Part shown: in pieces, positions 1-64,000 of the stretch
How positions within the stretch are numbered: position 1 is the first letter of the stretch
Layout of the letters: every line of letters starts with the position of its first letter
NCBI GenBank assembly: GCA_029210045.1
Contig: JARGNX010000002.1
Coordinates: forward strand, 124,001 to 188,000
Origin: Coxiellaceae bacterium
GTDB lineage: Bacteria; Pseudomonadota; Gammaproteobacteria; Coxiellales; Coxiellaceae
Length of the DNA stretch: 64,000 bases
Direction: 5' to 3'
Program-made: the position numbers and the translations under genes
Notes under the pieces: generated by a model
The model's input: only the letters and a program-made list of their open reading frames with translations
Databases searched by the model: none
What the model was told of the DNA's origin: nothing

Positions 1-1703
1 TAAGCGACTTCGCTAGGCTCCGATAATGCTTCTCTATCTTTTGCGGTTTGCGCTGCTTCATTCTTAACGTCCAATGTTGTAGATTCTGTTAACAGGTATC
101 CTTGGTTTTGTAGATATTCCATTACTTTATCCACTTGGCTAGCAACGGATTGGCCAGTAGTATCAAGCACTAACTCAGCATGCTCTGGCGCCTCATACGG
201 ATCATCAATACCAGTAAAGCCTTTAATTTCACCAGCACGTGCTTTTTTATACAAACCTTTCACATCACGCCTTTCGCATTCCGCTAACGGTGTTGATACG
301 TGCACTTCAATAAATCCACCATACTCTGCAATCATATCGCGCACTTGACGACGCGTATAACGATACGGCGCAATAGGCGCACAAACAGCAATGCCGCGAT
401 GCTTGGTAATTTCACTTGCCACATAACCAATGCGGGCAATATTCAGATCACGATGCTCTTTTGAAAAACCTAATTCACTCGACAAGTTTTTACGCACCAA
501 GTCACCATCAAGTAGGGTCACTGATCGCCCACCATGCTCTAATAAGCGACTAATAAGCGCTTTAGCAATAGTTGATTTACCCGCACCCGACAAACCAGTA
601 AAGAATACGGTAAATCCTTGTTTTTCTTTCGCTGGAATCGTACGTTTTAATTCTTCAATGACCTCAGGGAATGAAAACCACTCGGGAATTTCTTCATCAG
701 CACGCAGACGACGACGAAATTCCGTGCCCGAGATACGTGCAATTTGCTCTGGATCCGTCACACTATCTGCAGGCTGATACGTTTTGGTATTTTTAACAAA
801 AACCATTTCCTTAAACGGCACCATCTCAATACCAATTTCATCTTGGTATTTGGCAACAATCTCTTGCGCATCATAAGGACCATAAAACGGATTGCCATGT
901 GAATCATTACCCAGCCCCGCATGATCACGACCAACAATAAAATGCGTACAACCGTAATTTTTACGAATCAACGCATGCCAAAGTGCCTCACGCGGTCCGC
1001 CCATGCGCATCGCTAAGGGTAGCAAGCTTAACATCGCTGAATTTTCAGGGTAACGCTTAATCAATTTCTCGTAACAACGCACGCGCGTAAAACAATCAAT
1101 ATCGCCCGGTTTAGTCATACCTACCACCGGATGGATCAATACATGCGCACCTAGGTCGTTAGCAGCATTAATAGTCAGCTGCTGATGTGCACGATGCATT
1201 GGATTACGCGTTTGAAATGCCACCACCTTATCCCAGCCATTGTCTTTAAAGTATTTTTTTAGCTCTGCTGGTGTACGACGAATGTGAGTAAAATCATAAT
1301 GCGATGGTAGTTGTTCAGGGGTGATTTTTCCGCCTAAATATACTTCACCGGCTTGTTCCATTAAAAAACGTACTGCGGGATGCGCTAGATCAGTCGTGCC
1401 AAATACCCTTTCAGCTTCTTCAGCTTTATTGGGTTGCCATTTGTCTTCGACAATCATCGTTGCTAAGACAATACCCTCAAGATCACGCAACTCAATTTCT
1501 GTGTTTAATTCGATACTACCTGCAAATTCTTGAGATATATCTAGCGTGATTGGCATCGGCCACACTTCACCTGTGCTTAGACGCATATTATTTAAAACTG
1601 ATTGGTAATCTTTTTGACACAAAAAACCGGTAAGCGGCTTGAAACCTTCGTTACTGAGTAATTCAAGATCACATATTTGGCGGGGGCTGAGGCTCCATTT
1701 CAT
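1..1703 (-). CDS. sat/cysC: Bifunctional ATP sulfurylase / APS kinase (3' end outside window)
   Basis: Makes adenylylsulfate from ATP and sulfate and then phosphorylates it to PAPS, the cytosolic sulfate donor. The N-terminal sulfurylase domain carries QTRNPMHRAH near residues 164-173, matching the family nucleotide-binding motif. The C-terminal kinase domain has the P-loop GLSGAGKST near residues 369-377 followed by LLDGD. The frame is open from the ATG at 1703, which has an AAGGAAG ribosome site just upstream, to base 1 without a stop, giving 567 codons. Fused proteins of this type are usually about 570 residues, yet here the last 30 or so residues already look like a low-complexity tail after the kinase domain, so a C-terminal extension may lie outside. 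It is the last visible gene of the polysaccharide cluster. PAPS supply suggests sulfation of the polymer, but no sulfotransferase is visible. Confidence 0.93.
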   Translation of the reverse strand, partial: MKWSLSPRQICDLELLSNEGFKPLTGFLCQKDYQSVLNNMRLSTGEVWPMPITLDISQEFAGSIELNTEIELRDLEGIVLATMIVEDKWQPNKAEEAERVFGTTDLAHPAVRFLMEQAGEVYLGGKITPEQLPSHYDFTHIRRTPAELKKYFKDNGWDKVVAFQTRNPMHRAHQQLTINAANDLGAHVLIHPVVGMTKPGDIDCFTRVRCYEKLIKRYPENSAMLSLLPLAMRMGGPREALWHALIRKNYGCTHFIVGRDHAGLGNDSHGNPFYGPYDAQEIVAKYQDEIGIEMVPFKEMVFVKNTKTYQPADSVTDPEQIARISGTEFRRRLRADEEIPEWFSFPEVIEELKRTIPAKEKQGFTVFFTGLSGAGKSTIAKALISRLLEHGGRSVTLLDGDLVRKNLSSELGFSKEHRDLNIARIGYVASEITKHRGIAVCAPIAPYRYTRRQVRDMIAEYGGFIEVHVSTPLAECERRDVKGLYKKARAGEIKGFTGIDDPYEAPEHAELVLDTTGQSVASQVDKVMEYLQNQGYLLTESTTLDVKNEAAQTAKDREALSEPSEVA

Positions 1704-1767
1704 TATAATAACTTCCTTTTATCTCTATAGATAATAAGCGTTGAATCAAAAGACACTAAAGCTATAA

Positions 1768-2925
1768 CTAGCTCATAATTTTTCGTAACTTGGGCCTCAA
1801 AAAGTGCTTAAAAATAATATAAAATGGGCGAATAATAACATGAAAATAAAAGAACCTATCTGAGATTGGAACATCAGACGCTTGCGACTCAAAATTTAAC
1901 AATGAAAGCTGTAATAGAAACCGTTTTTCCTTCACTCCTTTCGCAAGCAAATAATTTATTTTTCTATAGTATACGGAATCCTTAATTGAGGTATTTTTTA
2001 ACGAAAACATATGCCTTACCACTAAATCAACGCTATATTTAATCCTACGATCTATAGCAGGGCACCCTTTGATGTTTTTTTTGTACAAATAGTCACAAAG
2101 CGCTATTGAATGTTGTAAATGCCTATATACGTTCATCCGTCTAGCCAATAACAGCAGTGATCTTTCATCACACATTTTATAGCAATGATAAAAATCAAGC
2201 AACCACTTTATTTTTAACCAGCCGGATCGACTACCATGATACGCAAGATAACAGCAATTCACATGCTTCTCCAGCACCCTAAGGCTGCAACCGCCTAGAA
2301 ATATCTTGTATGTAAAATCATCAACATGACTAACCAATGCAGACATCTTTTCTCTATAATTATCGTATTGCCAATGTAAGTCCAGAGATAGACCAACCTC
2401 ATCATTGAAATAAGACATGTCTTTACCATATTTATAATGATGATTCAGCTGTTTCGGTGACATTTGTCTTTTTTTAATATAGCCTAAATCTGCTAATTTA
2501 GGCTCAAGTATTTTTTCATCATCAATTGATACCCAAGCATCAAGATCGCAAAAGCTTCTTATTATAGGGTCATCATACAACTGCACTGATAAAACAGGTC
2601 CTTTAAAAAAAACAATTTTTATACTAAGTTCGCTACATATTCGTTGAATCTTTATACTCTCTTTTAACACAGCTAAATTTCTCAAAGTTCTTTGTATATG
2701 TCTTTGCTTCAGTTTTTTTATAATATATTCAGGAATTAAGTCAGGCACTAAAATTAAACTACTTCTATAAGCCAACCCCAAAATATGATGCCTATTGGCA
2801 CAAAAATAAAAATCATCCCAATTGAAAGTGCATTGTTGCACTAGCTCAAAAAATCGTCGGTCAATGAAAGTACATGCAGCATCTTCGCAGAGGAGCAAAA
2901 GAGCCTCTAGTTCATTTTGTTTCAT
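1768..2925 (-). CDS. NTP_transf_5-type nucleotidyltransferase family protein
   Basis: A 385-residue soluble protein resembling the uncharacterised nucleotidyltransferase family found in polysaccharide and peptide-modification clusters. The pattern FKGPVLS (about residues 107-113), then LYDDP, R123 and DLD (127-129) fits the core of that family (KGP, then LY-DP-R, then DiDllv), and DLHWQ follows further on. The acidic pair in DLD would be the metal ligands. The family substrate is not known, so no reaction is assigned. It lies 38 bases downstream of the large unrecognised gene and 64 bases upstream of the sulfurylase/kinase gene, on the same strand, so it is probably in the same transcript. 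ATG start, poor upstream ribosome site. Confidence 0.75.
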   Translation of the reverse strand: MKQNELEALLLLCEDAACTFIDRRFFELVQQCTFNWDDFYFCANRHHILGLAYRSSLILVPDLIPEYIIKKLKQRHIQRTLRNLAVLKESIKIQRICSELSIKIVFFKGPVLSVQLYDDPIIRSFCDLDAWVSIDDEKILEPKLADLGYIKKRQMSPKQLNHHYKYGKDMSYFNDEVGLSLDLHWQYDNYREKMSALVSHVDDFTYKIFLGGCSLRVLEKHVNCCYLAYHGSRSGWLKIKWLLDFYHCYKMCDERSLLLLARRMNVYRHLQHSIALCDYLYKKNIKGCPAIDRRIKYSVDLVVRHMFSLKNTSIKDSVYYRKINYLLAKGVKEKRFLLQLSLLNFESQASDVPISDRFFYFHVIIRPFYIIFKHFLRPKLRKIMS

Positions 2926-2963
2926 AAAAAATCACCATTTTCAGACAATAAAAAGAAAAATTA

Positions 2964-4574
2964 TTATTGAAATATGCCTACCTTTTCTAAGCGTAATAGC
3001 ATTTTATTTTCGACACGCTCCCTTGGGCTCACCATTACTTTCTTTGTAGCCAACGTAAGCACTTTCATAAAGCTTTCAAAAGAATCATTCTCAGGATAGG
3101 TGATTTCACTTAACGTTTCTTTTGTAAAAAAACCATCATTGGGAATAATTGGCATCACACTCTCTGCCCCGAAGTAACTTGCCTCAAAACTAGTACTAGA
3201 TATTAAAGAAACGACTAAGTCAGAGAACAAATAACAAAACGTAGAGCTGTTACATATTGTAATACTACTATGTTTAAAAAAATCGTGGCTTAGATTTTTT
3301 AAATCAATGATTGGATGAGGCACGTATACAATCTGAAAGTCTCCCACCTTACTCATAAGGTTTAAAATAATGGTCATTATTTTTATTTCAAGCAACAGAG
3401 TATCAGATGTATTTAAATTCTTCCCCCGCGGATGATTTCCAAATACCGTGACTATAGTTACCCTCCCACGGCCCAAACCCAGCTCATTTAACTGCGAAAG
3501 CAATCCTTCAAAAACCTTATTTTTATTATCTAGCAATAGAAAATAATTATTTACATATGTATTTATGCAGAAATGACTAGTATACATTTGCCTTTGTATC
3601 GTTTTTGATACTAACGTACCCGGAAGCTGTAAAACAAAGTAATGTCGATTGCTAAGCAGATAGTTATAAAGACTCGCAACATCAAACAGTTCAGCAATAT
3701 ATGTTTCAAATACTGTTGAAACAACACCATGTGTAACTTCAATGATTTTTTCACATCGCATATCTTGAATTAAATATATTCTTAATAATTCAGTTGTAAT
3801 AGAATTATTAGTTAAAAACACTGAACGCAACTTACTTTCTTTTTTTAAAAGCTCATTAAACGAAATAAAAAAGATATTGCAGAATAGAAAATATTTCAAA
3901 GACAAACCATATTGAGATTTTATTTTTTTTCTAAAAAAATAGCGTAAATCACGAATTACACCAAAAAATCTTATGGGTGACACTAAAAAATAACATATGA
4001 TACTTGCGAGCAAAAAGTTTTCATCAATGATAATCCCACCTATTGCCCAAAGGTATTTCCTTTTCGACCAAAACTGACTATTTTTTTTAGGATCAAAAAT
4101 AAACTTAACATCATTACTAAGAAAATCTTTTATTTCATTGTGATGTGCTATGCCTTCAAGCGGAGTTAACACTTCCTCAAACCATTTTTGAACATCGGTA
4201 GTTTGCTTTGGAATAGGAAGTCTACTTGAAGATAACGCTATCAATAATATTCCTTCATGTCTTCCTCGTTTGCTCAGCCTATGTATAATGTAATATTGAC
4301 GAAAATATATAGGAGTCATGCTACAAAACTTAAGTACTCTTTTTATCCCGGCTACAATACTACCGGCAATTTCCCGCACTCGCACTCTGGATGTATTAAA
4401 GCACCTTTTTTTACATACATCTAAATATCTATCCTTATTTTTATTAAAACCACTTAATCTTTCAAGGTACTTATCTTCACATTCATTCGAGGCTTTTCGC
4501 ATTTTATAAAATGCGCGTAAACTATTATATAAATGCTCTTTATTTAACTCACGCCTTTTTTGGTTGCTAAACAT
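2964..4574 (-). CDS. Large protein of polysaccharide cluster, possible GT-B-like glycosyltransferase
   Basis: A 536-residue protein I do not recognise with certainty. The N-terminal 90 residues are basic and helical-looking. The middle has hydrophobic stretches (for example around FFGVIRDLRYFF and YFLFCNIFFISF) that may be membrane-associated. The C-terminal third reads like the second half of a GT-B fold: VTIVTVFGNHPRG, VYVPHP, then SDLVVSLISSTSFEASYFGAE, a pattern seen in glycosyltransferases of the sialyl- and polysialyltransferase or capsule type where a Ser-Ser pair and Glu contact the nucleotide sugar. The glycosyltransferase reading is inference from these short patterns and from position between a methyltransferase and an NTP_transf_5 gene. 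The cluster otherwise has only two clear glycosyltransferases, so one more would be expected. A sulfotransferase was considered, but no PAPS 5'-phosphate loop is visible. Confidence 0.5.
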   Translation of the reverse strand: MFSNQKRRELNKEHLYNSLRAFYKMRKASNECEDKYLERLSGFNKNKDRYLDVCKKRCFNTSRVRVREIAGSIVAGIKRVLKFCSMTPIYFRQYYIIHRLSKRGRHEGILLIALSSSRLPIPKQTTDVQKWFEEVLTPLEGIAHHNEIKDFLSNDVKFIFDPKKNSQFWSKRKYLWAIGGIIIDENFLLASIICYFLVSPIRFFGVIRDLRYFFRKKIKSQYGLSLKYFLFCNIFFISFNELLKKESKLRSVFLTNNSITTELLRIYLIQDMRCEKIIEVTHGVVSTVFETYIAELFDVASLYNYLLSNRHYFVLQLPGTLVSKTIQRQMYTSHFCINTYVNNYFLLLDNKNKVFEGLLSQLNELGLGRGRVTIVTVFGNHPRGKNLNTSDTLLLEIKIMTIILNLMSKVGDFQIVYVPHPIIDLKNLSHDFFKHSSITICNSSTFCYLFSDLVVSLISSTSFEASYFGAESVMPIIPNDGFFTKETLSEITYPENDSFESFMKVLTLATKKVMVSPRERVENKMLLRLEKVGIFQ

Positions 4575-4601
4575 GTATACCCTCTAGAATAAAAAACTAA
4601 A

Positions 4602-5246
4602 TCATAGTTTTGATAGAAAATATGTTCTATTCCTATTTTTAGCTAAATAACTCATATTTTCCCCGCACTCGATAACATCAGCGCCATGTTTAGTAAAAAA
4701 TCTAATTATTTCTTCAGCATTAGAGAAGTATTCATTACCATACTTTTGCTCCCTCCCCGAATAAACATTAAGCAAATGTACTAAATGCGCGCCGGGAAAA
4801 TTCTTCTTTGTATGTTTTATGAAATTAGACAGCTTATCTAGTACGTACCATGTGATCTCAGCTAAAATAAAAACATCGGGCTTGAACTTGTGATAAATAT
4901 CAAAGTCATTTATATCCCCAACCTCAAACATGCCTTGAGTTTGAAGGCTCCTAGCCTTTTCAATAGCTGTTCTGGAGACATCAATACCAAGTACATCAAA
5001 CCCCTGACTTGCAAGCTTACTTGTGAACGCACCGAGCCCACACCCAAGCTCAACAACCCTTATTCTTCTATTACATGTCGCCTGTAACAGATGACACCAA
5101 TTTATAGCAATCGCTTTTTCAGATGAAAACCTCTCTCGAGTTAGTTGCTCCCAAGGATCGTCAAATTCTTTATACATTTCTTCAAATTCACCAATTAACG
5201 CCCCATCTTTAATTACGTAATCTTGGTATTTGCTAAATTTAGCCAC
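4602..5246 (-). CDS. Class I SAM-dependent methyltransferase
   Basis: A 214-residue soluble methyltransferase. Motif I is VVELGCGLGAF at about residues 64-74, followed by an acidic end of beta-2 in VLGIDVS and a motif II-like region in PDVFILAEI, the usual Rossmann SAM-binding order. Size and position among glycan genes suggest methylation of a sugar or of the chain end. The acceptor cannot be read from the sequence. The start is a GTG with AGGGGA about nine bases upstream. It is 20 bases downstream of the GT4 gene and 27 bases upstream of the large unrecognised gene. Confidence 0.85.
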   Translation of the reverse strand: MAKFSKYQDYVIKDGALIGEFEEMYKEFDDPWEQLTRERFSSEKAIAINWCHLLQATCNRRIRVVELGCGLGAFTSKLASQGFDVLGIDVSRTAIEKARSLQTQGMFEVGDINDFDIYHKFKPDVFILAEITWYVLDKLSNFIKHTKKNFPGAHLVHLLNVYSGREQKYGNEYFSNAEEIIRFFTKHGADVIECGENMSYLAKNRNRTYFLSKL

Positions 5247-5266
5247 TTAAGTATCCCCTATAATTC

Positions 5267-6535
5267 TTATGCCGTATTATTTGTTGACTTACTGTTAATT
5301 AAATTTAAAAATGAGTAGAACCTATCCATAACCTCAGTATAATCAAAATCCCTTTTATGCACTAATAGGCAGTTGTTCTTTAAAGACAAAAGATATTTTT
5401 CATCATTATATAGCTTTAATATAGTATTTATAAATGAATCATCTTGGCACCCAAGTGAATAAATCAACCCAACATTATTTTTTATTATAAAACTTGTCAA
5501 ATACGACTCGCCTGTAGTTAACACCGGCAATCCATACCCCATATATTCAATAGGCTTATTAGTTAAATTCATAGAGAAGTAGCCCTTTATTGAATAAGGA
5601 GCCAGTGCTACGTCACTCATTTGATATAATTGGTTTAGCTCCTCTCTATTAAGCCAGCCCAGATAATGTATGTTAGGAATTTTTTTTGCCAGCTCAAGAT
5701 ATTGCTCTTCAAGAGCTGAATCACCACAGGTTGATCCAGCCATGAGTAACTGTATGTTATCAGGAAGGTCTAAAAATAATTTCATTATTGGTATTATGTT
5801 TACACTCGTCAATGATAAATTCCCAGCATATACAATATTGAACGAACCTTCCCTTTTAATTTCACTTAATTTTATATTATTTACATTTACGCCACTATTA
5901 ACTTTAAAGTTTTCTGAAACAAGTGGTAAAACTATATCATTTTTAGAAATTGGCCTATTGGCATATTCACAAGCCCACTTTAAGTAGCGATCAGTGATTC
6001 CAATAAACCCAGTCGCATTCTTTGTTGCACTTTTCATCATTCTAAATTGGTAGCTAAAAAGAAACCTTACCAGCCCTTTTAATTTAGGGGGTGCATTCAT
6101 TACAAAAATATCAGGCCACATATCACGTAGATCAAGCAAGCAAAGGCAGCCATACTTACTCGCAATTTTTCCGCAAACATAAGCAAATTCAACAGAAGGC
6201 AGCGAACAAATAATTATATCGGGTTTTTTGCACTTCCTTGCTTTAAAATAAAGCTTCATAGCAAGTAATGAATAATGTAACAATCTACTTATAGATATAT
6301 TTTTTTTATAACCAAACCCCTTCATTACAGAAACACTATAATTATTGGTAACTTTAACAATATTTTTTGAGGCCTTATATCGTTTTTTACCGTAATGAGA
6401 CCAAGATGATGTCCACCATAAGACCTCATTGCCCTTGCCACCAAGAAACTCGCACATATTAGCTGTGCGCATTTTTCGCGCGTCACTTTCTAAACAGGGA
6501 ATCGGCTCACCATCTTTTACTAACCAAATATTCAT
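5267..6535 (-). CDS. Glycosyltransferase family 4 (WbuB-like)
   Basis: A cytosolic GT-B glycosyltransferase of about 422 residues that would add a sugar to the growing lipid-linked unit. The start MNIWLVKDGEPIP is typical of the WbuB/WcaI-like branch of GT4. The second half shows YAGNLSL near residue 235 and, about 100 residues later, APYSIKGYFSMNLTNKPIEYMGYGLPV, the donor-binding segment with the conserved Glu and Gly. An in-frame TTG three codons upstream would add MIC, but the ATG at 6535 makes the conserved start the first residue and is preferred; neither has a strong ribosome site. The gene lies between the FlaA1-type dehydratase and a methyltransferase. Donor and acceptor are unknown. 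Confidence 0.88.
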   Translation of the reverse strand: MNIWLVKDGEPIPCLESDARKMRTANMCEFLGGKGNEVLWWTSSWSHYGKKRYKASKNIVKVTNNYSVSVMKGFGYKKNISISRLLHYSLLAMKLYFKARKCKKPDIIICSLPSVEFAYVCGKIASKYGCLCLLDLRDMWPDIFVMNAPPKLKGLVRFLFSYQFRMMKSATKNATGFIGITDRYLKWACEYANRPISKNDIVLPLVSENFKVNSGVNVNNIKLSEIKREGSFNIVYAGNLSLTSVNIIPIMKLFLDLPDNIQLLMAGSTCGDSALEEQYLELAKKIPNIHYLGWLNREELNQLYQMSDVALAPYSIKGYFSMNLTNKPIEYMGYGLPVLTTGESYLTSFIIKNNVGLIYSLGCQDDSFINTILKLYNDEKYLLSLKNNCLLVHKRDFDYTEVMDRFYSFLNLINSKSTNNTA

Positions 6536-6592
6536 ACAAATCAATCTTTTTTTGAAAGTTTATGTTCGGAATTAAATCATATAAACTGCATT

Positions 6593-8455
6593 TTACAGCG
6601 AAATCAAAGTTTCTTCGTTTTTTCTGAGTGTTGATGGTTTTTCACTGAAGTACTGCAATAATAGCTGTTTTGCTCTTTTTTGATCTTTATCCCTGCAATA
6701 GCCGGCAAGGGCTGATATCAAGTCATCAATATCACTGATGCTACCTTTGCAAGTTGCTTTAGCTATTTTAGGGTGCATTGTTTTCATTAGGCTTTCAGCT
6801 GAATAAAATAGCTCTTCATGCAATCTTTCACCAGGACGTAAACCTATTTCATTTATTATAAACTCTGCAGCATTACCCCCCATTAAGGTAATCATTTTTT
6901 TTGCTAAGTCTAATATTTTCACAGGCTTACCCATATCCAACACAAATACCTCACCGCCTTCGCCGTATGCAGCAGCCAACAAAATTAACTGTGAAGCCTC
7001 TGGTATGGTCATAAAATACCTTGTTGTGTCACGATGCGTTATAGTTATTGGTTCATTATTTCGTATTTGCTCCTCAAAAAGGGGAGCGACACTACCAACA
7101 GAACCGAGCACATTACCAAATCGTACAATCATATAATTTGTTTTCGATTGCGAATTAAACTTTTGACAAAGTATTTCACTCACTCTTTTTGTTGCTCCCA
7201 TAACATTACACGGGGAGACCGCCTTATCCGTAGAAATTAAAATAAATTTGCTTACTCGATATTGATCAGCCAGTGTCACCACAGTCTGCGTCCCAAAAAT
7301 ATTATTTTTAATTGCGCAAATAGGCTGATTTTCTAACAATGGGACGTGCTTATATGCGGCTGCATGAAAGACAATATCAATCGTGTGACTATTAAATATC
7401 TGACGCATTGCCGCCTGATCAGAAATATTTTCCAAGTACACGACTATCTCTAGTCCCGCATATTTCTTACTTATATTTTTTTCTATGGAGTACAGATTAA
7501 ACTCTGAATAATCTACAATAATTAGTTTTTTAGGTTTCAAACTGGCAATAATATTTGTTAAAGTTGACCCTATCGAACCGCCACCCCCTGTCACGAGTAT
7601 TTCTCTGTCCTGAATTAACTCAATTAAATCCTCTTTGTCATAAGGAACAGGTTCTCTCCATAATAAATCTTCTAATAACAAAGGACGCAAAAAGCTTTCC
7701 TTGTTGCTGCCAGAAACCATTTGATCAATACTTGGAACCGTTTGAACATTAACATTAACATTAACGGTGCTACACAACTGCACCACCTTATTAAATATTT
7801 TTGACGTGGGCTTTGAAGAGGCGATCACGACTGTATCAGCTTTATATTTTTTAACATAATCCTGTAATTTATCCGTATAACCAATTACACGAACTCCATG
7901 CAATTCTCGACGCTGTTCACCAACACTATCATCTACAATACCTATAACCTTGTATTTCTTTTTACTATTTACTAAGTATCGAATTAAATTTTCCGCCTCC
8001 ACTCCCGAACCGACAACTATAATATTATTTAATTTAGGTGTTTTCTCGCCAAACCTACTTTTATAGCTTCTGTATAAGAGCCGACCGCCGCTTAAAAACA
8101 TAACCGTGAACACAAAATATAACAATGTATATTGCCAATGGATAGCCTCTATTATTTGAAAATAGCCCAAGAAAAATAACAGCGCTGCTGATAAAATTGT
8201 CGCCCTGATGATCCGAAAAATATCTGGGGAGGAGGAAAAGCGCCAATGCCCTCTATATACATTACATATATGATTAATCGAAAACTGAATGCCAAGCGCT
8301 GCAAAAAAGTATACGTTCCCAACAACAAGGCTGTCAGCCAAGGAATGGCCTACACTAAAGCTTTTAAACAACCAATAAGACAAAAACGAAGCTAGCAATA
8401 TACATATAGAATCAAAGAGCCTTGTAAGTATCTGCTTATTCCATTGAGAAATCAT
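6593..8455 (-). CDS. FlaA1/CapD/WbpM-type nucleoside-diphosphate sugar dehydratase/epimerase
   Basis: A membrane-anchored NDP-sugar 4,6-dehydratase or epimerase, usually acting on UDP-GlcNAc-type sugars. The N-terminal 140 residues contain about four membrane segments, followed by a first Rossmann region (IIVVGSGVEAENLIRYL) and then the catalytic SDR domain with VTGGGGSIGSTL as the NAD loop. STDKAVSPCNVMGATKR carries the Met-Lys of the SMK-type active site that replaces SYK in this branch, and RFGNVLGSVGSVAPLF follows. Length (620 residues) is normal for the WbpM/PglF class. A GTG two codons upstream is too close to the AGGGAA ribosome site, so the ATG at 8455, eight bases from it, is chosen. 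It probably makes the 4-keto-6-deoxy precursor used by other cluster enzymes. Confidence 0.92.
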   Translation of the reverse strand: MISQWNKQILTRLFDSICILLASFLSYWLFKSFSVGHSLADSLVVGNVYFFAALGIQFSINHICNVYRGHWRFSSSPDIFRIIRATILSAALLFFLGYFQIIEAIHWQYTLLYFVFTVMFLSGGRLLYRSYKSRFGEKTPKLNNIIVVGSGVEAENLIRYLVNSKKKYKVIGIVDDSVGEQRRELHGVRVIGYTDKLQDYVKKYKADTVVIASSKPTSKIFNKVVQLCSTVNVNVNVQTVPSIDQMVSGSNKESFLRPLLLEDLLWREPVPYDKEDLIELIQDREILVTGGGGSIGSTLTNIIASLKPKKLIIVDYSEFNLYSIEKNISKKYAGLEIVVYLENISDQAAMRQIFNSHTIDIVFHAAAYKHVPLLENQPICAIKNNIFGTQTVVTLADQYRVSKFILISTDKAVSPCNVMGATKRVSEILCQKFNSQSKTNYMIVRFGNVLGSVGSVAPLFEEQIRNNEPITITHRDTTRYFMTIPEASQLILLAAAYGEGGEVFVLDMGKPVKILDLAKKMITLMGGNAAEFIINEIGLRPGERLHEELFYSAESLMKTMHPKIAKATCKGSISDIDDLISALAGYCRDKDQKRAKQLLLQYFSEKPSTLRKNEETLISL

Positions 8456-8545
8456 TTGCACTTCCCTGCGTAAAATTTATAGTGGTTTTATTGGCACCAA
8501 TCACTATCGTCAAGAATGGTGGGTGATGTTTTCTATATTAATGAA

Positions 8546-9358
8546 TCATATAATTGATCTTCCGCCATCAATAACAATATTTTGCCCTGTCATATACCTA
8601 GCCCCCTTAGAGCACATAAACTGAACTGCCTCTTTATACTCACCTGCTACTGCCATTCGCCCCATGGGAATCAAATCAGTTATTTTTTCAACAAAAGATT
8701 CAGGCTGGTTTATAAAAATGCCGCCTGGTGACAACGCATTTACTCTGATATTTTTATCTGCCCAATATGATGCTAAATATCTTGTTAAACCAATCAGTCC
8801 AGCTTTTATAACAGAATACGTCACTGGTTTGACAGGCTGCGAAGCCTCCGGAAGTCCTTCTTTCTTATATAATCGCTGGTCAGGTGCAATTACCGATAAA
8901 TCTGAGGCAATATTTAGAATAACTCCACCTGTATTTTCAGCCATTGAGCCTCCAAACACCTTACTACAAAGAAATGCCCCTCTCAATCCAACATTGAGCT
9001 CTAAGTCCCACTGATCTAGAGAAAAATTTTCAACTCTTGATTTTTCAATACTCATTGATTCACTATCAACCTTAGGATCAATTGCAGCATTATTAATTAA
9101 GACATTTATATTTTTATATAAACCATTAACAACCCTTATTGAATCTTCACTTGTAATATCCATATGAACAGTATTCAATCTACTGCCGTATTTAGCTAGT
9201 GATTTTTCTGCACGCTTTAATTCTACATTATTTATATCAGCCAATATGACTGAAGCACCACACTCCAGTAGTGCGTTCGCATGCTGTCTACCTAAAAACC
9301 CTGCCCCACCCGTAATTAATGCCGATGTCTCTTGTAAATCATAAGAAATATTTACCAT
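8546..9358 (-). CDS. SDR family oxidoreductase (second of a tandem pair)
   Basis: A 270-residue classical short-chain dehydrogenase/reductase. ALITGGAGFLGRQH near residues 13-24 is the NAD(P) loop, LINNAAID holds the NNAA motif, Ser is in LNIASDLS and the catalytic Tyr-Lys in YSVIK. C-terminal RVNALSPGG and MTGQNIVIDGG are typical. An acidic residue in ILADINN at the end of beta-2 suggests NAD rather than NADP. The start overlaps the upstream SDR by 7 bases, so the two are translationally coupled. Substrate unknown; by context it reduces or oxidises a sugar or ulosonate intermediate. It is the last gene of the tightly packed nine-gene block. Confidence 0.88.
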   Translation of the reverse strand: MVNISYDLQETSALITGGAGFLGRQHANALLECGASVILADINNVELKRAEKSLAKYGSRLNTVHMDITSEDSIRVVNGLYKNINVLINNAAIDPKVDSESMSIEKSRVENFSLDQWDLELNVGLRGAFLCSKVFGGSMAENTGGVILNIASDLSVIAPDQRLYKKEGLPEASQPVKPVTYSVIKAGLIGLTRYLASYWADKNIRVNALSPGGIFINQPESFVEKITDLIPMGRMAVAGEYKEAVQFMCSKGARYMTGQNIVIDGGRSII

Positions 9359-10128
9359 AATCTAGTCTGCCCCCCATCTACAACAAAAACTGCTCCGGTA
9401 GTAAAGCTTGACTTACTAGAGCAAAGAAAAGCAGCTAAACTTCCTATTTCTTCGGGCACTGCAAATCGTTTTAACGGCACATCACTCAGCAACATTTTTT
9501 CTACCCCACTTTTATCGTCCGCAAGTTTTTTTTCCCACGTAGATCCAGAAAAAATAACATTGCCAGGTGCTATTAAATTTATTCTAATATTCATGTCTGC
9601 TAATGCCGGCGTTATACTTTTTACATAAGCTGACAAAGCGGCCTTTGATGCTGCATATCCTGCTGGCGCACCGGGCACATACTCAAGCCCACATATTGAT
9701 GAAATACAAGTAATAGAGCTTTTTTTTGTATCATTTAATTTTTTTTTGTAGCCTACATATTGCTGTATAAGATTAAAAGATGAAATAAAATTTATATCAA
9801 GCATTGCTCTAATGTCACCAATGCTTTCTGTACATGGTGGCACTGAACTACCAGAACCAACATTACAAATGAGATGATCAACAGATCCATATTTGTTTAC
9901 TGCCTTATCAAATATATCATTTACCTGTGCTTGATCAGTCACATCACCAGCAACAAAATCTACGTTATCAGTATTAAGGATAGCCTTAATACTTTTCAGT
10001 TCATTTAGCGACCTGCCGTTTAATACAACATTACACCCCTCGCTAAGCAAGACTTTACCTATCCCTAGCCCTATTCCTTTTGAAGAGCCACTTACCATCA
10101 CAGTATGGCCCGCTAACTTCAAATCCAT
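9352..10128 (-). CDS. SDR family oxidoreductase (first of a tandem pair)
   Basis: A 258-residue classical SDR. The cofactor loop is VSGSSKGIGLGIG near residues 11-23, followed by NGRS, a beta-2 end that suits NADP. NVGSG replaces the usual NNAG motif, Ser is in TCISSICG, and YAASKAAL holds the catalytic Tyr and Lys. RINLIAPGNV and TTGAVFVVDGGQT are normal C-terminal SDR signatures. The altered NNAG (NVGS) is the only oddity; many SDRs in sugar clusters vary here. It overlaps the upstream TIM-barrel gene by 10 bases and the downstream SDR by 7. Two different SDRs side by side suggest a two-step redox or epimerisation on one intermediate, which is inference. Confidence 0.88.
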   Translation of the reverse strand: MDLKLAGHTVMVSGSSKGIGLGIGKVLLSEGCNVVLNGRSLNELKSIKAILNTDNVDFVAGDVTDQAQVNDIFDKAVNKYGSVDHLICNVGSGSSVPPCTESIGDIRAMLDINFISSFNLIQQYVGYKKKLNDTKKSSITCISSICGLEYVPGAPAGYAASKAALSAYVKSITPALADMNIRINLIAPGNVIFSGSTWEKKLADDKSGVEKMLLSDVPLKRFAVPEEIGSLAAFLCSSKSSFTTGAVFVVDGGQTRLW

Positions 10129-10946
10129 TCTAAAACCATTCCTCTATACTTATTCAGCGCTTCTTTATGATAACCACCCTCTGATCGAGCTGTTTGCAAT
10201 ATATAATTACCGCCATATCCTGCTTTTTTCAACTCATTAAACACTGTTTTAAACTGTGCGTCACCTTTACCAAGCGCAACAGTACCCCCACCGAAGGTTC
10301 TATCTTTTATATGCACATTTAAAATTCTGTCAGCGTACGTGCTGATTTCTAGCGCCGGATCATGCCCCAGTGAAGCACTATTACCAATGTCATAATTTAT
10401 TCCATAAGTATCTTCAGGTAATTTACTAATAAAATTGTGTAGCAGTCTAGGTTTATAATCGGACTCAAATGCAACCTTCACCCCCGCAGCCACCAGGTGC
10501 TTATGTACTGATTTTAATAATTGTAATAATTCAACCTCTTCTTCACAATTCTTCAAGGCTCCCTCATCCACCAATGGGAATACGATTATTCCAATTTTGA
10601 GCTTAGAACATGCATTTACAACACTTACGAAATCCATCAATAATTCAGATTTATGCTCGGAATATTTCTGCTTATAGAACGGCCGCTGCATAATAAAATC
10701 ACCAGTTAAAGAAGGAATCTTAATGCCATACTTATCACATAAAGATAAGACCTCCAATTGCCCATGATCAGTCATTATTGGATTACTATAAAGCCTGTCA
10801 TAATCAAGCGTCCATTCAATTAAAGCAAAGTTGTTTTCACAAGCATCAAAGAATTCATGTTGCCAGTTACTCCATGGGAATGCTTGTATTTTTCCATCAA
10901 CAATAGGAGACATTCGCCCTTGAATAAAGCCAAGTTTACGTTTCAA
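10119..10946 (-). CDS. Sugar phosphate isomerase/epimerase-like TIM-barrel protein
   Basis: About 275 residues, resembling the xylose-isomerase-like TIM-barrel superfamily (IolE, Hyi, EndoIV fold). The start LGFIQGRMSP, the metal-ligand-like Glu in VAFESDY, the Asp in INYDIGNSASLGHDP with a nearby His, and LNVHIKDR followed by GGGTVALGKGDAQF are in the order seen in these metal-dependent isomerases. It probably interconverts an aldose and a ketose or epimerises an intermediate in the ulosonate pathway (inference). The first possible start is a TTG at 10955, which sits one base from the only AGG. The TTG at 10946 has better spacing and is preferred, though the start is unsure. It overlaps the aminotransferase gene by about 11 bases. 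Confidence 0.8.
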   Translation of the reverse strand: MKRKLGFIQGRMSPIVDGKIQAFPWSNWQHEFFDACENNFALIEWTLDYDRLYSNPIMTDHGQLEVLSLCDKYGIKIPSLTGDFIMQRPFYKQKYSEHKSELLMDFVSVVNACSKLKIGIIVFPLVDEGALKNCEEEVELLQLLKSVHKHLVAAGVKVAFESDYKPRLLHNFISKLPEDTYGINYDIGNSASLGHDPALEISTYADRILNVHIKDRTFGGGTVALGKGDAQFKTVFNELKKAGYGGNYILQTARSEGGYHKEALNKYRGMVLEWI

Positions 10947-11928
10947 TACTTTCAAACCTATATGGAGATGGGGCAGTCACCGCGGTTGCTTCAATTTCAG
11001 CTGCATAATCTTTTATTTGCTTTTCGATATCCAGTCCAACATTTAAGCTCCATTTATTCAACAATGAACGAGTGACTCGCCCCATATTATTAGTACCAAT
11101 ACGCCTGCTGTTTAAACTCGATACTGGCAAAATACAAAATGGGGTAGCTGTCATAAATGCTTCATCTGCCATCATAACATCAAATGGTTCTATATTTTTC
11201 TCAATACATTCTAAATTCAATTGATTCGCAAGCTCAAATATATAATCTCGACTAATACCCCTCAATATGTTCCTTGGCTCAGGCGTATATATAATGTTAT
11301 CTTTAACGATAAAAAAGTTATCGCCGGTCCCTTCCGTAATGAACCCGTCCGGATCAACCAGCAACGCCCAACTATTTTCAGCCTTGCATTGTGACACTTC
11401 GATATTTGCCATCATATAGTGCAGTCTACTTCTATTTTTAACCTTAGGCTCTAATAAGCTTGCTGGTATTGCCCTTTGCGATGGGATAACGGCATTTATA
11501 CCCGTATCAAATAACGGCGCCATACTAGCAACCGTCCATTTCAATGGGAAATCAGCAATAATTACAGTGGGTTCAATTTTATTATCAAACACCGGTGCAT
11601 ATAATGATAGAGGCCCTCTACTAATATTAATCATCAGGCGATGCTCGTCATCCTCAGAGAATACAAGATCATTCTTTTCTATGGTTTCATAGCACCTATC
11701 TTCTAATTCATCTATTGTCATTTGCAAGGGGATACATGTATATCTAACAGACTCAAAAAGACGTTCCAAATGCTCTCTAAGTTTAAATTGCTTTTTATTA
11801 AATGAGCGTGTCATTTCAAATACCATATCACCGAACATAAGAGCTGAATCATATATAGAAACTTTTGCATCTATTTCATCCACAAAGCAACCGTTCACAT
11901 TAACCACTCTTCCAGAACTCTTTTTCAC
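10936..11928 (-). CDS. Class IV PLP-dependent aminotransferase
   Basis: A 330-residue fold-type IV aminotransferase related to branched-chain and D-amino-acid aminotransferases and aminodeoxychorismate lyase. Visible signatures are ISRGPLSLYAPVF, the Lys-containing segment LEPKVKNRSRLHYMMAN where the Schiff-base Lys of the family lies, EGTGDNFFIVKD, and the PLP-phosphate segment RNILRGISRDYIFELA, ending with FMTATPFCILPV. It is somewhat longer than the usual 280-310. In a sugar cluster, class IV is unusual: sugar aminotransferases are normally DegT/class III-like fold type I. It may act on a keto acid, or on the keto group of an ulosonic acid. The GTG start overlaps the cytidylyltransferase stop as GTGA and has GGGAG upstream. 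Confidence 0.87.
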   Translation of the reverse strand: MKKSSGRVVNVNGCFVDEIDAKVSIYDSALMFGDMVFEMTRSFNKKQFKLREHLERLFESVRYTCIPLQMTIDELEDRCYETIEKNDLVFSEDDEHRLMINISRGPLSLYAPVFDNKIEPTVIIADFPLKWTVASMAPLFDTGINAVIPSQRAIPASLLEPKVKNRSRLHYMMANIEVSQCKAENSWALLVDPDGFITEGTGDNFFIVKDNIIYTPEPRNILRGISRDYIFELANQLNLECIEKNIEPFDVMMADEAFMTATPFCILPVSSLNSRRIGTNNMGRVTRSLLNKWSLNVGLDIEKQIKDYAAEIEATAVTAPSPYRFESIET

Positions 11929-12635
11929 GCTAATAACTCCCTATTTTCATTTAGCTTTACTGAACAGATTTGTTCACATAGTTCAAAGTCTTCATATGTA
12001 TCAATCTCAAAGCTTTTCCAAAAATCCATAAGGTAATAGCCTATCTTCCCTGACAATCTATTATTAAATTTCTTTAGTATCTCAGGGTAAAACAAATAAA
12101 ATGAGCCATTTTCAACTAACTGACTTGCCCGGTCTTGTCGGCGACCTCTATTATTATAGTCATAATTAAAACTTGAAAGATTCCCTGAAGCATCCCTTTC
12201 CCAAATAAGGAAATCCTCTAGCTCTGATGCAGAAAATAGCGTGTCGCACTTCTGATCAACAAATAATTCAATAGCATTATCAAGGTCGTTACTAGATCGT
12301 AACGGAGAAGTAGCTTGCATGCCAAGCATCATATCGCAATTTATATTGCGCTCTTTAAAATAATCCAAAGCATGGAGCCATGCAGACTCAGAGGTTGCAA
12401 TGTCGCCAGAGATCGCCCCTGGCCTAGCAATTGTATTCGCGCCGTAATTTTCTGCGACACGTAAAATATCGGGGTCATCCGAGCTAACCCAAACAGAGGA
12501 TATATTATCTGACATTTGAGCCTGCATAATGCTCCAGCCTATTAACGGATGTCCACAAAAATGTAAAATATTTTTACCAGGGAGCCCCTTAGAGCCACCC
12601 CGTGCTGGAATAACAGCTATGATATCTTTTCGCAC
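11925..12635 (-). CDS. Acylneuraminate (ulosonate) cytidylyltransferase family protein
   Basis: A 236-residue NeuA-type CMP-sugar synthetase. IPARGGSKGLPGKNI at residues 9-23 is the CTP-binding signature of the family; VSSDDPDILRVAENYGA, MLGMQATSPLR and the C-terminal IDTYEDFELCEQI are also typical. It would activate an ulosonic acid (sialic-, legionaminic-, pseudaminic- or KDN-like) as the CMP sugar for glycosyl transfer. No extra C-terminal phosphatase or esterase domain is present; a separate KdsC-like phosphatase lies two genes upstream. The start is GTG with AGAGG seven bases upstream, inside the last codons of the NeuB-like gene (19-base overlap). The exact sugar cannot be told. Confidence 0.9.
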   Translation of the reverse strand: MRKDIIAVIPARGGSKGLPGKNILHFCGHPLIGWSIMQAQMSDNISSVWVSSDDPDILRVAENYGANTIARPGAISGDIATSESAWLHALDYFKERNINCDMMLGMQATSPLRSSNDLDNAIELFVDQKCDTLFSASELEDFLIWERDASGNLSSFNYDYNNRGRRQDRASQLVENGSFYLFYPEILKKFNNRLSGKIGYYLMDFWKSFEIDTYEDFELCEQICSVKLNENRELLA

Positions 12636-13471
12636 TCAAAAACCTCTACTCTGAGTTTTTTTCTAACCGCTAATTCCGCATCCGATATATTTTTTTGTCC
12701 ATCCCCCAAAGTTTCAGGTATCGCCCTGACAGACTCAACGAAGTTTCTAAGCGCATGGGTTTCTATGGAAGCAGATTGATCCGAACCATACATAGCTCGG
12801 TCTATTGTAATATGCCGCTCAATTGATGTTGCACCTAAAGCAACAGCGGCCACACAAACCTTAATCAAACTACTTTCATGCCCCGAATAACCAACCTCAC
12901 AATCATAACGCTCGCGTAACGTTGTGATGCAATTTAAATTAGCATCTTTTTCTAACATAGGGTATGTGCTATTGCAATGCATAAGCTCAAAAGAACACGC
13001 CTCACTTTTAAATAACTCAACAACCGAATCAATTTCATCTATAGTTGCCATACCTGTAGATATAAAAGTTTTTTTCTTCTCTTCCGCTATAGCCAGCAAG
13101 AGCGGTTTATTCCCCAGCATTGCTGAAGCGACTTTATTATACTTGCTATTAAATCGGCGCATATCTTTTTGTGCTTGAACATCCCAAGCAGAAGCAAACC
13201 AATCAATGTGCAGTCCCTGGCAGTAGTCATTAATTTCTTGATATTGTTCTAGCGAAAATTCAAGGCCCTCTTTCTGTTGCCTTTGTGTATTCCCCCATGG
13301 ACTTTCCCTTGAACTATCTAAATATTCATTTGTATAAACAGCTTCAATAGTTCTTTTTTGAAACTTAACGGCATCAAAGCCAGCATCTGAAGCTGCAGCA
13401 ATCATTTGCTTTGCTAGCCCCATATCACCATTGTGGTTGATGCCTATTTCTGCAATTAAATAAAGCCCCAT
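12617..13471 (-). CDS. NeuB-family ulosonate synthase lacking the SAF domain
   Basis: A 284-residue member of the sialic/legionaminic/pseudaminic acid synthase family, which condenses PEP with an aldose. LIAEIGINHNGDMGLAKQMI (5-24), AGFDAVKFQKR, the TGMATIDEI loop, LMHCNSTYP, VGYSGHE and IERHITIDR all match the NeuB TIM barrel. The protein stops after LGDGQKNISDAELAVRKKLRV, where classical NeuB enters its C-terminal antifreeze-like SAF domain, so it is about 60 residues shorter than the usual 340-350. The motif after HITIDR reads GSDQSASIE, with Gln where NeuB normally has His (PDHKASLE). ATG at 13471 has AAGGAG eight bases upstream. Next to a separate phosphatase it may use a phosphorylated acceptor (inference). 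Confidence 0.9.
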   Translation of the reverse strand: MGLYLIAEIGINHNGDMGLAKQMIAAASDAGFDAVKFQKRTIEAVYTNEYLDSSRESPWGNTQRQQKEGLEFSLEQYQEINDYCQGLHIDWFASAWDVQAQKDMRRFNSKYNKVASAMLGNKPLLLAIAEEKKKTFISTGMATIDEIDSVVELFKSEACSFELMHCNSTYPMLEKDANLNCITTLRERYDCEVGYSGHESSLIKVCVAAVALGATSIERHITIDRAMYGSDQSASIETHALRNFVESVRAIPETLGDGQKNISDAELAVRKKLRVEVFECEKIS

Positions 13472-13511
13472 GGCAAACTCCTTTTTATATTTAAATTTCT
13501 TTTTCTATCTC

Positions 13512-13526
13512 TAGCGCGGAGCGCTA
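13512..13526 (-). other. Intercistronic hairpin between phosphatase and NeuB-like genes
   Basis: A perfect inverted repeat with arms TAGCGC and GCGCTA around a 3-base loop, in the 73-base gap after the KdsC-like gene. It is not followed by a T-run on the minus strand, so it is more likely an mRNA stability or processing hairpin than a terminator. Confidence 0.3.
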
Positions 13527-13544
13527 AAGAACCAACGAATTCTA

Positions 13545-14060
13545 CTACACTTTATATGTTACACCCAACACATTTTCCACAAATGATCTTACAAAACCAC
13601 TCCCGCCCAACTCTGGCAAAACAATATTTGCTATTGCTTTAATTGATTTATGTGCATCACTTGGCGCAACTGAAAAGCCGGCCACCCTCATCACTTCAAG
13701 ATCATTTAAATCATTGCCCAAATATATCAATCCGTTAAACGGTTCCTTACAAGCTGACAGTGAAGCTTTAAAGTAGTTACTCAAATAAAAAAACTTGTTG
13801 TCGCAAGAATTTTCACAAGGGATCTTCATCTTTTTGGCACGAGATAGCACAACATTATTTTTCTCTTTAGACACTATTTTCATCCGAATGCCCAAATTGT
13901 GAATTGCTATATGCTTCCTTAGCATATCCACGCCAAGACCATCCCCCCTATCACAGCGGATGCTTTCATTACCAGACTGGTCGATATATACTTTGTTATC
14001 AGTAAATACCCCATCAAAATCAAAAACAATTGTATGAAAGTCGCTTACATTACAGATCAT
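13545..14060 (-). CDS. KdsC-like HAD phosphatase
   Basis: A 171-residue C0-type HAD phosphatase. Motif I is FDFDGVFTDN at residues 13-22, with the two Asp of the nucleophile/acid pair, followed by RCDRGDGLGVDMLRK as in KdsC and KDN-9-phosphate phosphatase. Motif II/III corresponds to KMKIVSKEKN, and motif IV to YLGNDLNDLEVMRVAGFSVAPSDAH, where the metal-binding Asp residues lie. Length and motif order match KdsC. It would remove phosphate from an ulosonate 8- or 9-phosphate made by the NeuB-like enzyme before CMP activation. It follows E1-beta by 59 bases and precedes the NeuB-like gene by 73. Confidence 0.88.
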   Translation of the reverse strand: MICNVSDFHTIVFDFDGVFTDNKVYIDQSGNESIRCDRGDGLGVDMLRKHIAIHNLGIRMKIVSKEKNNVVLSRAKKMKIPCENSCDNKFFYLSNYFKASLSACKEPFNGLIYLGNDLNDLEVMRVAGFSVAPSDAHKSIKAIANIVLPELGGSGFVRSFVENVLGVTYKV

Positions 14061-14119
14061 TATATTTCTCTTCTATATTTAGAATAAAGCTGAACAATAT
14101 ACCATGCATTTAGTTTTCC

Positions 14120-15142
14120 TTAATCCTGAGGAACCGCGACATATTCTTCAACGGAGGATTTAGCTCCCACGATTAATGCCTTTACTGCACTTACTAATTT
14201 TTCTACAGTGAGATAATAATTTTCTTCCAGACGCTTACTTGATGGGGCAGGAGCATCAGGCAATGTCAACCTTAAGGGCTTGGTTAATAGTACGCCTGTA
14301 TCAATGCTTTCAAGGACCGATGAGATTATCTCACCAGCCAAGCCACAACTCTTCCAACCTCCATCGACCGCACATAATCGACGTGTTTTTTGTACTGATT
14401 TAATAACACATGATACATCTAGGGGATTAATCATTCTAAGATCTATAACCTCACAAGAAATACCGTCATCTTTTAACACTTGAGTAGCTTGCATGCACAG
14501 TTGCACAGAATATCCTGCAGCCACGAAGCTAATATCAGTGCCTTCTATTAAAATTTTTGGCTTTATTGTGGCTAAATCATCTTGAATAACTTCCCCAAGG
14601 TCTTCCTTAAGGTCATACAACCACCTATCATCTATGTATAAAACAGGGTCGTCACTTAATACACTGGAGATCAGCAAATCCCTTGCATCAGAGACTGTTG
14701 CTGGCATTACAACTCGCAATCCAGGTATGTGTGCAAACAAAGAATGTAATGCCTGTGAATGTTGGGCCCCCTGCTCACCTCCGCGATTAATAATCCCTCT
14801 TACGGTAACGGCGGGGTGGGCCTGCCCACCAAACATATACGACCATTTCGACGCTTCATTTAATAACTGATCAGTAGCCAATAGCATAAAGTCCATACGA
14901 GGATGAACAACAATTGGACGATAGCCACATAAAGATGCTCCTATTGCAGCACCCGTACATGCCGCCTCAGATATTGGGCTGTCTATTACACGATCCGCCC
15001 CAAACTCAACATCTAAATTTTTCATGGTACTACCAACGTACCACGGGCTCCAAAGGCCCTGCCCAATAACAAAAACATTTGGATTGTTTTTTAACAAATA
15101 CTTAAATGCTTCGCAAATTGCTTCACCATAACTCAATTCCAT
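14120..15142 (-). CDS. TPP-dependent dehydrogenase E1-beta-like subunit
   Basis: A 340-residue protein with the pyrimidine-binding and C-terminal transketolase domains of 2-oxoacid dehydrogenase E1-beta. SPISEAACTGAAIGASLCGYRPIV includes the conserved Glu that activates TPP; RGGEQGAQHSQALHSLFAHIPGLRVVMPA and VIDLRMINPLD are standard. It begins one base after the end of E1-alpha, with AGAAGGAG upstream, so the subunits are made together. No E2 or E3 gene is nearby and it sits in a sugar cluster, so a free-standing TPP transferase or decarboxylase role is more likely than an oxidative complex. The avilamycin genes aviB1/aviB2, E1-like proteins linked to a two-carbon branch on a sugar, are a known precedent. 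Confidence 0.87.
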   Translation of the reverse strand: MELSYGEAICEAFKYLLKNNPNVFVIGQGLWSPWYVGSTMKNLDVEFGADRVIDSPISEAACTGAAIGASLCGYRPIVVHPRMDFMLLATDQLLNEASKWSYMFGGQAHPAVTVRGIINRGGEQGAQHSQALHSLFAHIPGLRVVMPATVSDARDLLISSVLSDDPVLYIDDRWLYDLKEDLGEVIQDDLATIKPKILIEGTDISFVAAGYSVQLCMQATQVLKDDGISCEVIDLRMINPLDVSCVIKSVQKTRRLCAVDGGWKSCGLAGEIISSVLESIDTGVLLTKPLRLTLPDAPAPSSKRLEENYYLTVEKLVSAVKALIVGAKSSVEEYVAVPQD

Positions 15143-15143
15143 T

Positions 15144-16205
15144 TTATGCTCCTTCTAAATATACATGTTTAAGTAACTCGGATACATCGGGATATGGACC
15201 TAAAAGAGCCTTCTGCTTAGCTTCTTGTACGCTGAGCTGTATACTTTTCTGAACCTCCATAAATTCACCTTCAGTTATATCCCCTCTCGCAATAAGAGAC
15301 AAAACTAACCGACGAATAGGATCTCTTTTCTTCCACTCAATAAGTGTTTCAGCATCCCTCCTAACACCTACATCAATATCCTCTCGCGCCCCTACGTGCC
15401 CACGCCACCTATATGTAACAACCTCTAAGAATCCAGCACCCTCTCCGGCCCTTATCTTACCTAGAAGTTCTGATGTGGCTCGCTGCACTGCCAAGACATC
15501 ATTCCCATCCTCAAGTCGATTTCTTATTTTATGTGCATCGGCATATCGGGAAACTCTATCGCTTGGCTGTCTCATTTTAATATCCAAATGACTTGAATAT
15601 AAATTATTTTCACAAACAAACAATATAGGCACGCTGTATACCGAAGCTAGGTTTAGAGACTCATGAACAACCCCCTCCTCCGCAGCACCGTCACCAAAAA
15701 AACATACTGCAACATCACCTCGGCAATCCATTTTAGCCGCTAACCCAGCACCAACCGCTAAGGGGACTGTGCCTCCCACTATTGGAACAGACCCATAAAA
15801 CCCATTTGCTTGATCATATAAATGCTGCGAACCACCAATACCATTAGAGCAGCCTGTTTTCCTACCAAGAATCTCAGCTAGCAATGAGCCAACATTATCA
15901 TTCATGGCCAGAAAATGGGCGTGGGCTCGGTGGGTTCCAAATACCCTGTCTGTTTTTCTTAGTTTTGACATCACTCCAGCAGCTATTGCTTCTTGCCCAT
16001 TGCCTAAGTGGCATGGTCCACAAGCCTCGCCCTGCTCGATCAAACCGGCAATCACATCTTCCGCAGACCTTATCAATATCATTTTTTTTAAAAGAACCAA
16101 CAAACTTTCTGTATCAATGCCATTAATATTTATAGGCTCTTGATATTTACTAGGGTCAGCCAAGTCTCCTAGTTCACATACATAATTCTCCAAAATGCTC
16201 TCCAA
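15144..16205 (-). CDS. TPP-dependent dehydrogenase E1-alpha-like subunit
   Basis: A 353-residue E1-alpha-like protein that would bind the TPP diphosphate. The TPP motif starts at GDGAAEEG and ends 24-28 residues later with CENN, as in pyruvate, acetoin and branched-chain E1-alpha. GPCHLGNGQEAIAAGV, FGTHRAHAHFLA, and GSQHLYDQANGFYGSVPIVGGTVPLAVGAGLA are recognisable family segments, and the C-terminal TYRWRGHVGAREDID corresponds to the phosphorylation-loop region. Start is TTG without a strong ribosome site; no better in-frame start is visible. It is the first gene of the coupled sugar block, 11 bases downstream of the sugar transferase. The partner is the next gene; together they form the usual alpha2beta2 unit. 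Confidence 0.88.
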   Translation of the reverse strand: MESILENYVCELGDLADPSKYQEPININGIDTESLLVLLKKMILIRSAEDVIAGLIEQGEACGPCHLGNGQEAIAAGVMSKLRKTDRVFGTHRAHAHFLAMNDNVGSLLAEILGRKTGCSNGIGGSQHLYDQANGFYGSVPIVGGTVPLAVGAGLAAKMDCRGDVAVCFFGDGAAEEGVVHESLNLASVYSVPILFVCENNLYSSHLDIKMRQPSDRVSRYADAHKIRNRLEDGNDVLAVQRATSELLGKIRAGEGAGFLEVVTYRWRGHVGAREDIDVGVRRDAETLIEWKKRDPIRRLVLSLIARGDITEGEFMEVQKSIQLSVQEAKQKALLGPYPDVSELLKHVYLEGA

Positions 16206-16216
16206 TATTAAATGGT

Positions 16217-16984
16217 TTAATTAGTCAGTGTTTTACAAACTCTAGAAACAATAACATTATCCAGCCCCGGCGGTGGGCAAGGATATAAAGCCTTTTTTCG
16301 TGAAACTATATCTAACATTTCTTGATCAACATTTAAACTTATTAATTGTCTTATAATCATTTTTCTCGCTTTTTTTGCAAAAAAAATAGCCAGGGCGGTA
16401 TAGAAAAAAATTTTTAAATCTGAGCCAAAACTATGCGTTTGAACATATAATAATCCCAATCTACTTTTCCATGGCCGAACAAGTTGGTTATATGCAATAT
16501 TAGCATCCGCATGATTTGCTATAATTTCAGCTAAGTCCGAAAAAATTATAGAAGAGTAGTCTGTCAAACCTGGCCTTATGGATAGCAATCTCATTTCTTG
16601 CGAGCTATATAAGGCAACTTCCCTTTCTACATTTGGCCTTGGCCCAATAAAGGACATGTCACCTTTTAAAATGTTAATTAATTGTGGTATTTCATCAAGC
16701 TTATTCCTCCTCAAAAAACATCCCACTTTTGTTATTCTTGTGTCGTTTTTTACGGTTGTATCCACCTTTGACTTGTCCGCGCCTACATACATTGTTCTAA
16801 ACTTTATTATTTTAAATAACCGCCCTCCTTTACCAACTCGATTAGAAACATAAAACGGCGAGGAAAAATCAGACAAATAAATCAATAAAAGCACAATAAA
16901 AAAAATAGGCGCCGTAACAACCAGCAATAAACTGGCTGTTACAAAATCAACTGACCTCTTTAAACTCAGTGATAATAAAGTCAT
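16217..16984 (-). CDS. Initiating bacterial sugar transferase (PF02397 type)
   Basis: A membrane-bound polyprenyl-phosphate sugar-1-phosphate transferase that starts assembly of the repeat unit. One N-terminal hydrophobic segment (ASLLLVVTAPIFFIVLLLIYL) is followed by the catalytic domain: YVSNRVGKGGRLFKIIKFRTM, TRITKVGCFLRRNKLDEIPQLINILKGDMSFIGPRPNV and RPGLTDYSSI. The Asp-Glu in KLDEIPQ is the catalytic pair of monotopic phosphoglycosyl transferases. At 255 residues it is longer than the roughly 190-200 of the minimal PglC-like type by a C-terminal stretch ending in a basic, possibly membrane-associated tail. Which sugar it transfers cannot be told; a FlaA1-type product (a bacillosamine- or FucNAc-like sugar) is possible. 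Confidence 0.92.
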   Translation of the reverse strand: MTLLSLSLKRSVDFVTASLLLVVTAPIFFIVLLLIYLSDFSSPFYVSNRVGKGGRLFKIIKFRTMYVGADKSKVDTTVKNDTRITKVGCFLRRNKLDEIPQLINILKGDMSFIGPRPNVEREVALYSSQEMRLLSIRPGLTDYSSIIFSDLAEIIANHADANIAYNQLVRPWKSRLGLLYVQTHSFGSDLKIFFYTALAIFFAKKARKMIIRQLISLNVDQEMLDIVSRKKALYPCPPPGLDNVIVSRVCKTLTN

Positions 16985-16987
16985 AAC

Positions 16988-17758
16988 TTAAGATTTTTTC
17001 ATTACAAATACCATTTGCCAAGCCATCAACCTAAAAAGCGGCACCTTCAATATAATTGAATCTAGCACAGAGGTCAGCGCAAGAAGTGGTTTAAAAATCT
17101 TCATCTTTCTAAAAGGTATCGCTAAAATTGAAAACAAATAAAAAAACTTAATTTTTTCCAAAACAAAAAATTCCTTTGCTTGATTAACTTGCTTCATAGT
17201 AAGTATGTGATCTGTTTCCCAGGCCGTTCTAATACTTGGCGTCATTCTCCGATACATCTGAATTACAGGATTATAACCCAAAGCCTCATTAGCTACCATG
17301 ATACCACCCGGCTTAAGTACTCTAGAAATTTCTTTGTAAGCTTTTTCAACATTTAAGTGATGCAGAACCCCATTACAAACGACAATATCAAAGGTTTCGT
17401 CTGGAAAGGTCATTTCTTCGGCATCCATTACAATAAACTCTACATTTTTAAGCCCATCTTTTTCTGCATTCTTTTTTGCAGTGGCTACTTCTTCGGTAGC
17501 AATATCTATCCCATAGACTTTTTTTGCATTATATTTAGCAAATCGGCGAGAGGCCTGTCCCAGGCCACAACAATAATCTAAAATCACTGCTCCATCAGCA
17601 TTATTTTTAACCATGCTTTCACGAAAATCCTCAATCTTTTTATTAATACAATAAAATGATTTATTGGGATATTTCCGCAAAAAATCTTGGTCACTCATAG
17701 TATTTCTATCAGATTCACGTAGACTATGAAACTCTGCCTCAAGGTCCTTTCTGCTCAT
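16988..17758 (-). CDS. Class I SAM-dependent methyltransferase
   Basis: A 256-residue methyltransferase of the Methyltransf_11 type. Motif I reads ILDYCCGLGQASRRFAKY near residue 60, then VYGIDIA, VEFIVMDAEEMTFPDETFDIVVCNGVLHHL (motifs II and III), and ISRVLKPGGIMVANEALGYNP. The C-terminal 60 residues are hydrophobic and may help the protein sit near the membrane or accept a lipid-linked glycan. Start ATG. It lies 3 bases upstream of the sugar transferase gene, so they are coupled. The target hydroxyl or carboxyl is unknown. Confidence 0.86.
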   Translation of the reverse strand: MSRKDLEAEFHSLRESDRNTMSDQDFLRKYPNKSFYCINKKIEDFRESMVKNNADGAVILDYCCGLGQASRRFAKYNAKKVYGIDIATEEVATAKKNAEKDGLKNVEFIVMDAEEMTFPDETFDIVVCNGVLHHLNVEKAYKEISRVLKPGGIMVANEALGYNPVIQMYRRMTPSIRTAWETDHILTMKQVNQAKEFFVLEKIKFFYLFSILAIPFRKMKIFKPLLALTSVLDSIILKVPLFRLMAWQMVFVMKKS

Positions 17759-17781
17759 TATTCTACTCCATGTAATTTTAA

Positions 17782-18648
17782 CTAATTATTTATAATACTT
17801 TTAAGTTGTATTATATTTTTAAATCCAACGATTGCATTTGATATAAAAACATTACTATTTAAAAGACTATTTATCGAATGCACCGGCAAACTAACATTAT
17901 TCTCTCCGGCAATTTTTTCTAGTTTTTCTATTCTATCAAAATTTTTTTTAATCTCCCCCACCTGAAAATCAGGCAGGCGTGATCTTCTATCATTTGTTTT
18001 AAAAATATGCCCCTCCTTATACTTACCAGACAGTAATCCAGAAGCTAGAACATTATACGCAACAAACTTAGTGCCGCCTGCCTGGCATACTTTCTGTAAA
18101 GAGTAATCTATAGATTTTGATAAAATATTGCAAGGCAATTGTACATAATCAATTTTACCTAGCTTTTGCGCAGCGATTAACTGCTCCGCTGTTACGTTGG
18201 AAAGACCAATATTTTCTGTATAGCCATCTTTTTTAAACTTCACAATTCTTTCTACCCCCGACATAAAGCAATCCATGTTTTTATGAGGCCAATGCAGGTA
18301 ATAAATAAAAAAATGATCTGTTTTCAATCGCATTAAGCTATTATAAAATGCGCTTTCTATATACTTAGCGCTGTTATCAATATATGTTTTTACTCTTTCT
18401 TTTTTTAAAGTTTCAGACCACCTAACGCCACCTTTCGTCGCAATTTTTATTTGTTTTTGTCCACGTATTATGCGACCCAATCGCTCTTCAGCTAACCCAA
18501 GGCCATACACATCCGCAACATCAAAGAAACGCACCCCAACATCTATTGCGTACTTTATAGCCGACTCTATATCTGGGATTGACACATCTCCCCAGTCCAT
18601 ACCTCCTAACGCTTCACAACCAAAGCACAACTTTTCCGTTAAATCCAT
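17782..18648 (-). CDS. Aldo/keto reductase
   Basis: A 288-residue NADPH-dependent (alpha/beta)8 reductase. DVADVYGLGLAEERLGRII contains the catalytic Asp and Tyr, IKIATKGG the Lys, and FFIYYLHWPH the His of the AKR tetrad. The family C-terminal cofactor segment is shortened (NSLLNSNVFISNAIVGFKN). In polysaccharide clusters such reductases reduce a keto-sugar or take part in deoxysugar formation; the substrate is not evident. A TTG four codons upstream is possible, but the ATG at 18648 with GGGGG six bases upstream is better. It overlaps nothing and starts just before the end of the flippase gene. Confidence 0.87.
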   Translation of the reverse strand: MDLTEKLCFGCEALGGMDWGDVSIPDIESAIKYAIDVGVRFFDVADVYGLGLAEERLGRIIRGQKQIKIATKGGVRWSETLKKERVKTYIDNSAKYIESAFYNSLMRLKTDHFFIYYLHWPHKNMDCFMSGVERIVKFKKDGYTENIGLSNVTAEQLIAAQKLGKIDYVQLPCNILSKSIDYSLQKVCQAGGTKFVAYNVLASGLLSGKYKEGHIFKTNDRRSRLPDFQVGEIKKNFDRIEKLEKIAGENNVSLPVHSINSLLNSNVFISNAIVGFKNIIQLKSIINN

Positions 18649-18649
18649 A

Positions 18650-19966
18650 CTAACCCCCAAAATTTACAATATTTAGCGCGTCAAGATTGTTTGTTCTGCG
18701 AACAGCTTTAAGTGCAGAGTAAGCAACAGAACCAAACACCAGTACAAATAACAATATATAATTAATAAGCATGGTATATGCAGCGCCAATAAGTGAAAAC
18801 TTATTAAGTAAATAGTGTGAAAGAAACAAAGATAAAAATCCAATCATGCAGTTAATACATGCAAGTAACTTAGTATTTTCAAAAAACAATAGATATGATA
18901 CGTAAACACCATAAAGCGATTTAATAAAAAATGCGAACAATATTACTATTGAACTATAAAAAGCAGCGTAGTATGTTTTAGCAATAAACCATTTAAAAGC
19001 AAAATAGTTAAATGCACATAAAAGACACATCAGTACGAACAAAAAAGCAACAGGGATTAACGACTTTTTAAAGAAAATATAAATCTCGTCGTTTGATAGT
19101 AATTTAAATGCAATTGGCCTCCAAATTCGAGTTGATACTATCAGCTCACAATTCTCCATTATCATTCCCGTTTGTTGAGCAATACTAAATAATCCTAAAA
19201 TATAAAGCCCCAACACATCTTTTACCGTAAACCTTAAATACATCACAAGAATAAACGCATTAATCGAATATATCATTATAGGAAGTGAATATTTGACCAA
19301 GTGCTTAATATCAAATTTTTTCATTTTTAAAGTAAAACAAACTCCCTCCCTACTCCTTAACAAGGCATAACAATTCGCAATCATATACGCGCCTACTTGC
19401 AAATAAAATAGGTTCTTAACACTTAAAATTCCTAAATAATAAAAAACTGAAACAAATGTTATATATAATAGCGAAAAAATTGCCTGTAGGTTGAAAAAAG
19501 TTGCAGGCTTCTCTGTCATTTGAAAATGCATAGAAAAAATAACGTGAAGTGACTGCATAAACGCGCAAACAACTGTTATCACAAGTAAGTATAAACCAAC
19601 ACCATACAAAGCCTCAATATAACTTGAAAACATCCCTACAATCGCCACACTCACTACAAACAATCCACATGTGATTAATAATGCAGTAGAAAAATATTCC
19701 GAATATCTTTTTTTTTGCAATGTGAAAAATTGTTTACCAATAGCATTTGCAAACTGACCGCCCTGAAAAAGGGATGAAATTGCAATTATTGCCTGTATTA
19801 AAGAAATCTTTCCGTATTGTTCTGGACTGAAATACCTATTAAGGAAAAAAATCAAAATAAATGGTGCTAATTTTGCAACTGCGGTGGACAATGTATACAG
19901 CACAATGTTTTTTGTGTTTTTTTTTCCTAATATTTTTTTAACAACACAAAAAAGAGATCCGTGCAC
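18650..19966 (-). CDS. wzx: Wzx-type polysaccharide flippase
   Basis: A polytopic inner-membrane protein of about 438 residues with roughly 12 hydrophobic segments, beginning IVLYTLSTAVAKLAPFILIFFLNRYFSPEQYGKISLIQAIIAIS, the usual opening of the MOP/Wzx polysaccharide translocase family. It would flip undecaprenyl-linked repeat units to the periplasmic face. The reading frame could start at a TTG at 19972, but GGAAGG is only three bases from it; the GTG at 19966 lies nine bases from the same site and is preferred. It begins right after the galU stop. Substrate choice cannot be read from sequence. Confidence 0.85.
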   Translation of the reverse strand: MHGSLFCVVKKILGKKNTKNIVLYTLSTAVAKLAPFILIFFLNRYFSPEQYGKISLIQAIIAISSLFQGGQFANAIGKQFFTLQKKRYSEYFSTALLITCGLFVVSVAIVGMFSSYIEALYGVGLYLLVITVVCAFMQSLHVIFSMHFQMTEKPATFFNLQAIFSLLYITFVSVFYYLGILSVKNLFYLQVGAYMIANCYALLRSREGVCFTLKMKKFDIKHLVKYSLPIMIYSINAFILVMYLRFTVKDVLGLYILGLFSIAQQTGMIMENCELIVSTRIWRPIAFKLLSNDEIYIFFKKSLIPVAFLFVLMCLLCAFNYFAFKWFIAKTYYAAFYSSIVILFAFFIKSLYGVYVSYLLFFENTKLLACINCMIGFLSLFLSHYLLNKFSLIGAAYTMLINYILLFVLVFGSVAYSALKAVRRTNNLDALNIVNFGG

Positions 19967-19968
19967 TA

Positions 19969-20862
19969 TCAAGAACCTTCCTTAACAAGTGACCCAACCG
20001 TCTCTTTTAAAAAATTCAGGTATTTATTACTTAGCTCATGATGCTTTAGTGCAAATACTGTCATCGCTTGTAGATAGCCATATTTTGAACCACAATCATA
20101 CCGTTTTCCATCAGTGATTCTATAATACACCCTCTGCTTCTTAAGCATTCTATTTATTGCATCTGTAAGCTGTATTTCTTTCTTAGGATTATGCGCAGCA
20201 TTATCTATGAATGAAAAAATACTTCCGTGTAGTATATATCTACCTATAATAGCTAAATCTGAAGGTGCATCGCAAAGCGCCGGCTTTTCGAGTAAACTAA
20301 TTATTGATTTATCATCCTCACGAGGCTCTATAATACCGTAACTAGAAACCTTATCTGTCGCCACCCTTTCTACAGCTACGACAGAAGATTGTGTTGAACG
20401 AAAAGTTTCAACAAGCTGCTGTAAACAACTCCCATTATCGCTATCAATCAAGTCATCTGGAAGTAAAACCGCAAAATATTCATCCGATACTAAATGTTTA
20501 GCACAAGATATGGCCCCACCCAATCCCGTAGGGGGGCTTTGTCTTACGTAGCTTACCGTTACATGTGGGGGGATAATATCTTTGACAGTTTTAAGCAAAT
20601 CCAATTTTGAGCGAAGTTCTAACATCGACTCCAGCTCATAATTTGTATCAAAGTAATCTTCTAGTGCACGTTTGTTTGAGCTTGTTACAAAAATAAGATT
20701 TGTTACACCCGCCTTAATAGCCTCCTCAACAGCAAACTGAATTATAGGCTTATCAATGATTGGTAATAATTCTTTAGGTGCCACTTTTGTTATGGGTAGA
20801 AACCGCGTACCCAAACCAGCAACCGGAAACACTGCGGTTCTAATATGACTAATGCTTTTCAT
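19969..20862 (-). CDS. galU: UTP-glucose-1-phosphate uridylyltransferase
   Basis: Makes UDP-glucose from UTP and glucose 1-phosphate in the cytosol. After MKSISHIRTA the signature FPVAGLGTRFLPITKVAPKELLPIIDKPIIQF is the GalU nucleotide-binding loop; FAVLLPDDLID, SYGIIEP, LLEKPA and YDCGSKYGYLQAMTVFAL complete the family pattern. Length of about 297 is normal. An in-frame start at 20889 exists inside ugd, but AAGGAGGTGA lies directly upstream of the ATG at 20862 and decides the start. It is immediately downstream of ugd, and the two together give UDP-glucuronate, so a uronic acid or its epimer is a likely polymer component. Confidence 0.95.
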   Translation of the reverse strand: MKSISHIRTAVFPVAGLGTRFLPITKVAPKELLPIIDKPIIQFAVEEAIKAGVTNLIFVTSSNKRALEDYFDTNYELESMLELRSKLDLLKTVKDIIPPHVTVSYVRQSPPTGLGGAISCAKHLVSDEYFAVLLPDDLIDSDNGSCLQQLVETFRSTQSSVVAVERVATDKVSSYGIIEPREDDKSIISLLEKPALCDAPSDLAIIGRYILHGSIFSFIDNAAHNPKKEIQLTDAINRMLKKQRVYYRITDGKRYDCGSKYGYLQAMTVFALKHHELSNKYLNFLKETVGSLVKEGS

Positions 20863-20872
20863 TATCACCTCC

Positions 20873-22231
20873 TTATGAAATATATGCAAAATTTTTCGTG
20901 CTTTTGGGCTGTGTTAAGCCAATACCATAATATATCAAACCTTTACTCGCAATCCTATTTGGATCTAAAATATTTCTAGTATCGACAATCACCCCATCAC
21001 TAAGTGAATCAAACTGATCATAACTATCGACTTTAAACTCATCCCACTCGGTGCAAATAAGCAAACAATCTGCTTTGTTTAGTACATCCATCTTAGAGTC
21101 ACACAGTACAAGTGATTTATTGTAATTAAAGTAAATATTCATTTTTTGCATTGCCTGAGGATCATATGCATAGATGGTTGCACCTGCTCTCAACAATTTA
21201 TTAATGGCGTATAAGCTAGGGGCATCACGAATATCGTCTGTATTTGGCTTAAATGAAAGTCCCCAAATGCCAATATTGACTCCATTTAAATTACCCAGAT
21301 AATGATCGTGAAGCTTAGAATAAACATGCTTAATCTGACTTACGTTTGCCTCATGGATAGCATTGCACATATACATATCCAGGCCCTGTTCTTCTCCGAT
21401 GACCTTTAAAGATTGAACATCCTTAGGAAAACATGAGCCACCATATCCAAAGCCGGGTTCCATAAAAACATCACCAATCCTATTATCAAAGCCAATTCCC
21501 TGTTTGATGTCATATATATTCGCATCATACTTTTCTGCAACTCTACTTATCTCATTTATAAAGCTTACTTTCATAGCTAAAAAAGCATTGGCTGTATATT
21601 TAGTCAACTCTGCAGATGTCTCTGACATATAAACCATTTTAGTGTCAATGTTTTTAATGAGTTTTTCAAATAAATCACTGACGATTTTTTTAACAAATGA
21701 TGACGTTGTACCAACAACAATACGATCTGGCTGCAAAAAATCTCTTACTGCTTGTCCCTCTCTTAAAAATTCTGGACACGATGCAACAGTAAGTTGCAGC
21801 GTGCTATTGTCGCCATTTAAATATGATGAAACCATGCGATTCATCTCATTTGCTGTGCCTACAGGCACGGTTGATTTATTTAAAATAATACTATTCTTTT
21901 TAAAATTCCTCATTATGCTATTGACGACTTCATTTACAAACTTCAAATCCGCCTTACCACTGCTTAAACCTGGCGTTCCTACAGCAATAATGTGAACATC
22001 TACAGTTTGTGAAGCCGCTACTATGTCATCACAAAAAGATAGCAACTTATTCTCTACCGCAATATTAAGATATTCTTCAAGCTGGGGTTCAAAAAAGTCA
22101 ATAATACAATTGTTAAGCTTATCGATCTTTGCTTTATTAACATCTATGCAAATAACCTCATGACCAAGATATGCTATACAAACGGCAGATACTAAACCAA
22201 CATAACCCGCACCATAAACTGCTACTTTCAT
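20873..22231 (-). CDS. ugd: UDP-glucose 6-dehydrogenase
   Basis: NAD-dependent four-electron oxidation of UDP-glucose to UDP-glucuronate. MKVAVYGAGYVGLVSAVCIAYLGHEVICIDV is the N-terminal Rossmann motif; STVPVGT, SCPEFLREGQAVRDFLQPDRIVVG and the catalytic Cys in GFGYGGSCFPKD (about residues 260-271) follow, then IGIWGLSFKPNTDDIRDAPS of the C-terminal domain. Length 452 is close to TuaD-type enzymes. ATG at 22231 follows GGAAGAG. A GDP-mannose dehydrogenase was considered, but the adjacent galU and the substrate segment favour UDP-glucose. Confidence 0.95.
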   Translation of the reverse strand: MKVAVYGAGYVGLVSAVCIAYLGHEVICIDVNKAKIDKLNNCIIDFFEPQLEEYLNIAVENKLLSFCDDIVAASQTVDVHIIAVGTPGLSSGKADLKFVNEVVNSIMRNFKKNSIILNKSTVPVGTANEMNRMVSSYLNGDNSTLQLTVASCPEFLREGQAVRDFLQPDRIVVGTTSSFVKKIVSDLFEKLIKNIDTKMVYMSETSAELTKYTANAFLAMKVSFINEISRVAEKYDANIYDIKQGIGFDNRIGDVFMEPGFGYGGSCFPKDVQSLKVIGEEQGLDMYMCNAIHEANVSQIKHVYSKLHDHYLGNLNGVNIGIWGLSFKPNTDDIRDAPSLYAINKLLRAGATIYAYDPQAMQKMNIYFNYNKSLVLCDSKMDVLNKADCLLICTEWDEFKVDSYDQFDSLSDGVIVDTRNILDPNRIASKGLIYYGIGLTQPKSTKNFAYIS

Positions 22232-22269
22232 ATACTCTTCCCTATTATTTCAGTAAGCATCGCGTCATT

Positions 22270-23100
22270 TTAAATGATTTCTTCCCTACTCAGAAACTTT
22301 TTTTCATTTTCTTTACTAAGCAGCTCTATCTCAGTATTTTTTTTACGAAATTTATTTCCAACATAGTACTTAGTGATAGCGTACCTTGTTCCTTCCATTA
22401 AAGGCATCCCTCTATGTATGCCTCGTGTATCAGCAAGTACAATTGCCCCTGCTTTTCCACATACCGTTGTAATTTCGAGCTTTTCATTCTTTATTATTTC
22501 ACTTATATCAGAGTCTGAGTATCTTGTAGATGTCCCATTAGATATGGAGTTGTTTTTAAACGTTTTTGAAATACTTGATAACTTATGTGATCCAGCCAGG
22601 AACTGAAATGGTCCATTTTTTTCACAAACATCACTAAGGTAAATAATTACCTTAAACTGCCTAGAAAAGCTATCTCTATGCCAGCCCATCCCGGATCCTA
22701 GATTTCCACCCTCAAACTGAATCTTACCCGCCATTATTGTTTGCAAAAAAAGCTCCGACCCTAAATATCTTTCACCAATAGAGCCCTGTATATTTTCAAT
22801 CAGCTTAAAAAAAATCTCGCTAGAAGGCGCTATTTTATCAAAACCCCAAAGCCTTCTGTCCGTTGAATACGACGCCCCATATTCTTCAACCTTTAAGTCT
22901 ATTTCCTTTTTAATTTCTTGACATAACCCAACATCAACTGCCTCTTTTAATATAACAAAACCATTCGCTCTAAGTGACCGAGTGTATTCATTATGCTTAC
23001 CATATTTTTTATTTAAATAACTGGCTATTGTATAATACATATCCAATAAGGCGCTACTAAAATACAGCAGCCATTTATTCGATTTAATAAACTTTCTCAC
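22270..23100 (-). CDS. Phytanoyl-CoA dioxygenase (PhyH) family protein
   Basis: A 276-residue Fe(II)/2-oxoglutarate-type oxygenase. The metal-binding HxD is in GMGWHRDSFSRQFKVIIYLSD, followed by NGPFQFLAGSHK, and the distal His is in ADTRGIHRGMPLMEGTRYAITKYYVG, with Arg able to bind 2-oxoglutarate. In PhyH-family members of natural-product or polysaccharide loci, substrates vary: hydroxylation of a lipid, sugar or amino acid is possible. The GTG start overlaps the polymerase stop (GTGA) with GGAG eight bases upstream. No function beyond oxygenase can be assigned. Confidence 0.82.
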   Translation of the reverse strand: MRKFIKSNKWLLYFSSALLDMYYTIASYLNKKYGKHNEYTRSLRANGFVILKEAVDVGLCQEIKKEIDLKVEEYGASYSTDRRLWGFDKIAPSSEIFFKLIENIQGSIGERYLGSELFLQTIMAGKIQFEGGNLGSGMGWHRDSFSRQFKVIIYLSDVCEKNGPFQFLAGSHKLSSISKTFKNNSISNGTSTRYSDSDISEIIKNEKLEITTVCGKAGAIVLADTRGIHRGMPLMEGTRYAITKYYVGNKFRKKNTEIELLSKENEKKFLSREEII

Positions 23101-24458
23101 AAGCTAGGCTCCACATTACTATTGTAAATCGTATTTTGGTTAACGATCGGTAGACTCTGTCTATTTTCATTCATATAAATTAAAAACAGTAAAATAAAAG
23201 AAATAAAATTTCCATCCAATATTAGCAAGGCATCAATAGGGCTCTGCATTGAAAATTGCAAAAAAAGTAATGCTACGCAGCAACCAAATATGGTAATGGC
23301 TTTCGTCCGGCTATTTAGAAGAACAGCTAAAACCTTTTCTATAATTGATAAATACAACGCTGAGAAAACCATATTAAATGGAAATGCAAAAATGTAACCA
23401 AAACTTGCCAAAATACCTGGAGATGCTCCGGATCTGGAGGTCAAGTTTCCAGTATAGAGCGATAGATAGTTTAGCCTCATAATTGTCTTTACCCACTCAC
23501 TTGATGCTTTTCCTCCAAACAATATATTAATTCTATCAAAAAATGTTGATATAGGTATGAACAAGTTATGGATATTAGCAACACTTTCATTTGTCACGTA
23601 TAAATATGAATAATAATAAATCGAAATCCGATGTATTACATAAACCAAAAAGTTGTTTAAATATTCTTTTGTAAATAAGCCACTCATTTCAACTGAGCCC
23701 CAAGAATGCGCCAATCCTAATCCTGATGATGAGCGCTTAATAACAGTTCCATAAAAGTAAGCAGAAAAAAATAGTACTAGAAACACTGCAAACAAAACTA
23801 AGTATTTCGTAGAGTTTCGGGTGAACAATAAGAACCTATTGTTATCGCTGTTGCTTGTATAAACGATGCCCCCAAAACGATCGCCCCACAACAAACTCAA
23901 AAAACTGAATAATGCTAACAAACACGTTACAATGCCATTAATAAATAGCAACAGTGCTACTACTACTAAATAGTCCTCAAATCTACTTTTTAATTTAATA
24001 TCTACATACTTCAACGGCCTTACAAATATAAAATAAAAGGCGTCGAAACTAATCATAATCTGTAAGCTAATAAGCAGCAGTAAGCAACTGCCCTTATCTG
24101 ATATTGCTGTATGCCCATATCTAAAAGAAGCATATGATCCCAGTAAATTGATAATACCAGCAAAGACATACATTACACTAAATAGCCTTCTATTTCTGCT
24201 ATAAAACGCAGCCAATCTTTGACAAAATGACCTTAAAGCATTATTGCTACGCCCCTCACTAAAGAGTTTAATCCTACTAAAAATTATAAAAAGAATGAAT
24301 ATGACTAACGTTTGGCCTACAACATCGGCATTTAATCCGTACATTCTAATGTCATTATATTTGGAAATAATTTCATTATAATAAATGGTATTTCCAGCCA
24401 TTGGAATAATGTAGCTTAGCGCCAAATAAAAAAATATAAATTTATATGAATTTTGAAT
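23097..24458 (-). CDS. wzy: Wzy-like O-antigen/capsule polymerase
   Basis: A polytopic membrane protein with about ten to twelve hydrophobic segments, a large periplasmic-looking loop around residues 250-350, and the position expected of the Wzy polymerase between wzc and the sugar genes. Such polymerases are too divergent for a motif, so the call is by topology and place. The first conventional in-frame start is a TTG at 24425 with no ribosome site and lying inside the first membrane segment. Eleven codons upstream an ATT at 24458 has GAGGG seven bases before it and would complete that segment (NSYKFIFFYLALSYIIP). The longer form is given, but the start is uncertain. Confidence 0.7.
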   Translation of the reverse strand: MQNSYKFIFFYLALSYIIPMAGNTIYYNEIISKYNDIRMYGLNADVVGQTLVIFILFIIFSRIKLFSEGRSNNALRSFCQRLAAFYSRNRRLFSVMYVFAGIINLLGSYASFRYGHTAISDKGSCLLLLISLQIMISFDAFYFIFVRPLKYVDIKLKSRFEDYLVVVALLLFINGIVTCLLALFSFLSLLWGDRFGGIVYTSNSDNNRFLLFTRNSTKYLVLFAVFLVLFFSAYFYGTVIKRSSSGLGLAHSWGSVEMSGLFTKEYLNNFLVYVIHRISIYYYSYLYVTNESVANIHNLFIPISTFFDRINILFGGKASSEWVKTIMRLNYLSLYTGNLTSRSGASPGILASFGYIFAFPFNMVFSALYLSIIEKVLAVLLNSRTKAITIFGCCVALLFLQFSMQSPIDALLILDGNFISFILLFLIYMNENRQSLPIVNQNTIYNSNVEPSL

Positions 24459-24487
24459 GTTATTTCCCTCACATACTAAATAAGGTC

Positions 24488-26791
24488 TTATTTGTTATCG
24501 CTATAATATCCATTTCCGTAGCCGTAGCCGTAGCCGTAGCCGTAGCCGTAGCCGTAGTCTCCACCAACGCTGCTTTGAAGGTTTAGCAGTACGCCATCAA
24601 CAGAAAGGCCGCTTTGAGAAAATATATTTAATCCTGACTTTAACTCTCTTGCTGTATGTTTTCCTGAAGGCAATACCAAATAATTTATATCAGATACCTT
24701 AGCCGATAGGATGCCATCTGTTAACAACATTACGGGCGCTGTATCTATTAAAATAATATCAAATTGTTCTTTTAATCTATCGATCAAATTTTTAAACTCA
24801 CTACTTGCTAACATATTTGCAGTCTGCTTAGTATTACTGCCTCTCAACAAATAATATAAGTTCGATTGTTTATACCTGCATATTGTAGTTGAAACATCCG
24901 CTTTATTATTAAGAACATCTGACAACCCTGGCTTGCTACTTGTATTAAAGTATTTGCATAAATATCCCCGCCTCATGTCCCCCTCAAGCAACAAGACTTT
25001 ACAGCCTAATTCGGAAAGCAAATATGCCATATTCACAGATAAAAAAGATTTCCCCGAGGAGGGTATAAAGCTACAAATTGAAATCACCTTGGATTGTCTT
25101 TCTAATAGATCCACCTGCAAGTTTGTACGAATACTTCTCATTGCTTCAGTTGTTATATCATTAGGAAATGTCTCACTAATAATATAGTCCCCGCCCCTAT
25201 TCGCTTGCTCCATCTCTTTTGATTTTTTTGCTTGTTTTTTACTGTATGGAATTATTGAAGATACCCTTATACCTATCGCTCGCTCAACTGCTTCAACAGA
25301 ACATAGCTTATCGTTCATCATTAGCCTAATCAATAAATAAGCAAGAGAAACAGCAAAACCAAAAATTGCTCCCATGACTACAGATTTTACTCTATGAGGA
25401 TTTATTTTTAACGGCGGTTCGGAAGCATAGCTTAGGATTCTTACATTACTCCTAACACCCGCCTTCAAAACCCTAAGCTCCTGCTGCTTTGCAAGTAACC
25501 TCAAGTATAATTCATTTTTTGCCTTCACATCCCGAATAAGCTCAATAGATTTTTTATCTACTACCGGCAAATTATGTAGCTTATTTACCAGAACACTTAC
25601 TGTCTTACTTACTTCTTTTATTTTACTATCAAGTGTTATTATGTATGGATGAGAAGCCGTGTATTTTTGCTGCATTTCTGTCCGTTGCAACCTTAAAGTT
25701 TCTAGCAGCGTTCGACGTGTAGACAGCTCTCTTAGTAAGTAAGTAAATTGCTGATCCATGTTTAGGTTGCCACTCTTTGCTTGATATTCTGAAAGTTTTG
25801 ACTCAGCTGTCTTTAATGCCTCACCGGTCATCGGTAATTGCTTGTTCAAAAAATCTAGCGTCTTTCCGGCCTGTTCCGTCAATAGCTCCGCACCACTAGA
25901 GCGAGTGACGTCTGCTAAAGTATTTAAAAAAAGTATTGTGTTTTCGGGTTTTAATGTCCTATATTCAATTTTCAAAAGACCTGTCGCTTGCCTTCCACCA
26001 TGTTCCTGACCTGGGTCAATAACTGTATAGTTTTTTTTAATATTAACAATAGCCTGATCCATATCTTTTTTAGTAACATAAAAGTTATTTCCAGGATTAG
26101 CCCTAAGTGATTCCACCATTACAGAAACAGAAGGATTAATTTTACTGGAACTGGCCAATTTCCCCAGCTCACCACTCAACAGATATTGCCCATCAGGCCC
26201 ATACAGTTTGTATTTTTTATCCCCTTCAGCAACTAAGCGTAATTTTCTATTTATATATTCACTACTTACAGTTAAACGCGTAACATTTATAGCCTGGCCA
26301 CCCCAGCCAAATTGGTGTAAACCGAACTTATCTTTAACCACCAACCCCTTAGCAGGCTTATTTACTAGCCACCTACCCAATATAGGGAAATGCCGAGGCC
26401 AGGCATGGATATCTAAGTCTAATTTATTAATCACCTTTCCCAATATAAAACTGGAATTAATCAGTGTTTGTTCATAGCGGGTAGGATTACTCTGCACCCC
26501 ACCAAAGAATGGTAGCTTTCCTACAAGTGATGCTAAATTACCAGCAACATTCATTGAGCTACTGCTACTGGCATCAATTTTAAGTAGTATGCTTGACTTA
26601 TACCTCGGCTTTAGGTGGCTAGCGTATAATGAAGATAAAAGAATAAAAACTAATGTCACTAATAGCACTAACCATTTTTTGTTAAATATTTCCGCAAGAA
26701 ACTGCTTAATTTCAACTTGTGTTTTTATATCTTTATTTTCTGTCATTCTGGTGTGTATATTATTTTTATCTATATCAGGTGACGCATTCAT
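24488..26791 (-). CDS. wzc: Wzc-type polysaccharide co-polymerase and BY tyrosine kinase
   Basis: Inner-membrane regulator of chain length and export that phosphorylates its own C-terminal tyrosines. The Wzz domain is bounded by membrane segments near residues 38-58 and 467-487, with a coiled periplasmic region in between. The cytosolic kinase has Walker A SFIPSSGKS (about 574-582), Walker A' LLLEGDMRRG (597-606) and Walker B IILIDTAP. The C-terminus is a run of seven Tyr-Gly pairs followed by NGYYSDNK, encoded by a six-base tandem repeat at 24516-24558. In the usual enzyme the tail has clustered but irregular tyrosines. ATG at 26791 follows GGAGGGG. It lies directly after wza. Confidence 0.93.
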   Translation of the reverse strand: MNASPDIDKNNIHTRMTENKDIKTQVEIKQFLAEIFNKKWLVLLVTLVFILLSSLYASHLKPRYKSSILLKIDASSSSSMNVAGNLASLVGKLPFFGGVQSNPTRYEQTLINSSFILGKVINKLDLDIHAWPRHFPILGRWLVNKPAKGLVVKDKFGLHQFGWGGQAINVTRLTVSSEYINRKLRLVAEGDKKYKLYGPDGQYLLSGELGKLASSSKINPSVSVMVESLRANPGNNFYVTKKDMDQAIVNIKKNYTVIDPGQEHGGRQATGLLKIEYRTLKPENTILFLNTLADVTRSSGAELLTEQAGKTLDFLNKQLPMTGEALKTAESKLSEYQAKSGNLNMDQQFTYLLRELSTRRTLLETLRLQRTEMQQKYTASHPYIITLDSKIKEVSKTVSVLVNKLHNLPVVDKKSIELIRDVKAKNELYLRLLAKQQELRVLKAGVRSNVRILSYASEPPLKINPHRVKSVVMGAIFGFAVSLAYLLIRLMMNDKLCSVEAVERAIGIRVSSIIPYSKKQAKKSKEMEQANRGGDYIISETFPNDITTEAMRSIRTNLQVDLLERQSKVISICSFIPSSGKSFLSVNMAYLLSELGCKVLLLEGDMRRGYLCKYFNTSSKPGLSDVLNNKADVSTTICRYKQSNLYYLLRGSNTKQTANMLASSEFKNLIDRLKEQFDIILIDTAPVMLLTDGILSAKVSDINYLVLPSGKHTARELKSGLNIFSQSGLSVDGVLLNLQSSVGGDYGYGYGYGYGYGYGNGYYSDNK
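24516..24558 (-). repeat. Hexanucleotide tandem repeat encoding the Wzc Tyr-Gly tail
   Basis: About seven copies of TACGGC on the minus strand (six perfect, one ending GGA), in frame with wzc, each coding Tyr-Gly. Copy-number change by slippage would keep the frame and change only the number of phosphorylatable tyrosines. Confidence 0.9.
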
Positions 26792-26805
26792 TTACACCCC
26801 TCCAT

Positions 26806-27612
26806 TTAATTTGCCACAGCAGCGGCTGTAATAGCCGTAGTAAACGATGGTAGTAAATTATTAATAAATCTACCCCAATTCACTATGCCAGCAGTACTAA
26901 CGTATATCACATCACGCGGCCTTACAAAAAACGAACCTGCTATTAATACAGCTGTAGGGTCATCTGCGTTAAACGTATACACTGTTGGGAATGGTTTTAA
27001 AGGTCTTATTATATATACAAACGCTGTATTAGCAGCAAGCGGATCAAATCCACCCGCAGTACTAACTGCATCCATCACCGAAATTGGGGCGCTATGAACC
27101 TCAATCGTTCTTGGTGTTCGCACCGAACCTAGCACTTGAATTTTTTGGCTATTGTAACCCGCAACACGAACACTAACTTGAGGGCTTCTTATATAGGACC
27201 TCAATCGTAACGTAAGTTTCTCACTAATTTCTTTAACTGTTAGCCCAAGAACAGAGAATCGACCTGCAAATGGATAAAAAACATCGCCTTTAGCCGACAC
27301 TTCAATACCACTCTCCTCTGCTGAACGAAACTGTCCAGCAGGGATGGTCAGTTCAGGGTGATCCCAAACAGTGATATTTAAAATATCTTCAGGCCCCACC
27401 CTATAAGCATATGGTTGAAACAAGGCAGGATTTTTGTGTGGTAAATTATAATCTAACCGTACCAACTTAACGGGCGCGGCTACCGCTGGTCCAGGATTAT
27501 TTAAAGGTCGCATAATATAGTGTTGGCCTGGTGCCATAAAGCAACCAGAAAGAAGCGCTGCCATACTTGACAGACAAAGTGATTTCGCAATTATTCCTTG
27601 TCGATATTTCAC
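26806..27612 (-). CDS. wza: Wza-type polysaccharide export lipoprotein
   Basis: Outer-membrane export channel subunit. A lipoprotein signal ends at LLSGC (Cys about residue 24). The PES domain follows (YRVGPEDILNITVWDHPELT) and one SLBB domain (QVSVRVAGYNSQKIQVLGSVRTPRTIEV), then RPRDVIYVST and a C-terminal amphipathic stretch (VNWGRFINNLLPSFTTAITAAAVA) that would cross the outer membrane. At 268 residues it is over 100 shorter than E. coli Wza, consistent with a single SLBB domain. GTG start with AGGGA nearby. It is the promoter-proximal gene of the cluster; the 68 bases upstream to 27680 are the likely promoter region. Confidence 0.92.
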   Translation of the reverse strand: MKYRQGIIAKSLCLSSMAALLSGCFMAPGQHYIMRPLNNPGPAVAAPVKLVRLDYNLPHKNPALFQPYAYRVGPEDILNITVWDHPELTIPAGQFRSAEESGIEVSAKGDVFYPFAGRFSVLGLTVKEISEKLTLRLRSYIRSPQVSVRVAGYNSQKIQVLGSVRTPRTIEVHSAPISVMDAVSTAGGFDPLAANTAFVYIIRPLKPFPTVYTFNADDPTAVLIAGSFFVRPRDVIYVSTAGIVNWGRFINNLLPSFTTAITAAAVAN

Positions 27613-27680
27613 ACCATTCCCTGCAAACTTAAAACATAGATTGGCACTTTAGCATAGAAGTTTTTTTTAAACATCCATTT

Positions 27681-28229
27681 TTATAGTGATTTTTTACTTT
27701 TTTGACACGAAGCAAAAGCTACTTTGATAAATACTAAGAATAAAACGGTTGACCATACAACATCACCAGCCAATGCATTGCGCAAAAATGGCAACGCCAA
27801 TACATAGCAACTACTCAGCCCTTGCAGGCTATGTGGATACGAAAACCACCACACACCAAAATTAGTCCATAACCAAAAACCCAAACTCGAAAATAGCGTT
27901 ACTAAAAACAATTTCGAATATTTAGAATACAAACTCAACTTAGAGCCAACCAAAGCTATCAATAAAAAACCACTATAGGTAAATAAGGACCAACTGCCTA
28001 ACCACGGATACCCCATGAAATAGGACAACAATCCATCAGATAACAATAAACTAACTAATGTTATTAACACAGCATGCTTTTTATCCAATAGGCCGCCCGC
28101 TAATAATGATAGCGCCAGTAATGGCGTCATATTCGGTGGGTGGGGCACCAACCGCCCAATCGTTGCCACCAATATCCACAATAGCATTACATTAATATTT
28201 ATATTTGATAGCTGACTAAACCGTTTCAT
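27681..28229 (-). CDS. DUF6580-type membrane protein, ECF S-component-like
   Basis: A 182-residue inner-membrane protein with five or six hydrophobic segments. The start LWILVATIGRLVPHPPNMTPLLALSLLAGGLL and the later LLSDGLLSYFMGYPWLG and FWLWTNFGVWWFSYP match the DUF6580 putative transport family, which resembles substrate-binding components of ECF vitamin transporters. Its start overlaps the end of metF by 14 bases, so it is translated with MetF. With B12-dependent metH facing it across the divergent promoter, uptake of a cofactor such as cobalamin or a folate precursor is a reasonable but unproven guess. Confidence 0.75.
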   Translation of the reverse strand: MKRFSQLSNININVMLLWILVATIGRLVPHPPNMTPLLALSLLAGGLLDKKHAVLITLVSLLLSDGLLSYFMGYPWLGSWSLFTYSGFLLIALVGSKLSLYSKYSKLFLVTLFSSLGFWLWTNFGVWWFSYPHSLQGLSSCYVLALPFLRNALAGDVVWSTVLFLVFIKVAFASCQKSKKSL

Positions 28230-29082
28230 TTTGTTTTTTTTTAACCTCTAAATTTAAGCGATCGATTATTGCCAGGCTTGGCGCCGCTTTGTTTAACGTA
28301 TAGAAATGTAAATCTTTTGCGCCTAATTTAATTAATTGTTCACACAAATGACTAACCACATCCAAACCAAACGCTCGTATAGAAGCCAAATCATCACCAT
28401 AGCCAATCAACCGCTTGGTAATCCAGCGTGGAATTTCAGCACCACAGCGTTCTGAAAATCGTGCTAATTGCATATGATTAGTAATCGGCATTATGCCGGG
28501 TGTGATTGGAATATCAATACCTAACTTTTCTGTTTCATTTAATAATCGCTCATAGGCATCTGCTGAATAAAAATACTGAGTGATAGCCTCATTCGCTCCG
28601 GCATCAACTTTTTGTTTAAAATATTTCAAGTCAGATTGTATGCATCCTGCTAGTGGGTGACACTCTGGGTAAACTGCGACACAAATATGAAAATGATCCC
28701 CACTGTGTTCACGAACAAATCGCACTAAGTCCGCTGCATAATTAAAATCACCACCGCCGCTGCCATAGCCTGATGGCAAGTCACCACGTAACACTACTAA
28801 CCGCCTAATGCCCTGCTGCTTATATTCATCCAATAGCTGACTGATTTGTGCTTTATCAGTACCAACACAAGAAATGTGGGGGGCCAAAACTAAACCAGTA
28901 TGTTTACGAACGGCTATTACCGTTTTTTTTGTATTGTCTTGTGTTGAGCCACCGGCACCAAAAGTGACTGAAATATAATCAGGCGATACGGCTTTTAGCT
29001 CATCCGCAACAAGCAATAACTTTTGTAAACCTTCGGGGCTCTTTGGCGGAAAGAATTCAAAACTGGCTGATGCGTTTGCCAT
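28216..29082 (-). CDS. metF: Methylenetetrahydrofolate reductase
   Basis: Reduces 5,10-methylene-THF to 5-methyl-THF with FAD and NADH, providing the methyl donor for MetH. SFEFFPPKSPEGLQKL at the N-terminus holds the catalytic Glu; ISVTFGAGGSTQDNT, VLAPHISCVG, LVVLRGDLP, and the later GANEAITQYFYSAD and ITPGIMPI are family signatures. Length 288 is normal. A GTG at 29094 overlaps the AAGGAG site; the ATG at 29082, eleven bases away from that site, is chosen. It is divergent from metH and coupled to the DUF6580 gene. No S-box or cobalamin riboswitch could be recognised upstream. Confidence 0.95.
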   Translation of the reverse strand: MANASASFEFFPPKSPEGLQKLLLVADELKAVSPDYISVTFGAGGSTQDNTKKTVIAVRKHTGLVLAPHISCVGTDKAQISQLLDEYKQQGIRRLVVLRGDLPSGYGSGGGDFNYAADLVRFVREHSGDHFHICVAVYPECHPLAGCIQSDLKYFKQKVDAGANEAITQYFYSADAYERLLNETEKLGIDIPITPGIMPITNHMQLARFSERCGAEIPRWITKRLIGYGDDLASIRAFGLDVVSHLCEQLIKLGAKDLHFYTLNKAAPSLAIIDRLNLEVKKKQNETV

Positions 29083-29185
29083 GATCTCAATCACTCCTTA
29101 TATATCGATGGTCGCTATGGTAACATGCAAAAAATTTAATTTCACTGGGATTTTTTATTGCAACACCGGACTTAAATATTTATCG

Positions 29186-29236
29186 CCCCAGACTTGGTCC
29201 GGGGCTCATGGATCCCGGCTCGGGGGCCGGGATGAC
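29186..29236. repeat. Palindromic intergenic repeat family A (metF-metH copy)
   Basis: Two adjacent hairpins: CCCC...GGGG at 29186-29204 and ATCCCGGC/GCCGGGAT at 29212-29233 with a 6-base loop. The second is the shared core of family A, found between many gene pairs of the window. The rest of the 246-base metF-metH gap (29083-29328) holds no recognised riboswitch; degenerate GGTGACAAGG-like fragments follow the hairpin. Confidence 0.85.
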
Positions 29237-29328
29237 AAGACAAAGACCGAGACAACAATGCAGATTACGGGGTGACAAGGAGGGTCGATGACAAGATCAA
29301 GCCTAGCAAGACGGAGAGGAGGCATAAA

Positions 29329-32300
29329 ATGCGCCAAAAACTAGAACAGGCTCTACAAAAAAATATCATGATTCTCGACGGAGGCATGGGCACACTAATT
29401 CAAACCTACGAGCTCGAAGAAAAAGACTTTCGTGCAGAACAATTTAAAGATCATGATCATCCGCTAAATGGTAATAATGATTTACTGTCTTTAACTCAAC
29501 CAGATATTATTCGAGCAATTCATTGCGCTTATCTTGATGCGGGTGCTGACTTTATCGAAACCAATACATTTAATGCCAACCCCATCTCGCAATTAGACTA
29601 CCAACTACAAGACTATGCATATGATCTAAATGTTGCCAGCGCAAAAATAGCTAGATCTGCCGCTGATGAATTCACAAAAAAAACCGGTCAACAAAGATAT
29701 GTCGCGGGAACTATCGGCCCTACCAATCGAACTGCCACCATTTCACCCGATGTTAATGACCCCAGCTGTCGCAATGTCACCTTTGACGAATTAGTCGAAG
29801 CCTATACAATTTGCATTAAAGGCTTAGTCGACGGCGGCACCGATATATTAATGGTCGAAACCATTTTTGATACACTGAATGCCAAAGCTGCGCTCTATGC
29901 CATTCAACAATACTTCGACGAACACAATGTAAAAATACCCGTGATGATTTCCGGTACGATTACCGACGCCAGCGGTCGTACGCTTTCAGGTCAAACCATT
30001 AGTGCATTTTGGAATTCAGTTAAGCATGTTAAGCCATTAACCATCGGCATTAACTGCGCGCTGGGTGCTGCCGATATGCGCCCCTATATACAAGAACTCT
30101 CCGAGATTGCTGACACTTATATATGCGCCTACCCTAATGCCGGTCAACCCAATGAGTTTGGTGAATACGATGAGACGCCTGAACATATGGCAGAACTAAT
30201 TAAAGACTTTGCTGCCAGTGGTTTTGTTAATATCGTCGGTGGTTGTTGTGGTACCACCCCGCAACATATTAAAGCAATAAAAAATGCTGTGAGCGAATGT
30301 CCACCCAGAAAAATTCCAACCATAGAGCCATTGTGCCGATTAAGCGGTCTTGAAACACTAGAAATTCGTGATGATACTAATTTTATTAATATCGGTGAAC
30401 GCACCAATGTATCAGGCTCAGCACGCTTTGCTAAGCTTATTCGCAACGGTGAATTTGAAACAGCATTGGAAGTTGCTCTTCAACAAGTCGAAAACGGTGC
30501 TCAAGTTATCGATATTAATGTCGATGATGCCATGCTCGATGGTGAGCATGTAATGCGCCAGTTTTTAAACATGGTTGCCAGTGAGCCCAATATCAGTCGC
30601 GTGCCAATTATGATTGATTCGTCGAAGTGGAGCATTCTTGAGGCGGGGCTTAAGTGCGTACAAGGTAAATGCATCGTTAACTCCATTAGCCTTAAAGAAG
30701 GCGAAGCCGAATTTATAAAATATGCCAAAGAATGTGTGCGCTATGGTGCCGCCGCTGTTGTTATGGCCTTTGATGAGACAGGGCAAGCTGATACCAAACA
30801 GAGAAAAATCGAAATTTGCCAAAGAGCCTATAAAATATTAGTCGATTTAGGCTTTGAGCCGCACGATATTATTTTTGATCCCAATATCTTTGCAGTAGCC
30901 ACAGGCATAGAAGAGCACAACCCTTACGCTAAAGACTTTATTGAAGCCACGGCTGAAATCAAAAAGCTATGCCCTGGCGCTTTAATCAGTGGTGGTGTCA
31001 GTAATGTGTCGTTTTCATTTCGCGGCAACAATCCCGTACGTGAAGCCATGCACGCCGTGTTTTTATACTATGCGATTAAAGCCGGCATGGACATGGGCAT
31101 TGTTAACGCTGGCCAGCTGCAAATCTATGAGGAAATTCCGCAGGAACTACGCGACTGTGTAGAAGATGTGATCTTAAATCGCCATGATGATGCTACTGAC
31201 AAACTACTAGAGGTCGCAGAAAACTATAAAGGTGAAGGTAAAAAGCGCGAAAAAGATTTACGCTGGCGAGAAAATGATGTTGGCAAACGCCTAACTCATG
31301 CTTTGGTTAATGGTATAACTGAATTCATTGAAACTGATACTGAAGAAGCGCGTCAAGGGTTTGAAAAAGCATTAGAGGTAATTGAAGGGCCACTAATGGA
31401 TGGCATGAATGTCGTTGGTGATTTATTTGGCGACGGTAAAATGTTCTTGCCGCAAGTGGTTAAAAGTGCACGTGTCATGAAAAAAGCGGTAGCGTATTTA
31501 ATGCCATTTATCGAACAAGAAAAAACCACGAAATCAGATTTAGCCGATAGTTTTAAAGGTACTGTTTTAATGGCTACCGTTAAAGGCGATGTGCATGATA
31601 TCGGTAAAAATATTGTCGGGGTAATTATGCAGTGCAATGGTTACCGCGTGATTGATTTAGGTGTGATGGTGCCGTGTGAAAAAATTCTTTCTACCGCACG
31701 CCAAGAAAATGTGGATGTTGTAGGCTTAAGTGGCTTAATCACCCCCTCGCTCGATGAGATGGTTAATGTCGCCAAAGAAATGCAACGCTTAGATTTCGAT
31801 ATACCTTTATTGATAGGTGGTGCTACGACATCTCGCGTGCATACCGCTGTAAAAATAGATCCTAACTATGCCGGTCCTGTTCTGTATGTTAAAGATGCAT
31901 CGCGCAGTGTGCCTGCACTATCTAAACTGCTAGGTGACAGCAAGGCAACCGAAGTGACCGCCATTAAAAAAGAATACGACGAAGTGCGCATTAACCACCA
32001 GGGCCGTAAGGCCAACACCAACTGGTTAACCTTGGACGAAGCCCGCGCTAATAAACCTCAATTCGACTGGTCATCCTACCAACCACCTATTCCGCAATTT
32101 TTGGGCACTAAGGTTATTGATGATTTTGATCTGAACATATTAATACAGTGTATCGACTGGTCACCGTTTTTTCGCGCCTGGGGTTTAGTGGGACGCTTCC
32201 CTGATATTTTAGATGACAAAAAATACGGCGAACAGGCGCGGGCCATTTATGAAGATGCTAAAAAAATGCTGGCTGACATCGTTGAAAATAAGTTGCTCAA

Positions 32301-33003
32301 AGCAAAGGGTATGGTTTCTTTCTTTCCCGCTAACTGTGTCAACGATGATGACATCGAACTGTATACAGACGAAACCAGGTCAGAAACACTTAAAACCATG
32401 CACCATCTGCGTCAACAAAACCGCAAACCGCCCGGCAAAACTAACAAATCACTGGCTGACTATATTGCGCCGAAAGATTCTGGTGTAGCTGATTATATTG
32501 GTGCCTTTGTTGTTACCGCTGGCATTGGTATGAATCAACTTACTACTGAGTATGAAAAAAACAATGATGATTACAGCAGTATTATGATGAAAGCACTGGG
32601 TGATCGCTTGGCTGAAGCAGCAGCGGAATATTTACACAAGTGTGTTCGTAAAGATTACTGGGGTTATGCGAAAGATGAAAGTCTCGATAATACCCAGTTG
32701 ATTAAAGAACAATACCGCGGCATTCGTCCGGCGCCCGGTTATCCTGCTTGTCCTGATCATACCGAAAAAGAAATTCTTTTTAATCTGCTTGATCCGCTGA
32801 ATAATATTGGTGTGAGCTTAACGGAAAGTATGGCGATGTGGCCTGCTTCATCCGTGTGTGGTTTTTATTACTCACATCCCGAGTCGGATTATTTTGTTGT
32901 CGGTAAAATTAACGAAGGGCAACTAAATGATTACGCTGAACGCAAAGAAATGGATCGGGAGACAACAGCTATATGGTTGCAGCCAATACTTGAGTTGGAG
33001 TAG
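29329..33003 (+). CDS. metH: Cobalamin-dependent methionine synthase
   Basis: Transfers the methyl group of methyl-THF to homocysteine via cobalamin. Four modules are visible over 1224 residues: homocysteine-binding barrel ([11 protein letters not shown] near 14; zinc cysteines in NCALG near 243 and GGCCGTTP near 303), pterin-binding barrel ([17 protein letters not shown]), B12 domain with [11 protein letters not shown] near 754-764 giving the axial His, and the C-terminal activation domain ending in [19 protein letters not shown]. Length matches E. coli MetH (1227). The frame is open from 29272, but GAGAGGAGG six bases before the ATG at 29329 decides the start. Followed by a 210-base repeat-bearing gap. 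Confidence 0.97.
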
Positions 33004-33013
33004 CAACACTTCC

Positions 33014-33124
33014 CGTCATTGCGAGGTACGTCATTGCGAGGAGCTTGCGACGAAGCAATCTCAGGACTTAAGTGGTTTAGTCATGAGATTGCTTCAGCCT
33101 TCTGTCGAAGGCTTCGCAATGACG
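33014..33124. repeat. Palindromic repeat family B (metH-uspA copy), MITE-like
   Basis: A roughly 110-base element with terminal inverted repeats beginning CGTCATTGCGAGG (the first 17 bases are doubled) and ending CTTCGCAATGACG. An inner inverted repeat pairs GAAGCAATCTCA with TGAGATTGCTTC around ACTTAAGTGGTTTAGTCA. The same architecture recurs at 40461-40565 and 58590-58669. It codes for nothing recognisable. Confidence 0.88.
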
Positions 33125-33216
33125 GCAAAAACAGCAAAGACGAAACTGACCCACATCATTGACCAACATACCAGTTAATGCCAAAATGCATGCAACAATT
33201 ATATGGAGTAACCACC

Positions 33217-33657
33217 ATGCCTAAAGCTTACCAACATATTATTCTAGCTGTAGAGCTCGATCCTGAATCAGACGCTTTTTTAGTCAAGCGCACTAAAGAG
33301 CTGCTCCAGGATTACAATGCCGACCTCACCGTGATCCATGCTATTGAGCATAACAGCAATTACGGCGCCGCTTATGGTGTGATGGCTGGTGTTGATGTTG
33401 AAGAAATGTTGGTTGAAGAAGCCAGCAAAAACATGGATGCCTTATTAAAAGAGCTCGATATTGCCAATTGCAAGCATGTGATTAAAATTGGTGTGGCCAA
33501 GCAAGTGATTTTAGAAGAAGCTGAAAATGTTGGCGCTGATTTAATTATATCTGGTAGTCACGGCCGTTCAGGTGTTGCATTATTATTAGGCTCAACCGCT
33601 AATGCGATTTTACACGGTGCACATTGTGATGTGTTGGCTGTTAGGGTGCCCTCTTAG
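33217..33657 (+). CDS. Universal stress protein (UspA family)
   Basis: A 146-residue cytosolic Usp-fold protein. YQHIILAVELDPESDAFL at the start, LTVIHAIEH, and the ATP-binding glycine loop LIISGSHGRSGVALLLGSTANAILHGAHCDVLAVRV (pattern G-2x-G-9x-G-S/T) are all present, so it should bind ATP. The frame opens upstream at 33178, but GGAG eight bases before the ATG at 33217 fixes the start. Its TAG stop overlaps the TAA of the convergent ATPase gene by four bases. Confidence 0.93.
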   Translation: MPKAYQHIILAVELDPESDAFLVKRTKELLQDYNADLTVIHAIEHNSNYGAAYGVMAGVDVEEMLVEEASKNMDALLKELDIANCKHVIKIGVAKQVILEEAENVGADLIISGSHGRSGVALLLGSTANAILHGAHCDVLAVRVPS

Positions 33658-34946
33658 TACTGATACAACCACTGATAAACGCTATTAGCAGCAATATTAT
33701 CTATATTGCCTTTGCCTGGTTGTTTTTTTAAGATCAGCGCATTATGGAAATTTTTCAATGTTTTAAAGTCTGCGGGCCTCACCTGATTGGCCCACTTAAC
33801 TTCAATCGCCTCAATATGCTTTCCATCACAGGTTAATACATCCACTTCACCTTGGCTTTTATAATAAAAGGTTTTTATGTGACGGTAACACTGACTGGCA
33901 ACCGTTGCTTCTACCAGCTCACTTTCATAGGGCTTTTCGTGCAGTAAACCTTCCTTTTCTAACCAGCGGTTAATGGTGTTGGCAATAAATGGATCAACGA
34001 AGTGAATCTTAACTGCTTTTTTGGGAAATGCACGCTTATTGTTCTGATCAAATGCTTGCAGCTGAAAGATGACGTCCATACGCATTAATATCTGACAGTA
34101 ATCAATAAACGTCTCTTTGCTCATCAAGCCGGTTTTTTGCGTTAAGCCTGAATAGCTAACTTGTGTGCCAGCGGTATCAAATAGACTATGCAAAATAGCT
34201 AGCAGATAATCTTCATTTTTACCTTTTCGTAAAAAATCACCACGTATCCACTGTTCATAAGTGGTGTATGTCGCCGAAGTTATTTCACCATGATCGGCCA
34301 AATCATTAATCGCACGTAAATAACCACCGCACTGTAAGAAGTTTTTATAGTGATCCAATAAACCTTCATCGTTTGCACCAGCTGAATCAACCAAATCAAC
34401 ATACTGCTTAAATGATAAAGGAAACAAATGAAAATCCGTTTGTGCAGCTTTGCCGCGACGTCCAGGAAAACTCATTGCCGCTTCTTTCAATATTAAAGAG
34501 TCAGAGCCAGTTAATAAACATAATCCTTTGGCAAAGGCGCCGCTGTCTGCTAATGATTTGATCACGCGCTGCCATTCAGGCACAAAAGTAATTTCATCAA
34601 TAATCAATAAAAATGGATAAGTTTCGATGCCCTCTAAAAATTCACGAATGATTTGGCCAAGTTGTTTGGCATCAAACACCTCATCACATGGCAAATAAAA
34701 CACAGACTGCGCACTGACTTTTTTGTTTTGTAACCAATCTTCTATAAGCAACTTGCAGGAAGTCGACTTACCAATTTGGCGACCGCCGGTCAATATATAA
34801 ATCCCAGGCTCATCCGCTGATAAGCCTTTCCACCAATCAGGGCGAAATTGATAGGTCAGTTGATCCAATTCCACCAGCTGAGGGTCTTGTTTTTGAAAGG
34901 TTTTTAACGACTCCAAAAACCTATTGTGAGGTAGGTATTTCTTCAT
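33654..34946 (-). CDS. AAA-family ATPase with DUF4143 domain
   Basis: A 430-residue ATPase of the archaeal/bacterial AAA_14-DUF4143 type. Walker A is GGRQIGKSTS near residues 53-62 and Walker B FLLIIDEITFVPEW; LTGSDSLIL follows, as in the family. The C-terminal DUF4143 part ends with a restriction-endonuclease-like motif, GEVDVL...IEAIEVKW, where the Asp and Glu-x-Lys could be metal ligands. The family is common, often variably present between strains, and its role is unproven. It stands alone: convergent with uspA and preceded by two identical 20-bp palindromes. A second member of the family lies at 54583-55761. Confidence 0.88.
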   Translation of the reverse strand: MKKYLPHNRFLESLKTFQKQDPQLVELDQLTYQFRPDWWKGLSADEPGIYILTGGRQIGKSTSCKLLIEDWLQNKKVSAQSVFYLPCDEVFDAKQLGQIIREFLEGIETYPFLLIIDEITFVPEWQRVIKSLADSGAFAKGLCLLTGSDSLILKEAAMSFPGRRGKAAQTDFHLFPLSFKQYVDLVDSAGANDEGLLDHYKNFLQCGGYLRAINDLADHGEITSATYTTYEQWIRGDFLRKGKNEDYLLAILHSLFDTAGTQVSYSGLTQKTGLMSKETFIDYCQILMRMDVIFQLQAFDQNNKRAFPKKAVKIHFVDPFIANTINRWLEKEGLLHEKPYESELVEATVASQCYRHIKTFYYKSQGEVDVLTCDGKHIEAIEVKWANQVRPADFKTLKNFHNALILKKQPGKGNIDNIAANSVYQWLYQY

Positions 34947-34966
34947 AATAACAACAGGATAGCACC

Positions 34967-35010
34967 ATTAGACAAATTTGTCTAATGACTATTAGACAAA
35001 TTTGTCTAAT
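34967..35010. promoter_or_regulatory. Two tandem identical 20-bp palindromes upstream of ATPase gene
   Basis: ATTAGACAAATTTGTCTAAT occurs at 34967-34986 and again at 34991-35010, each a perfect palindrome, four bases apart (24-bp centre spacing). The nearer copy ends 20 bases before the ATPase ATG. This is the form of a dimeric-repressor operator pair and probably covers the promoter. The binding protein is unknown; the ATPase itself or an unlinked helix-turn-helix protein are options. Confidence 0.7.
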
Positions 35011-35461
35011 CAACTTTCACTTTAAAATCAACAAGTTAAAATACTTACTTTTGCGACCCATGATTGCAACCACGGGTACGACCAAAACAGTACATCACTC
35101 CGGAATAGTCAAGACTTTTTCGGATCGACCTCCGGAATAGTCAGGTCGATACTTTTTCTTTTTCGATAAAAATCATCAAGTTATTGTATGACAGCGGGGT
35201 TATCCAGCTATTGTTGGGTAAGAAGCAATTACCCAAGGTAATATATGGATCCCGGCTCAAGGCCGGTATGACAGAGACGGCGCCTTGCGCGCAGCGTCGG
35301 GCCATGGAGCTCAGCGCGAAAGGTGTGCTGGGGCATGATGGCATCAAGGTGTATAGGGTGCCTCTTTTACGTAAGTAAAGCGCAACGAAGCGGAGCGCAG
35401 TGAGCCATGAAGTAAAAGAGGTACGCTGTGCGCCTTGATGCTAACCGCATTCCAAAACAAA
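35011..35461. repeat. Gene-free stretch with repeat families A and C
   Basis: No gene recognised. CTCCGGAATAGTCA occurs at 35099-35112 and 35130-35143; ATCGACCT (35124-35131) pairs with AGGTCGAT (35143-35150) ahead of a T-rich run, terminator-like on the plus strand though no gene precedes it. A family A copy lies at 35245-35273 (GATCCCGGC...GCCGGTATGACA). From 35338 to 35445 a long imperfect inverted repeat (family C) starts GGCATCAAGGTGTATAGGG and ends GCGCCTTGATGCT, with an inner pair CCTCTTTTAC/GTAAAAGAGG. Confidence 0.75.
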
Positions 35462-36766
35462 TTATTTCTTTCGCAACTTAGCGTAATAAAACCCATCACC
35501 GCCCTCTTCACTTGGCAACAACTGCCAACCAGGCTCAACACAAGAACCGACCGGCATTTCAAACGCCTCAACCTTGGCATCTTTATGTTGATTCAAAAAA
35601 TGTTTTATTTGATTTTGATTTTCATCAGGCAATACTGAGCAAGTTGTATAAACCAATAACCCACCGGGTTTTAATAGTGCCCACACCTTATCTAATATAC
35701 GCGCTTGCAGTTGCACCAATTGATCAATGTCATGATTTTGCCTAAGCCATTTAATATCCGGATGACGGCGAATCACCCCCGTAGCTGAACAAGGTGCGTC
35801 AACCAAAATGCGATCAAACTTCTCGCCTTGCCACCACTGATCGGTATGGCAAACATCAGCCAACACCATATGCAAATGATCATGTGGCAAACCGAGGCGT
35901 TCGATATTTTGTTTAACCAACGGTAAACGATTGGCTTGATTATCAACGGCAACTAATTGCACGCTCGGTTCACACTCTATAATATGGGTCGTCTTACTGC
36001 CTGGCGCGCTGCAAGCATCTAATACCCATTGATTTGGCTCAAGTGACAACAAATTCGCCACCAATTGACCAGATAAATCTTGTACATATGCCGATCCTTT
36101 AGCGAAATTAGGTAACTTTTCCACAGACACAGGCTTAATTAAGCGTATAGCTGAATCACAAAACTCAACCGGTTCTGCGTCAATTTCGGCCGAAGATAAT
36201 AAGTTTAGGTACTCATCGCGGCTATTTTTTGTTTTATTAACGCGCAAAAACATCGGTGCTGCGGCATTATTGGCGCGCAAAATATGCGTCCAATTGCCTG
36301 CATAAGCCTGCTTAATTCTTTTCACTAACCACACCGGGTGTGCATATTCTGTGACCTCACCATTCTGAGATTCGTTTACAACTTGCTCAGTATTTTGTGC
36401 AAACTGACGCAAAGTTTTATTTAAAAGTTTGGCTGCCCATGGTTTTTTCATTTGTTTGCTGGCCGCAACAGTTTCAGAAACCGCCGCATAAGCTGGGGTT
36501 TTCAAATACATTAACTGGTAGATACCCGTAAGTAGCAGGCACAAAACATCGTGGTTTTTTGTTTTTAGTGGTGTATAAAGCAACTGATTAGCAACAGCTT
36601 GCAACTGCGGGTACCAGCGCAAACATCCGTAACTTACCTCTTGTACAAATGCTTTGTCTTCAGCCTTTTCTATCTTAGCCAGTGCTTTTGGTAGCACTTG
36701 GCTCATTGAATGTTGTTGATCAATCACTTCGTGAATGACGCCTGCTGCGAGCGCTCTTGAGTTCAT
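35462..36766 (-). CDS. rsmB: 16S rRNA (cytosine-967-C5)-methyltransferase
   Basis: Methylates C967 of 16S rRNA. The N-terminal NusB-like domain is visible (ALAAGVIHEVIDQQHSMSQVL...FVQEVSYGCLRWYPQL). The catalytic domain has SAM motif I LDACSAPGSKTTHI (usually DACAAPGGKT), VDAPCSATGVIRRHPDIKW with the motif IV Cys, and YTTCSVLPDENQ with the catalytic motif VI Cys. The Gly to Ser change in motif I (APGSKT) is a small oddity. Length 434 is typical. In many gammaproteobacteria fmt lies just upstream of rsmB; here instead an outer-membrane protein gene follows divergently. Confidence 0.95.
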   Translation of the reverse strand: MNSRALAAGVIHEVIDQQHSMSQVLPKALAKIEKAEDKAFVQEVSYGCLRWYPQLQAVANQLLYTPLKTKNHDVLCLLLTGIYQLMYLKTPAYAAVSETVAASKQMKKPWAAKLLNKTLRQFAQNTEQVVNESQNGEVTEYAHPVWLVKRIKQAYAGNWTHILRANNAAAPMFLRVNKTKNSRDEYLNLLSSAEIDAEPVEFCDSAIRLIKPVSVEKLPNFAKGSAYVQDLSGQLVANLLSLEPNQWVLDACSAPGSKTTHIIECEPSVQLVAVDNQANRLPLVKQNIERLGLPHDHLHMVLADVCHTDQWWQGEKFDRILVDAPCSATGVIRRHPDIKWLRQNHDIDQLVQLQARILDKVWALLKPGGLLVYTTCSVLPDENQNQIKHFLNQHKDAKVEAFEMPVGSCVEPGWQLLPSEEGGDGFYYAKLRKK

Positions 36767-36882
36767 GTGTTGCCTATGTCAATTAACTTCGGTGAATATT
36801 TTAACAGTTATGATTAAAATCACAAAATCTTCATGAGGTTATAGACATTCAAAATAAATTTAGTTAAAGTTTATGGCTGAAG

Positions 36883-36908
36883 GGCGACGTCGCCTTACTA
36901 CTAGTAGT
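36883..36908 (+). promoter_or_regulatory. Leader hairpins of the first barrel gene
   Basis: Two adjoining perfect 12-bp palindromes, GGCGACGTCGCC (36883-36894) and ACTACTAGTAGT (36897-36908), the latter followed by six T. They end 21 bases before the ATG. The second palindrome recurs at the same place before the paralogous gene, so it is likely functional in the mRNA leader (stability or attenuation). Confidence 0.6.
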
Positions 36909-36929
36909 TTTTTAAACATGGAGTTTATA

Positions 36930-37637
36930 ATGTCTAACTTTTTAAAAGCAATTACGGTTGCAGGGGTTTCTCTAGCAGCTACTTCTTTATTCGCCGGTGG
37001 TATTGAACAAGGTCCTATGATGGACGATATGTCAGGTGTATTTGTTGGTGTTGGTGCTGGTTACACAAGCATGAACGCGAACACAACTGACGTAACTCGT
37101 ACAGATGGCACAGCAACTAACTTTGGTTCACTTGAAGCTAGCACCGATGGTCTTGCTCCTTTTGGTCAAATTGGTTACTGGGGTAACTTTGATCAAAACT
37201 GGATGTGGGGTGTTAAAGGTTTCTACAAATACCTAAACGCATCTGCTAACTATAACCTAGACAACAACGTTCTTAGCACTAACGTAGACACTGTTGTTTC
37301 TCAAGAAGCTGGTGCTTTGGTTATGGCTGGTTACCACATGAACAAATCATTGGCATACTTCGGTATTGGTCCAGTGTGGATGCCAGTTCAAAGCAAAGTA
37401 CGTAACGGCGTTAACACATCAAACACACAAACCGGTTCTTGGGGCGCTGTGCTTGGTTTAGGTGTGCGTTATGACGTAACACCAAGCTGGTTCTTAGATA
37501 GTGAATACTCTTATGCATTCACTGGCAAGAAAACTTACACTGGTACTAACACAGCTACTAGCGTATCTTGGTCTCGCCAATTACGTGTACACGTACAACA
37601 ATTCGATGTTTCTGTTAACTATCGTTTTGCTGTATAA
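36930..37637 (+). CDS. Outer-membrane beta-barrel protein (paralogue 1)
   Basis: A 235-residue secreted protein. A signal peptide (MSNFLKAITVAGVSLAATSLFA) is followed by GG and a short linker, then SGVFVGVGAGYTS, and alternating strands rich in Tyr, Trp, Gly and Asn (FGQIGYWGNFDQNWMWGVKGFYKY), ending VQQFDVSVNYRFAV with the terminal aromatic pattern used for Bam assembly. Eight strands are likely. The frame is open from 36873 but GGAG six bases before the ATG at 36930 and the signal peptide fix the start. Codon use is more regular than in neighbours, suggesting high expression. Similar small barrels are abundant in Legionella and Coxiella relatives. Ends in a strong terminator. Confidence 0.88.
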   Translation: MSNFLKAITVAGVSLAATSLFAGGIEQGPMMDDMSGVFVGVGAGYTSMNANTTDVTRTDGTATNFGSLEASTDGLAPFGQIGYWGNFDQNWMWGVKGFYKYLNASANYNLDNNVLSTNVDTVVSQEAGALVMAGYHMNKSLAYFGIGPVWMPVQSKVRNGVNTSNTQTGSWGAVLGLGVRYDVTPSWFLDSEYSYAFTGKKTYTGTNTATSVSWSRQLRVHVQQFDVSVNYRFAV

Positions 37638-37660
37638 ATTACAAATTTTTGTAATTCCCG

Positions 37661-37684
37661 AAGGACGCCTCTGGCGTCCTTTTT
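37661..37684 (+). terminator. Rho-independent terminator after barrel gene 1
   Basis: AAGGACGCC (37661-37669) pairs perfectly with GGCGTCCTT (37673-37681) around a 3-base loop, followed by T residues. It is 24 bases after the stop. Confidence 0.85.
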
Positions 37685-37782
37685 AGTTTCTAAAACCGCT
37701 GTAACCCCTTTAGCTTCAACACATTGACCACATCTTTTTTTTTAAGAAACTTTACGATATAGTAAGCAGCAACAAGGCGGTG

Positions 37783-37809
37783 GATAATACCGGCTTCACT
37801 ACTAGTAGT
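37783..37809 (+). promoter_or_regulatory. Leader hairpins of the second barrel gene
   Basis: An imperfect hairpin with AGGCGGT-like and ACCGGCTT-like arms ends near 37797, directly followed by the perfect palindrome ACTACTAGTAGT (37798-37809) and seven T. The order hairpin, palindrome, T-run, then ATGGAGTTT and the start codon copies the leader of the first barrel gene although the first hairpin differs in sequence. Confidence 0.5.
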
Positions 37810-37832
37810 TTTTTTAAAATATGGAGTTTTTA

Positions 37833-38543
37833 ATGTCTAAATTTCTAAAAGCAATCACCGTCGCAGGCGTTTCTCTTGCGGCTACTTCATTGTTCGCGGG
37901 CGGCATCGAATCTGCACCAATGATGGATATATCGGGTGTGTTTGTGGGTGTAGGTGCGGGTTATACCAGCATAAACGCTAACACCACCAACATAACACGA
38001 GCAGGAACAAACTTTGGTAACTTTGAAGCGAGCACCGATGGTCTTGCTCCTTTTGGCCAATTAGGTTACTGGGGTAATTTTAATCAAACATGGATGTGGG
38101 GTGTGAAAGCTTTTTATAAATACACCAACGCATCGGCTAACTATGTGATAGACAACAACGCAAGAAGTAACAACACTGATACCGTTGTTAACCAAGAAGC
38201 TGGCGCCTTTGTTATGGCAGGTTTCCACATGAACAAAACTTTAGCCTACATCGGCTTAGGTCCTGTTTGGATACCTGTTGAAAGCAAGATCCGTGGCAAC
38301 TCAGGCACAACAGCTGCAACAGCTTATACAGCAAACACTCAACGCAGTAACTGGGGCGCTATTTTTGGTCTAGGTGTGCGCTGTGATGTAACACCCGAAT
38401 GGTTCTTGGACAGTCAATACTCTTATGCATTCACACCAAATGAATCATACGGCCGAACAGTCAACGGCGTTGCATGGTCTGCCCGTAAACGCATACACAT
38501 ACAGCAATTTGATGTTTCTGTGAACTATCGTTTCGCTGTATAG
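37833..38543 (+). CDS. Outer-membrane beta-barrel protein (paralogue 2)
   Basis: A 236-residue barrel protein, closely similar to its neighbour over the whole length: the same signal peptide (MSKFLKAITVAGVSLAATSLFA), SGVFVGVGAGYTS, GNFNQTWMWGVKAFYKYTNASANY, and the terminal IQQFDVSVNYRFAV. Differences gather in the predicted loops (for example NSGTTAATAYTANTQRS against GVNTSNTQTGS), as expected for surface-exposed parts of duplicated barrels. ATG at 37833 follows ATGGAG; an in-frame ATG at 37821 is rejected because the signal peptide and the ribosome site match the paralogue. A single Cys replaces Tyr in GVRCDVTP. Its own leader and terminator make it a separate transcription unit. Confidence 0.88.
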   Translation: MSKFLKAITVAGVSLAATSLFAGGIESAPMMDISGVFVGVGAGYTSINANTTNITRAGTNFGNFEASTDGLAPFGQLGYWGNFNQTWMWGVKAFYKYTNASANYVIDNNARSNNTDTVVNQEAGAFVMAGFHMNKTLAYIGLGPVWIPVESKIRGNSGTTAATAYTANTQRSNWGAIFGLGVRCDVTPEWFLDSQYSYAFTPNESYGRTVNGVAWSARKRIHIQQFDVSVNYRFAV

Positions 38544-38563
38544 ATTACAAACTTGTATTCCCT

Positions 38564-38588
38564 AAAGGCGCTTTTCAGCGCCTTTTTT
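38564..38588 (+). terminator. Rho-independent terminator after barrel gene 2
   Basis: AAAGGCGC (38564-38571) pairs with GCGCCTTT (38578-38585) around TTTTCA, followed by TTT. It lies 20 bases after the stop. Confidence 0.85.
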
Positions 38589-38657
38589 ACAGCCTTTTGC
38601 TCATCTGCCTGTTAAAATCAACCTCACGAATCTAAGCTATTTGTCATTATGAGGAGC

Positions 38658-40274
38658 CTACGCAGACGAAATACCATACGACACACCCAGTGCAACAGCC
38701 GGCGCGGCAACAAAAGCACCAACCGTGTAGACTGCAGGAAACCAACGATATTTAGCAGCTAAATCCCCCAAACCTCGTGCACCGCCCAGTAGTTTGTTTC
38801 TCACAGGTTTCACAGGATAAGCTAGCAATGTGCCAATCACATTAAATGCCACATGAGCAAGAGCCACTTGCAGTGCTTGTTTAGGGTGACTGGTCGCCGC
38901 TAAAGCCGCCAACAAACCCGTAACCGTTGTTCCCATATTGGCGCCGAGTGTGAGTGGAAACATTTCTTCTAATGAAACAATACCACCAGCACATAAAGGC
39001 ATCATTGCCGACGTTGTCACCGAACTGGATTGCACCGCAACCGTTAAGCCCGTACCAATCAACATAGTCACCAGTGGATGAAAGCTTAACGCCTTCTTAA
39101 GTCCACGCGCCAAGCCACCCTTCAAAACGTTTTTAAGGTTTTTTACTAAGAAATACAAACAGAAATATAAAATAGTAACCGCACCAAGGGTGCAAACCAA
39201 ACCAGCCGCCGTATCTGACATACCCGCATCTTTTAACCAACCACCTTTAAGCAACGGGTTATCACAAATCGAGTCAACACCGCTACAATCATTTTTTGCA
39301 ATCGCTTTTAGTACTTTCTTATCCACTTGCGCAATATACTTGGCAACATTATCAATAATTTTTTCAGTAATCGGGTTTTTCCATGGTTCACAAGCCCCTT
39401 CACAAGGTTGTGGGTTACCAACCATCCACGCGGTTAGCTCACCCAAAAAGTCAAACCCCCACTGAAATGGTAATAGTGCTGTCACGGTAGCAACATTAAA
39501 TAAATCATGAATAGTCGCACAAGAAAAGCTACGGCGTCTTTCCGCTTGTTGCGATTCTGTTAACTTCGCGCCACGCTTAACGCATAAGCCAGCCCGCTGA
39601 AGCCAGCCTATTGGCTGTTGAGTGGCAGGTAGATGAGGTGCCGGCGCCGTATCATCAGATGCCGATGCCGCTTGCGTCGCATCTTCCTTTCTACCTTTAG
39701 CACTAAACAACGCAACCAATGTATTAGTAACCGTTGTACCTATATTAGCGCCCATAATAGCCGCAATCGCATTTTGTACGCTCATTTCACCAGCGCCCGT
39801 CGCGGCAATAAAGAGAGATGTACTCGTAGAAGAGCTTTGTAATAAAACCGTGGATAAAATACCCACCATCACACCGCTGAATGGGTTATCCACAAAATCA
39901 AACATCTTGGCAGAGTTTTTACCGCCTAGGATTTTCATACCTGTGCCAAGAATTTTTAAACTCAGCATGAAACCCCATAATAATGTGCCGGCATACACAG
40001 CAGATTTAGTTCGTTGCCCGCAACTCAAATGGTTATCCCCCGTCCACTCACGTTGAGCACGCTCTTGCTCGGTTAATGCAGCCTGAGGGCTACCTATCGC
40101 ACCAGCGAACGGTGCTGGTGTACCTTTTGCATCAGCTTCTAAATCCACACCTACTACCCCGTCAATCGGCGCTAGTGCCGCTCCAGCGCCAGGAATAAAT
40201 TCCCCCACATCTTGCTTGGCATCTTGCTCGGGGGTTGAATCGACTTGCTTAGGTTGCGCAGCTGAACGGCTCAT
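38658..40274 (-). CDS. Na+/phosphate cotransporter (NptA/PF02690 family)
   Basis: A 538-residue inner-membrane symporter with two inverted repeats of the Na_Pi_cotrans domain. Each has the QSSS signature: VLLQSSSTSTSLF in the first half and VAVQSSSVTTSAMMPL in the second, each followed by GANIGTT/GANMGTT motifs. About 75 N-terminal residues are hydrophilic, acidic and Ala/Pro-rich before the first membrane segment, longer than in most members, and a hydrophilic Cys-containing loop (PQPCEGACEPWKNP...NDCSGVDSICDNP) lies mid-protein, probably periplasmic and disulfide-bonded. No PhoU domain is fused. It stands alone, convergent with the barrel gene. ATG start. Confidence 0.9.
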   Translation of the reverse strand: MSRSAAQPKQVDSTPEQDAKQDVGEFIPGAGAALAPIDGVVGVDLEADAKGTPAPFAGAIGSPQAALTEQERAQREWTGDNHLSCGQRTKSAVYAGTLLWGFMLSLKILGTGMKILGGKNSAKMFDFVDNPFSGVMVGILSTVLLQSSSTSTSLFIAATGAGEMSVQNAIAAIMGANIGTTVTNTLVALFSAKGRKEDATQAASASDDTAPAPHLPATQQPIGWLQRAGLCVKRGAKLTESQQAERRRSFSCATIHDLFNVATVTALLPFQWGFDFLGELTAWMVGNPQPCEGACEPWKNPITEKIIDNVAKYIAQVDKKVLKAIAKNDCSGVDSICDNPLLKGGWLKDAGMSDTAAGLVCTLGAVTILYFCLYFLVKNLKNVLKGGLARGLKKALSFHPLVTMLIGTGLTVAVQSSSVTTSAMMPLCAGGIVSLEEMFPLTLGANMGTTVTGLLAALAATSHPKQALQVALAHVAFNVIGTLLAYPVKPVRNKLLGGARGLGDLAAKYRWFPAVYTVGAFVAAPAVALGVSYGISSA

Positions 40275-40580
40275 AGAAATTTGTCTCCCACATTTTTCTA
40301 GATTAAAAGAAAAACAAAATACGCAATGTTTATTACAAAAAAAAGAAAGAATTAAATAAAATTATTTTTTGGGCCTGCACCTTGGTATGCAGGGCGAATA
40401 TCTGTGCCTCTTTTACGTAAGTAAAGCACTATCATGTCGTCACTTTTTTCTAATAGGCACCGTCATTGCGAGAAGGCAGAATCGCATTCTGCCGACGCGG
40501 CAACCTCAAAACTTAAGTGGTTTAGTCATGAAGATTGCCGCGCCACTACGTGGCTCGCAATGACATCAATGACAGGATAA
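40275..40580. repeat. Gene-free stretch with repeat family B and a family C fragment
   Basis: No gene recognised. GCCTCTTTTACGTAAGTAAAG near 40407-40427 is a piece of family C (compare 35359). From 40461 to 40565 a family B element runs from CGTCATTGCGAGAAGG to GGCTCGCAATGACA; its centre CTTAAGTGGTTTAGTCATGA is the same as in the 33014 copy while the arms differ. The Na/Pi transporter promoter must lie in the AT-rich 40275-40380 part. Confidence 0.8.
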
Positions 40581-42653
40581 CTAATCTTGCAACAACGAAA
40601 TATCGGCAACCTGCGTAAACAACTGTCTCAACTGCTGTAACATCGCCAAACGATTTGCACGTTTCTTTTTGTCGTCATCCATAATCATCACCTGATCAAA
40701 AAATTCATCCACAGGTTTCTTTAACTCTGATAACTGACTCAATGCCTCGGTATAGTTTGCTTTACCATATAGCGCATCAACACGTTTTGCTTGTTGCGCA
40801 AGTTGTTTTGCTAAACCACTTTCAGCATCACTATCGAATAACGTTTTATCCAAAACCTTTGGAATGGTTTTGCTGTTTTGCTTCTTTAAGATGTTTCGTA
40901 CGCGCTTATTCGCTGCCGCCAAGGTCTGCGCTTCCGGTAGTGACTGGAATTTCTTAACGGCTTGAATACGTAAATCAAAATCCAACGGCTGCGTTGGCTG
41001 TATCGCTGCAACGGACTCAAACACATCCGCGCTAACACCTTGATCCGCATAAAATGCTTTTAAGCGATCAATACAAAAATCAAATGTATTCTGCACAGCA
41101 TCGTCATTTGTTAAAACACCTTTGTAGTTTTTATGCGCTACCTTAATCAGCTCCATCAAATCCAAAGCCATCGGTGTTTCAATTAATATGCGTAACACAC
41201 CCAACGCCGCACGACGTAGTGCAAACGGATCTTTATCACCAGTCGGAATTTGTTTAATGCCGATAATACCTACCAAAGTGTCTAATTTATCAGCAACAGC
41301 AATGCACGCACCCAGAGGGCTGACTGGAATGTTGTCACCGGCAAATTTAGGCGAATATTGCTGCTTAATAGCATCAACAACATTTGGGTCTTCTTTATCA
41401 TGCGTAGCGTAATAAGCGCCCATCGTACCCTGCAGTGACGGAAATTCACCAACCATCTCTGTGAGCAAATCACACTTGGCTAAATTTGCCGCACGCTTGG
41501 CTGATTTTTCATCACAATTTATTTTACGCGCCATCGTCGCTGCCAATAAACCCATGCGATGCGCTTTTTCTGCCAGCGTACCTAATTGTTTTTGAAATAC
41601 CACGCGCTCCAAAGCTTTGCTGTGGCTCGCTAACGGCTGCTTCAAGTCTTGGCGGTAGAAGAAGTCAGCATCAGATAAACGTGCGTTGATGACACGCTCA
41701 TTGCCTTTGACGATTATCTTGGGGTCCTTGCTAACAAGATTACTCACCAAAACGAAGTACGGCTGCAAATTTCCTTGCGGATCCGTCACCGCAAAACATT
41801 TTTGATGTGATTGCATTGAACAAATAAGTGCCTCAGCTGGTACCGCTAAAAAATCGCGCTTAAATTCACCTAACATCACCACCGGCCATTCAACTAATGC
41901 CGTTACCTCAGATAATAAATCTTCGTCCAACACCACCTTGCCGTGTTTTGATACAACCTGACCAATCTGATCAAGAATAATACTTTGACGCTGCTGATAA
42001 TTAGCAATCACCTGACCTTCGTTTTTTAATTGGTCAACATAGTCACTGGCTTGCTCTAAATTAATCGCCTCAGGGTGCATAAAGCGATGACCATACGTTT
42101 TTCGATCGGCTTTTAAATCAAACAAAGTGGCCGGTACCACCTGGCGACCAAATAACATCACCACCCACTTCACTGGTCGCACAAACTGCACATCACTATC
42201 ACCCCAACGCATCGGTTTAGGAATCGGTAGCTGCTTAACTGCTTTTTGTACAATTTCAGGCAATAACTCTGCCGTAGATACCCCCGGCTTATCCACAGTG
42301 CATTGTAAATACGTGCCTTTCTCAGTCTCTACTTTCTCAACTTCATCAACCGAAACGCCACATGAGCGCGCAAAACCCATACAAGCTAATGTAGGCGCGC
42401 CAGTTTTATCATAAGCCGCCGCCGCACTCGGTCCCTGTCGCACTAGCTTACGCGGTGGTTGCTTAACCACCAAGCCATTAATCAATACCGCCAAACGACG
42501 CGGTGTCGCAAAACACTGACTAGCACCAAACTGCAACTCAGCTTTTTGTAAGCCAGATTCAATATGACGCTGCAAAGTCTCTGCCAACATCAATAAAGAT
42601 TTTGGTGGTAACTCTTCACAACCAATCTCAATCAAAAAATCTCTTGTTTCCAT
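40581..42653 (-). CDS. glyS: Glycyl-tRNA synthetase beta subunit
   Basis: The beta chain of the alpha2beta2 glycine-tRNA ligase, providing most tRNA contacts. MxTRDFLIEIGCEELPPKSL, PTPRRLAVLI-type FATPRRLAVLINGL, PKPMRWGD, RFMHPEAI, LLSEVTALVEWPVVMLGEF and NRLAMLQQLRQLFTQVADISLLQD at the end are all family hallmarks. 690 residues is the usual length. It follows glyQ on the same strand but, unlike the common near-contiguous arrangement, a 245-base gap with a repeat separates them. ATG start with a weak upstream site. Confidence 0.97.
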   Translation of the reverse strand: METRDFLIEIGCEELPPKSLLMLAETLQRHIESGLQKAELQFGASQCFATPRRLAVLINGLVVKQPPRKLVRQGPSAAAAYDKTGAPTLACMGFARSCGVSVDEVEKVETEKGTYLQCTVDKPGVSTAELLPEIVQKAVKQLPIPKPMRWGDSDVQFVRPVKWVVMLFGRQVVPATLFDLKADRKTYGHRFMHPEAINLEQASDYVDQLKNEGQVIANYQQRQSIILDQIGQVVSKHGKVVLDEDLLSEVTALVEWPVVMLGEFKRDFLAVPAEALICSMQSHQKCFAVTDPQGNLQPYFVLVSNLVSKDPKIIVKGNERVINARLSDADFFYRQDLKQPLASHSKALERVVFQKQLGTLAEKAHRMGLLAATMARKINCDEKSAKRAANLAKCDLLTEMVGEFPSLQGTMGAYYATHDKEDPNVVDAIKQQYSPKFAGDNIPVSPLGACIAVADKLDTLVGIIGIKQIPTGDKDPFALRRAALGVLRILIETPMALDLMELIKVAHKNYKGVLTNDDAVQNTFDFCIDRLKAFYADQGVSADVFESVAAIQPTQPLDFDLRIQAVKKFQSLPEAQTLAAANKRVRNILKKQNSKTIPKVLDKTLFDSDAESGLAKQLAQQAKRVDALYGKANYTEALSQLSELKKPVDEFFDQVMIMDDDKKKRANRLAMLQQLRQLFTQVADISLLQD

Positions 42654-42780
42654 CTTTTACGCCTTCTGCCTAATTATGTTTCTTAAACCACTCAAACGCC
42701 TCAATTTAGACATTCTTTTCACTTCAGTTTTTTCACAGCTTTCCTACCCTATCATGCAGGCATCCAGGTATTATATCCCT

Positions 42781-42872
42781 GGATCCCGGCTCGGGGGCCG
42801 GGATGACAAAACTACTCTCCGAGATGACAAAACTACTCTCTGGGATGGCAAAATAACTCAGCAAGGTGACAA
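42781..42872. repeat. Family A repeat extended by a 21-bp tandem array
   Basis: The family A core GATCCCGGC...GCCGGGATGACA starts at 42782. From about 42800 its right end is repeated with a 21-base period: GATGACAAAACTACTCTC at 42802 and 42823, GATGGCAAAATAACTC at 42844, and a decayed GGTGACAAC at 42865. It fills the glyQ-glyS gap (42654-42898). Confidence 0.8.
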
Positions 42873-42898
42873 CATCGCCCATCGCTGCGACAAAACCC

Positions 42899-43786
42899 TT
42901 ACACCGTCTCTGCGCATAACGGAAAGCCCAAAGCTTCGCGCGATTCATAATAAGCCGAAGCCACCGATTGCGCGAGTTTGCGTACACGCAAAATAAAACG
43001 CTGACGCTCTGTCACCGAAATCGCTTGTCGTGCATCCAATAAATTAAATGTATGCGAAGCCTTTAACACCATCTCATATGCCACTAATGGCAATGTCTGC
43101 TTAATCAAATGCGCCGCTTGTGATTCGTAAAAATCAAACTGCTTAAATAATGCATCAACGTCCGCATGCTCAAAGTTGTATGTCGACATCTCTACTTCAT
43201 TCTGATGAAACACATCACCATAAGTCACTGGACCCGCTGGTGTTTGCGCCCAAACAATATCAAACATACTGTCAACGCCCTGAACAAACATCGCTAAGCG
43301 CTCTAAGCCATAAGTAATCTCACCAGTCACTGGCCTACACTCCAAGCCACCCACCTGCTGGAAGTAAGTGAATTGCGTCACCTCCATTCCATCTTGCCAA
43401 ACTTCCCAACCCAATCCCCACGCACCTAACGTCGGTGATTCCCAGTTGTCTTCAACAAAACGAATATCATGCACCAACGGATCAATGCCTAATGCGCGCA
43501 ATGAATCTAAATATAATTCTTGAATGTTGTCAGGTGAAGGCTTTAACACCACCTGAAACTGATAATAATGCTGCGTACGGTTCGGGTTGTCACCATAACG
43601 ACCATCAGTCGGGCGACGCGACGGCTGCACAAATGCCGCACTCCACGGCTCTGGACCAATCGCTTTTAAAAATGTCGCTGGGTGAAACGTTCCCGCTCCC
43701 ACCTCCAAATCATATGGCTGTAAAACTACACAACCTTGCTCCGCCCAAAAACGTTGCAACGTCAATATCATCTCTTGAAAAACCAT
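42899..43786 (-). CDS. glyQ: Glycyl-tRNA synthetase alpha subunit
   Basis: The catalytic class II subunit that forms glycyl-adenylate. [31 protein letters not shown] is the invariant opening; [36 protein letters not shown] carries class II motif 2, and [33 protein letters not shown] motif 3. Length 295 is normal. It precedes glyS on the minus strand. Upstream (43787-43967) lie repeats of family A in both orientations. Confidence 0.97.
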
Positions 43787-43858
43787 CTTTTACACCCTTC
43801 TACCTAACCGCTCTTTAAATCACCTTGCTAGATTTAAATAAATACCAAAGCCCAGATA

Positions 43859-43952
43859 CATGGATCCCGGCTCGGGGGCCGGGATGACAAAATACAGTAA
43901 TCATGTACGACTACAAACACGATCCTGTCATCCCGGGCTTGATCCGGGATCC
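43859..43952. repeat. Two family A repeats in opposite orientation
   Basis: One copy at 43861-43892 (GGATCCCGGC...GCCGGGATGACA) and a second, inverted and diverged, at 43927-43952 (GTCATCCCGGGCTTGATCC then GGGATCC). They lie in the 181-base gap between glyQ and the DsbA-like gene and may double as a bidirectional transcription stop. Confidence 0.8.
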
Positions 43953-43967
43953 AGAAACAAAAACTTA

Positions 43968-44762
43968 CTACTTAGCTGCCGCGTTAGTGCTTTGCACTGA
44001 CTTAATCGCCGCTTCTAAACCAGCTTGCGATGTTGCGCCAGGAATAAACTTAAAGTCTGTGCCTGCACGGTTACCCACAATAAATGCTGGCGTACCAACT
44101 AACTGTAATTTCTGCGCCAATTTGAAGTCATCCTTAACTGCTTTATCAATTTCAGGGCTCTTCATGTCTTTAGCTAACTGGGTCATGTTAAGCCCAACTT
44201 TTTTAGCCGCCGCTAACACTTTCGCATTATTCAATGGATTAGCTGTTTTCATTAACGCTTGATGGAATGCTTGGTACTTGCCTTGCTTGTTAGCTGCTAA
44301 CGCTGCTTTCGCTGCAAACTGTGAATCAGCACCAAAGATCGGTAGTTCTTTGTAAACCACACGCAAGTTTTTATTACCAGCCATTACTTTTTCAATCACT
44401 GGCTCCATTTCTTTACAGTGGCCACATTGATAGTCAAAAAACTCAACCAATGTCACGGTACCTTTTGGATTACCGCCAACAGGTGAGTCTGCATTTGCAA
44501 AAATATCATGTGCATTGCTCTTAATTGCCGCCAGCGCCACTGCTTGTTCTTTTTTAGCAGCCTGCTCGCGCAGTTTAACAGAAGCTTCTATCAACACTTT
44601 GGGGTTATTCACAATGTAGTTGTAAATAATTTTATGCATTGCATTAACTTGAGCCGGTGTAAACTCAGCTGAACTCGCTGCTGCCGGTGCCGCTATACCC
44701 GAAGTTAAAAAACCCAACCCTACGCTAGCAATAGCGCCAATTGCAAATTGTCTGAATTTCAC
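43968..44762 (-). CDS. DsbA/Com1-like periplasmic thiol oxidoreductase
   Basis: A 264-residue exported thioredoxin-fold protein resembling Coxiella Com1 and the DsbA2-type proteins of Legionella. A signal peptide (IGAIASVGLGFLTSGIAAPAAA) is followed by a helical N-terminal dimerisation region, then VTLVEFFDYQCGHCKEMEPVIEK with the CGHC active site (Cys near residues 113 and 116) and the cis-Pro loop LQLVGTPAFIVGN. The N-terminal extension before the thioredoxin domain fits dimeric isomerase/oxidase types such as DsbA2 or ScsC rather than monomeric DsbA. GTG start with AAGGA nine bases upstream. It is followed by repeats and preceded by rpoH on the same strand. Confidence 0.9.
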   Translation of the reverse strand: MKFRQFAIGAIASVGLGFLTSGIAAPAAASSAEFTPAQVNAMHKIIYNYIVNNPKVLIEASVKLREQAAKKEQAVALAAIKSNAHDIFANADSPVGGNPKGTVTLVEFFDYQCGHCKEMEPVIEKVMAGNKNLRVVYKELPIFGADSQFAAKAALAANKQGKYQAFHQALMKTANPLNNAKVLAAAKKVGLNMTQLAKDMKSPEIDKAVKDDFKLAQKLQLVGTPAFIVGNRAGTDFKFIPGATSQAGLEAAIKSVQSTNAAAK

Positions 44763-44820
44763 GGTGTAGTTCCTTTGATAGTTTTTGAAAGAATTTAATC
44801 AGGCTCACAATATACGCTTG

Positions 44821-45705
44821 CTAAGCTGTGCCTGCAACCTCACTCATCGCCAGTTGCATTTTTTTCATTGCATTCTTTTCCAGCTGACGCACACGCTCAG
44901 CTGAAATCTGATATTCGGCTGCTAATTCATGTAAGGTTTTTTTGTTCTCACTTAACCAACGATTAGCAATAATAGTACGGCTGCGGTCATCCAATGTGTC
45001 CAACGCCTCATACAATGCCGTTTCTTGCTTGTTACCCCATTCATTATCACTGACTTGTTGCTCAGGATTATTGGAAAGATCTTCAAGTGCATTACCAGGT
45101 GCAACACTTAACCAGTTCTTACTGTCTTCATTATCTTCAGCGGTCACATCAAGCGATTGATCATAATTACTCAAGCGCGCTTCCATTTGCACCACATCCG
45201 CTTTGCTAACATTTAACTCAGTAGCCACGGTTTCAATTTCTGCTTGGCTTAACCAACCCAGCTTCTTTGATGCTTTGCGTAAATTAAAAAATAATTTACG
45301 CTGTGCTTTAGTGGTCGCAATTTTAACAATGCGCCAGTTCTTTAAAATGTACTCATGCATTTCAGCACGAATCCAATGAATGGCAAATGAAACCAGCCTC
45401 ACCCCCACTTCAGGGTTAAAACGCTTCACCGCCTTCATCAAACCAATATTGCCTTCTTGAATTAAGTCTTCTTGTGACAAACCATAACCGCTATAACCAC
45501 GCGCCATGCGAACAACTAAACGTAAATGTGACATCACCATTTTACGCGCAGATTCCAAATCACCAAAATCACGCAGTTTAGTGGCTAAATCCACCTCTTC
45601 TTCTTGTGTTAATAATGGGATGGTATTTACCCAATGGATATAGGAGCTCAGGGTTCCAACGGAAAGCGAACGGTCAAGACAGAGTAAATCTTTCGGCATA
45701 GTCAT
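44821..45705 (-). CDS. rpoH: RNA polymerase heat-shock sigma factor (sigma-32)
   Basis: A 294-residue sigma-70-family factor of the RpoH group. Region 2 has LRLVVRMARGYSGYGLSQEDLIQEGNIGLMKAVKRFNPEVGVRLVSFAIHWIRAEMHEYILKNW with the RpoH-specific wording; the RpoH box is QRKLFFNLRK; region 4 ends with TLHELAAEYQISAERVRQLEKNAMKKM. It directs heat-shock transcription. In related bacteria it follows ftsX; here a GGDEF gene and a 624-base gene-free stretch separate them. ATG start with GAAGAGA upstream. Confidence 0.97.
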   Translation of the reverse strand: MTMPKDLLCLDRSLSVGTLSSYIHWVNTIPLLTQEEEVDLATKLRDFGDLESARKMVMSHLRLVVRMARGYSGYGLSQEDLIQEGNIGLMKAVKRFNPEVGVRLVSFAIHWIRAEMHEYILKNWRIVKIATTKAQRKLFFNLRKASKKLGWLSQAEIETVATELNVSKADVVQMEARLSNYDQSLDVTAEDNEDSKNWLSVAPGNALEDLSNNPEQQVSDNEWGNKQETALYEALDTLDDRSRTIIANRWLSENKKTLHELAAEYQISAERVRQLEKNAMKKMQLAMSEVAGTA

Positions 45706-46329
45706 CGTCTCTTCAATATGATCTTTTTCTAGAGGGTAATTCTAACACCGTTTTTCGCTATTCGCTATGTCATTTCTATTAAATCCGTTGCTCTCTATTA
45801 ATATATTAATAATATCTTAATAGTAGTTAATATAGTACGAGCAAATTCACTTGATAAGCGCTTTTTTATATTTAAAATCAATAGATTATAACGATTTGAA
45901 TCTGTGGATAAATTATTGAATAACTTTGAGTTACCAGGGGGTGAATATGTACAAAATGGGGGGTATTACATTTATCCTAATGTTGTTCTAGTGTCTATAC
46001 GCTAGTTATACACAATAAAATGTGGATAACTTCATTGCTGTGTTTTTTTAAGGCTACGCTGTATAACCAAGCGAGAATGTTGTGGGTAGTCCTGGGGAAA
46101 ACTGATCGTAAGTTTAGGGGCATAGACATATCCCCATTTCATACCCAAGCTATACAAGCATTATTGAGGGGGCTACGCTATTATTTTTTCAGTGTAACAT
46201 ATTGAATATTAAACTAAAATCAAGGTTGCGCACTTATCCACAGGGCCTACTACTATCACTATTATCTTTTAAATAATATATATTTATAGATAGGCGGGAA
46301 AACATCGCTTAGCTTGAAAAAGGGTACAT
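45706..46329. other. AT-rich gene-free stretch with DnaA boxes: candidate oriC
   Basis: This 624-base stretch has no convincing gene. Four matches to the DnaA box TTATNCACA lie in 340 bases: TGTGGATAA at 45903-45911 and 46021-46029 (minus orientation), TTATACACA at 46006-46014 and TTATCCACA at 46234-46242. Near-matches such as TTATCCTAA at 45972 add to these. AT-rich runs flank them (TTAATATATTAATAATATCT near 45798 and AATAATATATATTTATAGAT near 46272) and could unwind. GGCTACGCT is repeated at 46052 and 46171. The combination resembles a bacterial replication origin, though it also contains the rpoH promoter region, and DnaA control of rpoH is an alternative. Confidence 0.55.
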
Positions 46330-47283
46330 ATGAGCAAACAAACCGATAAGCTTACAAACGAATCGCAATCGACTTTTTGGCAATGGGATTTTTTAATGTC
46401 TGATTCATTTGTGTCTTTCTTTGATTTAATTCCAGAAGCTGGAATTATTAGTGATGAGTCAGGCAAAATCATATTAACCAATCAAACCGCACAACGTTTG
46501 TTCAACTATTCGCAAAAAGAGTTTCTTGAGGTAGAAATAGAAGAGTTGGTGCCCCCTAAAATAAAAATAGAACATATAAAAATGAGACGTTGGTTTTTTG
46601 AAAACCCCAAACCTCGTTTTTTAGAAGGGCGTGATTTAGATTTACAAGCGCGTAAAAAGGGCGGTGAGCTATTTCCTATTGAATCCGCGTTATTTGCAAT
46701 TCATACGGACCGAGGGGTGTTGGCAGCTAATTTATTGCGAGATGTCTCGTTTAAAACAGCTGAACAAAAGACGATTACAGAATATGCCTTTGTTGATGCT
46801 TTAACCAATCTGCCAAACTTACGGTTCTTACAAGCCAACTTAAAACGAATAGCAGCCAAAGCGAAACGTCACCAGGAGGCTATTGGTGTTTTATTTATTG
46901 ATTTGGATAAATTTAAGCCCATCAATGATAATCAAGGTCATCAGATTGGTGATGTGATTTTGCAGCAAGTCAGCGCTCGTTTGTTAAGCACTGTTCGTGA
47001 GGAGGACCTGCTGGCTCGTGTGGGCGGAGATGAGTTCATTAGCCTGGTCTACCCTGCAAGTGACACAGATGCGCTCTGTGGCGCAGCACAGCGCATTATC
47101 GACGCTTGTCGGCAACCCTTTGAGGTAGATAACCAAACATTTCAAATTTCAGCGAGTATTGGCGTTTGTATGAGTGAAAAAGGCGATATAGATACACAAG
47201 AACTTATCCACAATGCAGATAAAGCGATGTATCAAGCGAAAGATAAGGGCGGCGACTGCTTTGTGAGCTTCAAAAGTTCTTAA
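46330..47283 (+). CDS. PAS-GGDEF diguanylate cyclase
   Basis: A 317-residue soluble signalling protein. A PAS domain spans about residues 28-135 (PEAGIISDESGKIILTNQTAQRLFNYSQKEF). The GGDEF domain follows, starting DALTNLPNLRFL, with GVLFIDLDKFKPINDNQGHQIGD and the active-site VGGDEF near residue 236. The inhibitory RxxD site is present as REED five residues before GGDEF, so product feedback by c-di-GMP is expected. No EAL domain or membrane segment. It stands between rpoH and ftsX but on the opposite strand; its TAA overlaps that of ftsX by four bases. The PAS ligand is unknown. Confidence 0.95.
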   Translation: MSKQTDKLTNESQSTFWQWDFLMSDSFVSFFDLIPEAGIISDESGKIILTNQTAQRLFNYSQKEFLEVEIEELVPPKIKIEHIKMRRWFFENPKPRFLEGRDLDLQARKKGGELFPIESALFAIHTDRGVLAANLLRDVSFKTAEQKTITEYAFVDALTNLPNLRFLQANLKRIAAKAKRHQEAIGVLFIDLDKFKPINDNQGHQIGDVILQQVSARLLSTVREEDLLARVGGDEFISLVYPASDTDALCGAAQRIIDACRQPFEVDNQTFQISASIGVCMSEKGDIDTQELIHNADKAMYQAKDKGGDCFVSFKSS

Positions 47284-48212
47284 GCTTGGCGCAGAAACTG
47301 ACGTGAAGCAATCCATGCGCCGACTAACCCTAGCAGTCCACAGACAGCAATCATTAGCCAGGCAAATGATGGGCTGAGTAAATGCAGGTTTACTTGGTCA
47401 GCATAAGTGGCGGCGAATTGAGATATAGGGGTAGTCAACCAACGAAACAACAATGTGACCAAGAGTAAGGCAATAGCGCCACCCAGTACGCCATACAGTA
47501 ACCCCCGATATAACATCGGTCGAACAATATATGAAGGCGTTGCGCCAATTAAACGCAATAAACTAATTTCCTGGCAATGATTTTGTAAACTCAGCCTTAT
47601 GGTGTTACCCGTTATTAAAATAACCCCCAAACCAAACACAGCGGCTAGTGCGTAACATACCCGTTTAGCTATCGTCATTAAAAAATAAAACCGTTTTACC
47701 CACAGCTGGTCAATTTGTGCCGTATCTACCCAGGCATTGACCGGTAATGACGCACGTAGGGCTGCAATTTTGGTTGGACTTTGTTGCGAACGCATCGGGG
47801 TAATAACAATAACAGCAGGTAGTGGATTATCCTTTAGTGAGCCGAGCACATTTTCGATACGAGCGACTTTTGCGAATTGCGCGAGCCCCTGGTTGGGAGA
47901 AATATAATGCGCCTGTTGGACCTTAGGATTGCTCTGAAGCTGCTTGATCAATAAGTCAGTCTGTGTGCTCGAGATGTTTTTTTTAAGATACAGCGTAATG
48001 CTTGGCTGATTGTGCCAATGTTGGCTCATTTTTTGTGTTGACCCCAGTAATGTATAAAAACCAATCGGTAATGCCATGGCAATCGCGATCACTAGTAATG
48101 TAGTCAAACTTTGAAATGGTGCGCGTGATAGTTCGCCCAAGGCAAAAAACAAGGCACGCAAATGGCTGGTTAGCCAAAAACTTAAACGACTGTATTGTGC
48201 GTTGTCACTCAT
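47280..48212 (-). CDS. ftsX: Cell-division ABC transporter permease FtsX
   Basis: Inner-membrane partner of FtsE that links the divisome to periplasmic amidase activators. 310 residues with four membrane segments: one after the cytosolic start (LTTLLVIAIAMALPIGFYTLL), a periplasmic domain (SITLYLKKNISSTQTDLLIKQLQ... PLPAVIVITP), and three in the C-terminal FtsX domain (VCYALAAVFGLGVILITGN, EISLLRLIGATPSYIVRPMLYRG). The start overlaps the ftsE stop by four bases, so the two are coupled. Confidence 0.95.
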   Translation of the reverse strand: MSDNAQYSRLSFWLTSHLRALFFALGELSRAPFQSLTTLLVIAIAMALPIGFYTLLGSTQKMSQHWHNQPSITLYLKKNISSTQTDLLIKQLQSNPKVQQAHYISPNQGLAQFAKVARIENVLGSLKDNPLPAVIVITPMRSQQSPTKIAALRASLPVNAWVDTAQIDQLWVKRFYFLMTIAKRVCYALAAVFGLGVILITGNTIRLSLQNHCQEISLLRLIGATPSYIVRPMLYRGLLYGVLGGAIALLLVTLLFRWLTTPISQFAATYADQVNLHLLSPSFAWLMIAVCGLLGLVGAWIASRQFLRQA

Positions 48213-48877
48213 GCGTATTCCCTTTCTTTGCTAACAATTTGCCCCTGATCTAACGTGACAATGCGTTTATCCATGCGGCTAATTAACCCCAGGTCGTGTG
48301 AAGCAATCATAACGGTGACGCCAACCGCATTAAATGCTGCAAATAAATCCATAATTTCTTTGGCTAAGCTGGGGTCGAGATTACCGGTGGGCTCATCGGC
48401 TAATAGAATTGTAGGTTTGGTAATTACCGCACGCGCAATACCAACGCGCTGCTGCTCTCCGGCGGATAATTCGGCTGGATAATGCTTTTCCTTGTGCAAT
48501 AAACCGACTTTATCTAATGCTGCTCGCACTCGGCGGCCAATTTCTTTCGGTTTAAAGCGAGCAATATGCAAAGGTAGCGCAACGTTATTATAAATTGAAC
48601 GATTGGGTAACAATTGCGGGTTTTGAAAGATCATACCGATTTGGCGACGTAACCCAGGAATATGACGCTTGCTGATTTGATTTAAATTTTGACCGTTTAA
48701 TATCAGTTGTCCACGGCTTGGGGACTCCATCATCATAATTAATTTAAGTAATGTGGTTTTACCGGCACCGGAGTGGCCGGTTAAAAAGCACATTTCTGCC
48801 GGTTCTATGTGTAAATTAATATTACTTAGTGCGTGGTGGCCGTTGTAAGTTTTTGTAACATTAATAAACCGAATCAA
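48209..48877 (-). CDS. ftsE: Cell-division ATP-binding protein FtsE
   Basis: ABC ATPase of the FtsEX complex, 222 residues. Walker A GHSGAGKTTLLKL, the Q-loop in IGMIFQNPQLL, signature LSAGEQQRVGIARAV (Ala replaces the usual Gly in LSGGE), Walker B ILLADEPTGNLD and the switch His in IASHDLGLI are all in order. The start is TTG with AAGGAAAG three bases upstream; MIRFINVTKTYNG matches the family start. It is 199 bases downstream of ftsY, the gap holding repeats. Confidence 0.96.
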   Translation of the reverse strand: MIRFINVTKTYNGHHALSNINLHIEPAEMCFLTGHSGAGKTTLLKLIMMMESPSRGQLILNGQNLNQISKRHIPGLRRQIGMIFQNPQLLPNRSIYNNVALPLHIARFKPKEIGRRVRAALDKVGLLHKEKHYPAELSAGEQQRVGIARAVITKPTILLADEPTGNLDPSLAKEIMDLFAAFNAVGVTVMIASHDLGLISRMDKRIVTLDQGQIVSKEREYA

Positions 48878-48956
48878 ATTCTTTCCTTGTCTTAGTGAGC
48901 CTTCAGCGGCGCAATGATTACCATTTTTGCATTGCTACGTCACTTTTGCATAATCA

Positions 48957-49076
48957 TGTCGTTCCTGGCTTTGATCAGGAATCCATACAGCGCAACGCGC
49001 TGTTTTGATCGCTTTGCGATCAATGGATCCCGGCTCGGGGGCCGGGATGACAAGCTCTAGTCCGGGATGACAAACT
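48957..49076. repeat. Family A repeats between ftsE and ftsY
   Basis: A diverged copy starts at 48957 (GTCGTTCCTGGCTTTGATCA then GGAATCC) and a consensus copy at 49024-49053 (GGATCCCGGC...GCCGGGATGACA), whose end is doubled at 20-base spacing (CCGGGATGACAA at 49043 and 49063). The array runs right up to the last codons of ftsY. Confidence 0.8.
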
Positions 49077-50309
49077 CTAGTCATCCTGCCAAAGCGCATC
49101 AACAAAAGTTTGTGCATCAAATGGCTGTAAGTCATCCATCCCCTCACCAACACCAATAAAGCGAATCGGTAATGCTAACTCGCGCGCAATAGCGAATATA
49201 ATACCACCTTTCGCGCTACCATCGAGCTTAGTTATACACAGCCCCGTTACACCAATCGCTTCATGAAATGCCTTAGCTTGGTTTAATGAGTTTTGACCAA
49301 GGCTAGCATCAATGACTAACAAGGTTTCGTGCGGCGCATTTTCATCAAGCTTACTCATTACACGTTTTATTTTTTTTAGCTCTTCCATCAAATTGTGTTG
49401 AGTATGTAAACGCCCCGCGGTATCTGCGATTAACAAATCTTGCTGCTTGGCTTGTGTCGATTGCACCGCATCATAAATAACGGAAGCACTGTCAGCCCCC
49501 GGCTGCTGCGCAATTACCGGCACGTTATTACGCTCCCCCCACGTTTGTAATTGCTCAATTGCTGCGGCACGAAAGGTATCACCCGCCGCGAGCAGTAAGG
49601 TTTTACCCTGTTGTTGGTAATAATGCGCTAGCTTAGCAATGCTTGTCGTTTTACCCGCCCCATTAACGCCCACCATTAAAATGATAAAGGGCTTGTGGGT
49701 AACTTCAAGCGGTTGACTTAGCGGCGCCAATAAATCGAATAACTGCTGCTTAAGTGCTTTAATTAACATTTCCGGGTTGGATAGCTCTTTACGCTTCACC
49801 TGCTTGGCTAAGTTCTGCAAAATTTTCTCACTGGTATCAACGCCGACATCCGCCGTGATTAATACCATTTCTAACTCTTCTAATAATTCATCATCAATGG
49901 TTTTCTTGCCTAAAACCAATGCACCTAGTTTGTCACTAAACTGATTACGGGTTTTGCTCAGTCCCGCCTTCAACCTCCCAAACCATTTCTTTTTATCCTT
50001 CAACTTCGGTGCTGGTTGTTCTGATTCCGCTGAAGACTCTACGGAAGTGTTTTCTTTAAGTTCAGTATCATTTGGGACCTTCGGTTCTTCTGCCTTTGTT
50101 GGTGCTATGGCTAATGACTCTGATGTTGTGTTTTTTTCAGCATCACTATTCTCGTGAGTTGGTTGTTCTGGATGCTTATCTACGGCTTGAGAGGTTTCAT
50201 TCGAATCAGTGTTTTCTTCTGCGTGGATATCAATTTCTTGATCTTGAGTTTGCTCCGGCTGATTTGGCTCAGATACGGGTTTCTTGTTCTTCTTTAAGAA
50301 TTTAAACAT
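49077..50309 (-). CDS. ftsY: Signal recognition particle receptor FtsY
   Basis: SRP-receptor GTPase that docks ribosome-nascent chains at the inner membrane. 410 residues: a charged, acidic A domain (about 1-110, rich in Glu, Thr, Ser), then the N domain (WFGRLKAGLSKTRNQFSDKL) and the G domain with GVNGAGKTTSIAKLA, DTFRAAAIEQL, DTAGRLHTQHNLMEEL, TKLDGSAKGG and FIGVGEGMDDLQPFDAQTFVDALW. ATG at 50309 follows a GGAAA-type site. It heads the ftsYEX block and diverges from the M16 peptidase gene, with a 64-base shared promoter region (50310-50373). Confidence 0.97.
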   Translation of the reverse strand: MFKFLKKNKKPVSEPNQPEQTQDQEIDIHAEENTDSNETSQAVDKHPEQPTHENSDAEKNTTSESLAIAPTKAEEPKVPNDTELKENTSVESSAESEQPAPKLKDKKKWFGRLKAGLSKTRNQFSDKLGALVLGKKTIDDELLEELEMVLITADVGVDTSEKILQNLAKQVKRKELSNPEMLIKALKQQLFDLLAPLSQPLEVTHKPFIILMVGVNGAGKTTSIAKLAHYYQQQGKTLLLAAGDTFRAAAIEQLQTWGERNNVPVIAQQPGADSASVIYDAVQSTQAKQQDLLIADTAGRLHTQHNLMEELKKIKRVMSKLDENAPHETLLVIDASLGQNSLNQAKAFHEAIGVTGLCITKLDGSAKGGIIFAIARELALPIRFIGVGEGMDDLQPFDAQTFVDALWQDD

Positions 50310-50373
50310 TGGGGGTTTCCTGCTATGCTATGTTGCGCGCATTTTAGCACGAATTTGCACAAGGATTAATATT

Positions 50374-51750
50374 TTGGTATTTCGCAAAACACCTCTTTTA
50401 CAGCTCGCGGCTGGGATAATTATTTCCAGCATGCTGTCTTTAACAGCTTGGGCCGACACCACCTTCGATTTGGTACAAACGCAATTGGATAACGGCTTGA
50501 CGGTAATCGTAAAACCCGACCACCGCTCCCCCGTTGAAGTCACTACCGTTTGGTATAAGGTAGGTGGCGCATATGAGCATGATGGGCTAACTGGTATTTC
50601 TCATGTGTTGGAACATTTAATGTTTCAAGGCACTAAAGATGTTCCTGAGGGTGTTTTTTTAAAAAAAATTACCGATGTGGGTGGTCGCTATAATGCAGTA
50701 ACCACTAATGACTATACCAAATACTATGAAGTACTAGCGGCGGATAAGCTTGAGCTCGGGTTAAAGCTCGAAGCGGATCGCATGCATAACTTAGTGCTGA
50801 CACCACACAAAGTAAAAAAAGAACTCAAAGTTGTGCGTGAAGAACGACGCATGCGTACCGATGATAACCCTATGGGGCGAACCTATGAGCGCTTTATGGC
50901 AACATCATTTGTAAATAGCCCATACCATCACCCCGTTGTTGGTTGGGAAACTGATTTAAATCATATGACGGTGGCTAATGTTCGCCAATGGTATAAAGAT
51001 TGGTATCAACCGAATAATGCGGCCATATTAATTGTTGGTGATGTTGATCCACAAAAAACTATTGCGTTAGTAAAAAAATATTTTGGAAAGATTCCACAAC
51101 GTGCCGTGCCACTACTTAAACCGCGCACCGAAATTCCATCCCTAGGTCAAAAGCGGGTAGATGTTGATATTCCTGCGAAAACACCGTGGATGATTATGGG
51201 GTATCACACGCCATCATTGGTGACGATGCCGGAATCAAGTCAAGGTTGGCAAACTTATAGCTTATTAGTCGCCAGCGCGATTTTAGCCGGAGGTGAAAGT
51301 TCGCGCCTATCGCAACAATTAGTGCGCGGCAAACAAATTGCCGCAGGAGCAGATGGCAGCTACGACTTTTTAAGCTTATATACAGGGTTATTTGGTGTGT
51401 ATAGTCTGCCAACGCCTGGTCATACGGTAGATGAATTACGTGCCGCAATATTGGCGCAAATTAGTTTAATGAAAACGCAACCCGTAACACAAAAAGAGCT
51501 TGATCGCGTAAAAGCACAAGTAATTGCGGCCAAGGTTTATCAACAGGATTCGGTTATGGCGCAGGCCGACGAACTGGGAAGTTACTGGGTTGTCGGTCTT
51601 CCGATTGAGCTTAGTAATGAATTTGTTAATGGTATTACATCGGTAAAACCCGAGCAGGTCATGGCAGTACTAAAAAAATATTGTATAAAAACCAATTTAA
51701 CTACAGCGGTTTTACAACCCATCGCTATGTCTACAGGAGCTAAGTCATGA
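50374..51750 (+). CDS. M16 zinc metallopeptidase (active subunit)
   Basis: An exported pitrilysin-family protease of about 458 residues. The signal sequence (VFRKTPLLQLAAGIIISSMLSLTAWA) precedes DTTFDLVQTQLDNGLTVIVKPDHRSPV. The zinc motif HxxEH is HVLEH in GISHVLEHLMFQGT, and the third ligand Glu lies in LELGLKLEADRM. The frame is open from 50284 inside ftsY, but AAGGA eight bases before a TTG at 50374 places the start where the signal peptide begins. It overlaps the second M16 gene by four bases (ATGA). The same pair lies beside rsmD and ftsY in related bacteria. Confidence 0.92.
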   Translation: MVFRKTPLLQLAAGIIISSMLSLTAWADTTFDLVQTQLDNGLTVIVKPDHRSPVEVTTVWYKVGGAYEHDGLTGISHVLEHLMFQGTKDVPEGVFLKKITDVGGRYNAVTTNDYTKYYEVLAADKLELGLKLEADRMHNLVLTPHKVKKELKVVREERRMRTDDNPMGRTYERFMATSFVNSPYHHPVVGWETDLNHMTVANVRQWYKDWYQPNNAAILIVGDVDPQKTIALVKKYFGKIPQRAVPLLKPRTEIPSLGQKRVDVDIPAKTPWMIMGYHTPSLVTMPESSQGWQTYSLLVASAILAGGESSRLSQQLVRGKQIAAGADGSYDFLSLYTGLFGVYSLPTPGHTVDELRAAILAQISLMKTQPVTQKELDRVKAQVIAAKVYQQDSVMAQADELGSYWVVGLPIELSNEFVNGITSVKPEQVMAVLKKYCIKTNLTTAVLQPIAMSTGAKS

Positions 51751-53072
51751 GATTATTAAAAGGCTTATTGCTGTTATGTTTACCGGTATTGGTGATTGCA
51801 AAAACAGACGGCCAGCTTTTAGATATCCAGCAGTGGAAAACCAATAATGGTGTGCCGGTGTATTTCGTGCAAGCACACACTATTCCTATGATTGATCTTA
51901 GTGTGATTTTTGCGGCAGGCTCTCAATATGATAACCAACAATTTGGTTTAGCTAATTTCACCTCATCATTGCTGGGAGAAGGCACTACTACTAAGTCTGC
52001 CAATCAAGTTGCTGATGCCTTTGCATCTGCTGGCGGTATGTTTAGTGTGAATGCAAATCGTGATATGGCTGCAGCTAGTTTGCGCACGTTAACAGATGCA
52101 AAGTATTTTAATAATAATGTTGATACTTTTTTGGATGTGTTAAGTAAGCCAAGTTTTGGTGATAAAGCTGTTGGTCGTGTAAAAAAGCAGTTATTAACAG
52201 CTATAAAAATTAAGCAACAAAATCCTTCGGCGGTGGCTGCGACAGCGTTTTATAAAGCTGTTTATGGTAACGCGCCTTATGGGCATGCAGTTTTAGGTAA
52301 TAGTAAAACCATACAGCACATCGACCGCAAAGCTATTGTTAGTTTTTATCAACAGCATTATGTAGCAGCCAATGCGGTGATTACTTTGGTGGGTGATTTA
52401 ACTGTGGATAAAGCTAAAAATTTAGCTGAAACTATCAGCACGAGCTTGGCTTTAGGTAAGAAAACGAAGCCACATAAAATTACGGCAGCTTTGAAGAAAG
52501 CACAAACAGAAATGATTCCATTTGATGCTCGCCAATCTACGGTTATATTGGGGCAGGTGGGTGTGGTTCCTTATGCGAAAAGCAAAGCCGCATTGAATGT
52601 TGGAAACTTTATTTTAGGTAACCCCGGGCTTGTTTCAGAGTTGGCTCTTGAGTTGCGTCAAAAGCGGGGGTGGGTCTATAGTGTATCGAGCCAATTTAAA
52701 AACCTGCAATTAAAAGGTCCGTTTTATATTGCTCTACAAACTAAGGCGTCACAAACGCAACCGGCATTAAAGTTATCACACAAGTTATTAACAGGGCTCG
52801 TGCAATCTGGGCCGACAGCAAGCCAAGTAAAGTTTGCTAAACAGTCGATGGTAGGCTCTTTCCCCTTAGCTATGAGTTCAAACGCGCAAATCTCTGCTTT
52901 GTTAAAGGGGATTGCATTTTATCAACTACCAATAAATTATTATGATAGCTATTTGAAGCAGCTTAAAAAAGTATCTGCAGCTGACGTGAAAAAAGCACTG
53001 CAATCAGTGATTCATACTAATCGTATGGTGTCTGTTGTTGTTGGTCCGGAGAAAACACATGGCGCGCGTTAA
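51747..53072 (+). CDS. M16-family protein, catalytically inactive partner
   Basis: A 441-residue exported M16 homologue (signal MRLLKGLLLLCLPVLVIA). The domain where HxxEH should stand reads FGLANFTSSLLGEGT, so the zinc ligands are missing. The substrate-binding Arg/Tyr segment of this chain type is kept as ELALELRQKRGWVYSVSSQF. The two chains probably form a heterodimer in which this chain closes the chamber, as in mitochondrial processing peptidase and bacterial pairs such as those of Sphingomonas. AGGAG precedes the ATG. It ends inside the first codons of rsmD. Confidence 0.92.
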   Translation: MRLLKGLLLLCLPVLVIAKTDGQLLDIQQWKTNNGVPVYFVQAHTIPMIDLSVIFAAGSQYDNQQFGLANFTSSLLGEGTTTKSANQVADAFASAGGMFSVNANRDMAAASLRTLTDAKYFNNNVDTFLDVLSKPSFGDKAVGRVKKQLLTAIKIKQQNPSAVAATAFYKAVYGNAPYGHAVLGNSKTIQHIDRKAIVSFYQQHYVAANAVITLVGDLTVDKAKNLAETISTSLALGKKTKPHKITAALKKAQTEMIPFDARQSTVILGQVGVVPYAKSKAALNVGNFILGNPGLVSELALELRQKRGWVYSVSSQFKNLQLKGPFYIALQTKASQTQPALKLSHKLLTGLVQSGPTASQVKFAKQSMVGSFPLAMSSNAQISALLKGIAFYQLPINYYDSYLKQLKKVSAADVKKALQSVIHTNRMVSVVVGPEKTHGAR

Positions 53073-53637
53073 TCGAAAATTAGGACAGTTACGAATTATT
53101 GCCGGTGAGTGGCGTGGGCGCTGTATTCAGTTCCCGATTGAGTCGGGGCTACGGCCGACACATGATCGCATACGCGAAACATTGTTTAATTGGCTGCAAG
53201 CGGATATTGCCGGTGCTAATTGTTTGGATCTGTTTGCTGGCAGCGGTGCATTAGGCTTTGAGGCGTTGTCGCGTGGTGCAAAACATACGACATTTGTTGA
53301 GAGCGACATCACAGTTTCACAAGCATTAAAAGTTTCACAGCAAAAGTTACAAACAGATAACGTAAGCATTTTTAATCAACCGTTTTCTTCTGATATGCCA
53401 GCTTTATCTACAGGTCCGTTTGACCTGGTATTTTTAGATCCCCCCTATGAAGAAAACCTTATTGAACAATCGGTATTGTGGTTATGCAATAACGATATGC
53501 TCAGCGAACATGCGTTGGTTTTTATCGAGTGCGAGAAGGAATACGACCTGTCGGTTGTGGATAAGTACCTAGAGCAAGTAAAGCTCAAACATACTCGTCA
53601 TATTTGCTATGGGTTATATACCAATAAGACCTGGTAG
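53059..53637 (+). CDS. rsmD: 16S rRNA (guanine-966-N2)-methyltransferase
   Basis: Methylates G966 of 16S rRNA. LRIIAGEWRGRCIQFPIESGLRPTHDRIRETLFNWL is the characteristic start; SAM motif I is CLDLFAGSGALGFEALSRGA and motif IV LDPPYEENL. 192 residues is the usual length. The frame is open from 53035, but the ATG at 53059 with CCGGAG seven bases upstream is the likely start, 14 bases inside the M16 gene. Its last 34 codons occur a second time at 54395-54496 (see there). Confidence 0.95.
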   Translation: MARVNRKLGQLRIIAGEWRGRCIQFPIESGLRPTHDRIRETLFNWLQADIAGANCLDLFAGSGALGFEALSRGAKHTTFVESDITVSQALKVSQQKLQTDNVSIFNQPFSSDMPALSTGPFDLVFLDPPYEENLIEQSVLWLCNNDMLSEHALVFIECEKEYDLSVVDKYLEQVKLKHTRHICYGLYTNKTW

Positions 53638-53711
53638 TTTTATGCAAATTGAATATTGAACTGGTTTCGTCACTCTTGAGTTCGCTGCGCTTGAATTTCA
53701 ATGTGTACAGG

Positions 53712-53741
53712 TTGGCACCCTGTTGGGAAATATAGTATTAT
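53712..53741 (+). promoter_or_regulatory. Possible sigma-70 promoter of the Cys-rich protein gene
   Basis: TTGGCA at 53712-53717 and TATTAT at 53736-53741 are 18 bases apart and end 28 bases before the GTG start of the next gene. A TATAGT at 53731 is an alternative -10 with poor spacing. Confidence 0.35.
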
Positions 53742-53769
53742 ATTATAAGTTTGCTAACAAGGATGTAGG

Positions 53770-54252
53770 GTGATACGAAACACAATAAAACTACTTTCAT
53801 TTCTCGGGTTATTTTTTTTGTCAAACCCCCTACTTGCATACACTGTGAAAGAAGTGTCTATGGGGGGGGTGCTTGTTCCTGCTTATACTCACGCAAACTC
53901 TATTGCTACTCTTACATTTAATTTAAACAAGAGTGTAACCTCAGTCACTATTTGGGCTTTTACTAGTGCGAATTGTGTGGGTGGTACTCATACAGTTACT
54001 GCTGCGTGTGGAGGGACATGCTCTTACACGAATGGACAGAGCGTTGGGATAAGTGGTGGGGCAGCATTAGTAAATGCAGGGGAAGATACCATCAACAGTG
54101 CGCTTGTAAGAACCGTGGTCGCCAGCCCATCTGGTAGCAGTCTGTTACCTTCTTTTATTGATTCGGCTGCTTGCATACATTTAAATGGATGTACGAAGGC
54201 TGATAAAGATAATTGCACTACCTCAAATTCTGTAAGCTACACATATGGATAA
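53770..54252 (+). CDS. Small secreted Cys-rich protein, unknown function
   Basis: I do not recognise this 160-residue protein. A clear signal peptide (MIRNTIKLLSFLGLFFLSNPLLA) is followed by YTVKEVSMGGVLVPAYTHANSIATLTFNLNKSVTSVTIWAFTSANC. The mature part has six Cys (NCVGG, AACGGTCSY, AACIHLNGC, DNC), enough for three disulfides, and is rich in Ser, Thr and Gly, which suits an extracellular or periplasmic beta-rich fold. GTG start with AAGGA six bases upstream. It lies in the segment bounded by the two copies of the rsmD 3' end, and its codon use is more G/T-biased than its neighbours, which fits acquisition with that segment. Confidence 0.65.
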   Translation: MIRNTIKLLSFLGLFFLSNPLLAYTVKEVSMGGVLVPAYTHANSIATLTFNLNKSVTSVTIWAFTSANCVGGTHTVTAACGGTCSYTNGQSVGISGGAALVNAGEDTINSALVRTVVASPSGSSLLPSFIDSAACIHLNGCTKADKDNCTTSNSVSYTYG

Positions 54253-54256
54253 AGTT

Positions 54257-54385
54257 ATGAGAAAAGACAAGGAGTGGAGCAATCCGCATTTCTATCTAAT
54301 TGCTTTAGCATCAACACTATCAGGTCTTATGGCAGAGATTGATGAGTGTGCTATGTCGCAAACAGCCGCATTTATATCGCCATAA
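54257..54385 (+). CDS. Possible 42-residue small protein
   Basis: A short frame starting at the ATG at 54257, five bases after the preceding stop, reads MRKDKEWSNPHFYLIALAST and ends CAMSQTAAFISP. A central hydrophobic stretch and the close spacing make it a plausible second gene or the remnant of a longer one. No family recognised, and no strong ribosome site. Confidence 0.3.
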   Translation: MRKDKEWSNPHFYLIALASTLSGLMAEIDECAMSQTAAFISP

Positions 54386-54394
54386 TTTTAAAGT

Positions 54395-54509
54395 GAAGGA
54401 ATACGACTTGTCGGTTGTGGATAAGTACCTAGAGCAAGAAAAACTCAAACATACTCGCCATATTTGTTATGGGCTATACACCAACAAGACCTGGTGAGCT
54501 ATGTAAATT
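54395..54509 (+). pseudogene. Duplicated 3' end of rsmD
   Basis: This stretch repeats 53535-53650 at an offset of 860 bases with about 90 percent identity. It encodes the last 34 residues of RsmD (KEYDLSVVDKYLEQ to HICYGLYTNKTW) without an upstream start or the rest of the gene. Nearly all differences are third-position and silent (CTG/TTG, CGT/CGC, TGC/TGT, TAT/TAC, AAT/AAC), and the stop is TGA instead of TAG; one codon changes Val to Glu. The silent pattern means the copy diverged as part of a working rsmD gene, so it came from a related strain rather than from a recent local duplication. Confidence 0.8.
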
Positions 54510-54537
54510 AGAAGTTAAACTTCTAATTTACATAGCT
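54497..54537. promoter_or_regulatory. 41-bp perfect palindrome upstream of second ATPase gene
   Basis: AGCTATGTAAATTAGAAGTT at 54497-54516 is perfectly complementary in reverse to 54518-54537, around one central base. The left arm overlaps the end of the duplicated rsmD fragment. It ends 45 bases before the ATPase ATG. There is no T-run after it, so an operator or a stable leader hairpin is more likely than a terminator. Confidence 0.6.
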
Positions 54538-54582
54538 AATGCTATACTTTTTGCACCGCCGATAGGGTACCTGGGGATAACC

Positions 54583-55761
54583 ATGTTAATCAAAAGGGCG
54601 CTTGAGCCAGAACTTATTGAAATGTCAGGGTTTTACCCGGTTGTTACCGTTATAGGGCCTCGTCAGTCAGGAAAAACAACGTTAGTTAGGGCTTTGTTTA
54701 AAGATAAGCCTTACGTTTCGCTAGAGAATCCCGATGAACGTGAATTTGCTACTACGGATCCGCGAAATTTTTTGGCTAAATACCCAGATGGCGCTATTTT
54801 AGATGAGATCCAGCAAGTGCCATCGTTGTTGTCATACATTCAGGGCATTGTTGACGAAAAAAAATCAAAAGGTATGTTCATTCTTACAGGTAGTCACCAG
54901 TTGGCGCTGCACCAATCGATATCACAATCCCTGGCCGGACGAACATCAGTGTTGAGATTATTGCCACTGAGTATTACAGAGTTAAATCAAGCTGTTCAAT
55001 TTGAGTTGCTTGACCAATATATTTATCAGGGCATGTACCCAAGGGTTTATAGCGATCAAATAGATCCAACTAAATACTATCGAGATTACGTACAAACTTA
55101 TATTGAGCGTGATGTAAGGCAGCTCATTAATGTAAAGGATTTATCCCTGTTCCAGAAGTTTATAAAACTATGTGCCGGTCGTATCGGTCAGTTATTTAAT
55201 GCCTCCAATATTAGTAATGAGTTAGGTGTTTCATATCATACGATTCAGCAGTGGTTATCGATTTTAGAGGCGTCATTTGTAACTTTTCGTTTAGAGCCAT
55301 ATTTTGAAAATCTTGGTAAGCGAATCACAAAGTCTGCTAAATTATATTTCACAGATGTTGGTTTAGCTTCCTATTTGTTGGATATACGAGATCAAAGCCA
55401 AGTTTCCCGTGATCCACTGAGAGGGGGGTTGGCCGAGAATTTTATGGTTATGGAGTTTATAAAAAATGCTTTAAATATCGGCCAGGAGCCAGCTTGCTAT
55501 TTTTATCGTGATAGTAACAATAATGAGGTTGATCTGGTATATAAGAAGGCTAATCAGCTTATACCCATTGGAATTAAATCATCTATGACTTTTCATCGTG
55601 ATTTCATGAAGGGGCTTAATTACTTTTATCATGTTGCTGGTGAAGAACGAGTTAAGGAGGGGTATTTAGTTTATGCCGGTGAGCAGGAGCAACAGGTCGG
55701 ATTATTCAATGTGGTTAACTACAAAAACATTGAAAAGATTGTTGCTGATATATATGCATAA
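54583..55761 (+). CDS. AAA-family ATPase with DUF4143 domain (second copy of family)
   Basis: A 392-residue AAA_14-DUF4143 ATPase. Walker A VIGPRQSGKTTLVRALF near residues 24-40, Walker B AILDEIQQVPSLLSYIQ, FILTGSHQLAL, RDYVQTYIERDVRQLINVKDL and the winged-helix-like LGVSYHTIQQWLSILEASFV are the family order; the C-terminal NEVDLVYKKANQLIPIGIKSS is the nuclease-like motif with Ile-Lys instead of Glu-x-Lys, so it is probably not catalytic. The frame is open from 54469 but the ATG at 54583 matches the family start (LIKRALEPELIEM). It differs clearly from the other member at 33654-34946, so they are not recent duplicates. Confidence 0.9.
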   Translation: MLIKRALEPELIEMSGFYPVVTVIGPRQSGKTTLVRALFKDKPYVSLENPDEREFATTDPRNFLAKYPDGAILDEIQQVPSLLSYIQGIVDEKKSKGMFILTGSHQLALHQSISQSLAGRTSVLRLLPLSITELNQAVQFELLDQYIYQGMYPRVYSDQIDPTKYYRDYVQTYIERDVRQLINVKDLSLFQKFIKLCAGRIGQLFNASNISNELGVSYHTIQQWLSILEASFVTFRLEPYFENLGKRITKSAKLYFTDVGLASYLLDIRDQSQVSRDPLRGGLAENFMVMEFIKNALNIGQEPACYFYRDSNNNEVDLVYKKANQLIPIGIKSSMTFHRDFMKGLNYFYHVAGEERVKEGYLVYAGEQEQQVGLFNVVNYKNIEKIVADIYA

Positions 55762-55840
55762 GCAGCGCCCTTTATACTCAAGCTAATAGTACAGAGCACA
55801 TTCAACGAATATCGAAAACGACCAGAAGACCTTCGTTATT

Positions 55841-59024
<3,184 letters not shown>

Positions 59025-60122
59025 TTAAGTCAGTGGGGCCGGTTGATTGATTGACAGACACCCATTACTCACAAGGTGTGTTTCGGTAGGTAGGGCATCA
59101 ATAATCGGTTGAAACAGGTGTTGGTGAATGCCAGTTATCAACGTTTGCGCGCTGATTTGCTGTAAAACCTGGGCTAAACACTCAATTTTCTGGCTATCGA
59201 GCTCAGAAACCAAATCATCAATTAAATACACTGGAGTAGTGTGGCTGTGCTGGCTCAGTAATAAGCCTTGTGCAAAACACAGTGCATAAACCGCTAGTTT
59301 CTGCTGGCCTTGGGATAAAACTAAGTGAGCCGGCAGGTCATCCAAATACATTTGCATATCTGCACGGTGAGGCCCTTGTGTGGTGTATCCAACCTGTGTA
59401 TCACGAAAATAACCAGCGTCTAGCGCTTCCGAGAAGCTGAGATCGGTATTCCAACCGGGTTCATAACACAGCTGCAGTTGATAACCATCCAGCAATACGG
59501 CTAACAGCTGCTGCAATACGGGCTGTAAGGCGGCAACATAGCTGGCGCGTAGCTTATGAATACTTTCTGAGTGCAGAATAAGTTCCGGATCCCAGGCACT
59601 GACTTGTTCACGTGAAACACGCTCTTTTAATGCGGCATTACGCTGCTTTAATGATTTTTGTAGCCGTGACCATAGGGGGCCGAACTGCGTATCTTGATAA
59701 AACACACCCCAGTTTAAATGACTACGGCGTAACTTGGGGCCATCAGTAAAGTAACGGTAGCTGGTGGTGGTTAGTAGCTGGCTGGGTAAGTGGGCTGATA
59801 GGGCGGATAAAGAGGTTTTATTGGCGCCGTTGATCTTGATCTGGCTTTTACCAAGCACATTACGCTCATAACCCAATGCAAAGTCTTTACTGCCATGGCT
59901 TAATTCAGTAAATAAAGTGAAGGCTTCGGTGTTGTGTTGAATCAAACGTTCTTGTTGGCTGCTTCGAAACGAACGCCCATACGACAACAAATACACAGCT
60001 TCCAATAGGCTGGATTTACCGGCACCGTTTTCGCCAATGAATAAATTAATGTGTGGACTTAAACACAATTCAGCGTGTGAGATATTGCGAAACTGTTGCA
60101 GTACCAATTTGTTCAGTTGCAT
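59025..60122 (-). CDS. recF: DNA replication and repair protein RecF
   Basis: SMC-like ATPase that loads RecA at gaps, 365 residues. LVLQQFRNISHAEL, Walker A INLFIGENGAGKSSLLEAVYLLSYGRSFR, the signature LSQGQQKLAVYALCFAQGLLL and Walker B PVYLIDDLVSELD are in order. A near-parS sequence (TTGTTCACGTGAAACA, 59604-59619) lies in its coding region. It is 20 bases downstream of dnaN in the usual dnaA-dnaN-recF order. ATG start, no strong ribosome site, suggesting coupling. Confidence 0.96.
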   Translation of the reverse strand: MQLNKLVLQQFRNISHAELCLSPHINLFIGENGAGKSSLLEAVYLLSYGRSFRSSQQERLIQHNTEAFTLFTELSHGSKDFALGYERNVLGKSQIKINGANKTSLSALSAHLPSQLLTTTSYRYFTDGPKLRRSHLNWGVFYQDTQFGPLWSRLQKSLKQRNAALKERVSREQVSAWDPELILHSESIHKLRASYVAALQPVLQQLLAVLLDGYQLQLCYEPGWNTDLSFSEALDAGYFRDTQVGYTTQGPHRADMQMYLDDLPAHLVLSQGQQKLAVYALCFAQGLLLSQHSHTTPVYLIDDLVSELDSQKIECLAQVLQQISAQTLITGIHQHLFQPIIDALPTETHLVSNGCLSINQPAPLT

Positions 60123-60142
60123 TTAAATCTACTATAGTAGCG

Positions 60143-61258
60143 TTAAAGACGCATTGGCATAATCACGTATAACGTAGCGCCATCATCTTCATCGCAGTCA
60201 GATTCAACTAACACACTGCTATTGCTATCAGTAAATGTCAGCTTGATCATGTCGGAACGAATGGTGTTGAGCACGTCAATTACGTAGGTGACATTAAAGC
60301 CGATATCGATTGCCTCTTTATCATAATTGACAGCAATGTCTTCTTCAGCGGCTTCGTGTTCTGGGTTGTTCGCTAAGATACGCAATAAGTTATCATGCAG
60401 CTCGAAACGAACCCCGCGGAATTTTTCATTACATAAAATAGCGGTTCGTTGTAAAGCGGCCTTTAATAGTTCGCGTTCAAGTAATAATACTTTGTTACCA
60501 TTGCGAGGAATAACTCGCTCGTAGTCTGGGAAGCGCCCTTCGATTAATTTAGAGGTAAAAGTGAAATCATCACCAGTAACACGCAAGTGGTTAGTACCAA
60601 TCGATACCTCAACCGGTGTATCGCTGTTATCAAATAAGCGCATTAATTCAACAATACCTTTGCGCGGTACAATAATTTGACTCTGAAACTCATTATGAAT
60701 AGCCGCTGGCGTTTCGCTGAGCGCTAAACGGTGACCATCGGTTGCCACAGCACGTAATTTACCTTGACGAGTTTCTAGCAACAGTCCGTTTAAGTAATAT
60801 CGAACATCTTGTTGGGCGATAGCAAAGTAAGTGCGCTGAAATAACCCGAGTAATTCTTGTTGTGGGATCGTAAATGTTACTTGGCTGCTGTAGTCCTCAA
60901 TATTTGGGAAGTCTTGCGCGGGTAGAGTCATTAAAGTAAAACGACTACGCCCGGATTTAAGCGTCATTTTATCGTTATCTTGCACTAACTCCATCTCTGC
61001 TAGTTCAGGCAGCGAGCGGCAAATCTCCATCAGTTTGCGCCCTGGCAGTGTAATTTGTTCAGCTTCAGTATCGTTATGTAACGCCGACTGACCAATGACT
61101 TCGACTTCGAGGTCGGTACCGGTAATCGATAAGGTGTTTTGTTGTGCTTTTAATAACACATTCGACAGAATAGGTAGCGTTTGTTTTTTTTCTACCACAC
61201 CCATGACACGTTGTAACGGTTCTAATAAAGTTTCGCGTTGTAATTGAAGCTTCATCAT
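60143..61258 (-). CDS. dnaN: DNA polymerase III beta sliding clamp
   Basis: Ring-shaped processivity clamp. LQRETLLEPLQRVMGVVEKKQTLPILSNVLL opens the first domain; GRKLMEICRSLPE, TLPAQDFPNIE, RYYLNGLLLE, VATDGHRLALS, PRKGIVELMRLF and the C-terminal LYVIMPMRL are diagnostic. About 371 residues, normal. TTG, ATG and ATG are consecutive codons at the start; AGGAG eight bases before 61258 favours that ATG. It lies 14 bases downstream of dnaA. Confidence 0.98.
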   Translation of the reverse strand: MMKLQLQRETLLEPLQRVMGVVEKKQTLPILSNVLLKAQQNTLSITGTDLEVEVIGQSALHNDTEAEQITLPGRKLMEICRSLPELAEMELVQDNDKMTLKSGRSRFTLMTLPAQDFPNIEDYSSQVTFTIPQQELLGLFQRTYFAIAQQDVRYYLNGLLLETRQGKLRAVATDGHRLALSETPAAIHNEFQSQIIVPRKGIVELMRLFDNSDTPVEVSIGTNHLRVTGDDFTFTSKLIEGRFPDYERVIPRNGNKVLLLERELLKAALQRTAILCNEKFRGVRFELHDNLLRILANNPEHEAAEEDIAVNYDKEAIDIGFNVTYVIDVLNTIRSDMIKLTFTDSNSSVLVESDCDEDDGATLYVIMPMRL

Positions 61259-61272
61259 CAAAGATACTCCTG

Positions 61273-62706
61273 TTAAGCCGATAAGATCCGCAAAAGATTT
61301 TTATAGTCTTCTTGTATATCTAAACTGCTGTTCAACAGTTCAGCAATTTTACGACAAGCATGTAATACGGTGGTATGATCACGACCGCCGAAGGCATCGC
61401 CAATTTCTGGAAGACTATGATTTGTAAGCTCTTTTGATAGCGCCATCGCAACTTGGCGAGGCCTTGCTATTGAGCGGCTGCGTCGTTTAGACAGCAGGTC
61501 TGCAATCTTAATTTTGTAATATTCGGCAACCGTACGCTGGATATTTTCCATTGTTACTAGCTTAGCTTGCAGTGTTAATAAGTCTTTCAGTGCCTCACGA
61601 GCGAAATCAATAGTAATTGGCTGACCAGTAAAGTGAGAATTCGCGATAACTCTTTTTAGCGCGCCTTCTAATTCACGTACATTCGACTGAATGTGTTTAG
61701 CTATGAAAAAGGCTACCTCATGCGGCAATTGCGTTTTCGATTGCTCTGCTTTGGTCATTAAAATAGCAACACGCGTTTCTAATTCGGGTGGTTCGATCGC
61801 AACCGTTAATCCCCAGCCAAACCGCGATTTCAAACGCTCTTCTAACCCTTTAATTTCTTTAGGGTAGCGATCACAGGTCAAAATGATTTGTTGTTGGCTA
61901 TCCAATAGCGCGTTAAAGGTATGGAAAAACTCTTCTTGAGAGCGATCTTTACCGGCAAAGAATTGGATGTCGTCAATTAAGAGGCAATTAACGCCACGGT
62001 AATAGCGTTTGAATTCGTTCATCGCATTGCGTTGCAGCGCTTTAATCATATCAGCAACAAAGCGTTCTGAGTGCAGGTACAGTACCTTGGCTTCAGGGTT
62101 GTGTTGTTGGATAAAGCTGCCGACCGCATGAGCCAAGTGAGTCTTACCTAAACCAACACCACCATATAAAAACAGTGGATTATAGGCCTGCCCAGGGTTT
62201 TCAGCCACCTGCATGGCAGCCGCACGTGCTAATTGGTTAGATTTACCTTCAACAAAGTTATCAAACACAAAATTCGGATTAAGATTGGAACGAGTTGGGC
62301 CTGAGGGCGCGACTCGACGATTACTCGCAGCTACACTGGTAGCCACGCGCTGTTCTGCTGGTGCGCGTGTTTGCTGGGTTGTTGCTGTTGCCGTAGGTGC
62401 GTTAGTTTGGTTGTTATTGCTACCGCCTCCGCCATTACCACCTTGTCGGCTGCCTATCACTAAACGCACGGATGGTGCTTCGCCGTTCGACAGCTCATCC
62501 AGCAGCTGCTTAATACGGGCTATGTATTTGTCGTTAACCCAGTCAATCACAAAACGGTTTGGTGCATACAACACGAGGCAGTTACCTTCCTGCATTTGCT
62601 GCAACGGCCTAATCCACGTGTTGAATTGTTGCTCTGGAATTTCTTCGTGCAGGCAGCTTAAGCATTGCTCCCACAGCTCGGCAACAGTTGTTATTGATGC
62701 GTTCAC
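61273..62706 (-). CDS. dnaA: Chromosomal replication initiator DnaA
   Basis: AAA+ initiator that binds DnaA boxes and opens oriC. Domain I is [25 protein letters not shown]; a low-complexity Asn/Thr/Ala/Gln linker follows (about residues 95-150). Domain III has Walker [16 protein letters not shown] near 181-195 and Walker [14 protein letters not shown]; domain IV ends with [40 protein letters not shown], the DnaA-box-binding signature. 477 residues. GTG start with AAAGGAAAA upstream. It heads dnaA-dnaN-recF. Confidence 0.98.
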
Positions 62707-62736
62707 ACCGTTTTCCTTTCTATTTTGTTTGATAAG

Positions 62737-62766
62737 TTATCAACAGAAGTGAATAGGTTATCCACA
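62737..62766. promoter_or_regulatory. DnaA boxes in the dnaA promoter region
   Basis: TTATCCACA at 62758-62766 is a perfect DnaA box and TTATCAACA at 62737-62745 differs at one position. Both lie 30-60 bases upstream of the dnaA start, suited to autoregulation. The whole gap (62707-62818) is only 112 bases, too short for an origin. Confidence 0.7.
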
Positions 62767-62818
62767 AGGAAGTCTATCATAGTACAGACTACTCTGAAGG
62801 TCTATAGCTATCGCAATC

Positions 62819-63451
62819 CTAATGTCCAAAAGGATCTTTTGGCCGAGCCGGTGGTTTTGCATAACGCGCCACCATGCTGGCAATTTTGCGCGCAACCGTA
62901 TTGGCTGACCGAGATGTTGCTAATACACCACCATAGGGCGCATTCGATTCTGCCGTTGTTAACATTTTAAAGGTGCGTGTAGCAAGCACTTTATTATTGC
63001 TGTTGCGTATAAGCGTTGCTTTGAGAATTAAACGCACTTGGCTATCAGGTCGAATAAATTCTTGCTGCAATGCGATTAATTTGGTGTCTAAGCGGTAAGT
63101 GGTATTGCCGCTAAATGGCGGTGTAACGATCGCATAAAAATAATGAGTGTTACGAATAGCGCCTTCAATAATGGGTAATAATAATTTAGCTGGTGAAGCA
63201 ACCCATTTGTTTTTAGTAAATGTTTGTAAGCGATAAGGTGTGCGCACATAAATCATTTTATCAGTCTTATAACCAGACTCTGCCGTTGGCGTGGTTATTA
63301 ATAATGATTGCGATGTGCGCGCCCTACCCATGCCTACCGCTTGTTGGTTATTGGTAATGCTAAACTTAGCAATCGGTGGTAATTTTACCGGCGAGCATGA
63401 GATAAGAAACATACTACCTGCAGTTATCAATCCGTATCTTAATAGTTTCAT
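62819..63451 (-). CDS. ABC-type transport auxiliary lipoprotein (PqiC/YmbA-like)
   Basis: A 210-residue lipoprotein with a lipobox at LISC (Cys about residue 19) and the ABC_trans_aux fold: FSITNNQQAV, SLLITTPTAESGYKTDKMIYVRTPYRLQTFTKNKWVASPAKLLLPIIEGAIRNTHYFYAIVTPPFSGNTTYRLDTKLIALQQEF. Such proteins pair with MCE proteins in lipid-transport systems of the Pqi/Let/Mla type, and the MCE gene lies 2 bases upstream. It probably docks the MCE tunnel at the outer membrane. ATG start. Confidence 0.85.
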   Translation of the reverse strand: MKLLRYGLITAGSMFLISCSPVKLPPIAKFSITNNQQAVGMGRARTSQSLLITTPTAESGYKTDKMIYVRTPYRLQTFTKNKWVASPAKLLLPIIEGAIRNTHYFYAIVTPPFSGNTTYRLDTKLIALQQEFIRPDSQVRLILKATLIRNSNNKVLATRTFKMLTTAESNAPYGGVLATSRSANTVARKIASMVARYAKPPARPKDPFGH

Positions 63452-63453
63452 GA

Positions 63454-64000
63454 TTAGTTACCCCCTTTCACTGGGCCCTCACCTGGACCTGGTTCTGGCG
63501 GTTCAGTACCGCGAATAAGAATGGATGGGTTACGTGAAATCTCATCACTGAGCGTGGTGAAGCTGCCCATCATTTGATTGAGTCGACTTAACAATTGTTC
63601 GGCGTTCGGCATCAATTGATCGCTGAAGTTTTGTATTGTGGTATTGGTTTTTTGTAGCGTTTGTTTAGCTGCATAACCTGTTTTACCGAGTGACTGTGCC
63701 GTATCTTGGAACGATGCTAATGTTTCTCGTGTTTGTTTAATCATTGCTGGGAATTGCTGACTAGCAACCGATGTGTTTTTTAATATTTTTTGCATTGAAG
63801 CAAGGCTGGCATCAATGTTATTAGCATTGTTAGCAATTGTCGCTGTGATTTTATCAATATGCACCAAGCTTTGTTGAATTGACTTGCGATTTTTAGGGCC
63901 TAATAAAATGTTTAAACTGCTAATGGTTTGTTTCATTTCTGCAGTCACTTCTTTTAATGACGATTCTAAGTCATCGATGAGTGATAGTTGGCTTGGAATG
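63454..64000 (-). CDS. MCE family lipid-transport protein, C-terminal part (5' end outside window)
   Basis: The frame stays open to the window edge (IPSQLSLIDDLESSLKEVTAEM before the first Met). The visible 182 residues are a long amphipathic helical region with heptad-like repeats, followed by LSDEISRNPSILIRGTEPPEPGPGE, the typical ending of MlaD/MCE proteins of ABC lipid importers. The MCE domain itself must be upstream, outside. Together with the lipoprotein gene 2 bases downstream it makes part of a phospholipid-transport operon whose ATPase and permease would lie beyond 64000. Confidence 0.85.
   Translation of the reverse strand, partial: IPSQLSLIDDLESSLKEVTAEMKQTISSLNILLGPKNRKSIQQSLVHIDKITATIANNANNIDASLASMQKILKNTSVASQQFPAMIKQTRETLASFQDTAQSLGKTGYAAKQTLQKTNTTIQNFSDQLMPNAEQLLSRLNQMMGSFTTLSDEISRNPSILIRGTEPPEPGPGEGPVKGGN

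Follow-up and report, generated by a model that had tools for sequence, protein, structure and literature searches.

A probable DnaA-type chromosomal origin beside rpoH, away from dnaA, in a genus of Coxiellaceae

With a probability of about 0.92, the gap of 624 bases that separates rpoH from a PAS-GGDEF gene is the chromosomal replication origin (oriC) of this Coxiellaceae genus. It would be an origin of the DnaA type and ordinary in its parts; only its place is unusual. An earlier note on this DNA had proposed the gap as a candidate origin, and the proposal is now supported by the position of the GC-skew minimum, by a V-shaped skew in two congeneric species and by a change-point analysis.

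The window analysed here is a stretch of 64,000 nucleotides (positions 124001-188000 of contig C13 in genome G000), and its numbering is used for all coordinates unless another is named. It lies inside a contig of 294,747 bp, which belongs to a 25-contig, 2.81-Mb metagenome draft from a member of the Coxiellaceae. Two other species of the same genus, G001 and G002, served for comparison; both are metagenome assemblies (records JARGPC01 and JARGOB01).

Sequence elements of the rpoH-GGDEF gap

The gap has a GC content of 33% and lies 16 kb from dnaA. Its counterparts in G001 and G002 are found in the same gene context and are 78-80% identical to it. According to the earlier note it contains no gene, four DnaA boxes within 340 bases and AT-rich runs on both sides, and all three observations hold. 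No ORF of more than 65 amino acids overlaps the gap, and the frames of the smaller ORFs found there are not conserved in the three-species alignment. An Rfam search of the gap for structured RNA gave no match, and promoter and terminator scans of it gave no excess over shuffled sequences.

Exactly four perfect TTATNCACA sites are present, spanning 340 bases (Table 1). The same sequence occurs 145 times in the 2.81 Mb of the genome, and a Poisson estimate from this density gives about 1e-4 expected clusters of this kind per genome, so that the cluster is well beyond chance. On the 295-kb contig, the gap is the only place with at least three boxes in 400 bp, and the homologous gap is likewise the only such cluster on the contig stretches of G001 and G002. 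The homologue of the box at 46234 has one mismatch in G001, which counts against the reading as an origin. The DnaA protein of this genome has kept the GGRDHTT signature of box recognition. Facing box pairs also occur elsewhere in the genome, with a spacing of 5 bp and of the type TTATCCACA N5 TGTGGATAA.

Table 1. Features in and around the rpoH-GGDEF gap (window coordinates, except for the last row)
Feature	Position	Strand	Remarks
Proposed oriC, intergenic between rpoH and PAS-GGDEF gene	45706..46329	.	skew minimum, sole DnaA-box cluster, conservation
rpoH (sigma-32), left flank	44821..45705	-	TIGR02392
PAS-GGDEF gene (diguanylate-cyclase-type), right flank	46330..47283	+	TIGR00254, TIGR00229
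gyrB, recF, dnaN, dnaA block	55841..62706	-	head-on to the proposed rightward fork
Second AT-rich block	45790..45846	.	some 55 bp with few or no differences among the three species
DnaA box TTATCCACA	45903..45911	-	identical in G001 and G002
DnaA box TTATACACA	46006..46014	+	TTATGCACA in G002, TTACACACA in G001
DnaA box TTATCCACA	46021..46029	-	faces the 46006 box, 6 bp apart; identical in G001 and G002
DnaA box TTATCCACA of the unwinding element	46234..46242	+	identical in G002; TTACCCACA in G001
GC-rich 4-bp spacer GGGC	46243..46246	+	GGCC in the relatives
Three DnaA-trios CTACTACTA	46247..46255	+	other strand 3'-GATGATGAT-5'; CTATTACTA in G001
Proposed DNA unwinding element	46259..46288	.	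lowest stability of any 30 bp in the window; almost unchanged across the three species
Facing box pairs elsewhere in G000	C2:43245-43267; C8:327792-327814; C17:178739-178761		

The gap is surrounded by a halo of further boxes. Counting all boxes no more than 10 kb away, the gap included, gives 12, 15 and 11 for the three genomes, compared with 0.7-1.2 per 20 kb on the remainder of the contigs. In G000, four of the 12 are those of the gap and the other eight (window 39886-54424) are satellites, most of them within genes or near them; those to the left of the gap are on the + strand, and the three outermost to the right are on the - strand. All eight of these satellite boxes are found at homologous places in G001 and six of the eight in G002, where the surrounding DNA is about 70-89% identical. 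This conservation suggests selection.

The published rules for a basal unwinding system (BUS) ask for a DnaA box, a short spacer rich in G and C, three or more DnaA-trios no farther than 16 bp away, and AT-rich DNA (PMC8287927, PMC6669920). At its right end the gap has the sequence TTATCCACA-GGGC-CTACTACTA-TCACTATTATCTTTTAAATAATATATATTTATAG, which places a box no more than 16 bp from at least three trios; the spacer is 4 bp long and the trios number three in all three species. The order of box, spacer, trios and AT-rich DNA is also kept in all three, and the middle base of the trio is conserved despite the change to CTATTACTA in G001. The AT-rich element at 46259-46288 adjoins the box. It and the stretch 45795-45824, at opposite ends of the gap, are less stable than any other 30 bp of the entire window. 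The block at 45790-45846 may be a second unwinding element, the rpoH promoter region, or both; in this genome it is flanked by TTGCTC/GAGCAA arms.

Given these elements, initiation would begin with the binding of DnaA to the four boxes. From the box at 46234-46242, DnaA would then cross the GC-rich spacer onto the trios (46247 onward), the AT-rich element would be opened and helicases would be loaded. The leftward fork would pass through rpoH-dsbA-glyQS and the rightward one through GGDEF-ftsXEY-gyrB-dnaA, so that the dnaA operon would be copied head-on.

Several other features of the gap were noted. Between 45940 and 46175 there are G-runs and a GGGG...CCCC inverted repeat, which are conserved (AGGGGGTGAA, ATGGGGGGT, TTTAGGGGCATAGACATATCCCC) and are a possible site for another regulator. 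An origin of the SeqA/Dam type was rejected, as the gap has no more than two GATC sites. One match to the IHF consensus, at 45876, was discarded; its core bases are lost in both relatives. In a genome of another genus (G012, contig C58; locus L004, 1501-1548), a stretch of 45 bp is 83% identical to window 46195-46239. This stretch precedes a GGDEF-EAL gene and has no DnaA box, and it was therefore rejected as an origin; possibly it is a shared promoter of GGDEF genes.

Strand asymmetry and alternative positions

The cumulative GC skew was followed on contig stretches of 130-400 kb and has its minimum at or near the gap. On the 294,747-bp contig of G000, one of the 25 in the draft, it declines steadily, reaches its only minimum at position 169603 of the contig (45603 of the window) and then rises; this minimum is some 100 bp from the gap. 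A minimum lying elsewhere is what the earlier note had named as the result that would speak against its proposal. The minimum of G001 (130 kb), at 64525, is again about 100 bp from the homologous gap; that of G002 (400 kb) is at 658658, inside ftsY and 3.6-4.2 kb beyond the gap (654425-655048).

To separate the effects of replication from those of gene strand, a change-point model with a term for the coding strand was fitted to the fourfold-degenerate sites. The best position scored above the rpoH gap by 1.7, 0.9 and 2.3 quasi-log-likelihood units in the three genomes; in G000 and G002 this position was about 4 kb to the right of the gap, at the ftsY/peptidase boundary. When all third codon positions were used, the rpoH gap was more than 4 units worse in G000 and G002 and the best position in G001. 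To the right of the gap the skew is near zero as far as dnaA. The rightward change-points of G000 and G002 and this near-zero skew count against an origin in the gap. The skew resolves the switch to only about 4-6 kb.

An origin a few kb to the right, near ftsE-ftsY or the ftsY/peptidase boundary, would agree with the best change-point of G000 and G002 and with the raw skew minimum of G002. However, the ftsE-ftsY gap (199 bp, 49% GC) contains no strict box and one one-mismatch site, the ftsY and peptidase ORFs overlap and leave no gap at all, and the third codon positions of G001 favour the rpoH gap. As a result, the rpoH gap is the only place with origin features in the switch stretch of about 6 kb, and we consider a more rightward origin very unlikely.

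The same low probability is assigned to the classical location of the origin, upstream of dnaA or between gyrB and recF, which would reduce the rpoH gap to a DnaA-regulated promoter or a DnaA-titration site. It is general knowledge that dnaA, dnaN, recF and gyrB are common neighbours of origins, and the region upstream of dnaA does contain one strict and one one-mismatch box; the gyrB-recF gap contains no strict box and one one-mismatch site. Both locations had been called poorer before, and the box counts bear this out. There is no box cluster and no skew switch by dnaA or gyrB-recF, and in the fourfold-site fit the three genomes put the gyrB-recF gap 16-20 and the dnaA-upstream gap 17-24 quasi-log-likelihood units behind. 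The classical site was rejected on these two grounds, too few boxes and the change-point; moreover, two other genera have their skew minimum by rpoH and their dnaA elsewhere (see below).

A DnaA reservoir of the datA kind, or a regulatory region, close to the origin but distinct from it, is favoured by the many boxes around the gap and by the promoters that the gap must also carry, because rpoH and the GGDEF gene start there in opposite directions, but titration has no need of a trio array and an unwinding element, which are nevertheless among the best conserved parts, and the skew minimum coincides with the gap, so that we give this the least weight of all.

Left of the gap, 92 of the 141 genes in the contig are read leftward, in line with the earlier observation that most are, as expected of a leading strand; right of it, 45 of 100 are on the + strand, which is no bias. 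The dnaA-gyrB genes are indeed on the lagging strand, as had been pointed out with some reservation. At their fourfold sites, the skew of the + strand is weakly positive or near zero, just as in the rest of the right arm, and their position is therefore no objection to an origin in the rpoH gap. Further left in the window, about 20 leftward genes of low GC content (0.32-0.42) form a long run from 1700 to 29100, which ends at a large + strand ORF at 29272.

The rpoH neighbourhood in other Coxiellaceae and known origins

The gene order glyS-glyQ-dsbA-like-rpoH-ftsX-ftsE-ftsY-gyrB-recF is largely common to the family, and dnaA is about 11-23 kb from rpoH in many Coxiellaceae genomes. An origin-like site was found 3' of rpoH in five genomes from two other genera (G004, G015, G030, G029 and G011). 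It consists of a pair of boxes at a distance of 53-54 bp, with TATTAACAAC as spacer, on the side of rpoH that faces the dsbA-like gene, and in G004 (CTACTATTACTG) and G015 (CTACTATTACTACTA) the pair is followed by trios. In G029 and G011, dnaA is 50-100 kb away, and a local skew minimum lies about 2.2 kb or less from rpoH and 1.2-1.5 kb from the box pair. Since skew minimum and box pairs stay by rpoH despite this distance, the anchor of the origin seems to be rpoH and not dnaA; the evidence from these two genomes is moderate because the amplitude of the skew is small. The site thus resembles the gap in its adjacency to rpoH, its DnaA boxes, its trios (G004, G015) and the nearby skew minimum (G029, G011). 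It differs in being on the opposite side of rpoH, in having two boxes and in showing no clear sequence homology. A search for the strict pattern of box and trios across the order, which comprised the family Coxiellaceae only, gave matches just in this genus and in G004. In G016, a complete genome of 1.0 Mb, flat skew extends over a broad region and no cluster of boxes was found.

In Escherichia coli, oriC is located between mnmG/gidA and mioC. Both this origin and the gap are gammaproteobacterial and off dnaA; the gap differs in its neighbours, rpoH and a GGDEF gene, and in having no GATC cluster of the SeqA/Dam type. The E. coli origin has been described as having moved away from dnaA (PMC6669920). 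With the basal unwinding system of Bacillus subtilis oriC the gap shares the box, the GC-rich spacer, three or more 3'-GAT-5' trios and the AT-rich stretch (PMC6669920, PMC8287927). Unlike in B. subtilis, there is a single box instead of a tandem pair at the predicted unwinding site, and the location is away from dnaA. Within the same family, an autonomous replication sequence of Coxiella burnetii was reportedly cloned in 1994 (Suhan 1994, cited in PMC10315504). The fragment is reported to be small and to have DnaA boxes and repeats rich in A and T; it reportedly lies by rpmH-rnpA and is not known to start replication of the chromosome.

Nearness to dnaA is the usual guide in origin prediction, and the numbering of complete genomes often starts at this gene. 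Among the open-access papers searched, no description of an origin beside rpoH was found. We see roughly even chances that the origin of the Coxiellaceae is anchored to rpoH instead of dnaA, that it has crossed rpoH between genera (3' in two, 5' here) while dnaA drifted or came to be head-on, and that it carries a selected halo of DnaA boxes, which may tune initiation. With an origin tied to rpoH and dnaA-gyrB on the lagging strand, the family would be a test case for origins that move by single genes, and the gap provides a concrete fragment for tests of activity in the laboratory.
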